Shown: piece by piece, positions 1 to 64,000 of the stretch
Numbering within the stretch: the first letter of the stretch is position 1
Layout: the number at the start of each line of letters is the position of its first letter
Assembly: GCA_003202005.1 (NCBI GenBank)
Contig: QJJF01000002.1
Coordinates: 1 to 64,000 of the forward strand
DNA from: Williamsia faeni
GTDB taxonomy: Bacteria > Actinomycetota > Actinomycetes > Mycobacteriales > Mycobacteriaceae
Direction: 5' to 3'
DNA: 64,000 bases
Program-made: the position numbers and the translations under genes
The notes under the pieces: model-generated
What the model saw: the letters and a program-made list of their open reading frames with translations, nothing else
Told to the model about the DNA's origin: nothing
The model's database searches: none

Positions 1-90
1 CGGTCCCATTCCGAACCCGGAAGCTAAGCCTACCAGCGCCGATGGTACTGCACCCTAATCAGTGTGGGAGAGTAGGACACCGCCGAACAC
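1..90 (+). rRNA. rrf: 5S ribosomal RNA, 3' part (5' end outside window)
   Basis: The first 90 bases match the 3' two-thirds of a bacterial 5S rRNA. They start in the conserved CCGAACCCGGAAGCTAAGC loop region and end in the GGGAGAGTAGGACACCGCCG helix. The gene begins before the window, so this is the end of an rRNA operon. A strong terminator follows directly. Any ORF reading through here is not a gene. Confidence 0.95.
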
Positions 91-99
91 AATTTGCGG

Positions 100-144
100 A
101 TACCCCGTATTCACAGTCCCCGGACTGCGAATACGGGGTATTTT
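100..144 (+). terminator. Rho-independent terminator of the rRNA operon
   Basis: A 13-bp stem (100-112 with 129-141) encloses a second 6-bp stem (114-119 with 122-127) and a CC loop, and is followed by TTTT. The position right after the 5S rRNA fits termination of the rRNA operon. Confidence 0.9.
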
Positions 145-235
145 GCTATCCCCAGCCTGTGTTCACCGTCAATGCTGTTGGTCGATCCGTGTCCGTTCTA
201 TCCCAGTTCGGTCGGGTTCTTGATTAGATGAACCC

Positions 236-1633
236 ATGACCTTGCCGGCATCCCTCGGACCTTCACTGGTCGAGTCCTACCTCCAGTTCATTCACGACAG
301 CTGTGCTGTCGGCGAGCAGGGGGCGTTGGCGGACTACATCCCCGAGTTGACGAGAGTTGACCCGAATGGATTCGGCCTGAGCATGGCGGTGCATGAGGGT
401 CACGTCTATTCGATCGGCGATGCCCGCATCGGCTTCACCATCCAGTCGGTGTCGAAGCCGCTCACGTACGCACTCGCGTTGACCCACAAGGGTTTTACTG
501 CGGTGGACGAGCGAATCGGCGTCGAACCGTCCGGGGAGGCGTTCAATGAGATCAGCGTGGACTCGCAGCGTCGGCCCCGGAACCCGATGATCAACGCCGG
601 GGCGATCCTGTCGGCGTCACTGTTGCTCGAAGCTCAGCCCGACGTCGACAAGGCGTTTGCCGAACTGCTGGAGTTCTACGGGGCATGCGCCGGCCGCAAG
701 CTGTCGCTCGACACCGAGGTGTACGAGTCGGAGATGCGCAGTGGGGCGCGCAATAGGGCCATCGCATTCATGCTGCAGAGCTTCGGAACGCTGAAGGCGC
801 CGCCGGAGGACACCATCGACCTGTACTTCCGCCAATGTTCGGTCATCGTCACGACGGACGATCTCGCAGTCATCGGCGGAACCCTGGCCAATGGTGGAGT
901 GAACCCCCGAACGGGGCGACGAGCGCTGGGACAGAATGTCGTGCAACGGGTCCTGAGCGTGATGACGACCTGCGGAATGTACGACGGGGCCGGCGACTGG
1001 GTGACCTCGGTGGGTTTGCCGGCAAAGAGTGGTGTCGGGGGCGGCATCATGGCGGTACTGCCGGGCCAGTTGGGGATCGGAGTGTATTCGCCGCTGCTCG
1101 ACGAACACGGCAACAGCGTCCGCGGCGTGAGTGCCTGTAAACGACTCTCCTCTGATCTCGGCCTGCACATCTTCAACGTGACCCGCGAGAGCCGGGTCAC
1201 TGTTCGCTCCCACTACGACGCCGAAGAACTCGACATCGAGACCGACCGGACACCGGAGGAACGCCGGTTCTTGAACGGCAAGCGGAACCGTATTCGCGTG
1301 TACGAGTTGCAAGGTGATCTGACATTCTCCGGAATGGAGAGCGTTCTGCGGCGGCTGCGGGCGTCGGCATCGAGTTTCGATGTAGCCATCCTGGACATGA
1401 GCCGGGTCGATCAGATCGACGAGGTGTCGCGGGCAATGCTTGTCGGGTCGAGCCAGAATTTGCGGGCATCCGGCCGTGATGGCGTGATCTTCGATCCGGA
1501 CTCCGTTGTGGTCCAGAAGGGCGCGCATGCGTCGGAGGCGAGGCGGGGTGCGGAGTCGGTGGTGCAGACCATGACAGAAGCCCTGACGCGGGCCGAAGAC
1601 TCGTTGCTGGAGATGGAAAAAGAACCTTCGTAG
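236..1633 (+). CDS. glsA: Glutaminase with C-terminal STAS domain
   Basis: This 465-residue protein hydrolyses glutamine to glutamate and ammonia, presumably in the cytoplasm. The glutaminase fold of the serine beta-lactamase superfamily covers about residues 1-310. It has the S71-V-S-K74 nucleophile motif, PMINAGAI and a Gly-rich AKSGVGGG segment. A STAS-like region at about 350-450 (LTFSGMESVLRRL, VAILDMSRVDQID) makes it longer than the roughly 310-residue single-domain bacterial enzymes. The ATG at 236 precedes a typical N-terminus. No operon partner is evident: it follows the rRNA terminator and converges on a Nudix gene 26 bases away. The family assignment is secure; the role of the STAS tail is inferred. 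Confidence 0.92.
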   Translation: MTLPASLGPSLVESYLQFIHDSCAVGEQGALADYIPELTRVDPNGFGLSMAVHEGHVYSIGDARIGFTIQSVSKPLTYALALTHKGFTAVDERIGVEPSGEAFNEISVDSQRRPRNPMINAGAILSASLLLEAQPDVDKAFAELLEFYGACAGRKLSLDTEVYESEMRSGARNRAIAFMLQSFGTLKAPPEDTIDLYFRQCSVIVTTDDLAVIGGTLANGGVNPRTGRRALGQNVVQRVLSVMTTCGMYDGAGDWVTSVGLPAKSGVGGGIMAVLPGQLGIGVYSPLLDEHGNSVRGVSACKRLSSDLGLHIFNVTRESRVTVRSHYDAEELDIETDRTPEERRFLNGKRNRIRVYELQGDLTFSGMESVLRRLRASASSFDVAILDMSRVDQIDEVSRAMLVGSSQNLRASGRDGVIFDPDSVVVQKGAHASEARRGAESVVQTMTEALTRAEDSLLEMEKEPS

Positions 1634-1659
1634 CGGCCCATGTGTTGGGGGCTCGGCCC

Positions 1660-2217
1660 TTACCGGTCGTGCACCCCAAGGAGGGTCAGCGCTGCCAAGG
1701 TCTGAGCGTCGCAGATCTCCCCGTCGGCGACCGCTGTCCATACCTCATCACTTGACCACCATCGCCCGTCCATGTCCTGCTCCTCGTGCTCGCGGGCAGT
1801 GGGACCGGCGCTCAGATCCTCGGCGAGAAACACGGACTGTCGCTGACTGCTGAATCCCGGTGCCACGTCGACGATTCCGATCTGCGTCAGCCGACCCGAC
1901 CGCAAGCCGGTCTCCTCGGAGAGTTCGCGTTCGGCCAGAGCCGGGGCCGCCATGTGTTGCCGGTCGGGTGCGGTGCCGGCGGGGAACTCCCATCGCCGCG
2001 CGTTCATCGCGTACCGGAACTGTTCGACCAGGTACAGGCGGCCGCCATCGCGAGGGATGACGATGACGCCCGCCGGCTTGTCGACGACGCTGTAGATACC
2101 GGAACTGCCGTCGGAACGAACGATCTTGTCCTCGCGGAGAGACAACCACGGATTGGCATAGATTTCGGCTGAGGACACTCGCTCGATCGACACCACATCA
2201 GAATATGACGGGTGCAC
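1660..2217 (-). CDS. Nudix hydrolase, ADP-ribose pyrophosphatase-like
   Basis: This 185-residue protein has a Nudix fold. The core of the Nudix box is clear (EFPAGT followed by RELSEETGL), with the REL-x-EE metal-binding glutamates present. The glutamate usually eight residues before the RE pair appears to be methionine, so the box is slightly non-canonical. The FPAG context suggests an ADP-sugar substrate, which is inference. The start used is GTG at 2217; in-frame GTG codons at 2196 and 2193 are also plausible and no ribosome binding site decides between them. It is divergent from nucS. Confidence 0.85.
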
Positions 2218-2264
2218 GGCACGGGGGCGCCGCGCATGACGGCCGCGGGCCTAAGGTGGTTCTC

Positions 2265-2963
2265 GTGCGTCTTGTTATTGCCGAATGCCAGGTCGACTAC
2301 GTCGGACGGCTCACCGCCCATCTGCCCAAAGCTCGCCGACTGCTGTTGATCAAGTCCGACGGTTCAGTGAGCGTGCACGCCGACGATCGTGCCTACAAGC
2401 CCCTGAACTGGATGAGCCCGCCCTGCTGGCTGGTCGAGACCACACCGGAAACCCTTGACTCGCCGGAAAATGCTGATGGAACGCAACTTTGGGTGGTGAC
2501 CAACAAGGCGGGCGAGGAACTCCGGATCACCATCACCGAGATCGAGCACGATTCGAACCACGAGCTCGGCGTCGACCCGGGCCTGGTGAAAGACGGTGTC
2601 GAAGCTCACCTACAGGAGCTGCTCGCCGAACATGTGGAGACGCTCGGAACCGGCTATTCACTGGTGCGGCGTGAGTACATGACCGCGATCGGCCCCGTTG
2701 ACCTGCTGTGCCGCGACGCGGACGGAGCATCGGTTGCGGTAGAGATCAAACGACGCGGTGAGATCGATGGTGTGGAGCAACTGACCCGCTATCTGGAACT
2801 GATGAATCGCGATCCGTTGCTGGCGCCGGTCCAGGGTATTTTTGCGGCTCAGCAGATCAAGCCTCAGGCCAAAACACTCGCCAATGATCGCGGAATCCGT
2901 TGCGTCACGCTCGACTACGACAAGCTGCGGGGTACCGAGAGCACCGAATTCCGGCTCTTTTAG
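2265..2963 (+). CDS. nucS: Endonuclease NucS, non-canonical mismatch repair
   Basis: NucS is the mismatch-specific DNA endonuclease that replaces MutS/MutL in many actinobacteria. The 232-residue protein has the N-terminal beta-rich DNA-binding domain ([24 protein letters not shown]). The C-terminal RecB-like nuclease has D146 (GPVDLL) and E160-x-K162 (VEIKRR). It ends in RLF, consistent with the sliding-clamp-binding tail reported for the family. I chose GTG 2265 because family members start just before RLVIA; an upstream in-frame ATG at 2205 adds unrelated residues. A small zinc-ribbon gene follows after 28 bases. Confidence 0.95.
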
Positions 2964-2991
2964 TGGCCAGGCTCCAGAGATCCGGCGACTG

Positions 2992-3240
2992 ATGGAACGG
3001 ATCGAATCAGGCCCCGGCGGCGACGACTACTACGTCCGGCCTATTGCGGGCCAGCGTGCTACCAAGATCTACCGATGCCCGGGATGCAACCAGACCATCA
3101 CGGTCGGTGTTCCTCATGTGGTGGCCTGGCCTGTCGATGACCACTGGTTCGAAGGACAGGGCGGCGGTACCCACGTGGATGATCGCCGCCATTGGCACAC
3201 CGGTTGCTGGCGTCGTGGGCAACGGGGGTCGCGACGCTAG
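2992..3240 (+). CDS. Small zinc-ribbon-like conserved protein
   Basis: This 82-residue protein has no known function. It contains CPGC and, about 40 residues later, HTGC, which together look like a structural zinc site. Between them is a segment ending in HVVAWPVDD. It starts 28 bases after nucS on the same strand, so it is probably cotranscribed; the corresponding slot in mycobacteria also holds a small conserved gene, by memory. The ATG at 2992 is the natural start, because upstream codons in this frame read through the nucS gene. A link to DNA repair rests only on position. Confidence 0.75.
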   Translation: MERIESGPGGDDYYVRPIAGQRATKIYRCPGCNQTITVGVPHVVAWPVDDHWFEGQGGGTHVDDRRHWHTGCWRRGQRGSRR

Positions 3241-3244
3241 CGTC

Positions 3245-4309
3245 CTACCGGTAGGAGGCGCTCACCCGGTCGGGAGTGTCCTTGCTGTCGGGCTCGCTCT
3301 CGGTCTCGGCGCTGTCTGATTCGGAATCATCCGATTCGGCATTACCCGATGTGGATGGTTCGACGTGTTTGTCGGTGTTGTTATCGGCCGGCGACGATTC
3401 TTCGAGACGCGCATTGTCGGAGAGCTCTTTGTTGAGGAGTCCGGTGGTGTTCGGATCGAGCAGTTCGGGCTCGTTCTCGACCTCGGCGAGCAGCTGTGGC
3501 ACGTCGTCGAGTTGGCTGCGGATCTCCGCGAGCTGGGACAACATCCGGCTTCGCAGCGCACGCACCTGTTCGGTGACTTCCTGTGAGCGCGTGACCCTTT
3601 CGGTTGCCGCAGAGGCCGCGCGTTGTCGCAGGCTCTCGGCTTCGGCGCGGGCGGTCTCGAGCCGTTCGCGGGCTTCGTTCTTGCTGTCGGTCTCGAGTTT
3701 GTTGGCGGCGGCGATCGCGTCGGACCGGCGGGCGGCCATCGTCACGTCGAAGTCTTCCTGAATCCGCTCGCGGTTGCCCTGCGCGCGGGCATCGAGTTCC
3801 TCGGCCTGCGCGGTGGCCTCGGCGACAATGCGTTCGGCTTCTTCGCGGGCCGCTTTCATCGTCGCCTCGTGCTCGGCGTGCATCGCCTCGCGACGTCGGT
3901 CGAGCTCCTCGTTCTGGCGCGCGATCTCCGCACGGTGCTCGGTGGCTTCCTGGCGAGCAATCGAAAGTATCTCAGCCGCTTCGGCTTCCGACTGTGCCCT
4001 GATCTCGGACGCCTCGTCGGAGGCCAGGCGCAGCATGCTCGAGACGCGCTCACTCATCCCCTGGACGGTGGTGGGCGGTACCGAGAGCCGGTTGACCTCA
4101 CGACGAAGTTCGTCGATGTCGTCGCGAGCGATGGCGAGATTTTCGGCGAGCTCGCGGGCGTTGGCCGTCGCGGCGTCGCGGTCGGCGGCAATTACCCGCA
4201 TTTCCGCGTCGAAGCGACGGAAGAAATCGGTGACCTGGTCCCGGTCGTAACCGCGCATGACCGTGGCAAATGGCAGGCCGCTGGCAGATGTGGCCTCGTT
4301 ATTTGGCAT
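3245..4309 (-). CDS. DivIVA-domain coiled-coil protein
   Basis: This 354-residue protein has an N-terminal DivIVA-like segment (GYDRDQVTDFFRRFDAEM, about residues 19-38). A long Ala/Glu/Arg-rich coiled coil covers about 40-270, and the Ser/Asp/Glu-rich tail is strongly acidic and probably disordered. DivIVA proteins sense membrane curvature and scaffold growth or division machinery at poles and septa. This one lacks the longer membrane-binding N-terminus of Wag31 and is not in the division cluster, so it is probably a secondary DivIVA-like protein. The gene converges on the zinc-ribbon gene, with 4 bases between them. Confidence 0.8.
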   Translation of the reverse strand: MPNNEATSASGLPFATVMRGYDRDQVTDFFRRFDAEMRVIAADRDAATANARELAENLAIARDDIDELRREVNRLSVPPTTVQGMSERVSSMLRLASDEASEIRAQSEAEAAEILSIARQEATEHRAEIARQNEELDRRREAMHAEHEATMKAAREEAERIVAEATAQAEELDARAQGNRERIQEDFDVTMAARRSDAIAAANKLETDSKNEARERLETARAEAESLRQRAASAATERVTRSQEVTEQVRALRSRMLSQLAEIRSQLDDVPQLLAEVENEPELLDPNTTGLLNKELSDNARLEESSPADNNTDKHVEPSTSGNAESDDSESDSAETESEPDSKDTPDRVSASYR

Positions 4310-4427
4310 GGCAGCGATTTTACGCTGTGTCGCCGCCGGTGCCGGACGTGAACACGGGGTGCTGCACAGGAGTTACCAGGCTGCAACCCGCCGTTCGTCG
4401 CCCGGGCGGCGACGGCAAGCGTCCGCT

Positions 4428-4907
4428 TCAGTGCGCGGCGGCCGGTTCGACCAGTTCGAGGAGGACTCCACCGGCATCTTTGGGGTGGATGAAGTTGATC
4501 CGGGAGTTCGCCGTGCCGTGGCGCGGCTCGGGGTACAGGACCCGCAGACCGTTGGCGACCAGGCGGCGGGTGACCTCTTCGACGTCGGTCACACGGACGG
4601 CCATCTGCTGCAATCCGGGGCCGTTGCGGTCGATGAACTTGGCGATGGTCGACGTCTCATCGATCGGCGACAGCAACTGGATGAGGGCGTGCGACTTGTC
4701 GGCACCGGCGGGGCCGACCATCGCCTCGACCACACCTTGGGCCGTGTTCGTTTCCTGGTGAAGCGTGACCAGGCCCAGGTTTTCGAGGTACCAGGCTTTC
4801 GCGGCCTCGAGATCGGGCACGGCGATCCCGACGTGATCGATGGCGGTGACAAGCTCGCCGATGGTGGCCAGGGCCGCTGACTGGGGGTTCTGTTCGGATG
4901 TGCTCAT
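4428..4907 (-). CDS. mce: Methylmalonyl-CoA epimerase
   Basis: This 159-residue protein of the vicinal-oxygen-chelate family interconverts (R)- and (S)-methylmalonyl-CoA in propionyl-CoA metabolism. Two VOC modules are visible. Likely metal ligands are H25 (DHVGIAV), Q77 (HALIQLL) and E151 (VLLELVEP). The fourth ligand position, usually the second His of an HH pair, reads Q100-Q101 (GLQQMAVRV). The gene is divergent from the thiolase, 67 bases away, the same pairing as in mycobacteria. The assignment is good, with the Gln variation noted. Confidence 0.9.
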   Translation of the reverse strand: MSTSEQNPQSAALATIGELVTAIDHVGIAVPDLEAAKAWYLENLGLVTLHQETNTAQGVVEAMVGPAGADKSHALIQLLSPIDETSTIAKFIDRNGPGLQQMAVRVTDVEEVTRRLVANGLRVLYPEPRHGTANSRINFIHPKDAGGVLLELVEPAAAH

Positions 4908-4974
4908 GGCCTAAAGGTAACCTCGGGGGTAGTTGAGCGACGATTCAGCCAGCTTTCAGAGAGGTCAGAACAAG

Positions 4975-6162
4975 ATGACAACGTCGGTAATAGTGTCCGG
5001 AGCTCGAACCCCGATCGGTCGATTGATGGGTTCGCTCAAGGATTTCAGTGCAGTGGACCTCGGTGCGATCGCCATCCGCGGTGCGCTCGAGAAGGGCAAC
5101 GTCCCGGCCTCTGAGGTCGAATACGTCATCATGGGTCAGGTCCTCGGTGCCGGTGCAGGTCAAATGCCTGCCAAGCAGACCGCGGTCAAGGCCGGTATCG
5201 GCTGGGATGTCCCCGCTCTGTCGATCAACAAGATGTGCCTGTCGGGTATCAACGCGATCGCCATGGCCGATCAGCTCATCCGCGCCGGCGAGTTCGAATG
5301 TGTTGTCGCCGGTGGACAGGAATCGATGACTCAGGCGCCGCACATCCTGCAGGGCAGCCGCAACGGTTTCAAGTACGGCAACACGGAGCTGGTTGATCAC
5401 ACGGCCTACGACGGCCTGCACGATCCCTTCACCGATCAGCCGATGGGCGCGCTCACCGAGCAGCAGAACGACGTCGAGAAGTTCACCCGTGAGCAGCAGG
5501 ACGAGTTCGCCGCCCAGTCGAACCAGCGTGCCGCCATCGCGTGGAAGAACGGCGTGTACGACGACGAGGTCGTGCCCGTGCCGATCCCGCAGCGTAAGGG
5601 TGATCCGATCCTGTTCGCCGAAGACGAGGGCATCCGCGCCGACACGACCGTCGAGTCGCTGTCGCGTCTGCGTCCGGCCTTCCGCAAGGACGGAACCATC
5701 ACCGCGGGTAACTCCTCGCAGATCTCGGACGGTGCCGCTGCCGTCATCGTGATGAGCAAGGCCAAGGCGCAGGCCCTCGGCCTCGAGTGGATCGCCGAGA
5801 TCGGTGCCCACGGCGTCGTCGCCGGCCCCGACTCGACCCTGCAGCACCAGCCGGCCAACGCGATCCGTAAGGCTGCCTCGAAGGCCGGGATCGATCCCGC
5901 CGCATTCGACGTGTACGAGATCAACGAGGCGTTCTCGGCCGTCGGCCTGGCTTCGGCGAAGGAACTCGGGATTTCCGACGACAAGGTCAACGTCAACGGT
6001 GGCGCCATCGCCATCGGTCACCCGATCGGTGCTTCCGGCGCCCGCATCACGCTGCACCTCGCACTCGAGCTCGGCCGCCGCGGCGGCGGCACCGGTGTAG
6101 CTGCACTGTGTGGTGCCGGTGGCCAGGGTGATGCGCTCATCCTCACCGTTCCCAAGAAGTGA
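4975..6162 (+). CDS. fadA4: Acetyl-CoA acetyltransferase (thiolase)
   Basis: This 395-residue thiolase condenses or cleaves acetyl-CoA and acetoacetyl-CoA. The catalytic triad is visible: C88 (NKMCLSG), H349 (IGHPIGASG) and C379 (LCGAGGQG). Its length is normal for the family. I chose ATG 4975, preceded by an AGAGAGG ribosome binding site, because family members begin [14 protein letters not shown]; the open frame reaches 4933. A DUF3817 membrane gene follows after 15 bases. The symbol rests on its position beside the epimerase, as in M. tuberculosis. Confidence 0.93.
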
Positions 6163-6177
6163 AGTAGGCATACGTCA

Positions 6178-6561
6178 GTGATTTCTGAGAAGCTCACCAT
6201 CCAAATCTTCCGGATCGTGGCCGTTGCCGAGGCGCTGACCTGGCTGGCGCTGATCATTGCGATGGTCGTCAAGCGTGTGGCTGACAATGAGGACGCGATT
6301 TTCATACCGGGAATGACGCACGGCGTGGTCTTCGTGATCTACATCGGGGTCGCGCTTCTCACTGCGTTCAAGCTCGGGTGGAATCGCAAGATCGTCGAAA
6401 CCAAATTGCCGAAGACCAGTCGGCGCCTTCGCCTTCCTGTCACGGTGTGGGCGGTAGCGGCGAGTATTCCGCCATTCGGCACGCTGGTCTTCGAGATCTG
6501 GGCGAAGCGTAAGGGCCATCTCGACGGCGTCGAAGCTCCGTCGAAGGTCGCAGCAGCCTGA
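6178..6561 (+). CDS. DUF3817 integral membrane protein
   Basis: This 127-residue protein has about three membrane segments: residues 10-30, 42-60 and 85-105. It carries the DUF3817 signature around MTHGVVFVIYIGVALL and a basic C-terminus. Its function is unknown. It starts with GTG 15 bases after the thiolase and is probably cotranscribed with it. A paralogue lies at 26403-26762. The gene ends at the foot of a large hairpin that overlaps the next start. Confidence 0.85.
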   Translation: MISEKLTIQIFRIVAVAEALTWLALIIAMVVKRVADNEDAIFIPGMTHGVVFVIYIGVALLTAFKLGWNRKIVETKLPKTSRRLRLPVTVWAVAASIPPFGTLVFEIWAKRKGHLDGVEAPSKVAAA

Positions 6562-6571
6562 CAACACAACC

Positions 6572-6620
6572 CGAAACCGCCATCGCGCACCCGAATCTTC
6601 GGGTGCGGGTGGCGGTTTCG
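6572..6620 (+). promoter_or_regulatory. Large imperfect hairpin over the MFS gene start
   Basis: CGAAACCGCCA (6572-6582) pairs with TGGCGGTTTCG (6610-6620), and CGCACCCGAA (6586-6595) pairs with TTCGGGTGCG (6598-6607). That gives a 21-bp stem with small internal loops. There is no T-run, so it is not a textbook terminator, but it may still stop or attenuate transcription from the thiolase operon. It covers the apparent GTG start of the MFS gene and could mask initiation. Confidence 0.7.
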
Positions 6621-7808
6621 TGCATCTTCGGCCTCAATGGGCTACTGGCCGCGATGTGGGTGGCCCATATCCCGGTGATCGGGGCCCGGACCGGGGTCGA
6701 CAACGCCACGCTCGGTGCTCTGCTCCTGGCAATCGGTGGATCGGCGCTCGTCGCAATGCAGCTGGTCGGGCCGCTGACCGACCGCATCGGATCGAAGTGG
6801 CCCACCGTGGTCAGTGCGATCGGGTTGTCGCTGGCGATCCTGTTACCCGGTCTGGCCACCGGCACCGCATCGCTGGCAGTGGGTCTTGTCGCCTTCGGCT
6901 TCTGCAACGGTGCCCTCGACGTCTCGATGAACACCCAGGCCGTGCTGTGTGAACGCGCCTACAAACGGCCCATCATGTCGTCGTTCCACGGATACTTCTC
7001 GGTCGGCGGTCTGGTCGGTGCCGGCATCGTGGCGGTCGGTTTGGCCCTGGACGTGCCGCTCATGGCGGTATTGGGCACGTTCAGTGCCCTGGGCCTGGTC
7101 AGTGCAGTGGTCCTCTCACGCGACCTGATGCCGGGCCGGTCCGGCGATGAGGTGGGCACACCTGATCGGGACAAGGTCAGTGAGATCGTCGAGCGCCGGC
7201 CATGGGGCCGGATCGCGGTACTCGCCCTGGTTGCTTTCATGCTCATGCTCGCCGAAGGTGTTGCCTACGACTGGAGTGCGCTCTACATCGTGGAAAACTT
7301 CAATACCTCCGCAGCGGTGGGTGCAGTGGCGTTCGGTGCCTTCAGCGCCTCGATGGTGATCTTCCGCTTCTCGGCCGATGCGGTCAGTGCGCGGTTCGGC
7401 CCGGTGGCGGTGGTCCGCGGTGGTGCGGCAGTCGCGGTCGCCGGTATGGCGCTGGCGATCTGCGCACCCACTGCCCCGTTGAGCATCGTCGGGTGGGCGG
7501 TGTTCGGACTCGGCATCGCGGGCGGGGTTCCCCAGTTGTTCACCGCTGCCGGAAACGTGACGACGGCGTCGAGCGGGCAGATCATCTCGGTGGTTGTCGG
7601 GACCGGTTATGTCGGGATGCTGGCGGGCCCGGCCGTCATCGGGCCGCTGAGCCACTGGTTCTCTCTCGGGAGTGCGTTGTGGTTTGCGGTGGCCGGGCTG
7701 GTTGTTGCCATCGTTTTTGCGCCCGTGGTCCGGCCCCGCAACACCGGACCTCGGACAACCGGACCCAGCCGCCACCTCGCCGAAGACCGTGCCAAACTGG
7801 AGCAATGA
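6603..7808 (+). CDS. MFS transporter
   Basis: This 401-residue major facilitator has about eleven to twelve hydrophobic segments. TM1 begins almost at the start (FGLNGLLAAMW), and LTDRIGSKWP is the characteristic loop between TM2 and TM3. It resembles the FucP-like subgroup; the substrate is unknown. The GTG at 6603 is the only standard start near TM1, but it lies inside a hairpin. The frame is open up to 6558, so an unusual upstream start is possible. The stop overlaps the ATG of the thioredoxin-TPR gene (ATGA), suggesting translational coupling. Confidence 0.85.
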   Translation: MRVAVSCIFGLNGLLAAMWVAHIPVIGARTGVDNATLGALLLAIGGSALVAMQLVGPLTDRIGSKWPTVVSAIGLSLAILLPGLATGTASLAVGLVAFGFCNGALDVSMNTQAVLCERAYKRPIMSSFHGYFSVGGLVGAGIVAVGLALDVPLMAVLGTFSALGLVSAVVLSRDLMPGRSGDEVGTPDRDKVSEIVERRPWGRIAVLALVAFMLMLAEGVAYDWSALYIVENFNTSAAVGAVAFGAFSASMVIFRFSADAVSARFGPVAVVRGGAAVAVAGMALAICAPTAPLSIVGWAVFGLGIAGGVPQLFTAAGNVTTASSGQIISVVVGTGYVGMLAGPAVIGPLSHWFSLGSALWFAVAGLVVAIVFAPVVRPRNTGPRTTGPSRHLAEDRAKLEQ

Positions 7809-8782
7809 CCAGACCGCAACAAAGTCAGCAGGCGGCTGCCCGTGCGGCAGCGGCGATGTCCGGGGCCGTGGACCTTTCTGTTCTCAAGGAACGGGCCGAG
7901 GCGCAACGCGCACAGGCGAATCGGCCCACCCCGCCACCTGCGGCCGCATCGTCGTCGGCTCCGGGCCCGGGCGGGGGAGCAGCTTTCCCGGCTGTATACG
8001 ACGTCACCGAGGAAACCTTCGAGACCGAGGTTGTCGCCCGGTCGTCGCAGGTTCTCGTGGTGGTGGACCTGTGGGCGACGTGGTGTGGCCCGTGTAAGCA
8101 GCTGTCGCCGACCCTCGAGCGGATGGCCGCCGAATCCGGTGGCACCTGGGTCCTCGCGAAGGTCGACGTCGATGCCAACCCACGCATCGCGCAATTGTTC
8201 GGCGTGCAGTCGGTGCCGACCGTGGTCGCGATCGCCGGCGGACAACCAGTGTCGGCGTTTGCGGGCGCACAGCCGGCAGCGCAGATTCAGGGCTGGATCG
8301 ACGACATCATGACCCAGCACGGCGCGGCGATCACCGGTGCCCCGGTAGCCGAGGTCGGCGACGAGGCCGAAGAGCCCGTCGACCCGCGGATGGCCGCGGC
8401 CGAGGACAAGCTCAACGTCGGCGACATCGACGGCGCGCTCGCCGATTACAAGGCCATCGCCGCCGCTGAGCCGAACAACGTCGAAGCCGCTTCGCTGGTT
8501 CGCAACCTCACGTTTGTCGCGCGAGCACAGGCCCATGACCCCGCCGAGGTTGCCGACGCGGCGCCCGACGACCTCGAGAAGCAACTGGCCGCAGCGGACA
8601 TCGAACTGCTGAATCAGCAGCCCGAGGCCGCATTCGACCGGATCGTCAAGGTCGTTGCCAGGACTGCGGGCGACGACCGCAGCGCTGCGCGGGCCCGGCT
8701 CCTCGAACTCTTCGAGCTGTTCGATCCGGCCGAACCGTTTGTGGTCGCGGCGCGGCGCAAACTCGCAACGGCTCTCTACTGA
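7805..8782 (+). CDS. Thioredoxin-domain protein with TPR-like C-terminus
   Basis: This 325-residue cytoplasmic protein has an Ala/Pro-rich N-terminus, a thioredoxin fold at about 70-175 with active-site WCGPC, and a helical TPR-like C-terminal half. The layout matches the CnoX/YbbN-type co-chaperone family, although those of E. coli type have lost the catalytic CxxC that is kept here. The ATG at 7805 overlaps the MFS stop. The equivalent slot in M. tuberculosis is Rv1324, annotated as a possible thioredoxin. Its client proteins are unknown. Confidence 0.9.
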   Translation: MTRPQQSQQAAARAAAAMSGAVDLSVLKERAEAQRAQANRPTPPPAAASSSAPGPGGGAAFPAVYDVTEETFETEVVARSSQVLVVVDLWATWCGPCKQLSPTLERMAAESGGTWVLAKVDVDANPRIAQLFGVQSVPTVVAIAGGQPVSAFAGAQPAAQIQGWIDDIMTQHGAAITGAPVAEVGDEAEEPVDPRMAAAEDKLNVGDIDGALADYKAIAAAEPNNVEAASLVRNLTFVARAQAHDPAEVADAAPDDLEKQLAAADIELLNQQPEAAFDRIVKVVARTAGDDRSAARARLLELFELFDPAEPFVVAARRKLATALY

Positions 8783-8807
8783 CCGCTGCTGCCCGGGCCG
8801 GTCAGGC

Positions 8808-10256
8808 CTAGGGGTCGTAGCGGGAGCATCCGGTTTCGGTGTTGAAGTAACCGGCCGAGAACGCCGCGATCCGGGAGAACCCACTGGGAAGCGCGCGGCC
8901 GGTCACATCGCTGGCCACCGCGCCGCTGACCAGCAGTCCGGACACCAGCTCGTCGAGGTCCCCGCCGCGCAGGGTGAAGGTGCCGGCGTCCGCGGTGGAT
9001 CGGGCCCACTGACCGGTGGCGCACGCGGCTCGCGCCGCGGTGACCGGCTGGTCGATCGCCTGACCGCGGGCCTGCTGGGCGGCGATCGAATAGCGGGATG
9101 CGACAAGTGAGTAGGCGCTGAAGTCGCCGCTGATCAAACTCGGTAGCCCGGAAGGGCCGCTGGTTCCGTTGGTGGCGATCGATTCGAGTTCCGACGAGTC
9201 CATCGACACGGTGTTGGTGGCGGGGCAGAAGGCCACCGGAGGTTCGACGCCTACCGTGTCGATCGCGGGGCACTTGGTGCTGCGTGCGTCCGTGTCGACG
9301 GCCGGCCGGACGTCGGGCGGTAGGGCGAAGAACCCCTCCACCGACGAGATCACCGACTTCAGCCCACCCTCGCTGAACGGTGTTGTATCGATGCTGCCGG
9401 AATTGTCGAAACGCGGCGGCATTGCGTCGCGCATGTCGTCGACGCTGATCGCGTCGATCGACGCACACCGCTGCGGACCGTTGCCGAATCCGGTTTCGAA
9501 GGCGTGCGCCCGTTCGAACGCGGTGCCGTGATCGGATTGCCCGCGTTCGCTGTCCCGGGCCGAGATCAGGGCGGCAACTGCGGTGTTCAGTCCGTCGGAG
9601 GTGTTGATCTGCAGGTATGTGCCGTTGTCCTCGGCGATCCAGCGGATGAAGTTGCCGGCCAGGCAATCCGCCTGCTGCTCGCTGACGATCGGTGAGGCCT
9701 CGTCGTCGATGCCTGCGAGCATCTGGATGTAGTGGCCGTATTCGTGTGCGATGACCGTGACCGGAGCCATCGGCCCGAACTCGTCGAGCAGTGCGGGCAT
9801 CAAAACGCCGCGGTCCCAGCCGATCTGGTCACGGGGCGGGCAGAAGGCGGCATTGACGTGTCCGTAGGTCGAGTCGCCGCAGAAGTTCACCGCCGCGCTG
9901 CGGGGTGCCTCGGCATCCCAGGACACAAACCCGAGCCCGGTTTTGAACTCCTCACCGAACGCCGGCTCGAACGCCTGCTTCCAGTAGGACTCGAGGTCCA
10001 ACAGGGCGGCAGCCATCAGGGTGTCGATCTCACCGGAGTCCGCATTGTCGATGTCGAGCACCGGTTCTTCGGCGCCCTCCCGCACACCGTTGGGCCCGTC
10101 GCTGACCGGGAGGCCGGCGACCGTGAACGGGTCGGAGTACACCGACACCGGATCACCGTCGACGATCACCCGCTCATCGCGACTGGCACACCCGGTCGAC
10201 ACCAGCAGGCAGATACCCAGCAGCCCACAGATCCAAGAGATTTTTCGTGTGATCAC
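8808..10256 (-). CDS. Secreted or lipoprotein neutral zinc metallopeptidase
   Basis: This 482-residue exported protein has a hydrophobic signal peptide ending STGC, with Cys23 as possible lipid anchor; the lipobox is imperfect because Ser sits at -3. The zinc motif is H171-E-Y-G-H175, followed by SEQQADCLAG supplying the third ligand, as in the YpfJ-type putative neutral zinc peptidases. The long C-terminal half is family-specific and unassigned. The GTG at 10256 places the signal peptide at the N-terminus; the open frame extends to 10346. The substrate is unknown. It sits 17 bases after the glgB stop on the same strand. Confidence 0.8.
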   Translation of the reverse strand: MITRKISWICGLLGICLLVSTGCASRDERVIVDGDPVSVYSDPFTVAGLPVSDGPNGVREGAEEPVLDIDNADSGEIDTLMAAALLDLESYWKQAFEPAFGEEFKTGLGFVSWDAEAPRSAAVNFCGDSTYGHVNAAFCPPRDQIGWDRGVLMPALLDEFGPMAPVTVIAHEYGHYIQMLAGIDDEASPIVSEQQADCLAGNFIRWIAEDNGTYLQINTSDGLNTAVAALISARDSERGQSDHGTAFERAHAFETGFGNGPQRCASIDAISVDDMRDAMPPRFDNSGSIDTTPFSEGGLKSVISSVEGFFALPPDVRPAVDTDARSTKCPAIDTVGVEPPVAFCPATNTVSMDSSELESIATNGTSGPSGLPSLISGDFSAYSLVASRYSIAAQQARGQAIDQPVTAARAACATGQWARSTADAGTFTLRGGDLDELVSGLLVSGAVASDVTGRALPSGFSRIAAFSAGYFNTETGCSRYDP

Positions 10257-10273
10257 CGATGCCCCCGGCGCCG

Positions 10274-12505
10274 TCAGGCCGGCGCGATCCAGATGGCTCC
10301 GTTGGCAGGCAATGTCAGGCGGGCGCATGCAGGGCGTCCGTGCCACGTTTCGTCGTCGGCGATCACTTGGCCGAGATTACCTTCGCCGGATCCGCCGTAA
10401 CCCGGTGCATCTGTGTTGAGGATCTCGTTCCACCGTCCGGCGATCGGGAGTCCGACCCGGTAGTCGGTGCGTGTGGTGCCCGAGAAGTTGAAGACACACG
10501 CCACCACCGAGCCGTCGGATCCCCACCGCAGGAAGCTGATGATGTTGCCGGCGGTGTCGTTGGCGTCGATCCAGGAGTATCCGCTGGGGGTGATGTCCTG
10601 GCTGTAGAGCGCGGGATGCCGGCGGTAGATGCTGTTGAGGTCGGTGACGAGTGATTTGACCCCGACGTGCAGCTCACCTTCCCAGCCTTCGAGTTGCTCC
10701 CACGACAGGCTGCGGTTCTCCGACCATTCGGGTGTTTGCGCGAATTCCTGGCCCATGAACAGCAACTGTTTGCCCGGATGCGCCCACATGTAGGAGAGCA
10801 GTGTCCGGACGCCGGCCGCCTTGGTTTGTGAATCACCGGGCATCCGTGTCCACAGGGTGCCTTTGCCGTGCACCACTTCGTCGTGGCTGATGGGCAGCAC
10901 GAAGTTCTCGCTCCACGCGTACATCAGGGAGAACGTGATCTCGTGGTGGTGGAAACTGCGGTGGATCTGATCGCGCCCGAGATAGCCGAGCGTGTCGTGC
11001 ATCCAGCCCATGTTCCACTTCATCGAGAAGCCGAGTCCGCCCAGATTGGTGTCGCGGGTGACACCGGGCCAGGACGTCGACTCCTCGGCGATGGTCACCA
11101 CACCGGGATGGTGTTTGTGCACCGTCGCGTTCATCTCCTGCAGGAACTGCACGGCCTCGAGGTTTTCGCGACCCCCGTGGACGTTGGGGGACCAGCCGCC
11201 GTCCGGCCGGGAGTAATCGAGATAGAGCATCGATGCGACGGCGTCGACACGCAGACCGTCGATGTGGAACTCATCGAACCAGTAGAGCGCGTTGGCGACC
11301 AGGAAGTTGCGGACCTCGGGGCGTCCGAAATCGAAAACGTAAGTGCCCCAGTCGAGTTGCTCACCACGCTGCGGGTCACCGTGTTCGTAGAGCGGGGTGC
11401 CGTCGAAGCGGGCCAGCGCCCAGGCGTCTTTGGGGAAGTGGGCGGGAACCCAATCGACCAGGACGCCGATCCCCAGTTCGTGCAAGCGGTCGACAAAGAA
11501 CCGGAAGTCGTCGGGACTGCCGAAACGCGAGGTCGGTGCGTAATACGACGTGACCTGATATCCCCAGGATCCACCGAACGGGTGCTCCGACACCGGGAGC
11601 AACTCGACGTGGGTGAAGCCGAGTTCGCTGACGTAGGCGCCGAGTTCGTCGGCGAGTTCGCGGTAACTGAGACCTTGACGCCACGACCCGAGATGCACCT
11701 CGTACGCGCTCATCGGTTCCTTGACCGCAACCAGCTTCTCGCGCTGGGCCACCCACTCGGCGTCACTCCACTCGAAGTGGGTCTCCGGGATCACCGAGGC
11801 GGTGGCCGGCGGGATCTCGGTGGCCCGCGCCATCGGATCGGCCTTTTCCCTGGCCACTCCGTCGTTGCCGGTGATCCGGAACTTGTAGGTTGTTCCCGGC
11901 CCGATGTGGGGCACGAACACTTCCCAGACCCCACTCGAACCGAGGCTTCGCATCGGCGCGGTGTGCCCGCGCCAGCCGTCGAAGCTGCCGATGAGGGTGA
12001 CGCCCTGGGCGTTCGGTGCCCAGACGGCGAAGCTGGTGCCCTCGACGTCCCCGTCCGGCGTCGAATACAGCCGTGCCTGCGGGCCGAGGATTTCCCACAA
12101 CCGCTCGTGCCGGCCCTCGGTGAACAGGTGGATGTCGAGTTCGCCCAGGCTCGGAAGGAACCGGTATCCGTCGGCGACCAGGAACTCGCGGTCGACGCCG
12201 GATTCCGCATCGCGATAGGTGACCCGATACCGGTAGTCGATGAGTTCCGGATACGGCACCGTGGCGACAAAAAGTCCCGAATCCTGGTGTGTGAGTGGAT
12301 GGTCGACACCGCCGATCACGGCACTCACCGAAACTGCGTCGGGCTTGAGGGTGCGCAGGATCGTGAACTCACCCGAGGTGTGTGCGCCGAGGATCCCATG
12401 CGGATTGTGGTGGGTACCGTCGAGCAGTCTGCTGAGCTCCGACTGCTCGATGGTGGCGTCGGGTGCGGTCTTTGGGGTATTCGAGGGTTTTGACGGAGTG
12501 GTCAT
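10274..12505 (-). CDS. glgB: 1,4-alpha-glucan branching enzyme
   Basis: This 743-residue GH13 enzyme makes alpha-1,6 branches in alpha-glucan. It has an N-terminal CBM48-type module, a central (beta/alpha)8 barrel and a C-terminal beta domain. The catalytic residues are D421 (RVDAVAS) and E474 (AEEST), plus the Asp of ISHDEVVHG. Its ATG overlaps the glgE stop by four bases. Together with GlgE it would extend and branch glucan from maltose-1-phosphate. Its length is typical of actinobacterial GlgB. Confidence 0.97.
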
Positions 12506-14520
12506 GACGGAGTCCTGAACGCGAGTGCGCTGCGCGCTGATTCGGGCATGGGCGGCAGTGCGACGATGTGGGCAACGGAGCGCCAGGGTTCGAGCCGGAC
12601 ATAGTTCGACTGACCCCAGTGGAAGCTCTCGCCGGTGACCTCATCGATTCCGCTGAACCGGTCGTGCCAGTTGTATCCGATCGAGGGCATGTCCAGCCAC
12701 ACGGTTGATTCCTCGGCGCCGTAGGGGTTGATGTTGATGACCACCACCACGGTGTCGCCGGTGTGCGGGTCGAACTTCGAGAACGCGATGAGCGCATCGT
12801 TGTCGACGTGATGGAACTTCAGATACCGCAATTGCTGCAGCGCCGGGTGGCGCCTGCGGATTTCATTGAGTGAGCGAATCCAGCCTTCGAGGGATTCGCC
12901 CCGGCTGGCCGCGCCCTTGTAGTCGCGGGGGCGCAGCTCGTACTTCTCCGAATCCAGATACTCCTCGCTACCTTCACGGACGGCGCGGTGTTCGAACAAT
13001 TCGTAGCCGCTGTAGACACCCCAGGTCGGCGACAGCGTGGCTGCCAGCGCGGCCCGCAGCGCAAACATGCCGGGACCACCGTGTTGCAGGCTCTCGTGGA
13101 GGATGTCCGGGGTGTTGACGAACAGGTTGGGGCGGCCGATGTCGGCCCTGTCCGCGATCTCGTTGCCGAACTCGGTGAGCTCCCACTTGGCGGTCCGCCA
13201 GGTGAAGTACGTGTACGACTGCGTGAACCCCAGCTTGGCCAGACCGTAGAGGCGGGCCGGCCGGGTGAAGGCCTCGGCGAGGAACAGCACGTCGGGGTCC
13301 CGCTTCTTCACTTCGATGATGAGCCACTCCCAGAAGTCCGGTGGCTTGGTGTGCGGGTTGTCGACCCGAAAGATCTTGACGCCCTGCGCGACCCAGTGCA
13401 GGACGACCTTCAGGACGCCGCGGAAGATCCCGTTGCGATCGTCGTCGAAGTTGAGGGGGTAGATGTCCTGGTACTTCTTGGGCGGATTCTCCGCATATCG
13501 GATCGTGCCGTCCGGTTCGATCGTGAACCAGTCGGGATGCTCGGTGGTCCAGGGGTGATCGGGCGCGCACTGGAGCGCCAGGTCGATGGCGACCTCCATG
13601 CCGAGTTCTTCGGCGCGCTCTCGGAAGTAGATGAAGTCGTCGAGGGTGCCCAGACGCGGGTGGATCGCGTCGTGTCCGCCGTCGGCCGATCCGATCGCCC
13701 AGGGGGAACCGACGTCGCCGGGTGCGGCGGTGACGGAGTTGTTGGGGCCCTTGCGGTTGACCTCGCCGATCGGATGGATCGGCGGCAGATAGACCACGTC
13801 GAAGGCCATGTCGGCGATCCGGGGGAGGTCTTCGGCGGCGGTGAGGAAGGTGCCGTGCACCGGGCGTCCCTCGTTGTCCCAACCACCGGTGGAGCGGGGG
13901 AACATCTCATACCAGGACCCGTACAACGCCCGCTTGCGGTCGACCCAGATGCGGTGGGTGCGGCTCTTGGTGACCAGCTCCCGAACCGGGTAATCGATCA
14001 GCAGAGTGCTGACGGGCTGGGACATCGCCGGTCCGACACGACTCGCAAGGGCGGCCTGTTGGTCACGCAACGCCGTGATCGCGCTGGTCAACAGCTCGCG
14101 ATCGCCCGGCGGGACGATATCGAGTGCCTTCTCGAGCAGGCGTGCGCCGCGCTCGATGTCATTGGCGAGTTCGGCACTGCCCTGACCGGCGGCGAGCTTC
14201 TTGTCCATCGCGTCGCGCCAGGTCGCGAAGGGATCGCTCCAGCCATCGATCCGGTAGGACCAGTAGCCGATCGCGTCCGGTGTGAACAGGGCATTGAACG
14301 TGTCGGGCTCGGCGCCCGGCGACATTCGGACGTCAATCGTCTTGCTACGTGCCGGCCCGTCTACATGCAGGGTGGCTGCGACGGCGTCGTGGCCTTCCCT
14401 CCACACTGTTGCACTGATTGGGAAGGTCTCTCCAACAACCGCTTTCGCGGAGAACTGACCTGAGGAGACCACGGGGGCTATGTCATCGATCCCGATGCGC
14501 CCTATCACCTTCTGTGCCAC
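12502..14520 (-). CDS. glgE: Alpha-1,4-glucan:maltose-1-phosphate maltosyltransferase
   Basis: This 672-residue GH13_3 enzyme transfers maltosyl units from maltose-1-phosphate onto alpha-glucan in the trehalose-to-glucan pathway. An N-terminal Ig-like domain and helical insert precede the barrel. D387 (RVDNPHTK) is the nucleophile, E416 (FLAEAF) the acid/base, and a third Asp lies in NTPDILHE. It is the first gene of the glgE-glgB pair. No glgP follows upstream as it does in M. tuberculosis; dinG begins instead, about 100 bases away. Confidence 0.97.
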
Positions 14521-14619
14521 CTTTCGATGTTTTCAACTGGTTCTCGAGGGTGCTGCACTGTCATCGCTGTCGCTACCACCGTATGCGACCGCGGCCGGTT
14601 CGGCTGGGGCTCGGCGACC

Positions 14620-16722
14620 TCAGGGCGTGGTCCCCCCGTGCAATCTGCTCAGGGCTCCACGGACCAGCTTCCCATCCGAGGTCCGCCAGAAGGGTGGCAA
14701 CGACGCCAGTAGATAGTTGCCGTATCGGGCCGTCGCCAAACGTGAGTCGAGGACGGCCACCACGCCCCGATCCGAGGTGGATCGCAGGAGTCGGCCGGTG
14801 CCCTGGGACAACAGCAGTGCGGCGTGCCCGGCAGCGATGGCCATGAAGCCGTTCCCGCCCCGGGCCTCGACCGCCTGCTGGCGCGCCAGCAACAGAGGGT
14901 CGTCGGGCCGCGGGAACGGGATGCGATCGATCAGCACCAGATTGAGCGACGGCCCGGGGACGTCGACGCCCTGCCACAGGGACAGGGTGCCGAACAGGCA
15001 GGTGCTCTCATCGGCCGCGAACTCCTTGACCAGGGCGCCGGTGGCTCCTTCGCCCTGGCAGAGCACAGGGAGCTCGATGCGGCCGCGGACCGCCTCGGCC
15101 GCGGCCTTTGCCGCGCGCATCGACGAGAAGAGGCCCAGTGTGCGACCGCCCGCAGCGGTGATGAGTTCGACCATCTCGTCGACGATGCGGGGCGAGAGTC
15201 CATCGCGACCCGGTGGTGGGAGGTGACGGGCCACATAGAGGATCGCGGCCTTCTGATGGTCGAAGGGGGAGCCCACATCGACGCCGTTCCAGATGATCTT
15301 TTTCTTGTCGGATGGCGGCGGCTTGCCGATGGCGGTGATGCTCTGCGCCGACTTGGTCGCCTGCGTTTCGGGCTCGGCCTCGTCGTCCGAACTCGGCCGG
15401 TGCGGGGGCAGGCCCCATTCCGCGGCCAGGCCGTCGAACGAACCGCCGACGGTCAGCGTCGCCGAGGTGAGGATCACGGTGGCGTTGGCGAACAGGGACG
15501 CGCGGAGCAGTCCGCCCACCGACAGCGGTGCCACCCGCAGAACCTTCTTGCGGTCGCCGCGGACGAGTTCCTCGGCGACCCACACGACGTCGGGCCGCCG
15601 GGCCGGATCGGGATCGTCGAAGGCGCCCAGGATCCGGACAGCGGTGTCGTGCATTTCTTCCAGCGCGGTCAGTGCTGCCGACCGGGCAGCACTGGCATCG
15701 GCGTCGAGCTCACCACTGCGGCGGGCCGGACCGATGGCGGTGTGGGCTTTCCACAGCCGATCGCGCAGCGAGGACAGCGCCAGCGGCGCGCCGTCGGGCA
15801 GACCCGTCCACCGGCCGGGTGCGAGTTCGTCGAGCAGTATCTCGATCTGCTCGCTGCTGCCCGCGATGTCGTCGGACAGCTCGTCGTCGATGAGCCTCCC
15901 GCAACGCCGGGCGACACCGGCAATGGATCCGCCCGACATCTCGGCGGTGGCCACCGAGGTGATCCGATCGGCGAGTTCGTGCGCTTCGTCGACCACCACG
16001 ACATCGTGTTCGGGAAGGATCGCGGCCGGGCTCATCGCATCGATCGCCAGCAGCGCGTGATTGGTGACCACCAGGTCGGATTGGCCGGCTTTGGCCTTTG
16101 CCTTTTCGGCGAAACAATCGGCGCCGTATGAGCAATTGGTGGCGCCGAGGCATTCGCGGGCGGTCACACTGACCTGCCGCCACGCGCGATCGGTGACGCT
16201 GGTGGCGAGGTCGTCGCGGTCGCCGGTCTCGGTGTCGGAGGTCCACTCGCGCAGGCGGGTGACCTCACGGCCCAGCCGGGAGGCGGCAAACGGATCGGGT
16301 TGACCACCGGCACTGAACAGATCGTCGTCGGCGGATTCATCGATCGTCCCGGCGTGGATCTTGTTGAGGCACAGGTAGTTTCCACGACCCTTGAGGATGG
16401 CGAACTCCGGTGCCCGGCCGAGCGCCTTGGTAAGCGCCCCAGAAGTCCGGGGCAGATCGCGATCGACGAGCTGGCGCTGCAACGCGATGGTCGCGGTCGA
16501 GACGATCACGGTCTTGCCCGTGTCGACGGCATGACGCAATGAGGGAACCAGGTAGGCCAGCGACTTGCCGGTACCGGTGCCGGCCTGGACGGCCAGATGT
16601 TCGCCGGTGTCGATGGAGTGGGCCACCGCAGAGGCCATCTTCAGCTGGCCGTCGCGCCGGGCGCCGCCGAGTGCCGAGACGGCCTCGGCGAGCAGGTCGG
16701 GTACCTCGGGTATCGAACTCAC
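14620..16722 (-). CDS. dinG: DinG-family ATP-dependent DNA helicase
   Basis: This 700-residue XPD/DinG-like SF2 helicase has Walker A with K53 (AGTGTGKS) and a DEAH box at 245-248. Four cysteines at about 118, 191, 197 and 203 are spaced like an iron-sulfur ligand set. C-terminal helicase motifs include GTGRLLRS. The E. coli DinG family unwinds R-loops and forked DNA. I chose GTG 16722; an upstream ATG at 16782 would overlap the nicotinamidase gene and add unrelated residues. Neither start has a strong ribosome binding site. Confidence 0.92.
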   Translation of the reverse strand: MSSIPEVPDLLAEAVSALGGARRDGQLKMASAVAHSIDTGEHLAVQAGTGTGKSLAYLVPSLRHAVDTGKTVIVSTATIALQRQLVDRDLPRTSGALTKALGRAPEFAILKGRGNYLCLNKIHAGTIDESADDDLFSAGGQPDPFAASRLGREVTRLREWTSDTETGDRDDLATSVTDRAWRQVSVTARECLGATNCSYGADCFAEKAKAKAGQSDLVVTNHALLAIDAMSPAAILPEHDVVVVDEAHELADRITSVATAEMSGGSIAGVARRCGRLIDDELSDDIAGSSEQIEILLDELAPGRWTGLPDGAPLALSSLRDRLWKAHTAIGPARRSGELDADASAARSAALTALEEMHDTAVRILGAFDDPDPARRPDVVWVAEELVRGDRKKVLRVAPLSVGGLLRASLFANATVILTSATLTVGGSFDGLAAEWGLPPHRPSSDDEAEPETQATKSAQSITAIGKPPPSDKKKIIWNGVDVGSPFDHQKAAILYVARHLPPPGRDGLSPRIVDEMVELITAAGGRTLGLFSSMRAAKAAAEAVRGRIELPVLCQGEGATGALVKEFAADESTCLFGTLSLWQGVDVPGPSLNLVLIDRIPFPRPDDPLLLARQQAVEARGGNGFMAIAAGHAALLLSQGTGRLLRSTSDRGVVAVLDSRLATARYGNYLLASLPPFWRTSDGKLVRGALSRLHGGTTP

Positions 16723-16732
16723 TGCGGGTCTG

Positions 16733-17326
16733 TCATCGGACGTGATCTCCCAGCGACGGCGGCACGATGGTGACGCCGGCATTGCTCATCTCGGCGACCG
16801 CGGCATCGGTGGTGTCGATGCCGACACCTGCGCAGTAACCGAGCAGGACGCGGGTGGTGAACCCGGCGGCGACGGCATCGAGGGCGGTGGCACGGACGCA
16901 GTGATCGGTCGCGAGCCCGACCACATCGACGGCGTTGATCTCACGGTCACGGAGCCAGTCGCCGAGCATCACGTCATTGCTGTCGGCGCCCTCGAAGCCC
17001 GAGTATGCCGCGCTGTACTTGCCCTTCGAGAACGTCGCATCGGCGATGGACGCATCGAACCGGGGATGGAAATCCATACCTGGTGTGCCCTCGACGCAAT
17101 GTCTGGGCCAGCTGTCGACGTAGTCGGGGTTGTCGGAGAAGTGATCTCCTGGGTCGATGTGGTGGTCGCGGGTCGCGGCGACCGCCCGGTAGCCGTGATC
17201 TCGCTGGGTGTAGAGCGTGATCGCGGCTGCGACGTCGCTGCCTCCGGACACCGCCAGCGAGCCCCCCTCGCAGAAGTCGTTCTGCACGTCGACGATCAGC
17301 AATGCAGTTCGAATATGTTCGCTCAC
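16733..17326 (-). CDS. pncA: Nicotinamidase
   Basis: This 197-residue isochorismatase-fold enzyme deamidates nicotinamide to nicotinate for NAD salvage. The catalytic triad is D13, K101 and C143 (TDHCVRA), and the metal ligands are D54, H56, H62 and H76. The spacing matches M. tuberculosis PncA with an offset of five. The start is GTG 17326 directly before SEHIRTALLIVD. The nicotinate phosphoribosyltransferase gene lies just upstream on the same strand, so two consecutive salvage steps are paired. The same family activates pyrazinamide. Confidence 0.95.
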   Translation of the reverse strand: MSEHIRTALLIVDVQNDFCEGGSLAVSGGSDVAAAITLYTQRDHGYRAVAATRDHHIDPGDHFSDNPDYVDSWPRHCVEGTPGMDFHPRFDASIADATFSKGKYSAAYSGFEGADSNDVMLGDWLRDREINAVDVVGLATDHCVRATALDAVAAGFTTRVLLGYCAGVGIDTTDAAVAEMSNAGVTIVPPSLGDHVR

Positions 17327-17381
17327 AACAGATTCCCTACTTGATGAGACAACATGATCCTTACCGGGTGAAACACTGCGC

Positions 17382-18683
17382 CTACGGGGTGATGAAGCGC
17401 GTAGGTATTGCCGGTTCGCCGCGGGACAGGCCCAAACCTTCCCACGGCAGACTGACAAGGGCCGCGGCCAGGTGCTGCCGGGACTCTTCCAGGGTAGGTA
17501 GCCCGTCGACCGGTTTGCCACCCCGGATCAGCGGGATCTGCAGCGGGCGCGACGGTGCCGGCAGGCCGGGGGCGGCGGATCCGCTGGGGTACACGACTTC
17601 TTCCAAGATCGTGCCGGACGGCTTCGCCGTCCGCAGTGCGGCTTTCGCGCCGCCGCGAGATTCCTTGTGGCTGGAGCGTTTTGCCACCGGGATGCCGTCG
17701 ACCTCCACCAGCTTGTAGACCATGCCGGCGGTCGGTGACCCCGACCCGGTGACCAGCGCCGTGCCGACCCCGTAGGCGTCCACCGGTTCGGCGCGCAATG
17801 CCGCGATGGCGTACTCATCGAGGTCGCCGGAGACGATGATCTTGGTCTTGGTGGCGCCCAGATCGTCGAGTTGCTGGCGAACCTGACGGGCGAGCATGCC
17901 CAGATCGCCGGAGTCGATGCGCACGCCGCCGAGTTCGGTGCCGGCCACCTCGATGGCGTTGGCAACACCCTGGCGGATGTCGTAGGTGTCGACGAGAAGT
18001 GTGGTCCCGACACCGAGACGGGCGATCTGTGACGCGAACGCCGCCTTCTCGTCCGGGCCGTCGGCCGTGGTGTGCAACAGGGTGAACGAGTGCGCACTGG
18101 TGCCGGTGCTGGGGATGCCGTGCCGGCGCGCGGCCTCGAGGTTGGACGTCGCCGACATCCCGGCGAGATAGCCGGCCCGCGCCGATGCCACCGCGGCCTG
18201 CTCGTGGGTGCGGCGTGATCCCATCTCGATGATCGGACGGGAACCGGCCGCGGTGACCATCCGGGCCGCCGCCGAGGCGATGGCACTGTCGTGATTGATG
18301 ATCGACAAGGCCAGGGTCTCGAGAACGACCGCTTCGGCGAAGGTGCCGCGAACGGTCAGGATCGGGGAGCCGGGGAAGTACAGCTCGCCCTCCGGATACC
18401 CGTCGATATCTCCGGAGAACCGGTATCTGCTCAGCCAGTCGAGCGTCTCGGGGTCGAGGAACCGTTCGACGACGGCCAGTTCCTCGGGGCCGAAGGTGAA
18501 CTCGGCCAGTTGCTCGACCAGACGCCCGGTACCAGCGACAACGCCGTACCGGCGACCATCGGGGAGTCGCCGCGCGAACAGCTCGAACGTGCAGGTGCGG
18601 TGCGCACTTCCACCCGCGAGCGCGGCCGCGATCATGGTGAGCTCGTATTGGTCGGTCAGCAGCGCTGTCTTCGATGCGGTCAC
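17382..18683 (-). CDS. pncB: Nicotinate phosphoribosyltransferase
   Basis: This 433-residue enzyme converts nicotinate and PRPP to nicotinate mononucleotide. The family N-terminus ([11 protein letters not shown]), the conserved H-containing SAHSFTLLH segment and the phosphate-binding RIDSGDLG motif are all present. The start is GTG 18683, giving the usual short N-terminus; the frame is open to 18746. It lies upstream of pncA, with 55 bases between them, and is divergent from clpS with only 19 bases between start codons. Confidence 0.95.
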
Positions 18684-18702
18684 TATCGGTACCCTAGGGC
18701 TT

Positions 18703-19053
18703 ATGCGCGGACAGATGATGACCGCACCGCAGCGTGTCCACACCACGTTGGCGGCGGGCGACGGTCAGCACGAGGCTACCCCGTCCACCACCGCCGTTGC
18801 CGAACGCGACGCGGCACTCGACCGCCCGTGGGTGACCATCGTGTGGGACGACCCGGTGAACTTGATGCGGTACGTGACATACGTCTTCCAGAAGGTGTTC
18901 GGGTACAGCGAGACCAAGGCCTCCGAGTTGATGATGCAGGTGCACACCGAAGGGCGGGCCGTGGTGTCGTCCGGCGACCGCGACAAGGTGGAACTCGACG
19001 TGCAGAAGCTGCATTCCGCGGGCCTGTGGGCCACGATGCAGCGAGACAGCTGA
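18703..19053 (+). CDS. clpS: ATP-dependent Clp protease adaptor ClpS
   Basis: This 116-residue N-end-rule adaptor delivers proteins with bulky hydrophobic N-termini to ClpC/ClpP. The core [20 protein letters not shown] and the [11 protein letters not shown] helix are highly conserved. The first roughly 35 residues are variable. The start is ATG 18703, five bases after AGGG; ATG 18715 and 18718 are alternatives. A DUF2017 gene follows after 4 bases, the conserved clpS partner in actinobacteria. Confidence 0.95.
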
Positions 19054-19057
19054 TCGC

Positions 19058-19639
19058 GTGCGCAATTGGAAACGGCGTGGTTCCGGTGATCGTCTGCGTA
19101 TCACCACCGAACTCGATCAGCACGAATCCGACCTGATCGCATCGCTTGTCACGTCGATGACGGAGTTGCTCGACGAGCGTGAGTCGACGGCTCCGACCGA
19201 TGAGCTCTCTGATCTCACGGGTATCCGGTCGGGGCACTCCAATCCACCGTCCGATGCCACCCTGGGCCGTCTCTTTCCAGATTTTCATCGCCCCGATCAG
19301 GACGAGACCACGTCGATGGACGCGGCAACCGGCGACCTCAACGGCGCACTGCGCAGCCTCCACGAACCACACATCATCTCCGCCAAACAGGAAGCCGCCC
19401 GGGTGGTCCTCGACTCGCTGCCCGAGGGCGGCGGTGCGGTCTCGTTGACCGCAGAGGAAGCCGATCAGTGGCTGTCCGCGGTGAACGATGTGCGGCTGGC
19501 ACTGGGCGCGATGATCGGAATCAGCGAGTCCACCCCGGATCAGCTTCCCGAGGGCGATCCCATGGCGGCGCATCTCGATGTCTACCACTGGCTGACCGTC
19601 GTGCAGGAACTGCTGGTCGTCGCACTCATCGGCAAGTAA
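19058..19639 (+). CDS. DUF2017 conserved protein
   Basis: This 193-residue soluble protein of the DUF2017 family is found almost always directly after clpS in actinobacteria. It is mainly helical, with a conserved C-terminal segment (DVYHWLTVVQELLVVAL) and an acidic, variable stretch at about 60-95. The start is GTG 19058, 4 bases after clpS. The genomic link suggests a role with the Clp system, but no catalytic motif is visible. Confidence 0.85.
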   Translation: MRNWKRRGSGDRLRITTELDQHESDLIASLVTSMTELLDERESTAPTDELSDLTGIRSGHSNPPSDATLGRLFPDFHRPDQDETTSMDAATGDLNGALRSLHEPHIISAKQEAARVVLDSLPEGGGAVSLTAEEADQWLSAVNDVRLALGAMIGISESTPDQLPEGDPMAAHLDVYHWLTVVQELLVVALIGK

Positions 19640-19692
19640 TGCCCGGTAAGTAAGCGACCCGCGAAGTGTGCGGCCCGCCAAGTGAGGAATGA

Positions 19693-20787
19693 ATGATCCC
19701 AGGACCGTCAGACTCCATCGCCGACGTCGCCGGCGTGCGCGTCGGCCAGCATCAGCGGCTCGACGACCACGTCATCGTGGCCACCGATGATGCCGCCGGC
19801 GAAGGCTGGGCCACCGGTACAACGGTGGTGTTGTTGCCCGAAGGCGCCGTGGCCGCCGTCGATGTCCGAGGAGGTGGCCCGGGTACCCGGGAAACCGACC
19901 TGCTCGATCCGTCCAACACCGTGCAGCAGGCGCACGCGATCGTCCTCACCGGCGGCAGTGCTTACGGATTGGCCGCGGCCGACGGTGTGATGACCCACCT
20001 CGAGAGCCAGGGCATCGGCCTCGCGATGGACAAGCGTGGTTCGGTGGTGCCGATCGTTCCCGGCGCGGTGATCTTCGATCTGTCGGTCGGCGCCTGGTCG
20101 GCTCGTCCGGATCGCGAGTTCGGTGCGCAGGCCGCGGCGAACGCGGATACATCGGTTGCCGTCGGATCGGTCGGTGCCGGCACCGGCGCCCAGGCCGGAG
20201 CGCTCAAAGGGGGCGTGGGCAGCGCGAGCATCACCTTCACCACGGGTCCGGCAACAGGCATCACGGTGGCGGCGCTGATCGTGGCCAACCCGATGGGCGC
20301 GGTCATCGACCCGACCAGTGGATTGCCGTGGGGTGCACTCCCATTGGAACTGGACTACTACGGTCTGCGGCAGCCGGCACCCGGCGAGGTGGCGAACCTG
20401 TTGAATCTCACCGCCAAATCGAATCCGCTGAACACCACCATCGGTGTCATCGCCACTGACGCGGCATTGGATCCCGCCTCGGTTCGCCGGGTGGCGATGA
20501 CTGCCCACGACGGACTGGCCCGAGCGGTCCGTCCCGCCCATTCACCGCTCGACGGCGACACACTTTTCGCATTTGCCACAGGTTCGGCGACGCCGACGCC
20601 CGGACCCGATGAGACACCGCAGGTTCCGCCGGGCATGAACCCGGACGTGGCACTCGTCGCGGCGGTCGGGGAGGCCGCGGCGACCGTGGTCCAACGCGCC
20701 ATCGTCAATGCGGTCATCGCCGCGACTCCGGTCGGCGGAATACCGACCTACCGGGAGACGTTGCCAACAGCATTCGTGTCCGGATAG
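19693..20787 (+). CDS. P1/S58-family N-terminal-nucleophile peptidase
   Basis: This 364-residue DmpA/NylC-like hydrolase has the family glycine-rich motifs (RGGGPGTRETDLL, LTGGSAYGLAAADGV). An Asn247-Thr248 pair in NPLNTTIGV lies where the family cleaves itself to expose the nucleophile, so the mature enzyme would be an alpha/beta heterodimer. Known relatives are aminopeptidases or amide hydrolases; the substrate here is unknown. The position matches Rv1333, between the DUF2017 gene and mec. Confidence 0.88.
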   Translation: MIPGPSDSIADVAGVRVGQHQRLDDHVIVATDDAAGEGWATGTTVVLLPEGAVAAVDVRGGGPGTRETDLLDPSNTVQQAHAIVLTGGSAYGLAAADGVMTHLESQGIGLAMDKRGSVVPIVPGAVIFDLSVGAWSARPDREFGAQAAANADTSVAVGSVGAGTGAQAGALKGGVGSASITFTTGPATGITVAALIVANPMGAVIDPTSGLPWGALPLELDYYGLRQPAPGEVANLLNLTAKSNPLNTTIGVIATDAALDPASVRRVAMTAHDGLARAVRPAHSPLDGDTLFAFATGSATPTPGPDETPQVPPGMNPDVALVAAVGEAAATVVQRAIVNAVIAATPVGGIPTYRETLPTAFVSG

Positions 20788-20834
20788 TTTCGGGCACCGC
20801 AGAAGCCACCGATACGAGGTCAGGGGTTGTCGAA

Positions 20835-21239
20835 GTGCTCACCATCAGCCGGTCGCTGGTTGATCAGATGGTCGCCCATGCCCGTGCCGACCACCCCGAC
20901 GAGGCCTGCGGTGTGATCGCCGGACCCGAGGGTTCGGACCGTCCGGAGCGATTCATCGCGATGGTCAACGCCGAACGGTCACCCACCTTCTATCGCTTCG
21001 ATTCCGTCGAGCAGCTCAAGGTCTGGCGCGAGATGGATCGCGGCGACGAAGAGCCGGTGGTCATCTACCACTCGCACACCGCGACCGAGGCGTATCCGAG
21101 TCGTACGGATGTCTCGTTCGCCTCCGAGCCGAATGCGCACTACGTGCTGATCTCGACCCGTGACCCCGAGACCGAAGAAATCCGGAGCTATCGGATCGTC
21201 GACGGTGAGATCACCGAAGAGCCGATCGACATCACCTAG
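20835..21239 (+). CDS. mec: CysO-cysteine peptidase (JAMM/MPN+)
   Basis: This 134-residue zinc metalloprotease releases cysteine from the C-terminus of the CysO carrier protein. The JAMM motif is complete: E23, then H79-S-H81, S89 and D92 (YHSHTATEAYPSRTD). The start is GTG 20835. The stop lies 11 bases before cysO, and cysM follows, so the whole pathway is in one operon in the mycobacterial order. Confidence 0.95.
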   Translation: MLTISRSLVDQMVAHARADHPDEACGVIAGPEGSDRPERFIAMVNAERSPTFYRFDSVEQLKVWREMDRGDEEPVVIYHSHTATEAYPSRTDVSFASEPNAHYVLISTRDPETEEIRSYRIVDGEITEEPIDIT

Positions 21240-21250
21240 AGGAGTTCGCC

Positions 21251-21523
21251 ATGGCAGTAACAGTTTCCATCCCGACGATCCTGCGTCCCTACACCGACGG
21301 CAACAAGCGGGTCGAGTCCAGCGGGGCCACCGTGGGTGAGCTGATCGACAACCTCGATGCCAGCCACAGCGGTCTCAAGGACCGGCTGATCGCCTCGGGC
21401 AAGCTGCATCGCTTCGTGAACGTCTATGTCAACGACGAAGACGTGCGGTTCTCCGGCGGCCTCGAGACGTCGGTGGCCGATGGCGACGAGGTGACGATCC
21501 TGCCTGCCGTTGCCGGCGGCTGA
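21251..21523 (+). CDS. cysO: Sulfur carrier protein CysO
   Basis: This 90-residue ubiquitin-fold protein is related to MoaD/ThiS and ends in Gly-Gly (PAVAGG). The C-terminus is converted to a thiocarboxylate, which CysM joins to O-phosphoserine; Mec then frees cysteine. A GAGGAG ribosome binding site precedes the ATG. No MEC+-type adenylating enzyme gene is in the window, so activation must come from elsewhere. Confidence 0.95.
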   Translation: MAVTVSIPTILRPYTDGNKRVESSGATVGELIDNLDASHSGLKDRLIASGKLHRFVNVYVNDEDVRFSGGLETSVADGDEVTILPAVAGG

Positions 21524-21538
21524 ACCGAACCGGGATGA

Positions 21539-22522
<984 letters not shown>

Positions 22523-22574
22523 CGCGCCACCGCCTTGCCACCATTCGATGTCGCCACTGTTCGATCGGAGAACC

Positions 22575-23273
22575 ATGACCGGATCACTTGGCTCCTATGG
22601 CGGTGCCGGCGGCAGTCCGCCGCCGTCCGGTCCGCCGTCGAAAGGCCCGGCGTCCTGGCCGCTGTGGGCACGGTCGGTCATCATCATGCTGTCGCTGACG
22701 GCCTTGCTGTACGTCATCGAGTTCATCGACGTGGTCAGCGATCGTGATCTCGACAGCGCCGGTATCGAACCTCGTGAGCTGGATGGCCTGAGCGGGATCG
22801 CGGCATCGCCGTTTCTGCATGCCGACTGGGAACACCTGATGGCCAACACGATTCCCGGCATCGTGCTCGGATTCCTGGTTCTGATGACCCGGCACTTCCT
22901 GATCGCCACTGCGATCATCTGGGTTGTCTCCGGTCTCGGGGTGTGGTTGTTCGCGCCGCCGTATACGGTGACCGTCGGCGCGTCGGGCATCATCTTCGGC
23001 TGGCTCACCTACGTTTTGGTGCGCGGCCTGTTCAACCGGAATTTCTTACAAGTCGTGATCGGTGTGGCCGTCTTCCTGATCTATGGCGGCATCTTGTGGG
23101 GTGTGGTGCCGGCCGGTACGGGTGTGTCGTGGCAAGGTCATCTCTTCGGGGCCGCCGGTGGCGTCCTCGCGGCCTGGTATCTGTCCAAGAAGGACCGGAA
23201 GCAGGCCCAGACGCCGCCACCATCGCCCTACGGAACCACCAACTTCGGCAACCCCGGGAGCACCAGACTGTGA
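22575..23273 (+). CDS. Rhomboid-family intramembrane serine protease
   Basis: This 232-residue protein has a Pro/Gly-rich cytoplasmic N-terminus and about six membrane segments. The catalytic dyad is S137 (VGASGIIFG) and H189 ([11 protein letters not shown]), and the [10 protein letters not shown] loop is conserved. The ATG at 22575 follows GGAG. The stop overlaps the murI GTG start (GTGA). The substrate is unknown. The position equals Rv1337. Confidence 0.93.
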
Positions 23274-24088
23274 TTTCAGATGTGCCTGCGAGTCCAGATG
23301 TCAACGCGCCGATCGGCATCTTCGACTCCGGCGTCGGGGGGCTCACTGTTGCCCGTGCGGTGATCGATCAGTTGCCGTCGGAGAACATCATCTACATCGG
23401 CGACACGGCGAACGGTCCATACGGACCGCTGACCATTCCGGAGATCCGGGCACACGCACTCGCCATCGGCGACGAGCTCGTCGAGCGCGGCGTCAAGGCA
23501 CTCGTGATCGCGTGCAACACGGCGTCCGCAGCCTGCCTGCGTGATGCCCGCGAGCGCTATCCGATTCCGGTGATCGAGGTTGTCCTGCCGGCGGTCCGGC
23601 GTGCGGTGGCGGCCACCCGGTCGGGCCGGATCGGCGTGATCGGCACGGAGGCGACCATCGCCTCCCGGGCCTACGAGGACTCGTTCGCCGCAGCCCAGAA
23701 CGCGGTCATCACCTCGGTGGCGTGCCCGCGGTTCGTCGACTTCGTGGAGCGCGGGATCACCAGCGGACGTCAGGTACTCGGACTGGCAGAGGGCTACCTC
23801 GAGCCCCTTGCCGCGGCGCGCGTCGACACCGTGGTGCTCGGGTGCACCCACTATCCGATGCTCACCGGGGTCATCCAGCTGGCCGTCGGCGACGACGTGA
23901 CGCTGGTGTCCAGTGCCGAGGAAACCGCCAAGGATGTCCTTCGGGTACTGACCACACACGATTTGTTGCGTGCGCCGACCGATGTTCCGGCGGAACGGAT
24001 TTTCCAGGCCACCGGGGATCCAGAATCGTTCGCAAAGCTTGCGACCAGATTCCTCGGACCAGCGCTCGGAGCAGTCCAACACGTGTGA
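23270..24088 (+). CDS. murI: Glutamate racemase
   Basis: This 272-residue enzyme supplies D-glutamate for peptidoglycan. The two catalytic cysteines are C82 (ACNTASAA) and C192 (GCTHYP), with D19-S20 ([10 protein letters not shown]) in the substrate pocket. The start is GTG 23270, overlapping the rhomboid stop. It is a cytoplasmic, cofactor-independent racemase of normal length. Confidence 0.96.
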
Positions 24089-24136
24089 TGGCGGTTCCGG
24101 CAACCGTGAATTGAACAAGCGTGGCAGCATGGCGGC

Positions 24137-24901
24137 ATGCGTTTGACCGTGCTGGGTTGTACTGGCAGTTTGTCGGGCCCCGATTCGCCCGCGTCGGGGT
24201 ACCTGCTGACAGTGCCCGGCCGGCAGCCGGTGGCGATGGATTTCGGTCCTGGCGTCCTTGGTTCACTGCTGCAACATGCTGATCCGAACGACGTCGCCAT
24301 CGTGCTCAGCCACCTACACGCCGATCATTGTCTGGACCTCCCCGGCCTGTTGGTGTGGCGTCGCTACAGCCCGGTGCCGGCGGTGGGCAAAGGCACGTTG
24401 ATCGGGCCGCCGGGGACAGCGCAGCGGATCGGTGCGGCGTCGTCGGAGTATCCCGGTGAGGTCGACGACATCACCGACACCTTCGAGGTCGGTGCCTGGA
24501 CCGACGGCGGTCAGATCGAGATCGGTGGGATGACTTTCTTCCCGCGCCGGGTCAATCACCCGCCGTCGACGTTCGGTTTTCGCGTAACCGGTCCGGAAGG
24601 TCAGGTGCTCACGTACAGCGGCGACACCGGCGTCTGCGACGAATTGATCGAACTGGCCGAGGAAGCCGACGTGTTCCTGTGCGAGGCGTCGTGGACCCAC
24701 GATCCGGTCAACCGGCCGCCGAATCTGCACTTGTCGGGTCGTGAGGCGGGGGAGGCGGCGGCAAAAGCCGGTGCCAAGAGTCTCCTGCTGACCCATCTAC
24801 CGCCGTGGACGTGGGCCGACGATGTGTTGGCCGAGGCTCGCTCGGCGTACGACGGACCGATCCGGGTGGTCCGCCGCGGCGACGAAATCGACATCGCCTG
24901 A
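24137..24901 (+). CDS. Metallo-beta-lactamase-fold phosphodiesterase (Rv1339 type)
   Basis: This 254-residue MBL-fold protein has H59-x-H61-x-D63-H64 (SHLHADH) as the two-metal site, then [13 protein letters not shown] and a C-terminal histidine (LLLTHLPPW). Its position and motifs match Rv1339, reported as an atypical class II cAMP phosphodiesterase in mycobacteria. RNase Z-like activity is the alternative for this fold. It begins 48 bases after murI and is followed by rph. Confidence 0.87.
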
Positions 24902-24978
24902 CAAGCACTCACGCGGCCGGGCAACGGGTATCGGCCACCCCGATACAGCGTGCGGGGCGACTCGATAGGGTGGTCCCT

Positions 24979-25764
24979 GTGAGTAGACGTGCAGATGGCC
25001 GAACCGATGACGAACTGCGGAAGGTGACCATCACCCGTGGTTTCACCAGTCACCCCGCCGGATCAGTACTTGTTGAATTCGGGGACACGCGGGTCATGTG
25101 CACCGCCAGCGTCACCGAGGGCGTGCCGCGTTGGCGCCGTGGATCCGGGCTCGGCTGGCTTACCGCCGAATACGCGATGTTGCCGGCAGCCACCCACGAC
25201 CGTTCGGACCGTGAGTCCGTCAAGGGCAAGGTCGGCGGTCGGACTCAGGAGATCAGCCGGCTGATCGGGCGCTCGCTGCGCGCCTGCATCGACCTGGCAG
25301 CACTGGGGGAGAACACCATTGCCCTCGACTGCGATGTGCTGCAAGCCGACGGTGGTACCCGCACCGCCGCGATCACGGGCGCCTACGTGGCGTTGTCCGA
25401 TGCGGTCACCTATCTCAACGCGGCCGGGAAACTTGCTGATCCACAACCCATCTCGTGTGGGATCGCGGCGGTCAGCGTGGGTGTTGTCGACGGCCGAGTC
25501 CGCCTCGACCTGCCGTACGAAGAGGATTCGCGCGCCGAGGTCGACATGAACGTCGTCGCAACCGACACCGGCACGCTCGTGGAGATCCAGGGCACCGGCG
25601 AGGGCGCCACGTTCCCACGGTCGACCCTTGAACGCCTACTGGATTCGGCAATGGCCGGCATCGAGCAACTGTTCGTCGTGCAGCGCGAGGCTCTGGCGTT
25701 GCCGTACCCGGGTAAACTCCCGGAGCCCGAACTCACCGGCAAGCGAAAGACTTTCGGTAGCTGA
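24979..25764 (+). CDS. rph: Ribonuclease PH
   Basis: This 261-residue phosphorolytic 3'-5' exoribonuclease trims tRNA 3' ends. Conserved segments include [11 protein letters not shown] near the N-terminus, the phosphate-binding [12 protein letters not shown] and the acidic [10 protein letters not shown]. The start is GTG 24979. The stop shares a base with the ATG of the next gene. The rph-rdgB pairing is widespread. Confidence 0.96.
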
Positions 25765-26378
25765 TGGGCCAGATCCTGGTCGCCAGCCGCAACACAAAGA
25801 AGCTGGCCGAACTGCGTCGTGTTGTCGAGCAGGCCGGTATCGAGGGCTTGGACGTGGTCGGTCTCGACGAAGTGCCCCCCTTCGAGGAGGCGCCCGAGAT
25901 CGGCGCGACGTTCGAGGAGAACGCACTCGCCAAAGCGCGTGATGCCTATGCGGCCACCGGATTGCCCTGTGTCGCAGACGATTCGGGTCTTGAGGTCGAT
26001 GCACTGAACGGCATGCCGGGTGTGCTGTCGGCGCGATGGGCCGGACGCCACGGCGACGACATGGCCAACACCGAGTTGTTGCTCAATCAGCTGGGCGACG
26101 TTCCCGAGGAACGTCGCGGCGGGGCATTTGTATCGGCCTGCGCGCTGGTCACCGCCGACTCGGAAGTCGTTGTCCGGGGTGAGTGGCGTGGGCGGATCAT
26201 CTCAGAGCCTGTTGGCGACAACGGTTTCGGCTACGACCCGGTGTTCGTTCCAGACGAGGAATCGGCGAGTGGCCGCAGTTCGGCGCAGCTGTCGCCGACC
26301 GAGAAAGACGCGTTGAGTCATCGCGGCCGGGCGCTGGCACAGTTGATTCCGGCGCTGCAGAAGCTGGCCGCGAACTGA
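25764..26378 (+). CDS. rdgB: Non-canonical purine NTP pyrophosphatase (RdgB/HAM1)
   Basis: This 204-residue house-cleaning enzyme hydrolyses dITP, dITP-like and XTP nucleotides to monophosphates. Family motifs are SRNTKKLAELR at the N-terminus, TFEENALAKA, DDSGLEVDAL and GFGYDPVF. It is translationally coupled to rph by a one-base overlap. Confidence 0.96.
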   Translation: MGQILVASRNTKKLAELRRVVEQAGIEGLDVVGLDEVPPFEEAPEIGATFEENALAKARDAYAATGLPCVADDSGLEVDALNGMPGVLSARWAGRHGDDMANTELLLNQLGDVPEERRGGAFVSACALVTADSEVVVRGEWRGRIISEPVGDNGFGYDPVFVPDEESASGRSSAQLSPTEKDALSHRGRALAQLIPALQKLAAN

Positions 26379-26402
26379 ACCCGGGATCGGGGCCTGGTTC
26401 GG

Positions 26403-26762
26403 TCAGACGTCGAACCTGGCCCGGATCTCGAGGGTGCGCTTGTGCTCCACCCAGAACGACAGGAACGGAATCGTGCCGGCGATCAGCGTCAGGATCGCTT
26501 TACCGATCGGCCAGCGAACCTTGATGCCCAGATCGATCGCCATGATCAAGTACACGAAGTAGACCCAGCCGTGCACGATCGGGACGAAGCTGAGGCTGTC
26601 GTTGTCGAATCCGTAGGCCAGGATCAGCTCTGCAACCAGCAGGAGTAGCCACAGGCCGGTGACCCACGCCATGACCCGGTACCGCAGCAGCGCGCCCTTG
26701 ATCTTGCTCGGCGGTGCCGTTTTGGTGACTGTGGTGGTCGACTCGGCGGGGGTCTGGCTCAC
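26403..26762 (-). CDS. DUF3817 integral membrane protein (second copy)
   Basis: This 119-residue protein has about three membrane segments and the DUF3817 signature around VHGWVYFVYLIMAI. It is a paralogue of the gene at 6178-6561. The start is GTG 26762, overlapping the stop of the upstream gene by four bases, so the two are coupled. The position matches Rv1342c. The function is unknown. Confidence 0.87.
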   Translation of the reverse strand: MSQTPAESTTTVTKTAPPSKIKGALLRYRVMAWVTGLWLLLLVAELILAYGFDNDSLSFVPIVHGWVYFVYLIMAIDLGIKVRWPIGKAILTLIAGTIPFLSFWVEHKRTLEIRARFDV

Positions 26763-27208
26763 TGATTGCTCCGTTGCGGGTTGTCGGTGGGGTGATCGTT
26801 GGTGCTGTCGGTGCGGGTTGCCCGATGAGAGTTCGGATCGGCCAGCTCGGCCAGCAGTCGGTTGTACTCGGCGATCTGTTCGCCGTCGGCGGTGCCGTCG
26901 TCGACCAGCGGTGTCGGTGCCGAATCCGGGCGGGGCGGCAGGATCCCTTCCGGGATCTCCGTCATGCCCCGGCTGTTGAGCTTCTCGACCTCATCCGGAT
27001 CGGATTCGAGAACCACGAACTTGCGATAGGCGTAGACGCAGAACGCCGCGAACGCCGGCCACTGCAATGCGTACCCGAGATTCTGACCGCTTCCGGAGCT
27101 CGACTCGAAACGGCTCCACTGCCACCACGCCAGCGCCAGGCATGCGGTAGCTGCGACAACAACCAGCACTATGAGGGCTGGTCGGTGCCTCCGCTTGTTC
27201 GATGCCAT
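26759..27208 (-). CDS. Small membrane-anchored protein, LprD-like position
   Basis: This 149-residue protein has a basic N-terminus (ASNKRRHRP), a hydrophobic segment at about 12-30 with a cysteine (TACLAL), and a second hydrophobic stretch near 45-60. A hydrophilic Asp/Ser-rich tail follows. M. tuberculosis carries lprD (Rv1343c) here, but the lipobox in this protein is poor, so membrane insertion without lipidation is also possible. The ATG at 27208 is used; the frame extends further upstream without a plausible start. Confidence 0.7.
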   Translation of the reverse strand: MASNKRRHRPALIVLVVVAATACLALAWWQWSRFESSSGSGQNLGYALQWPAFAAFCVYAYRKFVVLESDPDEVEKLNSRGMTEIPEGILPPRPDSAPTPLVDDGTADGEQIAEYNRLLAELADPNSHRATRTDSTNDHPTDNPQRSNQ

Positions 27209-27267
27209 GCCTTGACGGTACCTAAGTGATTCAAGTCGCAGGTCAGCCGGTACTCTGTCTCCTGCAC

Positions 27268-27352
<85 letters not shown>

Positions 27353-27677
27353 TCGAGGTCTACTGCAATCTCGACGTCCACCGATCGACAAGGCCGAGTC
27401 GAGGACCTGCAGATCTGGCGGTACACCGCTCCCTGTATCTAGGCCGAATACTCCCAAGGCGTCGTGCCGACATCACCGTCCTCACCCCGGTCTGTGGACC
27501 GGACTCCGAAGATGTGGCCTTGTGGCGAGGAAACGCCCAGGTGGGCGGCGCCAGAAGGGCACATCATCGGGGTGGGCGGGCGGGCGGCGGGCGTCCACAT
27601 CATCCGCGTTCGCGTCTGCAGGTATCGCCGCCCTGCCGTAGTTGAGACTAGCAGAGATTCGAACGTATGATCGAACA
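27353..27677 (+). other. Non-coding stretch after tRNA-Leu
   Basis: About 325 bases have no convincing gene. Short open frames exist, but their translations are Arg/Pro-rich shadows with no start signal. There is no clear terminator or repeat. It may be a remnant of earlier insertion next to the tRNA, which is speculation. Confidence 0.6.
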
Positions 27678-27995
27678 GTGAAGGTGGCGAATATTGGCGG
27701 AGACGGTGGGCAACCCCGTCGGCCGGCGTTTGTTCGAGTTGGCCATGTTGCCGTGTCGATAGACCTCGTGACCCTCTACGCCTACCAGCCGCATCACTCC
27801 GGCATCTATCACCCCGAAGGTCTGCAGTTCCGCAGGAAGACGGTCGGTGTCCTCACCGAGTGGGGGATGACCGAATGGGGCGAGTGGTTCGGCAAGGTCA
27901 CGTACACGATCCCGGCGCGGGGCCGTGACGAGAAGGTGACGCATTGGGTGCCCGGCTGGGTACTGCGGCCGATCGAGGAGTCGAAAAGCACCTGA
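27678..27995 (+). CDS. Unrecognised small protein, Trp-rich
   Basis: This 105-residue protein is not recognised. Its C-terminal half has several tryptophans, including the near-repeat TEWGMTEWGEW, followed by FGKVTYTIP and THWVPGWVLRP. It looks like a small beta-rich soluble domain without signal peptide or membrane segment. I used GTG 27678; the frame is open to 27642. Sensible residue composition favours a real gene, but the evidence is modest. Confidence 0.5.
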   Translation: MKVANIGGDGGQPRRPAFVRVGHVAVSIDLVTLYAYQPHHSGIYHPEGLQFRRKTVGVLTEWGMTEWGEWFGKVTYTIPARGRDEKVTHWVPGWVLRPIEESKST

Positions 27996-28153
27996 CTCGA
28001 GCCGACGGGTGGCCGTCAACGAGGTGTTGAGCGCCGCAGTCTGCGTCGTGCCGTAGCCCGAATGTGACGTCGGTCCCGCGCGGGCACGTTTGGGGAACAC
28101 AGCTGCAGTGCCCGCCGTTGACCGATCGCCAAGTAATCGAGGAGTTGTTGATA

Positions 28154-28327
28154 GTGAGTGCGTTTCCACCCCCACCGCCATGGACCAATGGCTTCCGCGC
28201 GCAACAGGCCGGCCTACACCCGAACGGTGATGGGGTGACGTCGCGAAAGAGTCGTGGCGACAAGCTGGAATGGTTGATCCTGGCGGTCCTCGTGGCGGTT
28301 GTGGTGGTTGTGCTGGTACTGAAATAG
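28154..28327 (+). CDS. Tiny C-terminally anchored membrane protein
   Basis: This 57-residue predicted protein has a proline run (PPPPPW), a short polar middle (SRKSRGDKLEW) and a final hydrophobic helix of about 20 residues rich in Val/Leu ending in lysine. That is a tail-anchored layout. GTG 28154 has a good GAGGAG ribosome binding site. A perfect hairpin terminator follows the stop after 3 bases, which supports a transcribed gene. The function is unknown. Confidence 0.55.
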   Translation: MSAFPPPPPWTNGFRAQQAGLHPNGDGVTSRKSRGDKLEWLILAVLVAVVVVVLVLK

Positions 28328-28330
28328 AGA

Positions 28331-28369
28331 AACAAAGGGAGATCACCGCGACGGTGATCTCCCTTTGTT
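28331..28369. terminator. Perfect 18-bp hairpin, bidirectional terminator
   Basis: Bases 28331-28348 are the exact reverse complement of 28352-28369, with a CGA loop. The stem ends are A/T-rich (AACAAAG and CTTTGTT), giving short T-rich tails both ways. It lies between two convergent genes, the tiny membrane protein and the acyl-CoA ligase, and probably stops both transcripts. Confidence 0.85.
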
Positions 28370-28401
28370 GTGTACCGCTGTTGTGTTCCGCCGAGGCGGT
28401 C

Positions 28402-30192
28402 CTACTTGGTGTAAAGACCCTCGATATCAGTGTTGTGTGAATCGTGGATCACGTTGCGCTTGAGTTTGAGCGTGGGAGTGAGCTCGCCCGACTCGATGGT
28501 GAAGTCGGTGTCGATGATGCGGTACTTCTTGATCGCTTCGGCCTTGGACACCAGAGCGTTCGCCGCGGCGATGGCGTCGTCGATGTCGGCGCGTATTTTC
28601 TCGTTGTCCAGCAGATCTGAGATCGGCGTGTCCGCGGGGAGTTCGTGGCGATGTAGCCAACCCGGCAGTGCCTCGGGATCCAGGGTGATCAGGGCGGCGA
28701 TGTACGGCTTGTTGTCGCCGACGACCAGAGCCTGGCTGACCAGCGGATGGGCGCGGACGGCATCTTCCATCTGGGCCGGCGAGACGTTCTTGCCGCCGGC
28801 GGTGACGATCAGTTCCTTCTTGCGTCCGGTGATGGAGAGGTATCCGTCGTCGAGGGTGCCGATGTCGCCGGTGTGGAACCAGCCGTCCTTGATCGCTTCG
28901 CTGGTGGCCTGTTCGTTCTTCCAATAGCCCCCGAAGACCACCGGTCCCTTGAGCAGGACCTCGCCGTCGTCGGCGATGGCCACCGACTGGCCGTGGACGG
29001 GGCGGCCGACGGTTCCGATGCGTTGTGCGCCTTCGGCATTGACGGTGACGGCCGCGGTGGTCTCGCTCAGTCCGTAACCCTCGAAAATCGGGACACCGAC
29101 GCCGCGGAAGAAGTGGCCGAGGCGGGCGCCCAGGGCTGCACCGCCGGAGACGGCGCTGTCGCAATTACCTCCGAGTGCGGCGCGGAGCTTCGAGTAGACG
29201 AGGACGTCAAAGATCTTGTGCTTGACCTTGAGGACCAATCCGGGTCCGCCGGATTCCAGGGCCTTCGAGTAGGCGATGGCGGTTTCGGTCGCGGCGGCGA
29301 AAATCTTGCCCTTGCCGCCGTCTTCGGCCTTCTGCTCGGCGCTGTTGTAGACCTTTTCGAACACGCGGGGGACCGACAGCAGGTAGCTGGGCTTGAACGC
29401 GGCCAGGTCGTCCATCAGCGTGGGGGTCACCGTGGTGTGGCCGAGCTGAACGAGATGCACGATCGACGCCACCGAGATGACTCGCGCGAAAATGTGCGCC
29501 AGTGGGAGGAACAGCAGCGTGGAGCTGCCTTCGGACATCAGATCACCGAGGGTGACACGGACGGCGTGGCATTCGTGCATGAAGTTGGCGTGGGTCAGTG
29601 CCACACCTTTGGGCTTACCGGTGGTGCCGGAGGTGTACACCAGCGTCGCGATGTCGGACGCCAGGGTGTTCGCGTGACGCTGTTCGAGTTCGTCGTCGCC
29701 GATCCCCTCGCCTCGCTTGACCAGTTCCTCGATCGCTCCCTCCTCGATGACCAGCGTCTCTTTGAGTTCGGTGGCGTCGGCCAGTGAAGGCGAGTGCTGC
29801 GCCTTCTGATTGGCGTTTTCGACAACCAGCAGCGATGTGCCGGAGTTCTCGACGATGTACTGGACCTGCGACGACGACGAGGTCTCATAGATGGCGACGG
29901 TGGTGCCGCCGGCCCGCCAGACGGCGTAGTCGACGACCGTCCACTCATAGCGGGTGGCCGAGAGGATGGAGACCCGGTCGCCCGGTCCGATGCCCGAGGC
30001 GATGAAACCCTTGGCGACCTTGTCGACGAGATCGGCGAACTCTTTGGTGGTCACGTCGTACCAGGAGCCGTCCGCTGCACGGCGCTTGAACAATGCTTTT
30101 GTAGGTGACTCCGAGCGGTGCTTCAGCATCGAATCGACGATCGATGCCTTCTCCGGAACAACGAAGTCCGAGGGGACGGTGATCTCTTGCAC
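28402..30192 (-). CDS. Long-chain fatty-acid-CoA ligase (FadD15-like)
   Basis: This 596-residue AMP-forming acyl-CoA synthetase activates fatty acids through an acyl-adenylate. Motifs in order are the P-loop-like YTSGTTGKPKG, the GYGLSETTA substrate-site motif, the TGDIG hinge and the C-terminal ELTPTLKLKR. Its length and sequence resemble FadD15-type ligases of mycobacteria. It is divergent from the RNA helicase gene, with about 190 bases between starts. Confidence 0.93.
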   Translation of the reverse strand: MQEITVPSDFVVPEKASIVDSMLKHRSESPTKALFKRRAADGSWYDVTTKEFADLVDKVAKGFIASGIGPGDRVSILSATRYEWTVVDYAVWRAGGTTVAIYETSSSSQVQYIVENSGTSLLVVENANQKAQHSPSLADATELKETLVIEEGAIEELVKRGEGIGDDELEQRHANTLASDIATLVYTSGTTGKPKGVALTHANFMHECHAVRVTLGDLMSEGSSTLLFLPLAHIFARVISVASIVHLVQLGHTTVTPTLMDDLAAFKPSYLLSVPRVFEKVYNSAEQKAEDGGKGKIFAAATETAIAYSKALESGGPGLVLKVKHKIFDVLVYSKLRAALGGNCDSAVSGGAALGARLGHFFRGVGVPIFEGYGLSETTAAVTVNAEGAQRIGTVGRPVHGQSVAIADDGEVLLKGPVVFGGYWKNEQATSEAIKDGWFHTGDIGTLDDGYLSITGRKKELIVTAGGKNVSPAQMEDAVRAHPLVSQALVVGDNKPYIAALITLDPEALPGWLHRHELPADTPISDLLDNEKIRADIDDAIAAANALVSKAEAIKKYRIIDTDFTIESGELTPTLKLKRNVIHDSHNTDIEGLYTK

Positions 30193-30379
30193 GTTGGCCT
30201 CCAGTGGAAGGTTGGGGCGGAGAGCGGGTGGCCGACCAATTCGGACACCAGCGGTTGTGGGCCAGGTTACCTTTTCGCGTTACTCGCGAGTAGGGCGCAG
30301 GCAGTGTATGCGTATCGCATCCTCACCACGCGGGTTGGGAATAACGGATTTGAGCTGATCACGGCTACAGTGGGAACCG

Positions 30380-32137
30380 ATGACAGACAGTATTGGTGCG
30401 GTCCCCACGAGTGATATGGCCGCCGAAAATGAAGAAACCGTGACCTTTGCAGACCTCGGGATGGATCCCCGTGTGTTGCAAGCACTCACGGATGTGGGTT
30501 ATGAAACCCCTTCGCCGATCCAGGCAGCGACAATTCCGCCGCTCCTCGACGGCCGGGATGTGGTCGGTCTTGCACAGACCGGTACAGGTAAGACCGCCGC
30601 CTTCGCGGTACCGATTCTTTCGGGCATCGATCCGAGCGCTCGAAAGCCCAAAGCGCTGATCCTCGCACCGACTCGTGAGCTCGCATTGCAGGTCGCCGAA
30701 GCCTTCGGGCGTTACTCGGTTCACCTCCCCGGTGTGAAGGTCCTGCCGATCTACGGTGGCCAGAGCTACACCGTCCAGCTGTCCGGTCTGCGCCGCGGCG
30801 CCCAGATCATCGTGGGCACACCCGGTCGCGTGATCGATCACCTCGACAAGGGCACCCTCGACATCTCCGAGCTCGACTACCTCGTCCTCGACGAGGCGGA
30901 CGAGATGCTCAACATGGGCTTCGCAGAAGACGTCGAGCGGATTCTGCGCGACACCCCGGAGAGCAAGCAGGTCGCTCTGTTCTCGGCCACCATGCCGAAG
31001 ACCATCGGACGGTTGTCGCAGCGGTACCTCAAGAATCCGGTCGAGGTCACCATGAAGGCCAAGACCGCGACCGCGTCCAACATCACGCAGAAGTACTTGC
31101 AGGTATCGCACCAGCGCAAGCTCGATGCGTTGACGCGCGTGCTCGAAGTCGAGTCGTTCGACGCGATGATCGTCTTCGTCCGTACCAAGCAGGCCACCGA
31201 GGACCTTGCCGAGCGTTTGCGTTCGCGTGGCTTCTCGGCGGCAGCGATCAACGGTGACATCGCCCAGGCGCAGCGTGAGCGGACGATCGCTCAGCTGAAG
31301 AACGGTCAGGTCGACATCCTGGTCGCCACCGATGTTGCTGCCCGCGGACTCGATGTCGAGCGGATCTCGCATGTCCTCAACTACGACATCCCGCACGACA
31401 CCGAGGCCTATGTGCACCGCATCGGACGTACCGGCCGCGCCGGTCGTTCGGGCAATGCGCTGCTCTTCGTGTCGCCGCGCGAGCGTCACCTGCTCCGGGC
31501 GATCGAGAAGGCCACCCGGCAGCCGCTCGACGAGATCGGCCTGCCCAGTGTCGATGACGTCAACGCGCAGCGTGTGGCGAAGTTCGGCGAGTCGATCACC
31601 AGCAACCTGGGATCGGACAACCTCGACCTCTTCCGCAAGCTGATCGAGGACTACGCCAGCGAGAACGACGTCACGATGGCCGACATCGCGGCCGCCCTGG
31701 CGCTCGAAACGCGTGACGGCGGATTCCTGCTGTCGCCCGATCCGCCGGCAAGCGAACGCAAAGACCGTGACCGCAAGGAACGCACTGAGCGTTCCGGGCG
31801 CGGTGACGGAGATTTCGCGACCTACCGCCTTGCTGTGGGACGTCAGAACAACGTCACGCCGGGTGCAATCGTGGGCGCAATCGCCAACGAGGGCGGCCTG
31901 TCCCGTGGAGACTTCGGTCACATCAGCATTCGGGCCGACCATTCCCTGGTCGAGCTGCCTCGCAACCTCGACCGCGAAACGTTGTCGCGGTTGCGCAGCA
32001 CCCGAATTGCCGGTGTTCCCATCGGGATCAAGAAGGATGAGGGATCTCCGCGCGGTCGCTCGCAGGGTTACGGCAACAAGTCATACGGCCGCGATCGACG
32101 CGGTACGCAGAAGGTAGCGGGTCGAGGCCGACCCTAG
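30380..32137 (+). CDS. deaD: DEAD-box ATP-dependent RNA helicase
   Basis: This 585-residue RNA helicase of the DeaD/CsdA type probably acts in ribosome assembly and RNA turnover. It has the Q motif (YETPSPIQ), AQTGTGKT, PTRELALQV, DEAD (VLDEADEML), SAT and HRIGRTGRAGR. A C-terminal DbpA-type RNA-binding domain (TYRLAVGRQNNVTPGAIVG) is followed by a basic Gly/Arg tail. The start ATG 30380 is inside a normal N-terminus. It stands alone. Confidence 0.95.
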   Translation: MTDSIGAVPTSDMAAENEETVTFADLGMDPRVLQALTDVGYETPSPIQAATIPPLLDGRDVVGLAQTGTGKTAAFAVPILSGIDPSARKPKALILAPTRELALQVAEAFGRYSVHLPGVKVLPIYGGQSYTVQLSGLRRGAQIIVGTPGRVIDHLDKGTLDISELDYLVLDEADEMLNMGFAEDVERILRDTPESKQVALFSATMPKTIGRLSQRYLKNPVEVTMKAKTATASNITQKYLQVSHQRKLDALTRVLEVESFDAMIVFVRTKQATEDLAERLRSRGFSAAAINGDIAQAQRERTIAQLKNGQVDILVATDVAARGLDVERISHVLNYDIPHDTEAYVHRIGRTGRAGRSGNALLFVSPRERHLLRAIEKATRQPLDEIGLPSVDDVNAQRVAKFGESITSNLGSDNLDLFRKLIEDYASENDVTMADIAAALALETRDGGFLLSPDPPASERKDRDRKERTERSGRGDGDFATYRLAVGRQNNVTPGAIVGAIANEGGLSRGDFGHISIRADHSLVELPRNLDRETLSRLRSTRIAGVPIGIKKDEGSPRGRSQGYGNKSYGRDRRGTQKVAGRGRP

Positions 32138-32301
32138 ATAGTCCCTGTTCGAGGCTGTTCCTTATTGCCAAACCACGTCCGTGTTCGGGCCACGTTCGTT
32201 AATGTGAAACATTCCCGTAACAATGCGGGTCTGCGACGCGACCTAACGAGTGGCGCACGTGCTTTTTGAGCAACACGAAGGTTTGAGCAGTAGGAATGGT
32301 G

Positions 32302-32646
32302 ATGAGTCCAGTGGCGACGGCGGATCCGATCTCGGCGGCAGAAGCCGCCGAGCATCGCGATCGCGGAACGGCGATAGTGGTCGACATGCGACCACAGGTG
32401 GTACGGCATCAGGGCAGTTTGCCCGGAGCCGTGGTGGTCGAACCCGGTGAGTTGCACGATGCATTCGAACCGGGGTCGAGCCGCCGAATCGCTGCGATCG
32501 ACGGTCTCGACACCGAGATCGACGTCGTGTCGGTGAAGTCACAGGCGGCCCGGATCGCCGAGAAGATCGCCGCCATGGGATATACCAACGTGCATTACGT
32601 TGTCGGCGGGTATCGCGCGTTGCGCACCGCCATCGGACACAAGTGA
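32302..32646 (+). CDS. Rhodanese-like domain protein lacking the active-site cysteine
   Basis: This 114-residue single rhodanese domain has IVVDMRPQVVRHQGSLPGAV as the N-terminal half and GYTNVHYVVGGYRAL at the C-terminus. The position normally held by the sulfur-carrying Cys reads VVSVKSQAAR, with Ser, so sulfurtransferase activity is unlikely. I chose ATG 32302, six bases after AGGA; ATG 32296 also exists but overlaps that site. The helicase-nuclease gene follows after 115 bases on the same strand. Confidence 0.75.
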   Translation: MSPVATADPISAAEAAEHRDRGTAIVVDMRPQVVRHQGSLPGAVVVEPGELHDAFEPGSSRRIAAIDGLDTEIDVVSVKSQAARIAEKIAAMGYTNVHYVVGGYRALRTAIGHK

Positions 32647-32761
32647 CAACAGGGCCCTCAACTGGGCCGTCAACCAGCCACGCGGTGTGAACCGAGGCGC
32701 TTCAGCGGGTAGCGTTCAGGGTGGCAAAGAGTGTCAACCTGAGGCTTAACTCGAGGACGTG

Positions 32762-35700
32762 ATGACCGATTCGGTGTCCGGCGACGACCGGCGTGGCAGA
32801 GTTCTGCGTTTGTTGCAGTTCCTGCATGAACTGATCCGCGCAAAATCGTCAGTCATTCGTGATGTCGACGACCATGCCGGCGTGGTGTGGCTCGGCGACA
32901 GCTATGACATTCCGATGAATCGCGATGCCGCCGTCGGCCAGGTGATCACCGAGCTGTCGCGCGACAATCCTGCGCAGAACACCGGGTATGACCTTCTCGC
33001 CCAGGCGATCGACGAATTGGCCGAGCGCCCCGAGTCGCTGGAACTGGTCCTCGCGTCGGGACTGCTGACATACGGCGACCCCGTGCTGGTCCGAGAGCAT
33101 CTCGTGACACAGCCCGTTCTTGCCCTGCACGACCACACTGCGGGAACCATCACGGTCAAGCTGGCCGGTGGTTCGCAACCAGAGCTGCATGCCGGACATC
33201 TGCTGACCGGTTTCGACGGGTTCGATCTCTCCGCCTCGGCAGAGGTGGCCGGTCAATTGGCCACCACGCGTTCGCCGGTCGCGGATTCCATCGAGAAGTT
33301 TTTCACCAAATGGCGCCGCGCGGTCGCCGATGATCCGGCGTCGGTGAAAGTCGACCTGGAGCCGGCGCTGGTGCTCCGGCGCCGCGGTTCGGCCCCGCTC
33401 CTGGATTATTACGAGTCGATGATCGCCGCCCTTCGGGACGAGTCGAACGAGATCCCGGTCGGTCTGGCCCAATTGGTCGAACCGGTGGAGGCCGAGGAAA
33501 GGATCCAGCGCCTGCGCGAGAGCGGCGCCATGTCGGCCGAAGAGCTCATCGAGGACGCGCTGTATCCGTTGCCGTCCAACGTCGAGCAGCGTGACATCCT
33601 GGCCCAGCTCGGTCTCGACAGCGGCGTTGTGGTCGAGGGGCCTCCCGGAACCGGTAAGACGCACACCATCGCCAACCTGATGACCGCTCTGCTGGCCAAA
33701 GGGCAGCGGGTGCTGGTTGTTTCGGAAAAGGCGCAGGCCCTGCATGTCCTGCGTGACAAACTGCCCGTCGAAGTTCAGCAGCTCGCGGTATCGATCACCG
33801 ACGTCACCAAAGACGGGTCGCAGTCACTGATCGACAGCGTGGAGGCGATTGCCAATCGCAAGGGGAGTTTCCAGTCGCGGGTGGCGACCAGTGAGATCAA
33901 GAACCTGAGGTCCAAGCGTGACCAGGCCCGTTCCAAACGGGAGCAGATCCTGCGCGAGATCTGGCAGCTTCGCGAATCCGAGACAGAAAAGCACGAGTGG
34001 GTTGCCGCCGGCTACAGCGGCACCGCCGCCGGAATCGTCCGGCAGTGCAATGACGTTGCTGCACAGTATGAATGGCTTCCGGGGCCGCTACACAGTGCGC
34101 TGCCGCCGCTGGAGTCCGAAGAGTTCGATCGGCTTCTCGAACTCCTGGGTCGACGTACCGAGCGCTGGTCGAGCCGGCTCGGCCAGCATCTGCCCGACCT
34201 CGACGTGGTGTTGCCGGGGACGATGGAACTCGAAACCATCTGCAGCCGGGTACGTAATCGCCCCGTCGAAGAGATGGTCGGCAGCGGGTCGCTGCTCGCG
34301 ATCCTCGCCGATGTCGACAGCGCCCGTTTGCTCAGGGTCAAGGCACGGTGTGATCGGCTCGGTGCCGCGGTGCGTGAAGTCCGTACGTTCCCACCACATC
34401 TGCAGCAGATGGCCGACCGTTTGCTCTCGGGTGAGGCGTCATACCTGTGGAATCGGGTGACGGCATTGTCGGGTGTGATCGACGACGCCACCGAACGCGA
34501 CACCCGGATCGGCACGCACACCATCGAAGGTGGTGGCGCCGCGCCCGGCGATCTGGTGCTCTACGAGAAGGCCGCCGAGTACCTCGAGTCCGGTGGCCAG
34601 TGGCGGGGCCGTTTCCGAAAAGCTCCACAGCAGAAGGCCGTCGAAGATCTCGGCGCCACGTTCACCGTGGACGGCCGTGAACCGTCGGATGCGGCGTCGC
34701 TGCGCCTGGTCGCCGATCATCTCGGTGTGCTCGACGCGGTCGCGCGTGTGCAGGCGATCCTGGCCGAGGTCAACGTCCCGATGGATACTTCCGGGGCGCG
34801 TTCGGTGCAGCTCGGCCGGTTGGTTCGTCTCGACGGACAGCTCGCCTGGGTATCCGAATTGCTCACCGGCCGTGATCAGTTGGTTCGTGAACTCAATGCG
34901 ATCAGTCCTGGCGGTCCACGGCCGAAGAGCATCGACGAGGTCGAAGAGGTTGCCCGGCAGGCCGGTGCGATCGCCGCGGCCAACGACGGTGTGCTGGCCC
35001 GACGCGAGCTCGACGATGTCGCCCGCGCACTGTCGGCCGAGGTCGAGAAAGGTCCGTCGCCGGAAGGGGACGCGCTCCTGGCCGCGGTGCGGGCAGCCGA
35101 CGCAGATGGGGTGCTCGAAGCACGTCGGGCCTGGTACACCGCCCGTGGAGAACTCGAAAACCAGGGTGCCCTCGATCTTTTGGAATTGCGTCTGAAGCAG
35201 AAGGCCCCCGCGCTGGTGAAGCTTCTGGTCGAGACGTCTGATGACCCGGTGTGGGAAGACCGGCTCGCCGACCTCGATGCCGCCTGGTCGTGGCGCCGCG
35301 CCTACCAGTGGGCCCAAGAGCGCAGCGATCCCACCCGCGAGACCCGTCTCGAAGCCGACCTCGACGAGGTCGAGGCGGACATCACACACTTCACGGCCAG
35401 GTTGGCTGCCGCGTGTGCCTGGCGAGAGTGCCTGGAGCACATGACCGTCAGCCAGGTGCAGGCGCTGCAGTCGTACCGCGACCACATCACCAACATCGGG
35501 AAGGGTTCGGGCAAACATGCCGAGCGCTTCCGGCTGGCGGCCCGGTCGGCGATGGCACAGGCCCAGACGGCGGTTCCGGCATGGATCATGCCGATCGCCC
35601 AGGTTCTCAGTTCGGTTGCGCCTGCGCAGAGCTCGTTTGACGTGGTCATCGTCGACGAGGCCAGCCAGGCCGACATCTCGAGTCTGTTCCTGCTGTGGCT

Positions 35701-36925
35701 CGCGCCGCGCGTCATTGTCGTCGGCGACGATCGTCAGTGTGCACCAGGTGGTTTCGGCGGATCGGGGATGGAAGAGGTGTTTGCCAAGCTCGACACCTAT
35801 TTGCCCGACATCCCGCAATACATGCGTGACAGCCTCACTCCGCGTTCGAGTCTGTTCTCGATGCTTCGGACGAGGTTCGGTCATGTGGTGCGATTGCGCG
35901 AACACTTCCGGTCGATGCCCGAGATCATCGAGTTCTCGAGCCGGCAGTTCTATCCGGATTCACCGCTGGTCCCGGTCCGCCAGTTCGGTGCCGACCGGTT
36001 GCCGCCGCTGCGGACGCACCACGTCGAGGACGCCCGCAGTACCGGATCGAACTCGTCGCTGGTCAACGTGGACGAGGCAAATGCGCTGGTGCGTCTGCTG
36101 ACCGAGTGCGCGGACGACCCACGCTACGACGGCATGTCCTTCGGCGTCGTGGTCCTGCAGGGGCAGCGTCAGGTGGATCTGGTCACCCAGTTGTTGCGGG
36201 AAGCGATCGACCCGCAGAGGTGGCGTGACCGCAGCCTCCGGGTCGGCACACCGCCCGACTTCCAGGGCGACGAACGGCACGTGGTGTTCCTGTCGATGGT
36301 GGTCTGCCCCGACACCAACGTGAATGCTTTGACCCGCAGCGAATCTCAGCGGCGCATCAACGTCGCGGCATCACGCGCGATGGAACAGTTGTGGCTCGTC
36401 CACTCCGTTCAACCCGACGATCTCAAAGAGAACGATCTGCGCTATTCGCTGCTGACGTACTTGCAGAAGACCGAAGGTGCGCTGGTGGATCCGATCCCGA
36501 CGGGCGTGACCCCGACTGCACGCACCGAACCGTTCGATTCACTTTTCGAGCAGCAGATCTTCGTCGACCTGGTCGACCGTGGGTTCTATGTGAATCCAAA
36601 AGTGGTGGTGAACAACCGGATTGTGGATCTGGTCGTCACCGGAAGTGATGCCCGGCTGGCCGTCGAGTGCGACGGCGACGAGTTCACCAGCACGCCCGAA
36701 CAGGCCCGCGCGGACATGGAGCGCGAGCGTGAACTCCGCCGATGCGGCTGGCGCTTCTGGCGGGTCCGGGAATCGGAATACCTGCTGAATCCGGGGCACG
36801 CACTAGATGGGCTCTGGGACGAACTCGAAAAGCGTGGTGTGCGGCCTGATTCGGTGGGGCCCGACCTTGCGGGCGGTCCGGTCGAGGATCCCTGGGAACC
36901 GTTGACCCTGACCCACGGCGACTAG
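32762..36925 (+). CDS. Giant SF1 helicase fused to a Vsr/DUF559-like nuclease
   Basis: This 1387-residue protein has an unassigned N-terminal region at 1-270, then Walker A at 293-300 (GPPGTGKT). About 660 residues, helical and coiled-coil-like, come before Walker B DEAS at 965-968. GDDRQCAPGG follows at about 983, and late helicase motifs lie near 1160-1180 (FQGDERHVVFLS) and 1197-1212 (RINVAASRA). The C-terminus has a PD-(D/E)xK nuclease of Vsr/DUF559 style with D1289 (RIVDLV) and E1302 (AVECDGDE). DNA or RNA unwinding plus cleavage is expected. Similar helicase-Vsr fusions occur in antiviral defence. ATG 32762 sits five bases after GAGG. Confidence 0.85.
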   Translation: MTDSVSGDDRRGRVLRLLQFLHELIRAKSSVIRDVDDHAGVVWLGDSYDIPMNRDAAVGQVITELSRDNPAQNTGYDLLAQAIDELAERPESLELVLASGLLTYGDPVLVREHLVTQPVLALHDHTAGTITVKLAGGSQPELHAGHLLTGFDGFDLSASAEVAGQLATTRSPVADSIEKFFTKWRRAVADDPASVKVDLEPALVLRRRGSAPLLDYYESMIAALRDESNEIPVGLAQLVEPVEAEERIQRLRESGAMSAEELIEDALYPLPSNVEQRDILAQLGLDSGVVVEGPPGTGKTHTIANLMTALLAKGQRVLVVSEKAQALHVLRDKLPVEVQQLAVSITDVTKDGSQSLIDSVEAIANRKGSFQSRVATSEIKNLRSKRDQARSKREQILREIWQLRESETEKHEWVAAGYSGTAAGIVRQCNDVAAQYEWLPGPLHSALPPLESEEFDRLLELLGRRTERWSSRLGQHLPDLDVVLPGTMELETICSRVRNRPVEEMVGSGSLLAILADVDSARLLRVKARCDRLGAAVREVRTFPPHLQQMADRLLSGEASYLWNRVTALSGVIDDATERDTRIGTHTIEGGGAAPGDLVLYEKAAEYLESGGQWRGRFRKAPQQKAVEDLGATFTVDGREPSDAASLRLVADHLGVLDAVARVQAILAEVNVPMDTSGARSVQLGRLVRLDGQLAWVSELLTGRDQLVRELNAISPGGPRPKSIDEVEEVARQAGAIAAANDGVLARRELDDVARALSAEVEKGPSPEGDALLAAVRAADADGVLEARRAWYTARGELENQGALDLLELRLKQKAPALVKLLVETSDDPVWEDRLADLDAAWSWRRAYQWAQERSDPTRETRLEADLDEVEADITHFTARLAAACAWRECLEHMTVSQVQALQSYRDHITNIGKGSGKHAERFRLAARSAMAQAQTAVPAWIMPIAQVLSSVAPAQSSFDVVIVDEASQADISSLFLLWLAPRVIVVGDDRQCAPGGFGGSGMEEVFAKLDTYLPDIPQYMRDSLTPRSSLFSMLRTRFGHVVRLREHFRSMPEIIEFSSRQFYPDSPLVPVRQFGADRLPPLRTHHVEDARSTGSNSSLVNVDEANALVRLLTECADDPRYDGMSFGVVVLQGQRQVDLVTQLLREAIDPQRWRDRSLRVGTPPDFQGDERHVVFLSMVVCPDTNVNALTRSESQRRINVAASRAMEQLWLVHSVQPDDLKENDLRYSLLTYLQKTEGALVDPIPTGVTPTARTEPFDSLFEQQIFVDLVDRGFYVNPKVVVNNRIVDLVVTGSDARLAVECDGDEFTSTPEQARADMERERELRRCGWRFWRVRESEYLLNPGHALDGLWDELEKRGVRPDSVGPDLAGGPVEDPWEPLTLTHGD

Positions 36926-36928
36926 CAT

Positions 36929-37699
36929 TCAGCCCGCCGGCGGGACTTCCTGCAGCAATGCGGGGAGCCCGACGGCTGCGGTGGTCTGCATGAAGTGGGT
37001 CACCAACGAGCTCAAAGGTGTTGGCTCCGGGTTGATCTCGATCACCGGGATGCCTGCGGCGAGAGCCCTCTCGGGCAATGATGCGGCCGGGTAGACGATG
37101 CCCGACGTACCGACGACGATCAGCAGGTCGCATCCGGCGGCGGCGTCGGCAGCACGTTCCCAGGCGTCGGAGGGGAGTGGTTCACCGAACCACACCACAC
37201 CGGGGCGCACCTCTGACAGACACCGGGGACACGACGGTGGTTGGACGCGGAGCGTCTCGGTGGCGACCTCGGGGTCGGCGTCGATGCCGGAATAGGGCAG
37301 ATCGCAGTGGGAGCATCTCGGTTCGAACAAACTGCCGTGCAGATGCGCGGTGACCGCGCTACCGGCGCGCTCATGGAGATCGTCGACGTTCTGTGTCACC
37401 ACCATGACGGTCCGGCGGTCGGCCCACTCGGCGAGCGCCACATGGCCGGGATTGGGTGTGGTCGAACGGACCAATTTGGCCCGCCACTGGTACCAGGCCC
37501 ACACCATCGCCGAGTCCCGGGACCACGCCTGCGGTGTGGCCAGTTCTGCCGGGTCGAAGCGTTCCCAGAGTCCGGTCTCGGCGTCCCGGAAGGTCGGCAC
37601 ATTGCTCTCGGCGGACATTCCGGCGCCGGAGCAGACCGTCACCCAGGCGGCGCCTCGCACCAGGTCTGCGATGGCCGGGTCGAGTGTGGTGTCGGTCAT
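36929..37699 (-). CDS. cobB: Sirtuin, NAD-dependent deacylase (class III type)
   Basis: This 256-residue sirtuin uses NAD to remove acyl groups from lysines. It has GAGMSAESNVPTFR, QNVDDLHERAG, HLHGS and two zinc-binding CxxC pairs (CSHC, CPRC). Y70-x-x-R73 (YQWR) matches the pair that recognises succinyl or malonyl groups in class III sirtuins, so desuccinylation is likely. The ATG at 37699 overlaps the HIT-gene stop by four bases. It converges on the helicase-nuclease gene with 3 bases between stops. Confidence 0.93.
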   Translation of the reverse strand: MTDTTLDPAIADLVRGAAWVTVCSGAGMSAESNVPTFRDAETGLWERFDPAELATPQAWSRDSAMVWAWYQWRAKLVRSTTPNPGHVALAEWADRRTVMVVTQNVDDLHERAGSAVTAHLHGSLFEPRCSHCDLPYSGIDADPEVATETLRVQPPSCPRCLSEVRPGVVWFGEPLPSDAWERAADAAAGCDLLIVVGTSGIVYPAASLPERALAAGIPVIEINPEPTPLSSLVTHFMQTTAAVGLPALLQEVPPAG

Positions 37700-38124
37700 C
37701 GGCGAGGACCCTCCAGTTGGGCACGCAGGATCGCGGCGGTTGCGGGCATGTCGTTGTCGCGTCTGGTCAGCAGGCCCCGTGCGAGGGTCAGTTTGTCGCC
37801 GTGGTGACGCGGCACCACGTGCAGGTGTGAATGGAAGACCGATTGGAATGCTGCACGCCCGTCGTTGACCAATAGGTTCACGCCGTCGGCTGCGATCGAC
37901 GATGCGCGCAATGCGGCCGCGATGGATTGGCCCGCCACGAAGAGTTTGCCGCCCAGTTCCGGGCTCAATTCGGCGAGGTCGGCGGCATGCTTCTTCGGGA
38001 TGAGCAGGGTGTGGCCGGGACGAACGGGGCGGATGTCGAGGAACCCCAGGATGTCGGTGTCTTCGTAGACGATGTGGGCCGGCGACGAGCCGTCGGCGAT
38101 GGCACAGAAAATGCACTCCGTCAT
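37696..38124 (-). CDS. HIT-family nucleotide hydrolase/transferase
   Basis: This 142-residue histidine-triad protein has H98-S-H100-L-H102 (HSHLHVVPR). N-terminal C4 and C7 with H46 suggest a bound zinc, as in bacterial HinT-like proteins. Likely substrates are adenosine phosphoramidates or dinucleotides. It is the first gene of a two-gene operon with the sirtuin, whose start overlaps its stop. Confidence 0.92.
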   Translation of the reverse strand: MTECIFCAIADGSSPAHIVYEDTDILGFLDIRPVRPGHTLLIPKKHAADLAELSPELGGKLFVAGQSIAAALRASSIAADGVNLLVNDGRAAFQSVFHSHLHVVPRHHGDKLTLARGLLTRRDNDMPATAAILRAQLEGPRR

Positions 38125-38306
38125 GACCTCAGCCTAACGGGAGCCGCTGACGCGACAGATAGTGACCAATTCAATTGTCACAGTTCGATAACAACTTTTT
38201 GTGTCCGATTTTCGCCGTCCGAGTGATCGTTCGGGGGGTGTGAACTGCCTATCATTCGATTGCTTGCCCCCCTTTGCGGATTGCTGGAGGGGGTGCCCGG
38301 GAGGTT

Positions 38307-38328
38307 ACCCGCGGGTATACCCGTGGGT
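38307..38328. promoter_or_regulatory. Double palindrome, candidate operator for fas
   Basis: ACCCGCGGGT and ACCCGTGGGT are separated by AT. The first is self-palindromic, the second nearly so, and the whole 22 bases form a dyad. This looks like a binding site for a dimeric or paired regulator. FasR is the known fas regulator in mycobacteria, but I cannot match its site from memory. Confidence 0.55.
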
Positions 38329-38339
38329 CACTTTCAAAC

Positions 38340-38355
38340 ATGAGGAAAACCTCAT
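38340..38355. promoter_or_regulatory. Inverted repeat in the fas upstream region
   Basis: ATGAGG, four adenines, then CCTCAT form a 6-bp dyad 12 bases after the double palindrome. Spacing of about one and a half helical turns suggests either an additional operator half or a promoter-proximal element. Confidence 0.4.
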
Positions 38356-38425
38356 TTTCGTGTGCCAACATAGTTCCCATGCGCATCTGAGGACGCCGGG
38401 CGTCGAGGCCTGGCTCTGGCGATGA

Positions 38426-38460
38426 ATCATGTTGTACCACAACATGATCAACAACGTTGT
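38426..38460. promoter_or_regulatory. Two adjacent palindromes upstream of fas
   Basis: ATCATGTTGT and ACAACATGAT (38426-38448) form a 10-bp dyad around ACC. ACAACGTTGT (38451-38460) is a perfect palindrome sharing the ACAAC core. Repeated ACAAC/GTTGT units within 35 bases look like a cooperative operator about 100 bases before the fas start. The 10-bp dyad could also form an RNA hairpin in the leader. Confidence 0.55.
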
Positions 38461-38560
38461 GGTCGCTGACGGGTGTAAACAGCTCGCAGGTGCGCAGTCA
38501 CAGACGATGAGCGGTGTCACGCCGCAGACCATCAATATGCAACAGCAATGAGGGAGCCCC

Positions 38561-41500
38561 GTGACCATTCACCAGTTTCGCGCAGGAGCAGAAGAGAACT
38601 CAGCCTGGGCCCCGCGCCCAGATGGATCGTTGATCGACCGGCTTCGCGAGGGTGAGTCCTATGCAGTCAGCTTCGGGGGACAGGGTGGCCCGTGGCTGCC
38701 CGTGCTCGCCGAATTGGTGATCGACGCAGATCTCGACCGCAGCACCACCAAGATCGTCGAAGCCGCCGAACGACTCATCGAGCCGGTGGCCGATCAGCTC
38801 TCGGCCGCGCGCCCCGATGGCTTCCATCCCCTGAGCTGGGTGCACGCCTACAACAGCGAAGAGGTCTTGCCGACCGACTCGGCACTCGTTGCCGCCCCGG
38901 TCTCCGTGCCGGGCATCTTGCTGGCGCAGCTCGCCGCGATCAGCGCGAACCGCAAGCAGGGACTCGACCTCGGCGCGTTGCCGCCGGTTGCCGCCGTGGG
39001 TCACTCGCAGGGCGTATTGGCCGCCGAGGCCATCAGGTCCGCATCTGAGGATGGTGGGCTCGGAGACGGCGCGCTCCTCGCGGTTGCGCATCTCATCGGT
39101 GCTGCCGGAGCGTTGATCGCCCGCCGCCGCGGACTGACCGTGGACGCCTCGGGCAGCCCGATGCTTTCGGTCACCCAGGTCGATCCCGCCCGCATCCAGG
39201 TGCTTGTCGACGAATACGCCCAGGGACTCGGGGAGTCCGACCGGGTGTCGGCACCTGTTGTCTCGATCATCAACGGCCGTCGCTCGGTCGTGCTCTCCGG
39301 CGCTCCGCGTCACCTGGCCGCGTTCATCAGCCAGTGCGAGACGGTTGCTGCCGCGGAGGCCGCCGACCGCAAGAAGAAGGTCACCGGCGGCTCGCCGTTC
39401 GCGCCGGTCTTCGATCCACTGTCCGTGTCGATCGCGTTCCACCATCCTTCACTCGAAGCCGCGTGCGATCTTGTTGCCGATTGGGCGCGAGCCTGCGACA
39501 TCGACCAGGTTGCTGCCCGTCGGCTGGCCGCAGCCGTCCTCGTCGATCAGGTCCAGTGGGTTGATGCCCTCGACGACGTGATCAACGCCGGCGCGAAGTG
39601 GATCCTCGACCTCGGTCCCGGCGACGTCGCCACCCGTCTGAGTGTTCCCGTCGTCCGCGGACAGGGCATCGGACTCATCTCCGTCAGCCAGCGCGGCGGA
39701 CAGCGCAACCTGTTCGCACCCGGCGGCATCCCTGATGTCCAGATCCCGTGGAGCAGCTACCGCCCCCGCATCGTGTCGCTTCCCGATGGCCGTCAGGTTG
39801 TCGAGACCGCGTTCACCCGCCTGACCGGTCGCTCGCCGATGCTGCTGGCCGGTATGACCCCGACAACGGTTGATCCCGCGATCGTCGCCGCTGCCGCCAA
39901 TGCCGGCCACTGGGCCGAGCTGGCCGGTGGCGGACAGGTGACCGAGGCGATCTTCGCCGAGAACATCGCGAAGCTGACCGACTTGCTCGAGCCGGGCCGC
40001 CAGGCACAGTTCAACACCCTGTTCCTCGATCCGTACCTCTGGAAGCTGCAGATCGGCGGCAAGCGCCTGGTGCAGAAGGCCCGCGCGAACGGCGCCCCGA
40101 TCGACGGTGTCATCGTGTCGGCCGGTATCCCCGAGCTCGACGAGGCCGTTGCGCTCGTCTCTGAGCTCGCCGACGCGCAGATCCCGTACATCGCCTTCAA
40201 GCCCGGCACGATCGGACAGATCCGTTCGGTGATCCGCATCGCCGCCGAGGTCCCGCACTACCCCGTGATCGTGCAAATCGAGGGTGGCCGCGCGGGTGGA
40301 CACCACTCGTGGGAAGACCTCGACGCGCTGCTGCTGGCCACCTACGGCGAGCTGCGCGCCCGTCAGAACGTCGTCATCTGTGTCGGTGGTGGCATCGGCA
40401 CCGCCGAGCGTGCCAGCGAATACCTGACCGGTGTCTGGTCGGCGGCCCACGACTACCCGCTGATGCCGCTCGACGGCATCCTGGTCGGCACCGCCGCGAT
40501 GGCCGCCAAAGAGGCGACCACCTCGCCGGCCGTCAAGGAACTGCTGGTCAACACCCCCGGGTGTGACGAGTGGATCGGTGCCGGTTACGCCGCTGCCGGA
40601 ATGGCATCGGGCCGAAGCCAATTGGGCGCCGACATTCACGAGATCGACAATGCCGCCTCGCGTTGTGGCCGTCTGCTCGACGACGTCGCCGGTGACGAAG
40701 AGGCTGTTGCCGAGCGTCGCGACGAGATCATCGAAGCCCTGTCCGGTACGGCCAAGCCGTACTTCGGTGACGTCGCTCAGATGACCTATCAGCAGTGGCT
40801 CGAGCGCTACATCGACCTCGCCGTCGGTGAGGCCACCGGTGACAAGACCTGGGTCGACATCACCTGGCGCCAGCGCTTCGTCGAGATGCTGCAGCGCGCC
40901 GAGGCCCGGCTGAACGACGCCGACCGCGGCCAGATCACCACCCTCTTCGGACACGACTCGGCCACCGACAACGCCGGTGCCGCCGTCGATGCACTGATCG
41001 CGGTCTACCCGTCGGCCGGCACCGATGTATTGCATCCCGCCGACCTGGTGTTCTTCCTCGAGCTGTGCCGGACGCCGGGCAAGCCGGTCAACTTCGTGCC
41101 CGTCATCGACAAGGACGTGCGCCGCTGGTGGCGCAGTGACTCGCTGTGGCAGGCCCATGACGCTCGCTACGGCGCCGACGAGGTCTGCATCATCCCCGGA
41201 CCCGTTGCGGTTGCCGGTATCACCCGCGTTGACGAGCCGGTGGGCGAACTGCTCGACCGTTTCGAGGCGCAGGTCGTCACCGACCTCGCCGGTGTCGGTG
41301 AGCAGGCGCAGCCTATCAGCGCTCGCCTGCGGGCCGGACTGGTCGATGTCGACGGAGTCCTCGGCAGCGTCATCGAAGCTCTGAACGTCCAGTGGTCCGG
41401 CCGGCTGGTCGCCAATCCGATTGCGCTGCTGGGCGATCGCGATGCCTGGGAGTTCCCGTCGGACGAGCGCGGTGAGCACGAGCCCACCGGTGCCGTTCTC

Positions 41501-44500
41501 GAGCGCACCGAAGACGGCGTCGTCCTGAATGTGCCGATCGGAAAGTCGACCGTCTCGATCCCGATGATCGTCGACAACTCGATCTTCGACGGTGGTGCCC
41601 CGAAGGTGACCATTGATGCGGCTGCCGGTGCGATGCGCCAGATCCTCACCGTCGCCGCCGGAGGATCGCTCACCGCTGTGTCCGACCGGACCGCGACCTG
41701 CACGGCGACCTGGGACCCGGAAGCGGTTGCCGATCACGCCGCCGTGACCGCGTACACGCTGCCCGAACACCTCAGCGCCTCACTGCCGCAGGGTGTGAGC
41801 GGCTTCGCCAACCCCGACACCCTCGTCGGACTCTGCTGGCCGACCGTGTTCAGCGTGATCGGAGCGGCCACCACCGACGACGGTGCACCCGTTGTCGAGG
41901 GCCTCCTCGATCTGGTCCACCTCGACCACGTGGCATCGACCGTGGGACAACTGCCCCGCGTCAAGGCCGAGTTCACCGTCACCGCAACCCTTTCGGATGT
42001 CACCGACACCGACATGGGCCGCGTGATCACCATCGCGGTGGCCATCACCGACGGATCCGTCGTGATCGCCGAGATGACAGAGCGTTTCGCCGTGCGTGGC
42101 CGCACCGGCGCCGGCGAACTGTCCGATCCGGCCCGCGCCGGTGGTGCCCTGAGCGCCGCAGCCGGTGACGCAACCCGGAAGAAGTTGCGGGAAGCCAAGT
42201 TCGCAACCCCGTCGCGGATGCACGGCTTCGCGTTGGTGTCGGGTGACCACAACCCGATCCACGTCAACGATTCGGCCGCGAAGATGGCCGGACTCGGAAG
42301 CCCGATCGTGCACGGCATGTGGCTGTCGGCCGCTGCGCAGCACGTCGCCACCGCCACCGACGCCAAGAACCCGATCCCGGTTCCGCGTGCACTGCAGGGC
42401 TGGACCGCCCGCTTCCTCGGCATGGTCCGTCCCGGCGATGAGGTGACGATTCGCGTCGACCGCGTCGGCATGGATGCCGGCCGCGACATCATCGAGGTCA
42501 GCTGCAAGGTGGGTGACCTGCTGGTCATGAACGCCACCGGACTGCTGGCCCCGCCGAAGACCGTCTACGCCTTCCCGGGTCAGGGCATCCAGAGCAAGGG
42601 CATGGGTCTCGACGCCCGGGCCCGCTCCAAGGCCGCTCGCAAGATCTGGGACCGCGCCGACAAGCACACCCGTGACGCACTGGGCTTCTCGATCCTGGCC
42701 GTGGTCCGCGACAACCCGACCACGTTGTCGGCAGGTGGCACCACCTACCAGCATCCCGATGGCGTCCTGTTCCTGACGCAGTTCACCCAGGTCGCCATGG
42801 CGACTCTCGGTGTTGCGCAGATCGCCGAGCTGAAAGAGTCCGGAGCCTTCGTCGAAGGTGCGATCACCTGTGGCCACTCGGTCGGCGAGTACAACGCGCT
42901 GGCTGCCTGCGCCGGTGTTCTCCCGCTCGAGGCAGTCCTCGAGGTCGTCTTCCAGCGCGGCGAGGCCATGCACCATCTCGTTCCGCGAGATGCCAAGGGC
43001 CGCAGCGACTACCAGATGGCGGCCATCCGGCCCAGCCAGTTCGGTCTGGCCGACGAGGACGTCATTCCTTTCGTCAACGAGATCGGTGAGCGCAGCGGCG
43101 AGTTCGTCGAGGTCGTGAACCTCAACCTGCTCGGTTCGCAGTACGCCATCGCCGGCACCGTGAAGGGTCTCGAAGCACTCGAGGCCGAGATCGAGATCCG
43201 CCGCGCGAAGACCGGTGGCAAGCGCTCGTTCATCGTCGTTCCCGGCATCGACGTGCCGTTCCACTCGACAGTGCTGCGCGCCGGTGTGCCGGACTTCCGG
43301 ACCCGCTTGCAGGATCTGCTGCCCGAGCACATCGATCCCGACATCCTCGTCGGACGCTACGTGCCCAACCTGGTGCCGCGGATGTTCAACCTGGGCCGCG
43401 ACTTCGTCCAGGAGATCGCGGACCTGGTTCCGTCGGATCCGCTGAACGAGGTTCTGGCCGACTGGGATTCGTGGAGCACCAAGCCCGGCGAGCTGACCCG
43501 CGTGATCCTGGTGGAGCTGCTGGCATGGCAGTTCGCCAGCCCGGTCCGGTGGATCGAGACCCAGGATCTGCTGTTCACCCCCGCCGAGCGCGGCGGAGTC
43601 GGCGTCGAACGCTTCATCGAGGTCGGCGTGAAGTCGGCACCGACACTGAGCGGCCTGGCCGGCAACACACTCAAGCTCGACGACTATCAGCAGGCCACCG
43701 TCCAGGTGCTCAACATCGAGCGCGACTCCGATGCGATCCTGTCCAAGGACTCCGCACCCGAGGTGGACGAGGACGACGACGTCACCGAGGCACCGGCGGA
43801 CTCCGGTGCACCGGCCGAAGCTGCAGCGCCGGCCGCAGCCGCTCCGGCTCCTGTTGCCGCCCCGGCAGATTCAGGTCCGCGTCCGGACGACATCTCGTTC
43901 GGCCCGGCCGACGCCGTCAATTCGGTGATCGCACTGTGGACCAAGATCCGCGTCGATCAGATCGGATCGGCGGACACGATCGAGGCGCTGTGTGACGGTG
44001 TCTCCTCGCGTCGTAACCAGCTGCTCCTCGACATCGGCGGCGAACTCGGACTGGGTGCGATCGACGGTGCCGCAGAGGCGGAGATGCCGGCGCTGGCATC
44101 GACCGTGAACGCACTGGCCCGCGGCTACAAGCCACTGGGTTCGGTCCTCTCCGACGCGGTGGGCGATCAGATCCGTAAGGTCTTCGGCCCGGCGGGCAAG
44201 CGCTCGTCGTACATCGAAGACCGCGTCACCTCGGTGTGGCAGCTCGGCTCCGGCTGGGCGACGCACACCACGGTTGCGGTGGCACTCGGCAGCCGCGACG
44301 GCGTGAGCGTGCGCGGCGGCGATCTCGGTGACCTGATCTCGACGCCTCCGGCCAACGCCGAAGCCGTCGACGCACTGATCGACGCAGCGGTCGCCAAGGT
44401 CGGTGCCATCAAGGGCATCGCCGTGTCGAAGCCGGCCGTCGGTGGCGGTGGTGGCGGAGGCATGGTCGACGCTGCGGCACTGGGCGAGCTGACCGAACAG

Positions 44501-47500
44501 TTCACCGGGCGTAGCGGGGCCCTGGCCTCGGCTGCAAAGACCATCCTGGAGAAGCTCGGTCTGGCCGATGAGGTTTCGGCCGCCGAGCCCGTCGAGGACA
44601 ACACCGCCGCGCTCGAACGTGTCAGCGCCGAACTGGGTTCGGACTGGCTGCGGGTCGTGACCCCGGCCTTCGACGAGCGCCGCGCGGTCCTGATCGACGA
44701 TCGCTGGGCCACCTCCCGTGAGGATCTGGCGCGACTGTGGATCGAAGACGAGCACGTCCTCGACCAGGACTTCTACGACATCGCGGCACGTTTCGTCGGT
44801 GCCGGCGAGACGGTCTGCCACCAGGCCACCTGGTGGCAGGGCAAGGCATTGGCCAACGGCTACCAGGAGCATTCGCGCCTGTACGGCCAGATTGCCCATG
44901 CCGCACAGGATCCGAAGCCCGCGTCCTACTCGGATGACATCGCGGTCGTGACCGGCGCCAGCAAGGGTTCGATCGCCGCAGCGGTCGTCGAACAGCTGCT
45001 GGCCGACGGCGCAACCGTTGTCGCCACGACATCGCGTCTCGACGACAACCGGATGGCGTTCTTCAAGTCGCTGTACCGCCGCAGTGCCCGCGGAAACGCT
45101 GCACTCTGGGTGGTTCCGGCCAACCTGTCGTCGTACACCGACGTCGACGAGCTCGTCTCGTGGATCGGTAGCGAGCAGACCGAAAACCTCGGTGGCAAAA
45201 CAGGTGTGGTGAAGCCGGCCCTCAAGCCGACGTTGCTGTTCCCGTTTGCCGCACCCCGCGTTGCCGGTGATCTCACCGATGCCGGTGGTCGCGCCGAGCT
45301 CGAGATGAAGGTGCTGCTGTGGTCGGTGGAGCGCTTGATCGCCGGACTCGGTGACATCGCTGCCGACCACCACCTGGCCGCACGCCTGCACGTGGTGCTG
45401 CCCGGTTCCCCGAACCGCGGAATGTTCGGTGGCGACGGTGCCTACGGCGAGTCCAAGGCTGCACTCGACGCGCTCGTGAAGCGTTGGGGCGCCGAGGATT
45501 CGTGGAACTCGAAGGTCACGCTGGCTCACGCTCTGATCGGCTGGGTCTCCGGAACTGGTCTGATGGGCCACAACGACGGACTCGTCGCGGCCGTGGAGGC
45601 CGCCGGTGTCAAGACGTGGTCGACACCCGAGATGGCCACCGAACTGCTCAAGGCCGTCACCCCCGCGGCACGACTGCAGGCACGCACCGAACCGTTGCAG
45701 CTCGACCTGACCGGTGGACTCGGCGATGCCAAGCTCGACATGAAGGCACTGGCTCAGGCACAGGCCGACGCGGCTGCCGCAACCGAGGACGACACCGAGG
45801 ACGACGAGCCGACAGTGGCGGCTCTGCCGTCGCCGGCCCGCGCCCCCGAGTCGACCACCCCGGCATGGGGCAACATCGACGCCCGCCCCGAGGATCTCGT
45901 GGTGATCGTCGGCGCCGGAGAGCTCGGACCGTACGGCAGCAGCCGGACCCGCTTCGAGATGGAGGTCGCAGAAGAACTCTCGGCCGCCGGTGTGCTCGAG
46001 CTGGCCTGGAGCACCGGGCTCATCACCTGGGAGGCAACACCGAAGCCGGGTTGGTACGACGCCGAATCGGGTGATCCGGTGGCGGAAGCGGAGATCGCGG
46101 ATCGCTACCACGACACCGTGGTCGAGCGCTGCGGCATCCGCCGGTACGTCGACGACGGCGACATGATCGACAACGCGTCGCCACTGCTCACCTCGGTGTT
46201 CCTGGACAACGACCTCACCTTCTCGGTGGCGTCGGAAGCCGAGGCACGGTCGTTCCTGTCCGCCGCACCCGACAAGACCAAGATCAAGGTCGACGCCGAG
46301 AGCGGCGAATGGCAGGTGACCCGCATGTCGGGCACCGAGATCCGCGTCCCGCGCAAGTTCAAGCTGAGCCGGACCGTGGGCGGTCAGATCCCCACCGGAT
46401 TCGATCCCACTCGCTGGGGTGTCTCCGCGGACATGACCGAGTCCATCGACCGGGTTGCACTGTGGAACCTGATCGCCACCGTGGATGCCTTCCTGGCCTC
46501 CGGATTCGAGCCGTCGGAACTGATGCGCTGGGTCCACCCGGGTCTGGTCGCCAACACCCAGGGCACCGGCATGGGCGGCATGACGTCGATGCGGTCGCTG
46601 TACCTGGACACCTTCACCGGTGAGGCCAAGGCCAACGACATCCTGCAGGAAGCTCTCCCGAATGTGGTTGCGGCCCACGTGGTCCAGTCCTACATCGGTA
46701 GCTACGGCGCGATGATCCATCCGGTCGCCGCCTGTGCCACCGCCGCCGTTTCGGTGGAGGAGGGTGTCGACAAGATCAAGCTCGGCAAGGCGCTGTTCGC
46801 AGTCGCCGGTGGTTTCGATGACCTCGGTATCGAGGGCATCGTCGGATTCGGTGACATGTCGGCCACCGCGGAGTCCGGGAAGATGGCAGCGCAGGGCATC
46901 AACGAGCGCCGCTACTCCCGCGCCAACGACCGTCGTCGTGGCGGATTCGTGGAGTCCCAGGGTGGCGGCACGATCCTGCTCGCCCGCGGCGATGTCGCGG
47001 CCGAGATGGGCCTGCCGGTCCTCGGTGTTGTCGGTTGGGCACAGAGCTTCGGCGACGGTGTCCACACCTCGATCCCCGCTCCGGGCATCGGCGCACTGGG
47101 TGCGGCTCGCGGACAGAAGGATTCGGGCTTCGCCCGGTCGTTGCGCCAGCTGGGTGTGAGCCCGGACGACGTGGCACTGGTCTCGAAGCACGACACCTCG
47201 ACCAAGGCCAACGATCCCAACGAGGCGAACCTGCACGAGCGTCTCGCCGCGGCGATCGGCCGCAGCGAAGGTGCACCGCTCTTCGTGGTGTCGCAGAAGT
47301 CGCTGACCGGACACGCCAAGGGTGGTGCGGCAGCCTTCCAGCTGATCGGCCTGTGCCAGATGTTGCGCGACGGCGTCATCCCGCCGAACCGCAGCCTGGA
47401 CTGTGTCGATGAGGCCATGGAGGAGTACAAGCACCTCGTCTGGCCGACCAAGCCGCTGCACTTCGGCGACCGGTTCGCACTCAAGGCGGGTCTGCTGACC

Positions 47501-47791
47501 AGCCTCGGCTTCGGTCACGTCTCCGGACTGATCGCGGTTGTCCATCCGGAAGCCTTTGTCGCATCGCTTGATCCGGCTCAGCGTGAGCAGTACCGGACCG
47601 CGGCAGCGGAGCGTTCACGATTGGGACAGCAGCGTCTGCTCGAGTCGATGTTCGGTGGCAAGCCCGCCTACCAGCGGCCGCCGAACCGTCGCTTCGACGA
47701 CAGTGCCTACGAGGGTGACCAGGAAGCGGCCATGCTGCTCGACCATGACGCTCGCTTGTCGGCCAACGGGCACTACGGCGCCGGCGTATGA
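38561..47791 (+). CDS. fas: Type I fatty acid synthase, single chain
   Basis: This 3076-residue multifunctional enzyme makes C16-C26 acyl-CoAs, the precursors of membrane lipids and mycolates. Domains in order are acetyltransferase (S149, GHSQG), enoyl reductase (GGRAGGHHSWED), hot-dog dehydratase near 1227 (GDHNPIHV) and malonyl/palmitoyl transferase (S1440, GHSVGEYN). An Ala/Pro linker leads to ACP (S1815 or S1816, DGVSSRRNQ), ketoreductase near 2130 (VTGASKGS) and ketosynthase (C2725, AACATAAVS; KSLTGHAKGG). GTG 38561 has a GAGGGAG ribosome binding site. acpS follows after 13 bases. Large antisense open frames within it are composition artefacts. Confidence 0.98.
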   Translation: MTIHQFRAGAEENSAWAPRPDGSLIDRLREGESYAVSFGGQGGPWLPVLAELVIDADLDRSTTKIVEAAERLIEPVADQLSAARPDGFHPLSWVHAYNSEEVLPTDSALVAAPVSVPGILLAQLAAISANRKQGLDLGALPPVAAVGHSQGVLAAEAIRSASEDGGLGDGALLAVAHLIGAAGALIARRRGLTVDASGSPMLSVTQVDPARIQVLVDEYAQGLGESDRVSAPVVSIINGRRSVVLSGAPRHLAAFISQCETVAAAEAADRKKKVTGGSPFAPVFDPLSVSIAFHHPSLEAACDLVADWARACDIDQVAARRLAAAVLVDQVQWVDALDDVINAGAKWILDLGPGDVATRLSVPVVRGQGIGLISVSQRGGQRNLFAPGGIPDVQIPWSSYRPRIVSLPDGRQVVETAFTRLTGRSPMLLAGMTPTTVDPAIVAAAANAGHWAELAGGGQVTEAIFAENIAKLTDLLEPGRQAQFNTLFLDPYLWKLQIGGKRLVQKARANGAPIDGVIVSAGIPELDEAVALVSELADAQIPYIAFKPGTIGQIRSVIRIAAEVPHYPVIVQIEGGRAGGHHSWEDLDALLLATYGELRARQNVVICVGGGIGTAERASEYLTGVWSAAHDYPLMPLDGILVGTAAMAAKEATTSPAVKELLVNTPGCDEWIGAGYAAAGMASGRSQLGADIHEIDNAASRCGRLLDDVAGDEEAVAERRDEIIEALSGTAKPYFGDVAQMTYQQWLERYIDLAVGEATGDKTWVDITWRQRFVEMLQRAEARLNDADRGQITTLFGHDSATDNAGAAVDALIAVYPSAGTDVLHPADLVFFLELCRTPGKPVNFVPVIDKDVRRWWRSDSLWQAHDARYGADEVCIIPGPVAVAGITRVDEPVGELLDRFEAQVVTDLAGVGEQAQPISARLRAGLVDVDGVLGSVIEALNVQWSGRLVANPIALLGDRDAWEFPSDERGEHEPTGAVLERTEDGVVLNVPIGKSTVSIPMIVDNSIFDGGAPKVTIDAAAGAMRQILTVAAGGSLTAVSDRTATCTATWDPEAVADHAAVTAYTLPEHLSASLPQGVSGFANPDTLVGLCWPTVFSVIGAATTDDGAPVVEGLLDLVHLDHVASTVGQLPRVKAEFTVTATLSDVTDTDMGRVITIAVAITDGSVVIAEMTERFAVRGRTGAGELSDPARAGGALSAAAGDATRKKLREAKFATPSRMHGFALVSGDHNPIHVNDSAAKMAGLGSPIVHGMWLSAAAQHVATATDAKNPIPVPRALQGWTARFLGMVRPGDEVTIRVDRVGMDAGRDIIEVSCKVGDLLVMNATGLLAPPKTVYAFPGQGIQSKGMGLDARARSKAARKIWDRADKHTRDALGFSILAVVRDNPTTLSAGGTTYQHPDGVLFLTQFTQVAMATLGVAQIAELKESGAFVEGAITCGHSVGEYNALAACAGVLPLEAVLEVVFQRGEAMHHLVPRDAKGRSDYQMAAIRPSQFGLADEDVIPFVNEIGERSGEFVEVVNLNLLGSQYAIAGTVKGLEALEAEIEIRRAKTGGKRSFIVVPGIDVPFHSTVLRAGVPDFRTRLQDLLPEHIDPDILVGRYVPNLVPRMFNLGRDFVQEIADLVPSDPLNEVLADWDSWSTKPGELTRVILVELLAWQFASPVRWIETQDLLFTPAERGGVGVERFIEVGVKSAPTLSGLAGNTLKLDDYQQATVQVLNIERDSDAILSKDSAPEVDEDDDVTEAPADSGAPAEAAAPAAAAPAPVAAPADSGPRPDDISFGPADAVNSVIALWTKIRVDQIGSADTIEALCDGVSSRRNQLLLDIGGELGLGAIDGAAEAEMPALASTVNALARGYKPLGSVLSDAVGDQIRKVFGPAGKRSSYIEDRVTSVWQLGSGWATHTTVAVALGSRDGVSVRGGDLGDLISTPPANAEAVDALIDAAVAKVGAIKGIAVSKPAVGGGGGGGMVDAAALGELTEQFTGRSGALASAAKTILEKLGLADEVSAAEPVEDNTAALERVSAELGSDWLRVVTPAFDERRAVLIDDRWATSREDLARLWIEDEHVLDQDFYDIAARFVGAGETVCHQATWWQGKALANGYQEHSRLYGQIAHAAQDPKPASYSDDIAVVTGASKGSIAAAVVEQLLADGATVVATTSRLDDNRMAFFKSLYRRSARGNAALWVVPANLSSYTDVDELVSWIGSEQTENLGGKTGVVKPALKPTLLFPFAAPRVAGDLTDAGGRAELEMKVLLWSVERLIAGLGDIAADHHLAARLHVVLPGSPNRGMFGGDGAYGESKAALDALVKRWGAEDSWNSKVTLAHALIGWVSGTGLMGHNDGLVAAVEAAGVKTWSTPEMATELLKAVTPAARLQARTEPLQLDLTGGLGDAKLDMKALAQAQADAAAATEDDTEDDEPTVAALPSPARAPESTTPAWGNIDARPEDLVVIVGAGELGPYGSSRTRFEMEVAEELSAAGVLELAWSTGLITWEATPKPGWYDAESGDPVAEAEIADRYHDTVVERCGIRRYVDDGDMIDNASPLLTSVFLDNDLTFSVASEAEARSFLSAAPDKTKIKVDAESGEWQVTRMSGTEIRVPRKFKLSRTVGGQIPTGFDPTRWGVSADMTESIDRVALWNLIATVDAFLASGFEPSELMRWVHPGLVANTQGTGMGGMTSMRSLYLDTFTGEAKANDILQEALPNVVAAHVVQSYIGSYGAMIHPVAACATAAVSVEEGVDKIKLGKALFAVAGGFDDLGIEGIVGFGDMSATAESGKMAAQGINERRYSRANDRRRGGFVESQGGGTILLARGDVAAEMGLPVLGVVGWAQSFGDGVHTSIPAPGIGALGAARGQKDSGFARSLRQLGVSPDDVALVSKHDTSTKANDPNEANLHERLAAAIGRSEGAPLFVVSQKSLTGHAKGGAAAFQLIGLCQMLRDGVIPPNRSLDCVDEAMEEYKHLVWPTKPLHFGDRFALKAGLLTSLGFGHVSGLIAVVHPEAFVASLDPAQREQYRTAAAERSRLGQQRLLESMFGGKPAYQRPPNRRFDDSAYEGDQEAAMLLDHDARLSANGHYGAGV

Positions 47792-47804
47792 CGGCCGGCA
47801 CGGA

Positions 47805-48209
47805 ATGACGGTTATCGGAGTGGGGATCGACCTCGTGTCGGTCCCCGGCTTCGCCGAACAGCTGAAGCAGCCGGGTACCACATTCGCCGACCGGTTCACG
47901 GTGGGGGAGCGTCGTGACTCGGCGTCCGGTACCGGCGAAGACGCCCGGCACCTGGCCGCCCGGTGGGCGGCGAAGGAAGCCTTCATCAAGGCCTGGTCGG
48001 TGAGCCGCTTTGCACGGAAGCCGTTGTTGCCCTTGATCCGTCACGGCGACATCGAGGTTGTCACCGACACCTGGGGTCGGCCGGCGATCAGGCTGGCCGG
48101 TGAAATCTCCAGATTTCTGGAGGGCACCGTGGTGCACATCTCGCTGACCCACGACGGTGACATGGCGGCCGCCGTGGCCGTCATCGAGGATGTGCCGGCA
48201 GAGAACTGA
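47805..48209 (+). CDS. acpS: Holo-[acyl-carrier-protein] synthase
   Basis: This 134-residue 4'-phosphopantetheinyl transferase activates the ACP domain of FAS-I. The magnesium-binding residues D9 (GVGIDLV) and E58 (WAAKEAFIKA) are present. It begins 13 bases after fas, the conserved fas-acpS pairing. The ATG at 47805 is chosen because the family starts close to IGVGIDLV. Confidence 0.96.
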   Translation: MTVIGVGIDLVSVPGFAEQLKQPGTTFADRFTVGERRDSASGTGEDARHLAARWAAKEAFIKAWSVSRFARKPLLPLIRHGDIEVVTDTWGRPAIRLAGEISRFLEGTVVHISLTHDGDMAAAVAVIEDVPAEN

Positions 48210-48225
48210 ATTACTTGGCTCGCGG

Positions 48226-48259
48226 AAGCCGCCGGATCACTCTGTGGTCTGGCGGCTTT
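48226..48259. terminator. Hairpin between acpS and tetR, likely bidirectional terminator
   Basis: AAGCCGCC (48226-48233) pairs with GGCGGCTT (48251-48258), and the inner GATCAC/GTGGTC can extend the stem. It overlaps the last codons of the convergent tetR gene. The flanking T-tract is short, so the assignment is moderate. Confidence 0.6.
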
Positions 48260-48950
48260 CGGGATTCTCGAGCATCATGTACCGCCCGAGCATGAGTTTG
48301 AGTTCGGCCACGGTGTCGGGATGGTTGTGGCCTTCCTGCACCGAGAAGCTCAACAGCGAATACGCCGTGTGCACCAGCAACTCCGACATCAGCGCACGGC
48401 GATCGCGCTGCGGGGTCAACGGCGCGATGATGCGCGCCACCTGGGCGGCCAGAGCACGTTCATGGACTGTCGCGGTCGCCCGGGTAGCCGGCGTCGACTG
48501 AACGGCCAACCACACGGCGCGCCGGGACGGGTCGTCGTGCCAGAGCCTGGCGAGGTGATCGATGAACTTCTCGAGCAGCCGGGGCCAGTCCAGCGATGGG
48601 ATCTCCGCGGCAAAGCTCGCCAGCTCGCTCTGGACGCCGGTCGCGTCTTCGCGGTCGAGCTCGCAGACCACCACGTACTTGTTCGCGAAATACTGGTAGA
48701 GGGTGCCGATCGGGACGTCGGCCCGGGCCGCGATGTGCTCGCAGGTCAGGGACTCGAAACCGACCTCGATCAGCAGCTCCCGCGCAGCGGCCAGCATCGC
48801 GTCGAAGCGCAGTTGGCTACGTTGCTGTGTCGGCCGCTTGCGGGGGACCAATGGTTCGGCACTGAGCAGCCTCGAAGCTCCGGACCGCGGAGCACTGGTC
48901 TTGAGCGCTCCGGTGGGCCCGGGTCCGGGACCGGACTGCCGTGAAACCAT
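48237..48950 (-). CDS. TetR-family transcriptional regulator
   Basis: This 237-residue regulator has a Pro/Ser-rich N-terminal extension of about 45 residues. The TetR helix-turn-helix follows (LTCEHIAARADVPIGTLYQYFANK, in two parts: LTCEHIAARADV and PIGTLYQYF). The ligand-binding domain is helical and unassigned. ATG 48950 is used, with GGAGG about 12 bases upstream. It lies between acpS (convergent) and bcp (20 bases upstream, same strand), so it may regulate lipid or oxidative-stress genes; this is positional inference. Confidence 0.88.
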   Translation of the reverse strand: MVSRQSGPGPGPTGALKTSAPRSGASRLLSAEPLVPRKRPTQQRSQLRFDAMLAAARELLIEVGFESLTCEHIAARADVPIGTLYQYFANKYVVVCELDREDATGVQSELASFAAEIPSLDWPRLLEKFIDHLARLWHDDPSRRAVWLAVQSTPATRATATVHERALAAQVARIIAPLTPQRDRRALMSELLVHTAYSLLSFSVQEGHNHPDTVAELKLMLGRYMMLENPESRQTTE

Positions 48951-48969
48951 GGACGATGCCCGCCTCCGG

Positions 48970-49443
48970 TCAGACCGAGAGGTCGCGGCGCAGCTTGGCC
49001 ACGTGGCCGGTGGCCCGCACATTGTATTGGGCGGCAGCGATTTTGCCGTCGGCGTCGACCAGGAATGTCGACCGGATGACACCGGTCACGGTCTTGCCGT
49101 ACATCTTCTTCTCACCGAAGGCGCCCCATGCCGTCAGGACCGATTTATCGACATCGGAGAGCAGCGGGAACGTCAGGCTCTCGGCGTCGCGGAACTTCGC
49201 GAGCTTGGCCGGTTTGTCGGGGGAGATCCCGATGACGTCGATGCCCTCGGTGTTGAGCTCGGCAAGATTGTCACGGAAGTCGCAGGCCTGCTTGGTGCAG
49301 CCGGGTGTACTCGCGGCCGGATAGAAATAGACGATCACCGCTCGTCCGCGGTAGTCCGCGAGGGAGACGGTGTTCTCGTCGGCATCGGGCAGTGAGAATC
49401 CGGGGGCGTCGTCGCCCACCGCCAAACGTGTGTTGTCAGTCAT
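48970..49443 (-). CDS. bcp: Thioredoxin-dependent peroxiredoxin (BCP)
   Basis: This 157-residue Bcp/PrxQ peroxiredoxin reduces peroxides. The peroxidatic cysteine is C49 and the resolving cysteine C54 (TPGCTKQACDF), the alpha2-helix type. The ATG at 49443 starts at the conserved N-terminus. tetR follows on the same strand after 19 bases and may be cotranscribed. Confidence 0.95.
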   Translation of the reverse strand: MTDNTRLAVGDDAPGFSLPDADENTVSLADYRGRAVIVYFYPAASTPGCTKQACDFRDNLAELNTEGIDVIGISPDKPAKLAKFRDAESLTFPLLSDVDKSVLTAWGAFGEKKMYGKTVTGVIRSTFLVDADGKIAAAQYNVRATGHVAKLRRDLSV

Positions 49444-49586
49444 CGAACCCAGGCTAGCCGAGTGAGCAATCAGTGTGGCGCAACACGTGCAACACGGTGG
49501 GTGAACTACCGTAGAGCGGAAGACCTGACCGGACCGATCCACGCCCCAGATTTCGGCGAGGACGGCACTGCACTGATGGAGGACCT

Positions 49587-49835
49587 GTGGCACGCGACAC
49601 CCCCAACACCCCCAAGCCGCCCAGCATCGACAGCATCGAACGCGATATCGAGCGGGCTCGCGACGAACTGGCGGGGACTCTCGACGCGCTTGCCACCCGC
49701 ACCAGTCCGCAGCGGTTGGCCGATGACGCCAAGGCGACCGTCATCGCCACGGTCAGCAAGCCGGCGGTTGCCGGAACGCTGATCGCGGTCGGCGTGGTCG
49801 TGATTGCCGTCGTCATCAAGAAGATTGTGAGCTGA
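49587..49835 (+). CDS. DUF3618 small membrane protein
   Basis: This 82-residue protein has the DUF3618 pattern SIERDIERARDELAGTLDAL followed by one C-terminal hydrophobic helix ending KKIVS. GTG 49587 follows a GGAGG site. It is divergent from bcp, as in M. tuberculosis (Rv2520c/Rv2521). The function is unknown; an envelope-stress or anchoring role is a guess. Confidence 0.85.
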   Translation: MARDTPNTPKPPSIDSIERDIERARDELAGTLDALATRTSPQRLADDAKATVIATVSKPAVAGTLIAVGVVVIAVVIKKIVS

Positions 49836-49876
49836 CGACGTCTTCGTCACCGTCCACCGCCGACCGCGTGGCCGTG

Positions 49877-50593
49877 TTACTTCAGGTCGTCGCGTAAGAA
49901 CTTGATCCAACCCGGCACGATCACGATCAAGCACCACCCAAGGGTCCCGATCGCGGCCAGGGTCCATCCATGGACTGTCTCGCCATTACCGGTCAGGTGG
50001 TTGCTGAGGTCGTTGGAGAACTGGGTGACGGTGTACTCGGCGGCGTGCGGGGCGAGGGAGACGACGCCGGAGATCACGAAGGTGAACGCCAGTGCGACGG
50101 TGATACCGCCGCCCATCGAACGCAGTAGCAATCCGAAACCGAAGCCGATCAAGGCGAATGCGACCGACACCGGGATTGTGCCGAACAATGTGCGCACCAG
50201 ATGCGCCTTGTCGATGTCGACGTCATTCTCGATCGCGGCGAAATGGATGAGCCCGCCGAGGGTGGCTACCGATACGACGAGCAGGATGAGCGCAGCCACT
50301 ATCAGCACCACCAGCTTTGCGGTGAGGACCCGCGTACGCCTCGATTCGGCGGTCAGCGTGCGCTGGAGAGTGCCGGAGCTGAACTCGAGGGTGGCGATCC
50401 AGACACCGAGGACCATGAGGGCGATCTGGTTCAGCGAATCGAGGACCGTAGAGGGGACCTCGGTGTAGGTCGAGCTGCTGTCCGGCCGGAACGCGATGAG
50501 CGCGAAGCCGGCGATGACTGCTGCCGCGAGAACCGCCACCGCGGTCCAACGAGGCAACGGAAGATAGCGCAACTTGGCGATCTCGGCCCTCAT
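49877..50593 (-). CDS. ABC-2 type transporter membrane subunit
   Basis: This 238-residue protein has about six membrane segments and an ABC-2 permease layout, including the conserved LEFSSGTLQRTLT stretch before the third segment. It is translated from an ATG overlapping the stop of the ATPase gene by four bases, so the two subunits are coupled. The substrate is unknown; such pairs often export drugs or peptides. Confidence 0.88.
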   Translation of the reverse strand: MRAEIAKLRYLPLPRWTAVAVLAAAVIAGFALIAFRPDSSSTYTEVPSTVLDSLNQIALMVLGVWIATLEFSSGTLQRTLTAESRRTRVLTAKLVVLIVAALILLVVSVATLGGLIHFAAIENDVDIDKAHLVRTLFGTIPVSVAFALIGFGFGLLLRSMGGGITVALAFTFVISGVVSLAPHAAEYTVTQFSNDLSNHLTGNGETVHGWTLAAIGTLGWCLIVIVPGWIKFLRDDLK

Positions 50594-51561
50594 CGGCCCG
50601 CCTCCTGGGTGAGTTCGAGGAACGCGTCCTCCAGTGTCGCGCGATGGGATTCCAAGGCGCGTAGGTAGATTCCGGCGTCGGCGAGCAGATGCGAGATGGC
50701 GGACGGGTCAGGCAATGTCTGTGTCGTCTCGATGACCCCGCCGGACACTGTGATCTCTCCGAGGGCCAGAGGGGACAGCACCCGCAGGGCCAACTCGACT
50801 TCGTGGGGCGCAACTTCGACCCGGTGCCCGAAGGCCGACGACGCCGCAGCGAGGATGTCTTCGAGGCTGCCCTGTGTGACGAGTTCCCCTTCTCGCAGGA
50901 CAACGACGTAGTCGCACATGTGCTCGACCTCGGCGAGGCGATGCGTGCACACCAGGGCGGTCGCGCCGCGTTGGGGCAGGGCGGTGACCAGCTTGCGGAT
51001 GTCGACGGCACCCGCGGGGTCCATGCCGTTGGTCGGTTCGTCGAGTATCACAATGTTGGGTTCGCCGATCATGGCCAGCGCCAGGCCGATCCGCTGGCGC
51101 ATACCGAGGGAGAATTTGCCCACGTCGTCGCCGCCGCGACCCTCGAGGCCGACGTGCGCGATGAGGCTGTCGATCTCGTGACGGCCGATCTTTTGACCGA
51201 TTGCCGCCGCTCTGATCGCGAGGTTGTCCCGCGGAGAGACGTTCTTGTACAGCGGCGGCGCCTCGAGAATCGAGCCGACCTTCTTCAGCTCCTTCCCGTA
51301 GGCCGAGGTTCCCGGCTCGTGTCCCATGATCCTGACCGTTCCCGCGGTGGGACGCTGGAGACCGAGCAGGATCCGCATCGCGGTCGTCTTTCCGGCCCCG
51401 TTGGGGCCGAGCAGGCCGACGATCGAGCCGGCCGGAACGCTGAAGTTGAGTCCGTTGAGAACGGTACGGCTGCCGTACTTCTTGACTGTCCCTTCGAACT
51501 CGATCGGATGAGCGCCACCGGATCCACCGGGCGGCGAGGCGAGAGCATGGGACACAGTCAT
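50590..51561 (-). CDS. ABC transporter ATP-binding subunit
   Basis: This 323-residue ATPase has Walker A GPNGAGKTT, a signature region reading FSLGMRQRIGLA, Walker B VILDEPTNGMDPAG and a long C-terminal regulatory extension typical of drug or antibiotic exporters. It pairs with the downstream ABC-2 permease. The start is in a context preceded by AGGAGAT. Confidence 0.93.
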   Translation of the reverse strand: MTVSHALASPPGGSGGAHPIEFEGTVKKYGSRTVLNGLNFSVPAGSIVGLLGPNGAGKTTAMRILLGLQRPTAGTVRIMGHEPGTSAYGKELKKVGSILEAPPLYKNVSPRDNLAIRAAAIGQKIGRHEIDSLIAHVGLEGRGGDDVGKFSLGMRQRIGLALAMIGEPNIVILDEPTNGMDPAGAVDIRKLVTALPQRGATALVCTHRLAEVEHMCDYVVVLREGELVTQGSLEDILAAASSAFGHRVEVAPHEVELALRVLSPLALGEITVSGGVIETTQTLPDPSAISHLLADAGIYLRALESHRATLEDAFLELTQEAGR

Positions 51562-51710
51562 CTCCTAGGAGTCGGAATGTCCACATCTTAAGATCTCGAA
51601 ACCCGGCAAACTGACCCGACATACCCGAACGAATCGCGACACGCCGGATCGACTTTGGGAGGGTAGGAATCACCTCGTGCGTGATCGCGGGGTGTGACAT
51701 CAGGTGGATC

Positions 51711-51722
51711 ATTCGGCCGAAT
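51711..51722. promoter_or_regulatory. 12-bp perfect palindrome
   Basis: ATTCGGCCGAAT is a perfect 12-bp palindrome, followed by a further ATTCGG. It lies about 150 bases upstream of the ABC ATPase start and just beyond the tRNA-Lys terminator. It could be an operator for the exporter operon; no regulator is adjacent. Confidence 0.35.
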
Positions 51723-51738
51723 GTCATTCGGACAAGAG

Positions 51739-51764
51739 AAAACCCCCAGTCGCCCGGGGGTTTT
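51739..51764. terminator. Bidirectional intrinsic terminator after tRNA-Lys
   Basis: AAAACCCCC (51739-51747) pairs with GGGGGTTTT (51756-51764). The stem is GC-rich and both strands end in four T residues, so it can stop the tRNA-Lys transcript and anything coming from the other side. Confidence 0.85.
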
Positions 51765-51773
51765 ACTTTGCTG

Positions 51774-51846
<73 letters not shown>

Positions 51847-52094
51847 ATGTTCTTCAGTTGTTTTTGACTTGTTCTTGCGAGACAGAACGCTATCAGGCCG
51901 ACCCGCAGAAATAAAAATCGCCTGGTCGCCCGGGTTGAAACAGCGGAAACCCCTGGTTCGCAGGGTGCTTCGTGTAAGGGGCGTCACAGTGCCGCCGGGT
52001 TTTCGTTTCCATGGATGTCGTCTCCACCCCGTAGACTGCGGATAGTTAGTTTCTTGCCCGCGTTGTCGGGCCTTAGGCAGATCTTGGGAGTGTG

Positions 52095-53330
52095 ATGGGG
52101 TTCCGGCAGGCCTCTGTGACCCGGAGGGCGAAAACGCCCACGGTTCTGTTGATTTTGTTGCTGACACTCGCGGGTGTCACTTCGGCGTGCTCTTCTGCTG
52201 AACCCAAGCCGCCGAAGTACAGCGACCAGGTGGTGAGCACCACACCCTTCGACGATCTGCTGCAGCCTGCCGTCGAGGTCACCGGATTCGCGAACCAGCC
52301 GGTCATCGATGGAGACGTCGGTTTCGCGCCGGGCGCGCCGGTTCGGGTGGTCGCCAGCGATGGCCGTCTGACCAACGTTGAAATCACCAACGAGGCCGGA
52401 ACCGCTGTGCCGGGTGTCATGTCCGACGACCAGAAGACCTGGACGGTTCCCGCCGGATCGTTCGGGTACAACAAGCAGTACACCCTGGTGGCCGACGCCA
52501 AGGGCATCGGCGGCACGACCCAGTCGAGCCGCACGTTCACCACCAGCTCACCGAACAACCTGACCCAGGCCTACCTGCTGCCGGACGAGGGCTCGACCGT
52601 CGGTGTCGGGATGCCCGTGTCGATCCGATTCGACGAGTCGATTCCGAACCGCAAGGCTGCCCAGGACGCGATCACCATCAAGACCGATCCGCCGACCGAG
52701 GGTGCGTTCTACTGGCTCAGTGACACCGAACTGCGCTGGCGGCCCGAGAACTACTGGAAGCCCGGTACGAAGGTCGACGTCGAGGTCAACACCTACGGAA
52801 TCGACCTGGGGGACGGCCTGTTCGGTCAGGAGAACCTCAAGACGAACTTCACGATCGGCCGTGAACTGATCGCCGTTGCCGACGACAACACGAAGATGAT
52901 CACCATCAGTGAGAACGGCAACGTCATCAAGACCATGCCGACGTCGATGGGCAAGGATTCGACCCCGACCAACAACGGCACCTACATCATCGGCGACCGT
53001 CTCGATCGGATCGTGATGGACTCGTCGACCTACGGTGTCCCCGTGAACTCGCCGGCCGGATACAAGCTCGACGTCGACAACGCGACCCAGATGTCATGGA
53101 GCGGTATCTACATCCACTCCGCGCCGTGGTCGGTGTACGCGCAGGGCTCCGAGAACACAAGCCATGGATGCTTGAACGTCAGCCCGGAGAACGCACTCTG
53201 GTGGGTGCAGAACTCACTCCGCGGCGACATCGTCACCGTCAAGAACACCATCGGTGACGAGCTGCCGGGTACCGACGGCCTCGGTGACTGGAACATCCCC
53301 TGGGAGACGTGGAAGGCCGGCAACGCCTGA
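52095..53330 (+). CDS. L,D-transpeptidase lipoprotein
   Basis: This 411-residue exported enzyme makes 3-3 peptidoglycan crosslinks. It has a hydrophobic signal with a lipobox-like VTSAC, two Ig-like domains and a C-terminal YkuD domain with S356-H-G-C359-L-N. IYIHSAPWSVY supplies the other conserved histidine. The layout matches LdtMt2/LdtB-type enzymes, the targets of carbapenems. ATG 52095 is four bases after GGGAG; a GTG at 52092 is too close. Confidence 0.95.
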   Translation: MGFRQASVTRRAKTPTVLLILLLTLAGVTSACSSAEPKPPKYSDQVVSTTPFDDLLQPAVEVTGFANQPVIDGDVGFAPGAPVRVVASDGRLTNVEITNEAGTAVPGVMSDDQKTWTVPAGSFGYNKQYTLVADAKGIGGTTQSSRTFTTSSPNNLTQAYLLPDEGSTVGVGMPVSIRFDESIPNRKAAQDAITIKTDPPTEGAFYWLSDTELRWRPENYWKPGTKVDVEVNTYGIDLGDGLFGQENLKTNFTIGRELIAVADDNTKMITISENGNVIKTMPTSMGKDSTPTNNGTYIIGDRLDRIVMDSSTYGVPVNSPAGYKLDVDNATQMSWSGIYIHSAPWSVYAQGSENTSHGCLNVSPENALWWVQNSLRGDIVTVKNTIGDELPGTDGLGDWNIPWETWKAGNA

Positions 53331-53367
53331 TCTGGGCCGAACCCCGACCCGCGTGATTCGTAGGCTG

Positions 53368-53411
53368 CGCCGGGTGGTGATCGTCGAGAGACGGTTATCA
53401 CCCGGCGTTTG
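53368..53411 (+). terminator. Terminator after the L,D-transpeptidase gene
   Basis: CGCCGGGTG (53368-53376) pairs with CACCCGGCG (53399-53407), with an inner GTGAT/ATCAC extension and TTT after the stem. It lies about 40 bases past the stop codon. Confidence 0.7.
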
Positions 53412-53557
53412 TCGTATGTGGGGCTCCGGGCGCGACGCTGGGCGTTCAGGACGGGTCAACGCATCCTGGGCGTCGTCGACGTCGGAGGGGAGCGCCTGAG
53501 AGGCGCTGAGACCAATGCTGTTGTCGCGGTGGGTCAACCGGCCCGCGGTTGCAGATA

Positions 53558-53584
53558 CAAAAATGGCCTACCACGCCGGTAGGC
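53558..53584 (-). terminator. Intrinsic terminator after tRNA-His
   Basis: On the minus strand GCCTACC and GGTAGGC form a 7-bp stem around a 5-base loop (53566-53584), followed by CA and five T residues. It lies downstream of tRNA-His in the direction of transcription. Confidence 0.8.
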
Positions 53585-53604
53585 GTGATAGACCATCTTC
53601 GTTG

Positions 53605-53678
53605 GGTGGACGACGGGACTCGAACCCGCGACAGCCAGAATCACAATCTGGTGCTCTACCAACTGAACTACGCCCACC
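53605..53678 (-). tRNA. hisT: tRNA-His (anticodon GTG)
   Basis: This minus-strand cloverleaf has acceptor GTGGGCG/CGTCCAC with one G-T pair and anticodon GTG in the loop after CAGAT. The discriminator is C, and the extra 5' G (G-1) is encoded at 53678, as expected for tRNA-His. The CCA end is not encoded. Confidence 0.95.
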
Positions 53679-53760
53679 ATCGGTATCCGCTCTGCGGACC
53701 GGAACTAACTTTAGCGGTATGCCGGGCAGAAACTCCAATCGGGCTTTGACCTGCGGCTTA

Positions 53761-54363
53761 TCAAGCCGGACCGAGTGTTTTGGTCACTTCTTCGATGGCT
53801 GAGGCGTCGGGGCCCGGCGGTGCCACGAATGCCGTTTCGCGGTAGTACTTGAGTTCGCGGATGGATTCGCGGATGTCGGCCAGGGCGCGGTGGGCGAGGC
53901 CCTTCTGCGGCTGACCGAAGTAGATCTTCGGGTACCAGCGCCGGCACAGTTCCTTGATCGAGCTGACGTCGACCATGCGGTAGTGCAGGTAGCCGTCCAG
54001 CTTCGGCATATCGCGTGCGATGAATCCGCGGTCCGTGGCGATCGAGTTACCGGCCAGGGGAGCGGCGCCGGCCGAACCGATCTCCGCCCGCAGGTACTCC
54101 AGCACCATCTTCTCGGCCTCGTCGAGAGTGACCGTGGAGCGTCGCACCTCCTCGGTCAGGCCTGATGCGGCATGCATCTTCTTGACGACGTCGGGCATCG
54201 CGGCCAGGGCGTCGTCGTCGGCATGGATGACAACGTCTACGCCGTCGCCCAAGATGTTCAGTTCGCTGTCGGTGACCAACGCTGCGATTTCGATGAGTTT
54301 GTCGCTGCCCAATTGCAGGCCGGTCATCTCGCAGTCGATCCACACAAGTTTGTCTTGCACCAC
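53761..54363 (-). CDS. orn: Oligoribonuclease
   Basis: This 200-residue DEDDh 3'-5' exoribonuclease degrades diribonucleotides, including pGpG. Acidic motifs are WIDCEMTGL (D and E), a central Asp ([11 protein letters not shown] region) and [11 protein letters not shown] with the catalytic His and Asp. Its length is normal. It is upstream of the tRNA-His gene on the same strand. Confidence 0.96.
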
Positions 54364-54474
54364 TTCACCTTAGTTCAGCGATACTCTGCGCCCGCAGGCC
54401 AGACCGGCACGGACATCGAGGGCATCGGCGGTCTCGATCCGGCCGGTACGGTTTTCGAACATGCAGCTCGACGA

Positions 54475-55278
54475 TCAGTCGCCGAACTTTCGGTAGAACG
54501 TGCCGACGATGGGGGCGGTGAACTTGCGTGGGATGTAACCGCCCCCAACTGACATCGCCTTCGACAACATGCCCGGCACAACGCGCATTTTGTTGCGTTC
54601 TAACGCATCCAGACTCAGCTTCGCCACGTACTCGCTCGAGTTCCAGAGGAAGTCCGGGACCACTCGGTCGACGGTGCTGGCTTCTTCCGGCGACGGGGTA
54701 TGCGTGCGGACGGGCCCCGGTGCCAGCAACGTCACGTGGACACCCTGGCCGGAGACCTCGCCGCGCAGGGACTCGGAGAAGGTGTTCACGAACGCCTTCG
54801 ATGCGGCATATGTCGCGTTGTGAGGAATCGGCATGTTGCCCGCGGCCGACCCGACCATGAGGATGCCGCCCGAACCCCGCTCGACCATCCGGGGCAGGAC
54901 CGCCAACGTGAGGTCATGCACGGCAACGGTATTCAGCCGCACCTGGGCCCGCTCATACTCCGCGTCGAGCTCCACCAGTGCACCGAAGGTCGCGATTCCG
55001 GCGTTGTTGCACAGAATGGAGATCTCGCGGCCTGCCAACTGTTCGCACAGTGTCGCGGTCGCGGCGGAATCGGAGAGGTCTGTCGCCATCACCTCGACCT
55101 CGACGCCGAACTCCTGCGCGAGTTCGGTCGCCGTGGCCTGCAAGATCCCTTCACGGCGCGCCACCAGGATCAGGGAGTGGCCACGGCGGCCCAACTCGGT
55201 GGCGAGCGCCGCGCCGATTCCGGAGGAGGCTCCGGTGACCACTGCCCGGGCGGACGATGACGGCTCAGGAATACCCAT
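54475..55278 (-). CDS. cmrA: Mycolate reductase-type short-chain dehydrogenase
   Basis: This 267-residue NADPH-dependent dehydrogenase has TGASSGIGAAL for cofactor binding, NNAG, and the catalytic Ser-Tyr-Lys set (GSAAGN, then YAASK). The C-terminal LERNKMRVVPG resembles Rv2509/CmrA, which reduces the beta-keto group of newly made mycolates. Position near orn also matches. ATG 55278 gives the expected N-terminus; the frame is open to 55425. A generic SDR role is the alternative. Confidence 0.85.
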   Translation of the reverse strand: MGIPEPSSSARAVVTGASSGIGAALATELGRRGHSLILVARREGILQATATELAQEFGVEVEVMATDLSDSAATATLCEQLAGREISILCNNAGIATFGALVELDAEYERAQVRLNTVAVHDLTLAVLPRMVERGSGGILMVGSAAGNMPIPHNATYAASKAFVNTFSESLRGEVSGQGVHVTLLAPGPVRTHTPSPEEASTVDRVVPDFLWNSSEYVAKLSLDALERNKMRVVPGMLSKAMSVGGGYIPRKFTAPIVGTFYRKFGD

Positions 55279-55345
55279 GGCCCAGATCGTAACCGTCCAC
55301 GCAAGCACCACCGGCCCCGAAAGCCAGGGCAGACGCCGCGTGAGA

Positions 55346-57391
55346 TCAGACGATACTCGCGGCGACCTCGGTGCCCTGACGGATCGCGCGCTTTGCGTCG
55401 AGTTCGGCGGCCACGTCGGCACCACCGATCACGTGGGTGTTGACGCCGCCCACGGTCAACGGATCGATCAGATCGCGGACCGATTCCTGTCCGGCGCACA
55501 CCACGATGGTGTCGACGTCGAGGATGCGCGTGATGCGCTCGCCACCCTCTTCCTTCGGATCGAAACTCAGGTGCAGTCCGGCGTCATCGACCTTGTCGTA
55601 GGTGGCGCCCGAAATCTGTTCCACGCCCTTCATTTTGACGGTGGCGCGGTGCACCCACCCGGAGGTCTTCCCAAGTGTCTTGCCCTGGCGTCCGGGCTTG
55701 CGCTGGACGAGGTAGACCTTGCGGGTGGCCGGCGTGGGCCGCGGCCTGCCGACGAATCCGGGAACGGTGAGGTCGTCGGTGATACCCCACTCCTCATTCC
55801 ATTCCTTGATGTTGAGGGCGGGGGAGTCGTCGACGGTCAGGAATTCGCTGACATCGAATCCGATTCCGCCGGCACCGATCACCGCAACGGTCTTGCCGAT
55901 CTCGCCGCGACCGAGGACGGCATCGGCGTACGACAACACCTTCGGATGGTCGATTCCCGGGATGTTCGGCATCCGGGGCGTGACACCGGTCGCGACGACA
56001 ACGTCGTCGAACTTCTGCTCGATGAGTTCGTCGGCGGTGATCCGGGTGTTGAGGTGGACCTGCACGCGGGTGACTTCGAGTTGCCGCTTGTAGTAGCGGA
56101 TGGTCTCGGAGAACTCCTCCTTGCCGGGAATTCGGGCGGCGATCGAGAACTGGCCTCCGATCTGCTCGCCGGCCTCGAAGAGATGCACGGTGTGTCCACG
56201 CTGCGCGGCGGCGACAGCGGCAGAGAGCCCGGCCGGGCCGGCACCGACAACCGCGACGCGCTTGGCCTTACGCGTGGGGCCCAGGGTCAGGGTCGTCTCG
56301 CGCCCGGCGCGCGGGTTCAGCAGGCAGGACACCTTCTTGCCGACAAACGCGTGGTCGAGGCAGGCCTGGTTGCAGGCAATGCAGGTGTTGATCTCGTCGC
56401 CGCGGCCCGCCCGGGCCTTGTTGGCGAACTCGGGATCTGCCAACAAGGGTCGTGCCATCGAGATGGCGTCGACCCGGCCACCCTCGAGGATCTCCTCGCC
56501 GAGTTCCGGGGTGTTGATCCGGTTCGACGCGATCAGCGGGATCGACACCTCTTCGCGCAAACGCTCGGTGTAGGTGACGAACGCTCCACGCGGAACCGAC
56601 GTGACGATCGTGGGGACCTGTGCTTCGTGCCAACCGATGTCGGTATTGATCGCGTCGACGCCGGCGGCCTCGAGTTTGCGTGCCAGCGAAGCGATTTCGT
56701 CCCACGTCTGGCCATCCTTGACCAGGTCGGCGATCGACTGACGCATGATCACCATGAAGTCGGGGCCCGTCTTCTTGCGGATCTCCTTCGCGATCTCGAC
56801 AACGATCCGCTGACGATTCTCGGTATTGCCTCCCCACTTGTCGGTGCGGTTGTTGGTGCGTTTGCACAGGAATGTGTTGAGGAGGTAGCCCTCACCACCC
56901 ATGATCTCGATGCCGTCGTAACCCGCATCCTTGGCGAGTTTTGCGCAGCGACCGTATGACCAGATCGCATGCCTGATGAGCGCATCGTTCATCTTGATCG
57001 GCTGGAACGGGTGGACGGGCGACTTTTCCCAGCTGACACTGAATTTGAGCGGGGTGTAGCCATAACGGCCGGCATAGAGGACCTGCATGGCGATCTTGCC
57101 GCCTTCTCTGTGCACGGCGGAGGTGAGTCGTCGGTGCCGGATGACGTCGATCTTGTTGGTGAGTTTGCTACCGAACGGCAAGAGGAGCCCGGCGCGGGTG
57201 GGCGCTATACCGCCTGTGATGATCAGGCCGGCGCCGCCACGGGCGCGTTCCGCGTAGTACGCGGCCAGCTTATCGGTGTCCCAGATACGGTCTTCGAGAC
57301 CGGTGTGCATCGATCCCATGATGATGCGGTTTCTGAGGACGGTCTTGTTGATCGTCAACGGCTCGAACAACTTTGGGTACGGATTGGTCAT
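55346..57391 (-). CDS. fadH: NADPH-dependent 2,4-dienoyl-CoA reductase
   Basis: This 681-residue flavoenzyme removes double bases at positions 2 and 4 of dienoyl-CoAs in unsaturated fatty acid beta-oxidation. An FMN-binding Old Yellow Enzyme barrel covers about 1-340. An iron-sulfur cysteine cluster (CIACNQACLDH with a later SCLLNP) follows. The C-terminal FAD/NADPH half has VGAGPAGLSAAV and VIGAGGIGFD. The ATG overlaps the padR stop by four bases, so it is in an operon with its likely regulator. Confidence 0.93.
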   Translation of the reverse strand: MTNPYPKLFEPLTINKTVLRNRIIMGSMHTGLEDRIWDTDKLAAYYAERARGGAGLIITGGIAPTRAGLLLPFGSKLTNKIDVIRHRRLTSAVHREGGKIAMQVLYAGRYGYTPLKFSVSWEKSPVHPFQPIKMNDALIRHAIWSYGRCAKLAKDAGYDGIEIMGGEGYLLNTFLCKRTNNRTDKWGGNTENRQRIVVEIAKEIRKKTGPDFMVIMRQSIADLVKDGQTWDEIASLARKLEAAGVDAINTDIGWHEAQVPTIVTSVPRGAFVTYTERLREEVSIPLIASNRINTPELGEEILEGGRVDAISMARPLLADPEFANKARAGRGDEINTCIACNQACLDHAFVGKKVSCLLNPRAGRETTLTLGPTRKAKRVAVVGAGPAGLSAAVAAAQRGHTVHLFEAGEQIGGQFSIAARIPGKEEFSETIRYYKRQLEVTRVQVHLNTRITADELIEQKFDDVVVATGVTPRMPNIPGIDHPKVLSYADAVLGRGEIGKTVAVIGAGGIGFDVSEFLTVDDSPALNIKEWNEEWGITDDLTVPGFVGRPRPTPATRKVYLVQRKPGRQGKTLGKTSGWVHRATVKMKGVEQISGATYDKVDDAGLHLSFDPKEEGGERITRILDVDTIVVCAGQESVRDLIDPLTVGGVNTHVIGGADVAAELDAKRAIRQGTEVAASIV

Positions 57392-57984
57392 GGAGAACCT
57401 CTCTGGTCACGGGGGCTGGCCGTGTGGTCAGTGTTGGATGATGTATCGACGACGCCCTCGAGTGCGGCGATCACTTCGTCGCACCAGTCGATGAAGCCGA
57501 CTTCGATGCGCACGCCACCACGCAGCACGAGGTGTTGTTTGAGTTTGCGCAGGTTGAGTGCGCTGGGGTCTGGGAAATCGTGCTTTTCGAACTCTTGGTA
57601 GAGGCGGAGGCGTTCCTCGTGCACAGCGCGTTGCCTGCGCAGTTCGCCGATCAGTTGGGGCAGATCGGCGGCCTCGGCGGCCCTGATCTTGACACCCAGT
57701 TCGTCGCGAAGTTGCTGGGGTTCGGTGGGTGTACCAACCCAATCACGTAGTGCGGTACGCCCTTTCGCGGACAACGTGTAGACCTTCTTGTCAGGCCGGC
57801 CGTCCTGTGCCACGGACTCGAAGCTGACCAGCCCATCGGAGTGAAGCTTTTTGAGCGTCCGATAGATCTGCTGGTGGGTGGCCGACCAGAAATGACCGAT
57901 TGACCGCGAGAACTGCTGGCCGATCTCATAGCCGGTTCCCGGTCGCTCGGCGAGCGAGGTCATGATCGCGTGTTCGAGTGCCAC
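57388..57984 (-). CDS. PadR-family transcriptional regulator
   Basis: This 198-residue regulator has the PadR winged helix at the N-terminus (ALEHAIMTSLAERPGTGYEI, QQIYRTLKKLHSDGLV) and a long C-terminal helical VIR-type domain for dimerisation. I chose GTG 57984, matching the usual family start; a TTG at 58020 would add 12 residues. It is directly upstream of fadH with overlapping codons, so it probably controls fadH and itself. Two dyads lie just upstream. Confidence 0.9.
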   Translation of the reverse strand: MALEHAIMTSLAERPGTGYEIGQQFSRSIGHFWSATHQQIYRTLKKLHSDGLVSFESVAQDGRPDKKVYTLSAKGRTALRDWVGTPTEPQQLRDELGVKIRAAEAADLPQLIGELRRQRAVHEERLRLYQEFEKHDFPDPSALNLRKLKQHLVLRGGVRIEVGFIDWCDEVIAALEGVVDTSSNTDHTASPRDQRGSP

Positions 57985-58010
57985 CTGTGCACCATACCCA
58001 TGCAACTCAG

Positions 58011-58049
58011 CGCTATGCAATAGCGTTCATATACTCAAAAGTGCATATG
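58011..58049. promoter_or_regulatory. Paired dyads upstream of padR-fadH
   Basis: CGCTAT-GCA-ATAGCG (58011-58025) is a 6-bp dyad. CATATAC and GCATATG (58028-58049) form a second, imperfect dyad. Both sit just upstream of the padR GTG start, in an AT-rich gap, and fit an autoregulatory operator. PadR proteins usually bind such short inverted repeats. Confidence 0.5.
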
Positions 58050-58072
58050 CCTGACCTGGGTAGTTTGACAAT

Positions 58073-59398
58073 TTATGCCGCCATCAACTCGTTGAGGCGC
58101 GATTCGATCCGGCTGTGGAGTGGCGGCCGGTGATGGGGAAGCGGGGATCCGGGATGGGAGAGCGGCGGCGCGGTGGAGGTGTGCCGGTGGCCGGTAGGTG
58201 TGGTCAGGTGCACTGAGTGGCGGCCGGTCGGTGAGGGCTGAGTTGCCGAATGCCAACCCGGTGCCTGTTTGGCGTAGTTGCATTCCTCGCACAGTCCCTG
58301 GCCGTTGTCGGCATTCGTGGATCCGCCCTGGGCATGTGGTGTCACATGGTCGGCATGGCGCACCGGAGCGTCACAGTAAGGGGTGCGGCACATCTGATCG
58401 CGAAGGCGGATCAGCAATGCCAGGGCTTTGGGGAATGCTCGCGCGACCGATTCCATCGCGACCAGGGCACCGGTCGCAGGTTTGGTGAACAACCGTCTGA
58501 TCGCGAGCTTCGTGTCGCGTCCGGCAGCAGTGGCGACCAGTTGCCTGGCAATCCCGGCCGGAATGGGACCGTAACCGTCGACATGGGCGGCGTCGTCCGA
58601 ATTACCCAGTAGCGCAGTGTCGGACATGACGAGGTTGACCGTGATCGGAGCTCCCTCGGCTGCGGCTCGGCCGGTCACCCGCTCGAACAACACGTCGGCC
58701 ATGATCTGATCCCGCGACCGGTTGTCGCCGGTGCTGGTGTGTAGGTCGGCCGCTTTGCGTAGTGCTGCGATCACCCCGACGCCCTGTGCGACCGGAAGCA
58801 GGGCTGTCACGTTCGCCATACAGTCGGGCGCGGGGCGCGACGTCACCCTCCGATCTTTGGCCGCCTTGCCGGCACGCGCCACCACTGCGTGCGGATCACG
58901 CTGATAGGCAAGCGCTTTCGTGCGAGCTGTGAGTGCTTTGTCTCCAACGCCATCGAGTGATGCCGGATTGGCGCAGAGTTCGGTGTCGATCGCGATCCGA
59001 TCCTCGACGGCGAGGTAGGCGGTCTCGCGAACGAGGATGGTCGCACGCCACTCCGAGAGGCGGCCTGATTCGAGTGCCGCCATCGTGTGCGGCATCTCAT
59101 CGACCACCGCCCGGGCGAAACCGAGGTAGCGGCCACCTCGGTGAGGCGACACACGTCGGGCCAATCCGACCTCGGAGGCGACGCCCGCACCCAATCTCTT
59201 CTCGGGCACACCCTGTTCACGATGTTCCTGGCGGCGCTTGGTCGAAAGGTTCATCGTCGCCCGCGCCTGGGCGGCGGCGCAGGCAGCTTTGAGATCTTCG
59301 AGTGCGGTGATCTGGTCCACCGAATCAACCACACTGACATCGAACTCGATATGCCGCAAGCGATCTCGCAGGTTGGCAATATCTTCTGTTTGCGACAT
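58073..59398 (-). CDS. DUF222/13E12-type protein with HNH endonuclease domain
   Basis: This 441-residue protein has a helical DUF222 region at about 1-300 and a C-terminal HNH nuclease domain. CRTPYCDAP, RHADHVTPHAQGGST and CEECN supply the zinc cysteines and the catalytic HH-like pair. A Pro/Ser/His-rich tail follows. Members are numerous and mobile-looking in actinobacterial genomes (13E12 repeat family in mycobacteria). The role is unknown. It is not adjacent to an integrase. Confidence 0.9.
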   Translation of the reverse strand: MSQTEDIANLRDRLRHIEFDVSVVDSVDQITALEDLKAACAAAQARATMNLSTKRRQEHREQGVPEKRLGAGVASEVGLARRVSPHRGGRYLGFARAVVDEMPHTMAALESGRLSEWRATILVRETAYLAVEDRIAIDTELCANPASLDGVGDKALTARTKALAYQRDPHAVVARAGKAAKDRRVTSRPAPDCMANVTALLPVAQGVGVIAALRKAADLHTSTGDNRSRDQIMADVLFERVTGRAAAEGAPITVNLVMSDTALLGNSDDAAHVDGYGPIPAGIARQLVATAAGRDTKLAIRRLFTKPATGALVAMESVARAFPKALALLIRLRDQMCRTPYCDAPVRHADHVTPHAQGGSTNADNGQGLCEECNYAKQAPGWHSATQPSPTGRHSVHLTTPTGHRHTSTAPPLSHPGSPLPHHRPPLHSRIESRLNELMAA

Positions 59399-59466
59399 GT
59401 GGTCCCCCCGGACGTCGTGATCGAAGCAGTGTTTGAAGCTTAGATCCGGGGTCCGACAAGGTGGGG

Positions 59467-59865
59467 TCAGGTGGTCGCGTGATTGTGTTCGATGATGCGG
59501 ATCTGGCCGGTTTTCTCACACGTTGCGTAGCCGTGCCGTTTGGCGAAGAGCTCCCACGATGGTTTCTCGGGGTCGCTGGGCAGGTCGATCGCACTGCCGT
59601 CGCCGAACTCGATGTGAAGGTCACCGTCGTCGTTGCACTCGACCACGTCGCCTCGCGTGCCGAGCATCGCGAACAGCGGTCGCTGCTCGGCGATCACGTT
59701 GGCCGGATCGATGTTGTCGTGCTCGATCCCGCGTCCGCCTATCGGGGGTGAGGTCAGCGCGAACGGAGTCCACAGGACCAACTCGCAGTGGTTGCTGAAG
59801 AAGAACGTCAGATTGTCTTCGAACGTGAGTCGTTCGACGATGTGACCTTGAATCCACAGTTGCAT
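59467..59865 (-). CDS. DUF6188-like small protein
   Basis: This 132-residue soluble, acidic protein has the pattern MQLWIQGHIVERLTF, then a beta-rich middle (LHIEFGDGSAIDLP) and WELFAKRHGY near the end. It resembles the actinobacterial DUF6188 family, by memory. ATG 59865 follows GGAG seven bases upstream, which decides it over 59907. The function is unknown; such genes often occur in accessory or immunity-like clusters. Confidence 0.65.
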   Translation of the reverse strand: MQLWIQGHIVERLTFEDNLTFFFSNHCELVLWTPFALTSPPIGGRGIEHDNIDPANVIAEQRPLFAMLGTRGDVVECNDDGDLHIEFGDGSAIDLPSDPEKPSWELFAKRHGYATCEKTGQIRIIEHNHATT

Positions 59866-60051
59866 CGTGAGCCTCCGTGTGTCGGACGTCACATTCGACG
59901 GTAACACCCCGTCGGACGTCGACCTAGAGGTGCGACCCAGAGTCAGGCATTGATCAGAAATCGAGAAGCGCGGATGGTGACGCTGCGGATAACGTCACCG
60001 ACAGGACATCAACTCTCGCGATGTCCCCGTTTGACCGGGAGGTCGGAAGTC

Positions 60052-60288
60052 ATGAAAACGATGACGTGTAAGCAACTGGGCGGACCATGTGACCTCGAAC
60101 TCCGCGGCGAAAAGGCCGACGAGGTGATCCAGGCACAAGATCGCCACCTGAAAGAGGCGGTCGCAAACGGTGACGCAACCCATGAAAGTGCACTCAAGGA
60201 CATGCAAGGCCGGTGGAAGAAGCCGATATCCGGTCTTGGCTGGTACCGGGCCACCAAGAAGGCCTTCAAGGAGCTTCCTGAAGACTGA
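60052..60288 (+). CDS. DUF1059-like small protein
   Basis: This 78-residue protein has MTCKQLGGPCDLELRGE at the N-terminus, the pattern of the DUF1059 family, with two cysteines in CKQLGGPC. The remainder is charged and helical (ADEVIQAQDRHLKE). A GGGAGG site lies upstream of ATG 60052. The function is unknown. It sits just before tRNA-Arg. Confidence 0.75.
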   Translation: MKTMTCKQLGGPCDLELRGEKADEVIQAQDRHLKEAVANGDATHESALKDMQGRWKKPISGLGWYRATKKAFKELPED

Positions 60289-60398
60289 CCGACCCCCGGT
60301 GTGCGGGGTCTTGTCAGCAGGTGAATGTGTGGTGCGCCTGCGTCGATCTCTTTTAAACACAATAGGCGCACAGCTGCCGGAGGCGGCCAAGGATGTGA

Positions 60399-60475
60399 TG
60401 GTGCCCCCGGCAGGACTCGAACCTGCTACCTGCGGATTAGAAGGCCGCTGCTCTATCCTGATGAGCTACGGAGGC
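60399..60475 (-). tRNA. argU: tRNA-Arg (anticodon TCT)
   Basis: This minus-strand cloverleaf has acceptor GCCTCCG/CGGGGGC with a T-G pair and an encoded CCA (60399-60401). The anticodon loop gives TCT, reading AGA. The T arm GGTTCGAGTCC is present. No repeat of the tRNA end or integrase was seen. Confidence 0.95.
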
Positions 60476-60563
60476 TTACCGAAGACCGGCGCAGGTGAGT
60501 ATAACGGCCCGGGCGAAAGCATGCGGACGCGAGTCACATCGGGCCGGTGCCTACCCTGAGGGG

Positions 60564-62669
60564 GTGAGTACACCCAGTCCCGATTCGATCGATATCCGGC
60601 GCAGTGCCGCGGCAAGCATTGGCTGGGTGTTGGCCTGGGTGGCAGCTGGGGTTGCGGTGGCGGTCACCGCGATCTCGGCCGGCACCGCGCTGGATCTCGC
60701 CGGTGTCGGAGATCCTGGGACGCTGACGCGGTATGGGTTGCCCACCGTGCAGACGATCGGTGAGATCGGCGCGGTGATCGCCGTCGGCGGCGCGTTGTTC
60801 GCGGCCTTTTTTGTTCCCCCGCAGTCGGATGGCGTGCTCGATGTCGGCGGCTACCGCGCGATCAAGACCGCATCGGTCGGAGCTCTGGTCTGGGCCGTTG
60901 CGGCGCTGCTGATGATTCCGCTGACGATTTCGGACGCATCAGGGTATCCGCTGTCGGAGACGCTGAGTCCCAATCGGCTGATCACCGCATTTGATCAGGT
61001 CGCCGACGCCCGGTCCTGGCTGTGGACCGCGATCTTTGCCCTGATCTGCGCGATCGTGGCACGCATCGCATTGCGCTGGACCTGGGCTCTGATCGTGCTG
61101 CCGCTGTCGATTCTGACGTTGATGCCGATTGCACTGGCGGGACACTCGTCGACCGGTGGAAGTCACGACGTCGCGACCAACAGCCTGATCCTGCATCTCG
61201 TGGGAGCCTGCCTGTGGATGGGTGGATTGTTCGCAGTCCTGATCTACGCCCGGGGTGGCGGCCGCTACACGCTCCTGGCGATCACCCGTTACTCCCGGGT
61301 CGCGTTCTGGACGTTCCTCGTCGTCGGGGCCAGCGGCGTGATCAATGCCCTGATCCGCGTGCACATCGATCAGCTGTTCACCGAGACGTACGGACAGCTG
61401 GTGCTGGTGAAGACAGCTGCCCTGGTGGTGCTCGGTGGGTTCGGTGCATGGCACCGAAAGGCGACCATCCCGGCGATCGAGAAGGACGACAACCGTCGCC
61501 CGTTGATCCGCTTTGCCACGGTTGAGCTCCTGGTGTTCGCGGCGACATTCGGGGTCGCCGTGGGTCTGTCCCGGACCCCACCTCCGGCGAACGTCAATCC
61601 GTCGAACATGCCGGCGTCCGAACTGCTTCTGGGTTACCGGATCGATCACGAACCCACCTTCGGCCGGATCTTCCTGGACTGGCGGTTCGACCTGCTGTTC
61701 GGGACGCTCGCGATCGCCATGGCCGTCGTTTACCTGCGCGGTGTGATCCGCCTGCGCCGTCGCGGGGATGCGTGGCCGATCGGCCGGACGATCGCCTGGA
61801 TCCTGGGCTGCGCGGCACTGCTGTTCGCCACGTCCTCCGGCCTGGGTAGATATGCGCCGGCGATGTTCAGCCTGCACATGATCGCGCACATGATGTTGGC
61901 GATGCTGGTGCCGGTCCTGCTGGTGCTCGGTGGACCCATGACATTGGCTCTGAGGGCACTGAAACCGGCCGGCAAGACGGCTCCACCCGGACCGCGCGAA
62001 TGGATTCTTGCCATCCTGCACAGTCCGTTCTCGCGGTTCATCACCCATCCGCTGATCGCGTCAGTGCTGTTCGTCGGCAGCTATTACGTGTTGTACCTGG
62101 GCGGGTTGTTCGAAACACTGGTCGACTACCACGCCGCGCACGTGGCGATGAACTTCCACTTCATCATCACCGGCTACCTCTTCTATTGGCTGGTCATCGG
62201 GATCGATCCGGCGCCGCGAACACTGTCACCGGTGGTCAAACTCGCAATGGTGTTCGCCTCGTTGCCGTTCCATGCCTTCTTCGGCGTCGCGTTGATGAGC
62301 ACCGACAACGTCATTGCACGCAGCTATTACCAGAGCCTGATGCTGCCGTGGGCCCCGGACCTGATGAGTGATCAACGACTCGGCGGCGGTATCGCGTGGG
62401 CGGCCGGCGAGGTCCCACTCGTCGTGGTGATGCTGGCGCTGCTCGTGCAATGGAGTCGACAGGACCTCCGGCAGGCGCGCCAGTACGATCGCCGCGCCGA
62501 TCGTGACGAGGATGCCGAGTTGGCCAGCTACAACGCGATGCTGAAGCAGATGTCCGGTGTTTCCGAGCCCGAACCGGCTGTCGCATCGGGCCCGGCGGCA
62601 GACGCGGCGGCGCCGGATGAATCCGCGGAACCGGACTCGAGTGAACCGACACCGGGTACTAGATCCTGA
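60564..62669 (+). CDS. CopD-CtaG fusion: copper uptake/cytochrome oxidase assembly membrane protein
   Basis: This 701-residue membrane protein has an N-terminal CopD-type copper-resistance domain with about nine helices. The C-terminal CtaG-type domain (caa3 oxidase assembly) has the His/Met-rich segment MFSLHMIAHMMLAML. The two domains are separate proteins in many other bacteria. A charged, Pro/Glu-rich tail follows. GTG 60564 is used. It may move copper to cytochrome oxidase. The fused form is known in actinobacteria. Confidence 0.9.
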   Translation: MSTPSPDSIDIRRSAAASIGWVLAWVAAGVAVAVTAISAGTALDLAGVGDPGTLTRYGLPTVQTIGEIGAVIAVGGALFAAFFVPPQSDGVLDVGGYRAIKTASVGALVWAVAALLMIPLTISDASGYPLSETLSPNRLITAFDQVADARSWLWTAIFALICAIVARIALRWTWALIVLPLSILTLMPIALAGHSSTGGSHDVATNSLILHLVGACLWMGGLFAVLIYARGGGRYTLLAITRYSRVAFWTFLVVGASGVINALIRVHIDQLFTETYGQLVLVKTAALVVLGGFGAWHRKATIPAIEKDDNRRPLIRFATVELLVFAATFGVAVGLSRTPPPANVNPSNMPASELLLGYRIDHEPTFGRIFLDWRFDLLFGTLAIAMAVVYLRGVIRLRRRGDAWPIGRTIAWILGCAALLFATSSGLGRYAPAMFSLHMIAHMMLAMLVPVLLVLGGPMTLALRALKPAGKTAPPGPREWILAILHSPFSRFITHPLIASVLFVGSYYVLYLGGLFETLVDYHAAHVAMNFHFIITGYLFYWLVIGIDPAPRTLSPVVKLAMVFASLPFHAFFGVALMSTDNVIARSYYQSLMLPWAPDLMSDQRLGGGIAWAAGEVPLVVVMLALLVQWSRQDLRQARQYDRRADRDEDAELASYNAMLKQMSGVSEPEPAVASGPAADAAAPDESAEPDSSEPTPGTRS

Positions 62670-62817
62670 TCTGAGTGCGACGTTTGTCCACAGTGTTCGA
62701 TTGCATCCCCAGTTCACCTCCCGGCGTCGGCTGATGGTCGGTACCCCGGGCCATGCTGGTCTCACACCGGAGAACCAGGTGGCGCCGCGAGCGTTCGAAA
62801 TCATCAGGGGGAGAACC

Positions 62818-63255
62818 ATGTACGAGACCTATACAACTGTCATCGGGACCGTGATCTCGGATCCGCGCCGACGGCACACGACGGCCGGTGAAGAGGTGTT
62901 GTCGTTCCGGATGGCGTGCAATTCCCGCCGGCTCGACAAGCGCTCGGGGGAGTGGGCCGACGGACCTTCGCTCTACCTGACCGTCAGTTGCTGGCGCCGA
63001 CTCATCGATGGTGCCGCGCCGGTGGTGGCCAAGGGGCGGCCGGTGATCGCACACGGGCAGATCAAGACCAATGAGTACATCAGCGAATCCGGTGAACGAC
63101 GTGCCGACCTGGAGATGACGGCGTCCGTGATCGGGATGGACCTGAGCCGATGCACCGTCAGCTTCGAGGGCATGATGCCTCGGGTCACAACCACGTCGAC
63201 GGTGCCCGGCACTTCCGATGGGCAGGCCGGTCAGGACAGCGCCGCCGCTGCCTGA
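62818..63255 (+). CDS. Single-stranded DNA-binding protein, SSB-like second type
   Basis: This 145-residue protein is an OB-fold SSB. Conserved segments are YTTVIGTVISDPR, LSFRMACNSRR and SLYLTVSCWRR. The C-terminus (GQAGQDSAAAA) lacks the acidic DDDIPF-like tip that recruits repair proteins in canonical SSB. It would thus be the accessory SSB type. The ATG at 62818 follows GGGGAG. The adjacent ettA repeats the Rv2478c-Rv2477c pairing of mycobacteria, from memory. Confidence 0.85.
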   Translation: MYETYTTVIGTVISDPRRRHTTAGEEVLSFRMACNSRRLDKRSGEWADGPSLYLTVSCWRRLIDGAAPVVAKGRPVIAHGQIKTNEYISESGERRADLEMTASVIGMDLSRCTVSFEGMMPRVTTTSTVPGTSDGQAGQDSAAAA

Positions 63256-63492
63256 GCTACCTCGAGGCCCATCCTCTTCACGTCGATCAAGCATCCGTAA
63301 CGCGGGGGCGGAAAATGTCACGTGTGGATTGGATAGGGTTGAGGGGTGCATTGGCTGGATTGCCTCGGTGCGCGTCGCGAGTGATGCCTGGCGACGTGTC
63401 ATCGGCCCGAGGTGACCGGCGTTCAGTGAAGGGCAGAACGCGCGCGACCAGTCAGCCCGACACCCCTTACGAGCAGGTAGAGAGGCCCTAAC

Positions 63493-64000
63493 GTGGCAGA
63501 GTTTATTTACACCATGAAAAAGGTGCGAAAAGCACACGGCGACAAGGTGATTCTGGATGACGTCACAATGTCGTTCTATCCGGGGGCGAAGATCGGTGTG
63601 GTCGGCCCCAACGGTGCCGGTAAGTCGTCGATCCTGAAGATCATGGCCGGCATCGATCAGCCGTCCAACGGTGAGGCATTCCTGGATCCGGCGGCGTCGG
63701 TCGGCATCCTCATGCAGGAGCCCAAGCTCAACGAAGAAAAGACGGTTCGGCAGAACGTCGAAGAGGGCATGGGCCTGATCAAGGAGCAGCTCGACCGCTA
63801 CAACGAAATCGCCGAACTGATGGCGACGGACTACTCGGACGAGCTCATGGAAGAAATGGGCCAGCTGCAGGAAGCCCTCGACCACGGCGATGCCTGGGAC
63901 CTGGACTCGCAGCTCGAACAGGCGATGGACGCGCTCCGTTGCCCGCCGGCCGACGAACCCGTCACCCACCTCTCCGGTGGTGAGCGTCGTCGCGTCGCGC
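63493..64000 (+). CDS. ettA: Energy-dependent translational throttle EttA, 5' part
   Basis: This is the first 169 codons of an ABC-F protein, cut by the window edge. It has FIYTMKKVRKAHGDK, Walker A GPNGAGKSS, the MQEPKLN Q-loop and LSGGERRR. A helical insert between Walker A and the signature is the EttA arm. EttA gates the ribosomal E site according to ATP/ADP ratio. The start GTG 63493 is the only one close to the conserved N-terminus. Confidence 0.93.
   Translation, partial: MAEFIYTMKKVRKAHGDKVILDDVTMSFYPGAKIGVVGPNGAGKSSILKIMAGIDQPSNGEAFLDPAASVGILMQEPKLNEEKTVRQNVEEGMGLIKEQLDRYNEIAELMATDYSDELMEEMGQLQEALDHGDAWDLDSQLEQAMDALRCPPADEPVTHLSGGERRRVA

Follow-up and report, generated by a model that had tools for sequence, protein, structure and literature searches.

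The closest described relatives of the protein analyzed here go under several names. The nuclease REase MTES_1575 was named in 2013 (PMC3710099), and MTES_1575-type proteins (PF18741) resemble ours in carrying that Vsr-like nuclease behind an SF1 helicase; the portion of that paper used here also describes HEPN, transglutaminase, and two winged helices, none of which was found in our protein. CnuH of CoCoNuT type III-B shares the order of parts, which in the sections used of its description (PMC11090510) are a UPF1-like helicase with a sizeable helical insert downstream of Walker A and, fused to it directly, a Vsr-like nuclease. According to the same sections, CnuH goes with McrB and McrC counterparts (CnuB and CnuC) as neighbors and with a separate coiled-coil protein (CnuA), whereas the neighbors scanned here are FadD, DeaD, rhodanese, SIR2, HIT, and FAS proteins, and it carries an N-terminal Sul7-like winged helix, to which we do not extend the likeness. 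The anti-phage proteins Hhe (NF042953) and ProA (NF058533) have their RecA2-nuclease end in common with our protein, but it fails both models (123 bits against a cut-off of 2000 for Hhe and 163 bits against 1500 for ProA), and, unlike Hhe and the DUF4011 helicases, it has no DUF4011 that we could find. The best PADLOC match is PDC-S37, a phage defense candidate for which our literature search found no paper under that name, and from which the branch studied here differs by its chromosomal fixation. A precedent for a large core gene comes from Pseudomonas aeruginosa, where a DUF4011 gene borders cDHS1 and, in the part used of PMC10250203, is reported in every isolate; its product, however, is a DUF4011 protein, and the gene lies on the margin of a defense hotspot and is likened to ours by description only.

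We therefore rejected a new kind of defense system, as the family already bears the names MTES_1575, PDC-S37, and, going by the sections used of its source, CoCoNuT III-B CnuH. The original prediction of an undescribed defense or repair protein thus loses the word "undescribed", while its defense role is weakened and keeps some plausibility. The novelty is in the evolution of the gene, a sedentary chromosomal branch of a known kind, and a search of titles and abstracts found no paper describing this branch.

The window is a 64,000-nucleotide stretch of a Williamsia faeni contig, and its features are collected in Table 1. The frame of 1387 residues was borne out by translation; translation could also begin at the GTG at 32759. 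This is a real gene, since the frame is open and without stops in 9/9 genomes of the genus, the window's included (the 8 others at 86-87% identity), and pN/pS is about 0.15 against two relatives.

Table 1. Features of the helicase-nuclease locus (coordinates within the window)
Feature	Coordinates	Strand	Basis or remark
AMP-binding enzyme (FadD-like), conserved neighbor	28402-30192	-	Pfam scan and relatives' loci
DeaD-type RNA helicase with DbpA domain, conserved neighbor	30380-32137	+	Pfam scan and relatives' loci
Rhodanese domain protein, neighbor	32296-32646	+	115 bp upstream of gene
Helicase-nuclease gene	32762-36925	+	1387 aa plus stop (translation)
N-terminal region, residues 1-270	32762-33571	+	No family in Pfam; model shows helices and strands and is good at about 31-210
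Walker A GPPGTGKT, residues 293-300	33638-33661	+	K299 in 36/36 aligned homologues
Helical insertion separating the Walker motifs, about residues 351-930	33812-35551	+	Structure model
Walker B DEAS, residues 965-968	35654-35665	+	Motif read in translation
Second RecA-like domain (AAA_12), residues 1029-1214	35846-36403	+	Pfam E 5e-18
PD-(D/E)xK nuclease MTES_1575, residues 1262-1355	36545-36826	+	D1289, E1302, C1303, D1304
SIR2 family protein, neighbor	36929-37702	-	Convergent, 3 bp past helicase-nuclease stop
HIT-domain protein, neighbor	37696-38124	-	Overlaps SIR2 start
Type I fatty acid synthase (fas), conserved neighbor	38561-47791	+	Pfam scan and relatives' loci

The loci read from Williamsia, the Tsukamurella group, and a sister genus show the gene preceded by the same DeaD RNA helicase, with the fatty acid synthase downstream in nearly all of them; the rhodanese neighbor did not turn up in the loci of the Tsukamurella group and Jongsikchunia. 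The gene had been placed between two conserved blocks, and these loci instead make it part of a conserved block. No defense system was found among the neighboring frames scanned, beyond general helicase-type and HIT matches, in agreement with the earlier description of a stand-alone helicase. Similarly, neither an McrB/McrC-like gene nor a methyltransferase gene was found among the 20 window frames (10 + 10) scanned with Pfam. The only frame of repair-helicase type among these 20 is at 14620-16782 (Helicase_C_2), about 16 kb upstream and not adjacent.

Motifs and domains lie where they had been read beforehand: both Walker motifs, D1289, and E1302 are at the predicted positions, and GDER (residues 1169-1172) and VAASRA (1201-1206) are further helicase motifs. 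Pfam matches AAA_11 and AAA_30 at residues 273-402. The Walker motifs, predicted to be some 660 residues apart, are separated by 664 residues, which are mostly long helices in the structure model. The predicted Vsr/DUF559-like nuclease is matched by REase MTES_1575 (E 4.4e-25, 88 bits against a cut-off of 38.2) and by DUF559 at residues 1274-1355 (E 4e-5), with the signature D...ECD present as D1289 and E1302-C-D1304. The C-terminal part of the structure model runs alpha-beta-beta-beta-alpha-beta, an order of strands and helices that fits a nuclease domain; together with the profile match, it speaks against a C-terminal domain lacking the nuclease fold, the outcome named beforehand as adverse. 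DUF4011, also predicted to be lacking, and HEPN are absent among the best 25 of 29 Pfam families for the protein (limit E 1; last listed E 0.08). We rejected either domain at the N terminus for the wider family as well, as both are absent among the best 25 of 31 families of 20 homologues and from the complete family lists of 5 homologues.

The top-ranked Foldseek matches of the helicase are senataxin, Sen1, Upf1, and Dna2 (79 matches with E of at most 0.001), and the SF1 motifs and a fold nearest to UPF1/SEN1/DNA2 make it a UPF1-like SF1 helicase. TIGR00376 (IGHMBP2-type) matches with E 3e-21, but at 75 bits against a cut-off of 349. The model of the N-terminal region, in which the OB-fold/stalk domain of UPF1-like helicases was sought, has no match below E 0.001 among solved PDB structures, the best being a weak one to Upf1 (E 6.6e-3, TM 0.2); a viral AAA protein is matched at E 1e-7, a hit that the RecA part may account for.

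Williamsia, the Tsukamurella group, and part of the sister genus share a single fixed chromosomal position of the gene, close to fas. The gene occupies the same site in 8/8 other genomes of its genus, largely the pattern (all close relatives, same place, no defense context) that the original prediction held to count against it. It is further present in 8/8 genomes of a second Williamsia group and 16/16 of the Tsukamurella group, where one copy is in two pieces; the latter group takes its putative name from a named record that one stretch matches at 100%. Patchiness is confined to the sister genus, which is probably Gordonia: 33/59 species carry the gene, 2 of these 33 with split frames, and 26/59 lack it. 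The gene-less sites comprise 25 that are readable and empty with flanks intact and one cut by a contig end, and the DeaD gene persists in species without the helicase-nuclease. These absences with intact flanks indicate that the gene is dispensable. Patchy presence beside defense genes had been proposed as support for a defense role; the gene is universal in its genus and has no defense neighbors, which speaks against this, and is patchy in the sister genus alone.

The copies at the fas locus form one clade in the gene tree. On a tree of the flanks covering 21/26 gene-less and 15/33 gene-bearing sites, the presence pattern costs 2 changes with regain or 3 losses, the latter counted by eye. The fas-locus gene looks vertically inherited, and this pattern and its universality are unusual for a defense gene. 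Further, a mobile anti-phage gene would be patchy with defense neighbors, and this one is in 9/9 genomes of the genus, at the same site, with no adjacent defense system. We also rejected mobile or hotspot insertion at the fas site. Some gene-less sites hold the flanking genes alone. Two other gene-less sites (L058 and L155) contain frames resembling by eye a TetR regulator and a membrane protein, and L155 also an AAA protein.

Residues K299, D965, E966, R1205, D1289, C1303, and D1304 are kept in 36/36 aligned homologues and E1302 in 34/36, so that conservation of the two nuclease residues originally picked out holds up well. Within the fas-locus branch, K299, D965, E966, R1205, D1289, E1302, and D1304 are kept in 28/28 copies of alignment A3, which excludes the split copies L110 and L111 and copy L035, which is without E1302. 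A His after ECDGD, which we take to be the equivalent of the Vsr active-site His, is common but not universal elsewhere (14/21 other homologues of alignment A1); the window protein has Thr1309 at this position, and His is found there in 0/28 fas-locus copies of A3. Nuclease activity of the branch is not assured, given the missing His and the loss of E1302 in L035. Alignment A1 includes L035; L110 and L111 are omitted from A1 and the gene tree as well, L120, L124, L127, L130, and L132 are in the gene tree and not in A1, and the partial L038 (35%) is in no alignment. Judged from the substitution pattern, the fas-locus copies are under purifying selection, with pN/pS similar to that of fas.

The defense kinship lies in the wider family. 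As the proposed PADLOC check revealed, PDC-S37 matches our protein in two stretches with E 3.2e-53. The match lies over the latter half of the helicase and the nuclease, and its best stretch covers only 903-1340 of a profile of length 1550 that is without a curated cut-off. It matches 20/20 of a second set (19 other homologues and one fas-locus copy). Homologues of a second type sit at sites other than the fas locus. Among named homologues, one in Acinetobacter johnsonii directly follows annotated BREX genes, and one in Sphingobium lies downstream of a methyltransferase and a restriction gene, while at three further plasmid loci the defense link is looser or absent (neighborhoods read for 6 of 450 plasmid records with a match). 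At 1e-10, 84 flanking frames of 21 second-type loci (84 of 120 picked, about 4 per locus) match 113 PADLOC families, one match being PDC-S37 itself; the best 25 of the 113 include type IV and type I restriction proteins and type I specificity subunits. By comparison, the 84 flanking frames taken from 21 fas-locus copies hit 17 families, 16 of them ones that the DEAD helicase neighbor hits or would be expected to hit by its kind, and the HIT neighbor matches a ThsC-labeled model in 10/84 frames; this control took frames of at least 100 residues (against 120) and dropped frames over 2000, removing fas. In both scans, matches are not assigned to single frames, and the frames were picked by codon-position composition, so that some are perhaps not genes.

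What the enzyme does in these hosts can be read in several ways. We entertain only tentatively a domesticated housekeeping role, in which a bacterial translocase of UPF1/SEN1 type, its nuclease retuned or reduced, would remove RNA, R-loops, or stalled complexes. The presence of the gene throughout the genus, the second Williamsia group, and the Tsukamurella group, its unvarying position behind the DeaD RNA helicase gene wherever loci were read, the lack of an adjacent defense system, a pN/pS like that of fas, nearest solved folds that are eukaryotic RNA/DNA surveillance helicases, and the absent motif His all favor such a role, but the gene is not essential in the sister genus, the DeaD gene persists without it, and the invariance of D1289, E1302, and D1304 in 28/28 aligned fas-locus copies argues that the nuclease is in use. 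Rather doubtful to us is the domestication of a defense helicase-nuclease into the core genome of some actinobacteria: its nuclease retuned as the motif His was lost, it would act there in UPF1-like surveillance, as a resident quality-control enzyme for nucleic acids discarded by some later species. An unlikely alternative is a helicase-nuclease for DNA repair, DNA2-like or Vsr-like, that only these actinobacteria would have: the structural matches include Dna2 and the family is Vsr-type, but the sole repair-helicase-type frame scanned is distant, no methyltransferase was found among the window frames scanned, and some homologues have restriction-modification or BREX surroundings. Despite an order of parts matching that of type III-B CnuH in the sections used of PMC11090510, a stand-alone CoCoNuT-like CnuH acting with McrB/McrC encoded elsewhere in the genome is highly improbable, no such gene having been found among the window frames scanned.

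The reading we prefer, at a probability of about 0.5, is a chromosomally fixed, dispensable SF1 helicase of the UPF1/SEN1/DNA2 kind that carries a fused Vsr-type (MTES_1575) nuclease and engages in nucleic-acid surveillance, most likely as resident immunity. A defense role keeps its place because restriction-modification or BREX genes lie next to part of the wider family and because many species of the sister genus do without the gene. For this surveillance enzyme we infer the order of action, the oligomer, the target (DNA or RNA), and the immune purpose. The N-terminal domain and RecA core would load onto single-stranded or branched nucleic acid, ATP would power translocation, the helical insert may form a stalk through which the protein assembles with itself or binds a partner, and substrates that hold the motor would be cut by the tethered nuclease. 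The purpose would most probably be resident immunity against phages or plasmids, retained from a defense-related family that settled in the chromosome.

The locus is a natural experiment in how a defense-related enzyme becomes a permanent chromosomal gene. As dozens of species have this site filled while other members of one genus have it empty, matched species could be compared for phage sensitivity or nucleic-acid metabolism to learn the function.

Translation of the window confirms the helicase-nuclease frame as a real gene, and the protein sequence bears out the SF1 motifs placed by the original prediction (Walker A at residues 293-300, DEAS at 965-968 and the late motifs). Pfam matches AAA_11/AAA_30, AAA_12 and, at residues 1262-1355, the nuclease family REase_MTES_1575 (88 bits; cut-off 38.2); no family among the matches listed (best 25 of 29) covers residues 1-240. 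The top PADLOC match is the phage defence candidate PDC-S37 (E = 3e-53), and the NCBIfam anti-phage proteins ProA and Hhe match partially, with scores far below their cut-offs. Among 20 homologues searched against Pfam, PF18741 is present in all and MarR/winged-helix models match one, with DUF4011 and HEPN absent from the matches listed (best 25 of 31).

Coordinates of the helicase-nuclease gene and downstream features in the window
Feature	Position	Strand	Remark
Helicase-nuclease gene	32762-36925	+	1387 residues
395-residue frame	36929-38116	-	over-extended; likely SIR2 start about 37702
HIT-domain protein	37696-38124	-	overlaps the likely SIR2 gene at its start

We built AlphaFold models of residues 188-1387 and 1-480 from the window sequence and those of related loci. 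The larger model (mean pLDDT 81) shows a RecA core, an insert of long helices and an alpha-beta-beta-beta-alpha-beta C terminus. Foldseek ranks senataxin, Sen1, Upf1 and Dna2 highest, with TM scores by query of only about 0.2 because the insert makes up half of the model. The N-terminal model has a mean pLDDT of 72 (about 89 over residues 31-220), and a structure search with it against the PDB returned nothing at E < 0.001. K299, D965, E966, R1205, D1289, C1303 and D1304 are invariant in all 36 aligned homologues. E1302 is found in 34, the exceptions being L037, a homologue away from the fas locus, and L035, a copy at the fas locus (between DeaD and the type I fatty acid synthase, FAS); in an alignment of fas-locus copies only, 28 of 28 carry it. 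Histidine at 1309, presumably the position of the Vsr active-site histidine, occurs in none of these 28 copies versus 14 of 21 other homologues in the broader alignment.

The gene is present in all nine genomes of the window's genus (the other eight at 86-87% identity), in 8/8 of a second Williamsia group (71-73%), in 16/16 of the Tsukamurella group (one copy in two pieces, in a genome 83% complete) and in 33 of 59 species of the sister genus, two with split frames. The split frames (L110 and L111 in the sister genus, G239:C1 in the Tsukamurella group) reflect decay or assembly error. Across the family, 154 of 401 genomes contain a homologue that passes E <= 1e-60. Many of these homologues belong to a longer second type, about 1500-2000 residues when counted from the first start codon.

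Williamsia-type loci are ordered FadD, DeaD, rhodanese, helicase-nuclease gene, FAS, as are the Jongsikchunia-type loci L032 and L055 except for the rhodanese. In the window's own genus SIR2 separates the gene from FAS; no SIR2 match was found at this point in the other groups among the Williamsia-type loci read, and the one-genome genus g7 (L035) has this order without SIR2. In one species (L033/L056) the contig is cut after the gene, and SIR2 with FAS is found close to the end of a second contig (L074); two further contigs (L025, L043) are cut within FAS. A Williamsia-type locus at 87% identity also occurs in NZ_JNYV01000001.1, titled Kitasatospora arboriphila NRRL B-24581, an organism label that is doubtful. 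All 33 sister-genus carriers, read in batches of 15 and 18, show FadD-DeaD-rhodanese-gene-FAS, with a SIR2 match in all except one. In the Tsukamurella group, FadD-DeaD-gene is seen in all five loci read (of 16), with SIR2-FAS further on in three; one contig (L115) ends shortly after the gene, and in L113 neither SIR2 nor FAS occurs in the 7 kb covered on the downstream side. The gene is missing from 26 sister-genus species: 25 have DeaD and FAS with no such gene between them and a contig end cuts the other; at three of these sites 105-125 bases separate the ends of the rhodanese and SIR2 matches.

The fas-locus copies form a single clade (37 rows, support 100), a value to be taken with care since the tree of 63 rows was quick and has some long branches. 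L035 is a long branch placed differently in the gene tree and in a tree of three flanking proteins. On the latter, 21 gene-less species fall into three sister-genus clades, which requires at least two changes (loss and regain) or else three losses; we favour losses, given the identical site and the like divergence of FAS and the helicase-nuclease gene. The helicase-nuclease gene has a pN/pS of 0.15; the values for its neighbours are 0.09-0.10 (DeaD), 0.16-0.17 (start of FAS), 0.17-0.19 (FadD) and 0.24-0.32 (rhodanese).

All 21 second-type loci fetched lie away from the fas site. Their 84 flanking frames match 113 PADLOC families at 1e-10, including, among the matches listed (best 25 of 113), type IV and type I restriction proteins, type I specificity subunits, ZacB and Mza. 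As a control, 84 frames flanking 21 copies at the fas locus gave matches to 17 families. Sixteen of these are helicase kinds (20 frames at most), such as the DeaD neighbour itself gives. The other, a HIT model labelled ThsC, is matched by 10 of the 84 frames, and the control is therefore not wholly empty. Most second-type homologues (L117-L134, L034, L036, L037) carry extra sequence C-terminal to the nuclease, several hundred residues in some, with no common Pfam family among the matches listed.

Six plasmid neighbourhoods were examined among 450 records. In Acinetobacter johnsonii the homologue directly follows annotated BREX genes, and in Sphingobium it comes after a methyltransferase and a restriction gene. 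Streptomyces chartreusis has TIGR02678-80 genes, which we take to be Wadjet-like, at a distance of 2 kb, and a Fusobacteria plasmid has type I M and S genes at 6.5 kb; annotated restriction or BREX genes are absent from a second Streptomyces neighbourhood. The sixth, from Tsukamurella, is the fas locus itself. This record, Tsukamurella tyrosinosolvens "plasmid 10" (L135; NZ_LR134452.1, 289606-309739), is 100% identical over 19.5 kb to part of a 4.9-Mb contig (L116) and is therefore probably a piece of the chromosome. Phage records gave four weak matches among 50,697, and scanned viral contigs gave 19 loci.

Architecture and kin point to a helicase-nuclease of a defence-related family that would act in nucleic-acid surveillance. 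A partner system of the CoCoNuT type, in which a UPF1-like helicase carries a Vsr-like nuclease and for which RNA is the target predicted by the authors (PMC11090510), is very improbable here, and a repair enzyme is unlikely. Surveillance as a housekeeping function is a more serious rival, if still a tentative one. The gene's site, its inheritance and its surroundings indicate a settled chromosomal role; our predicted function, at a probability of roughly 0.5, is resident immunity.
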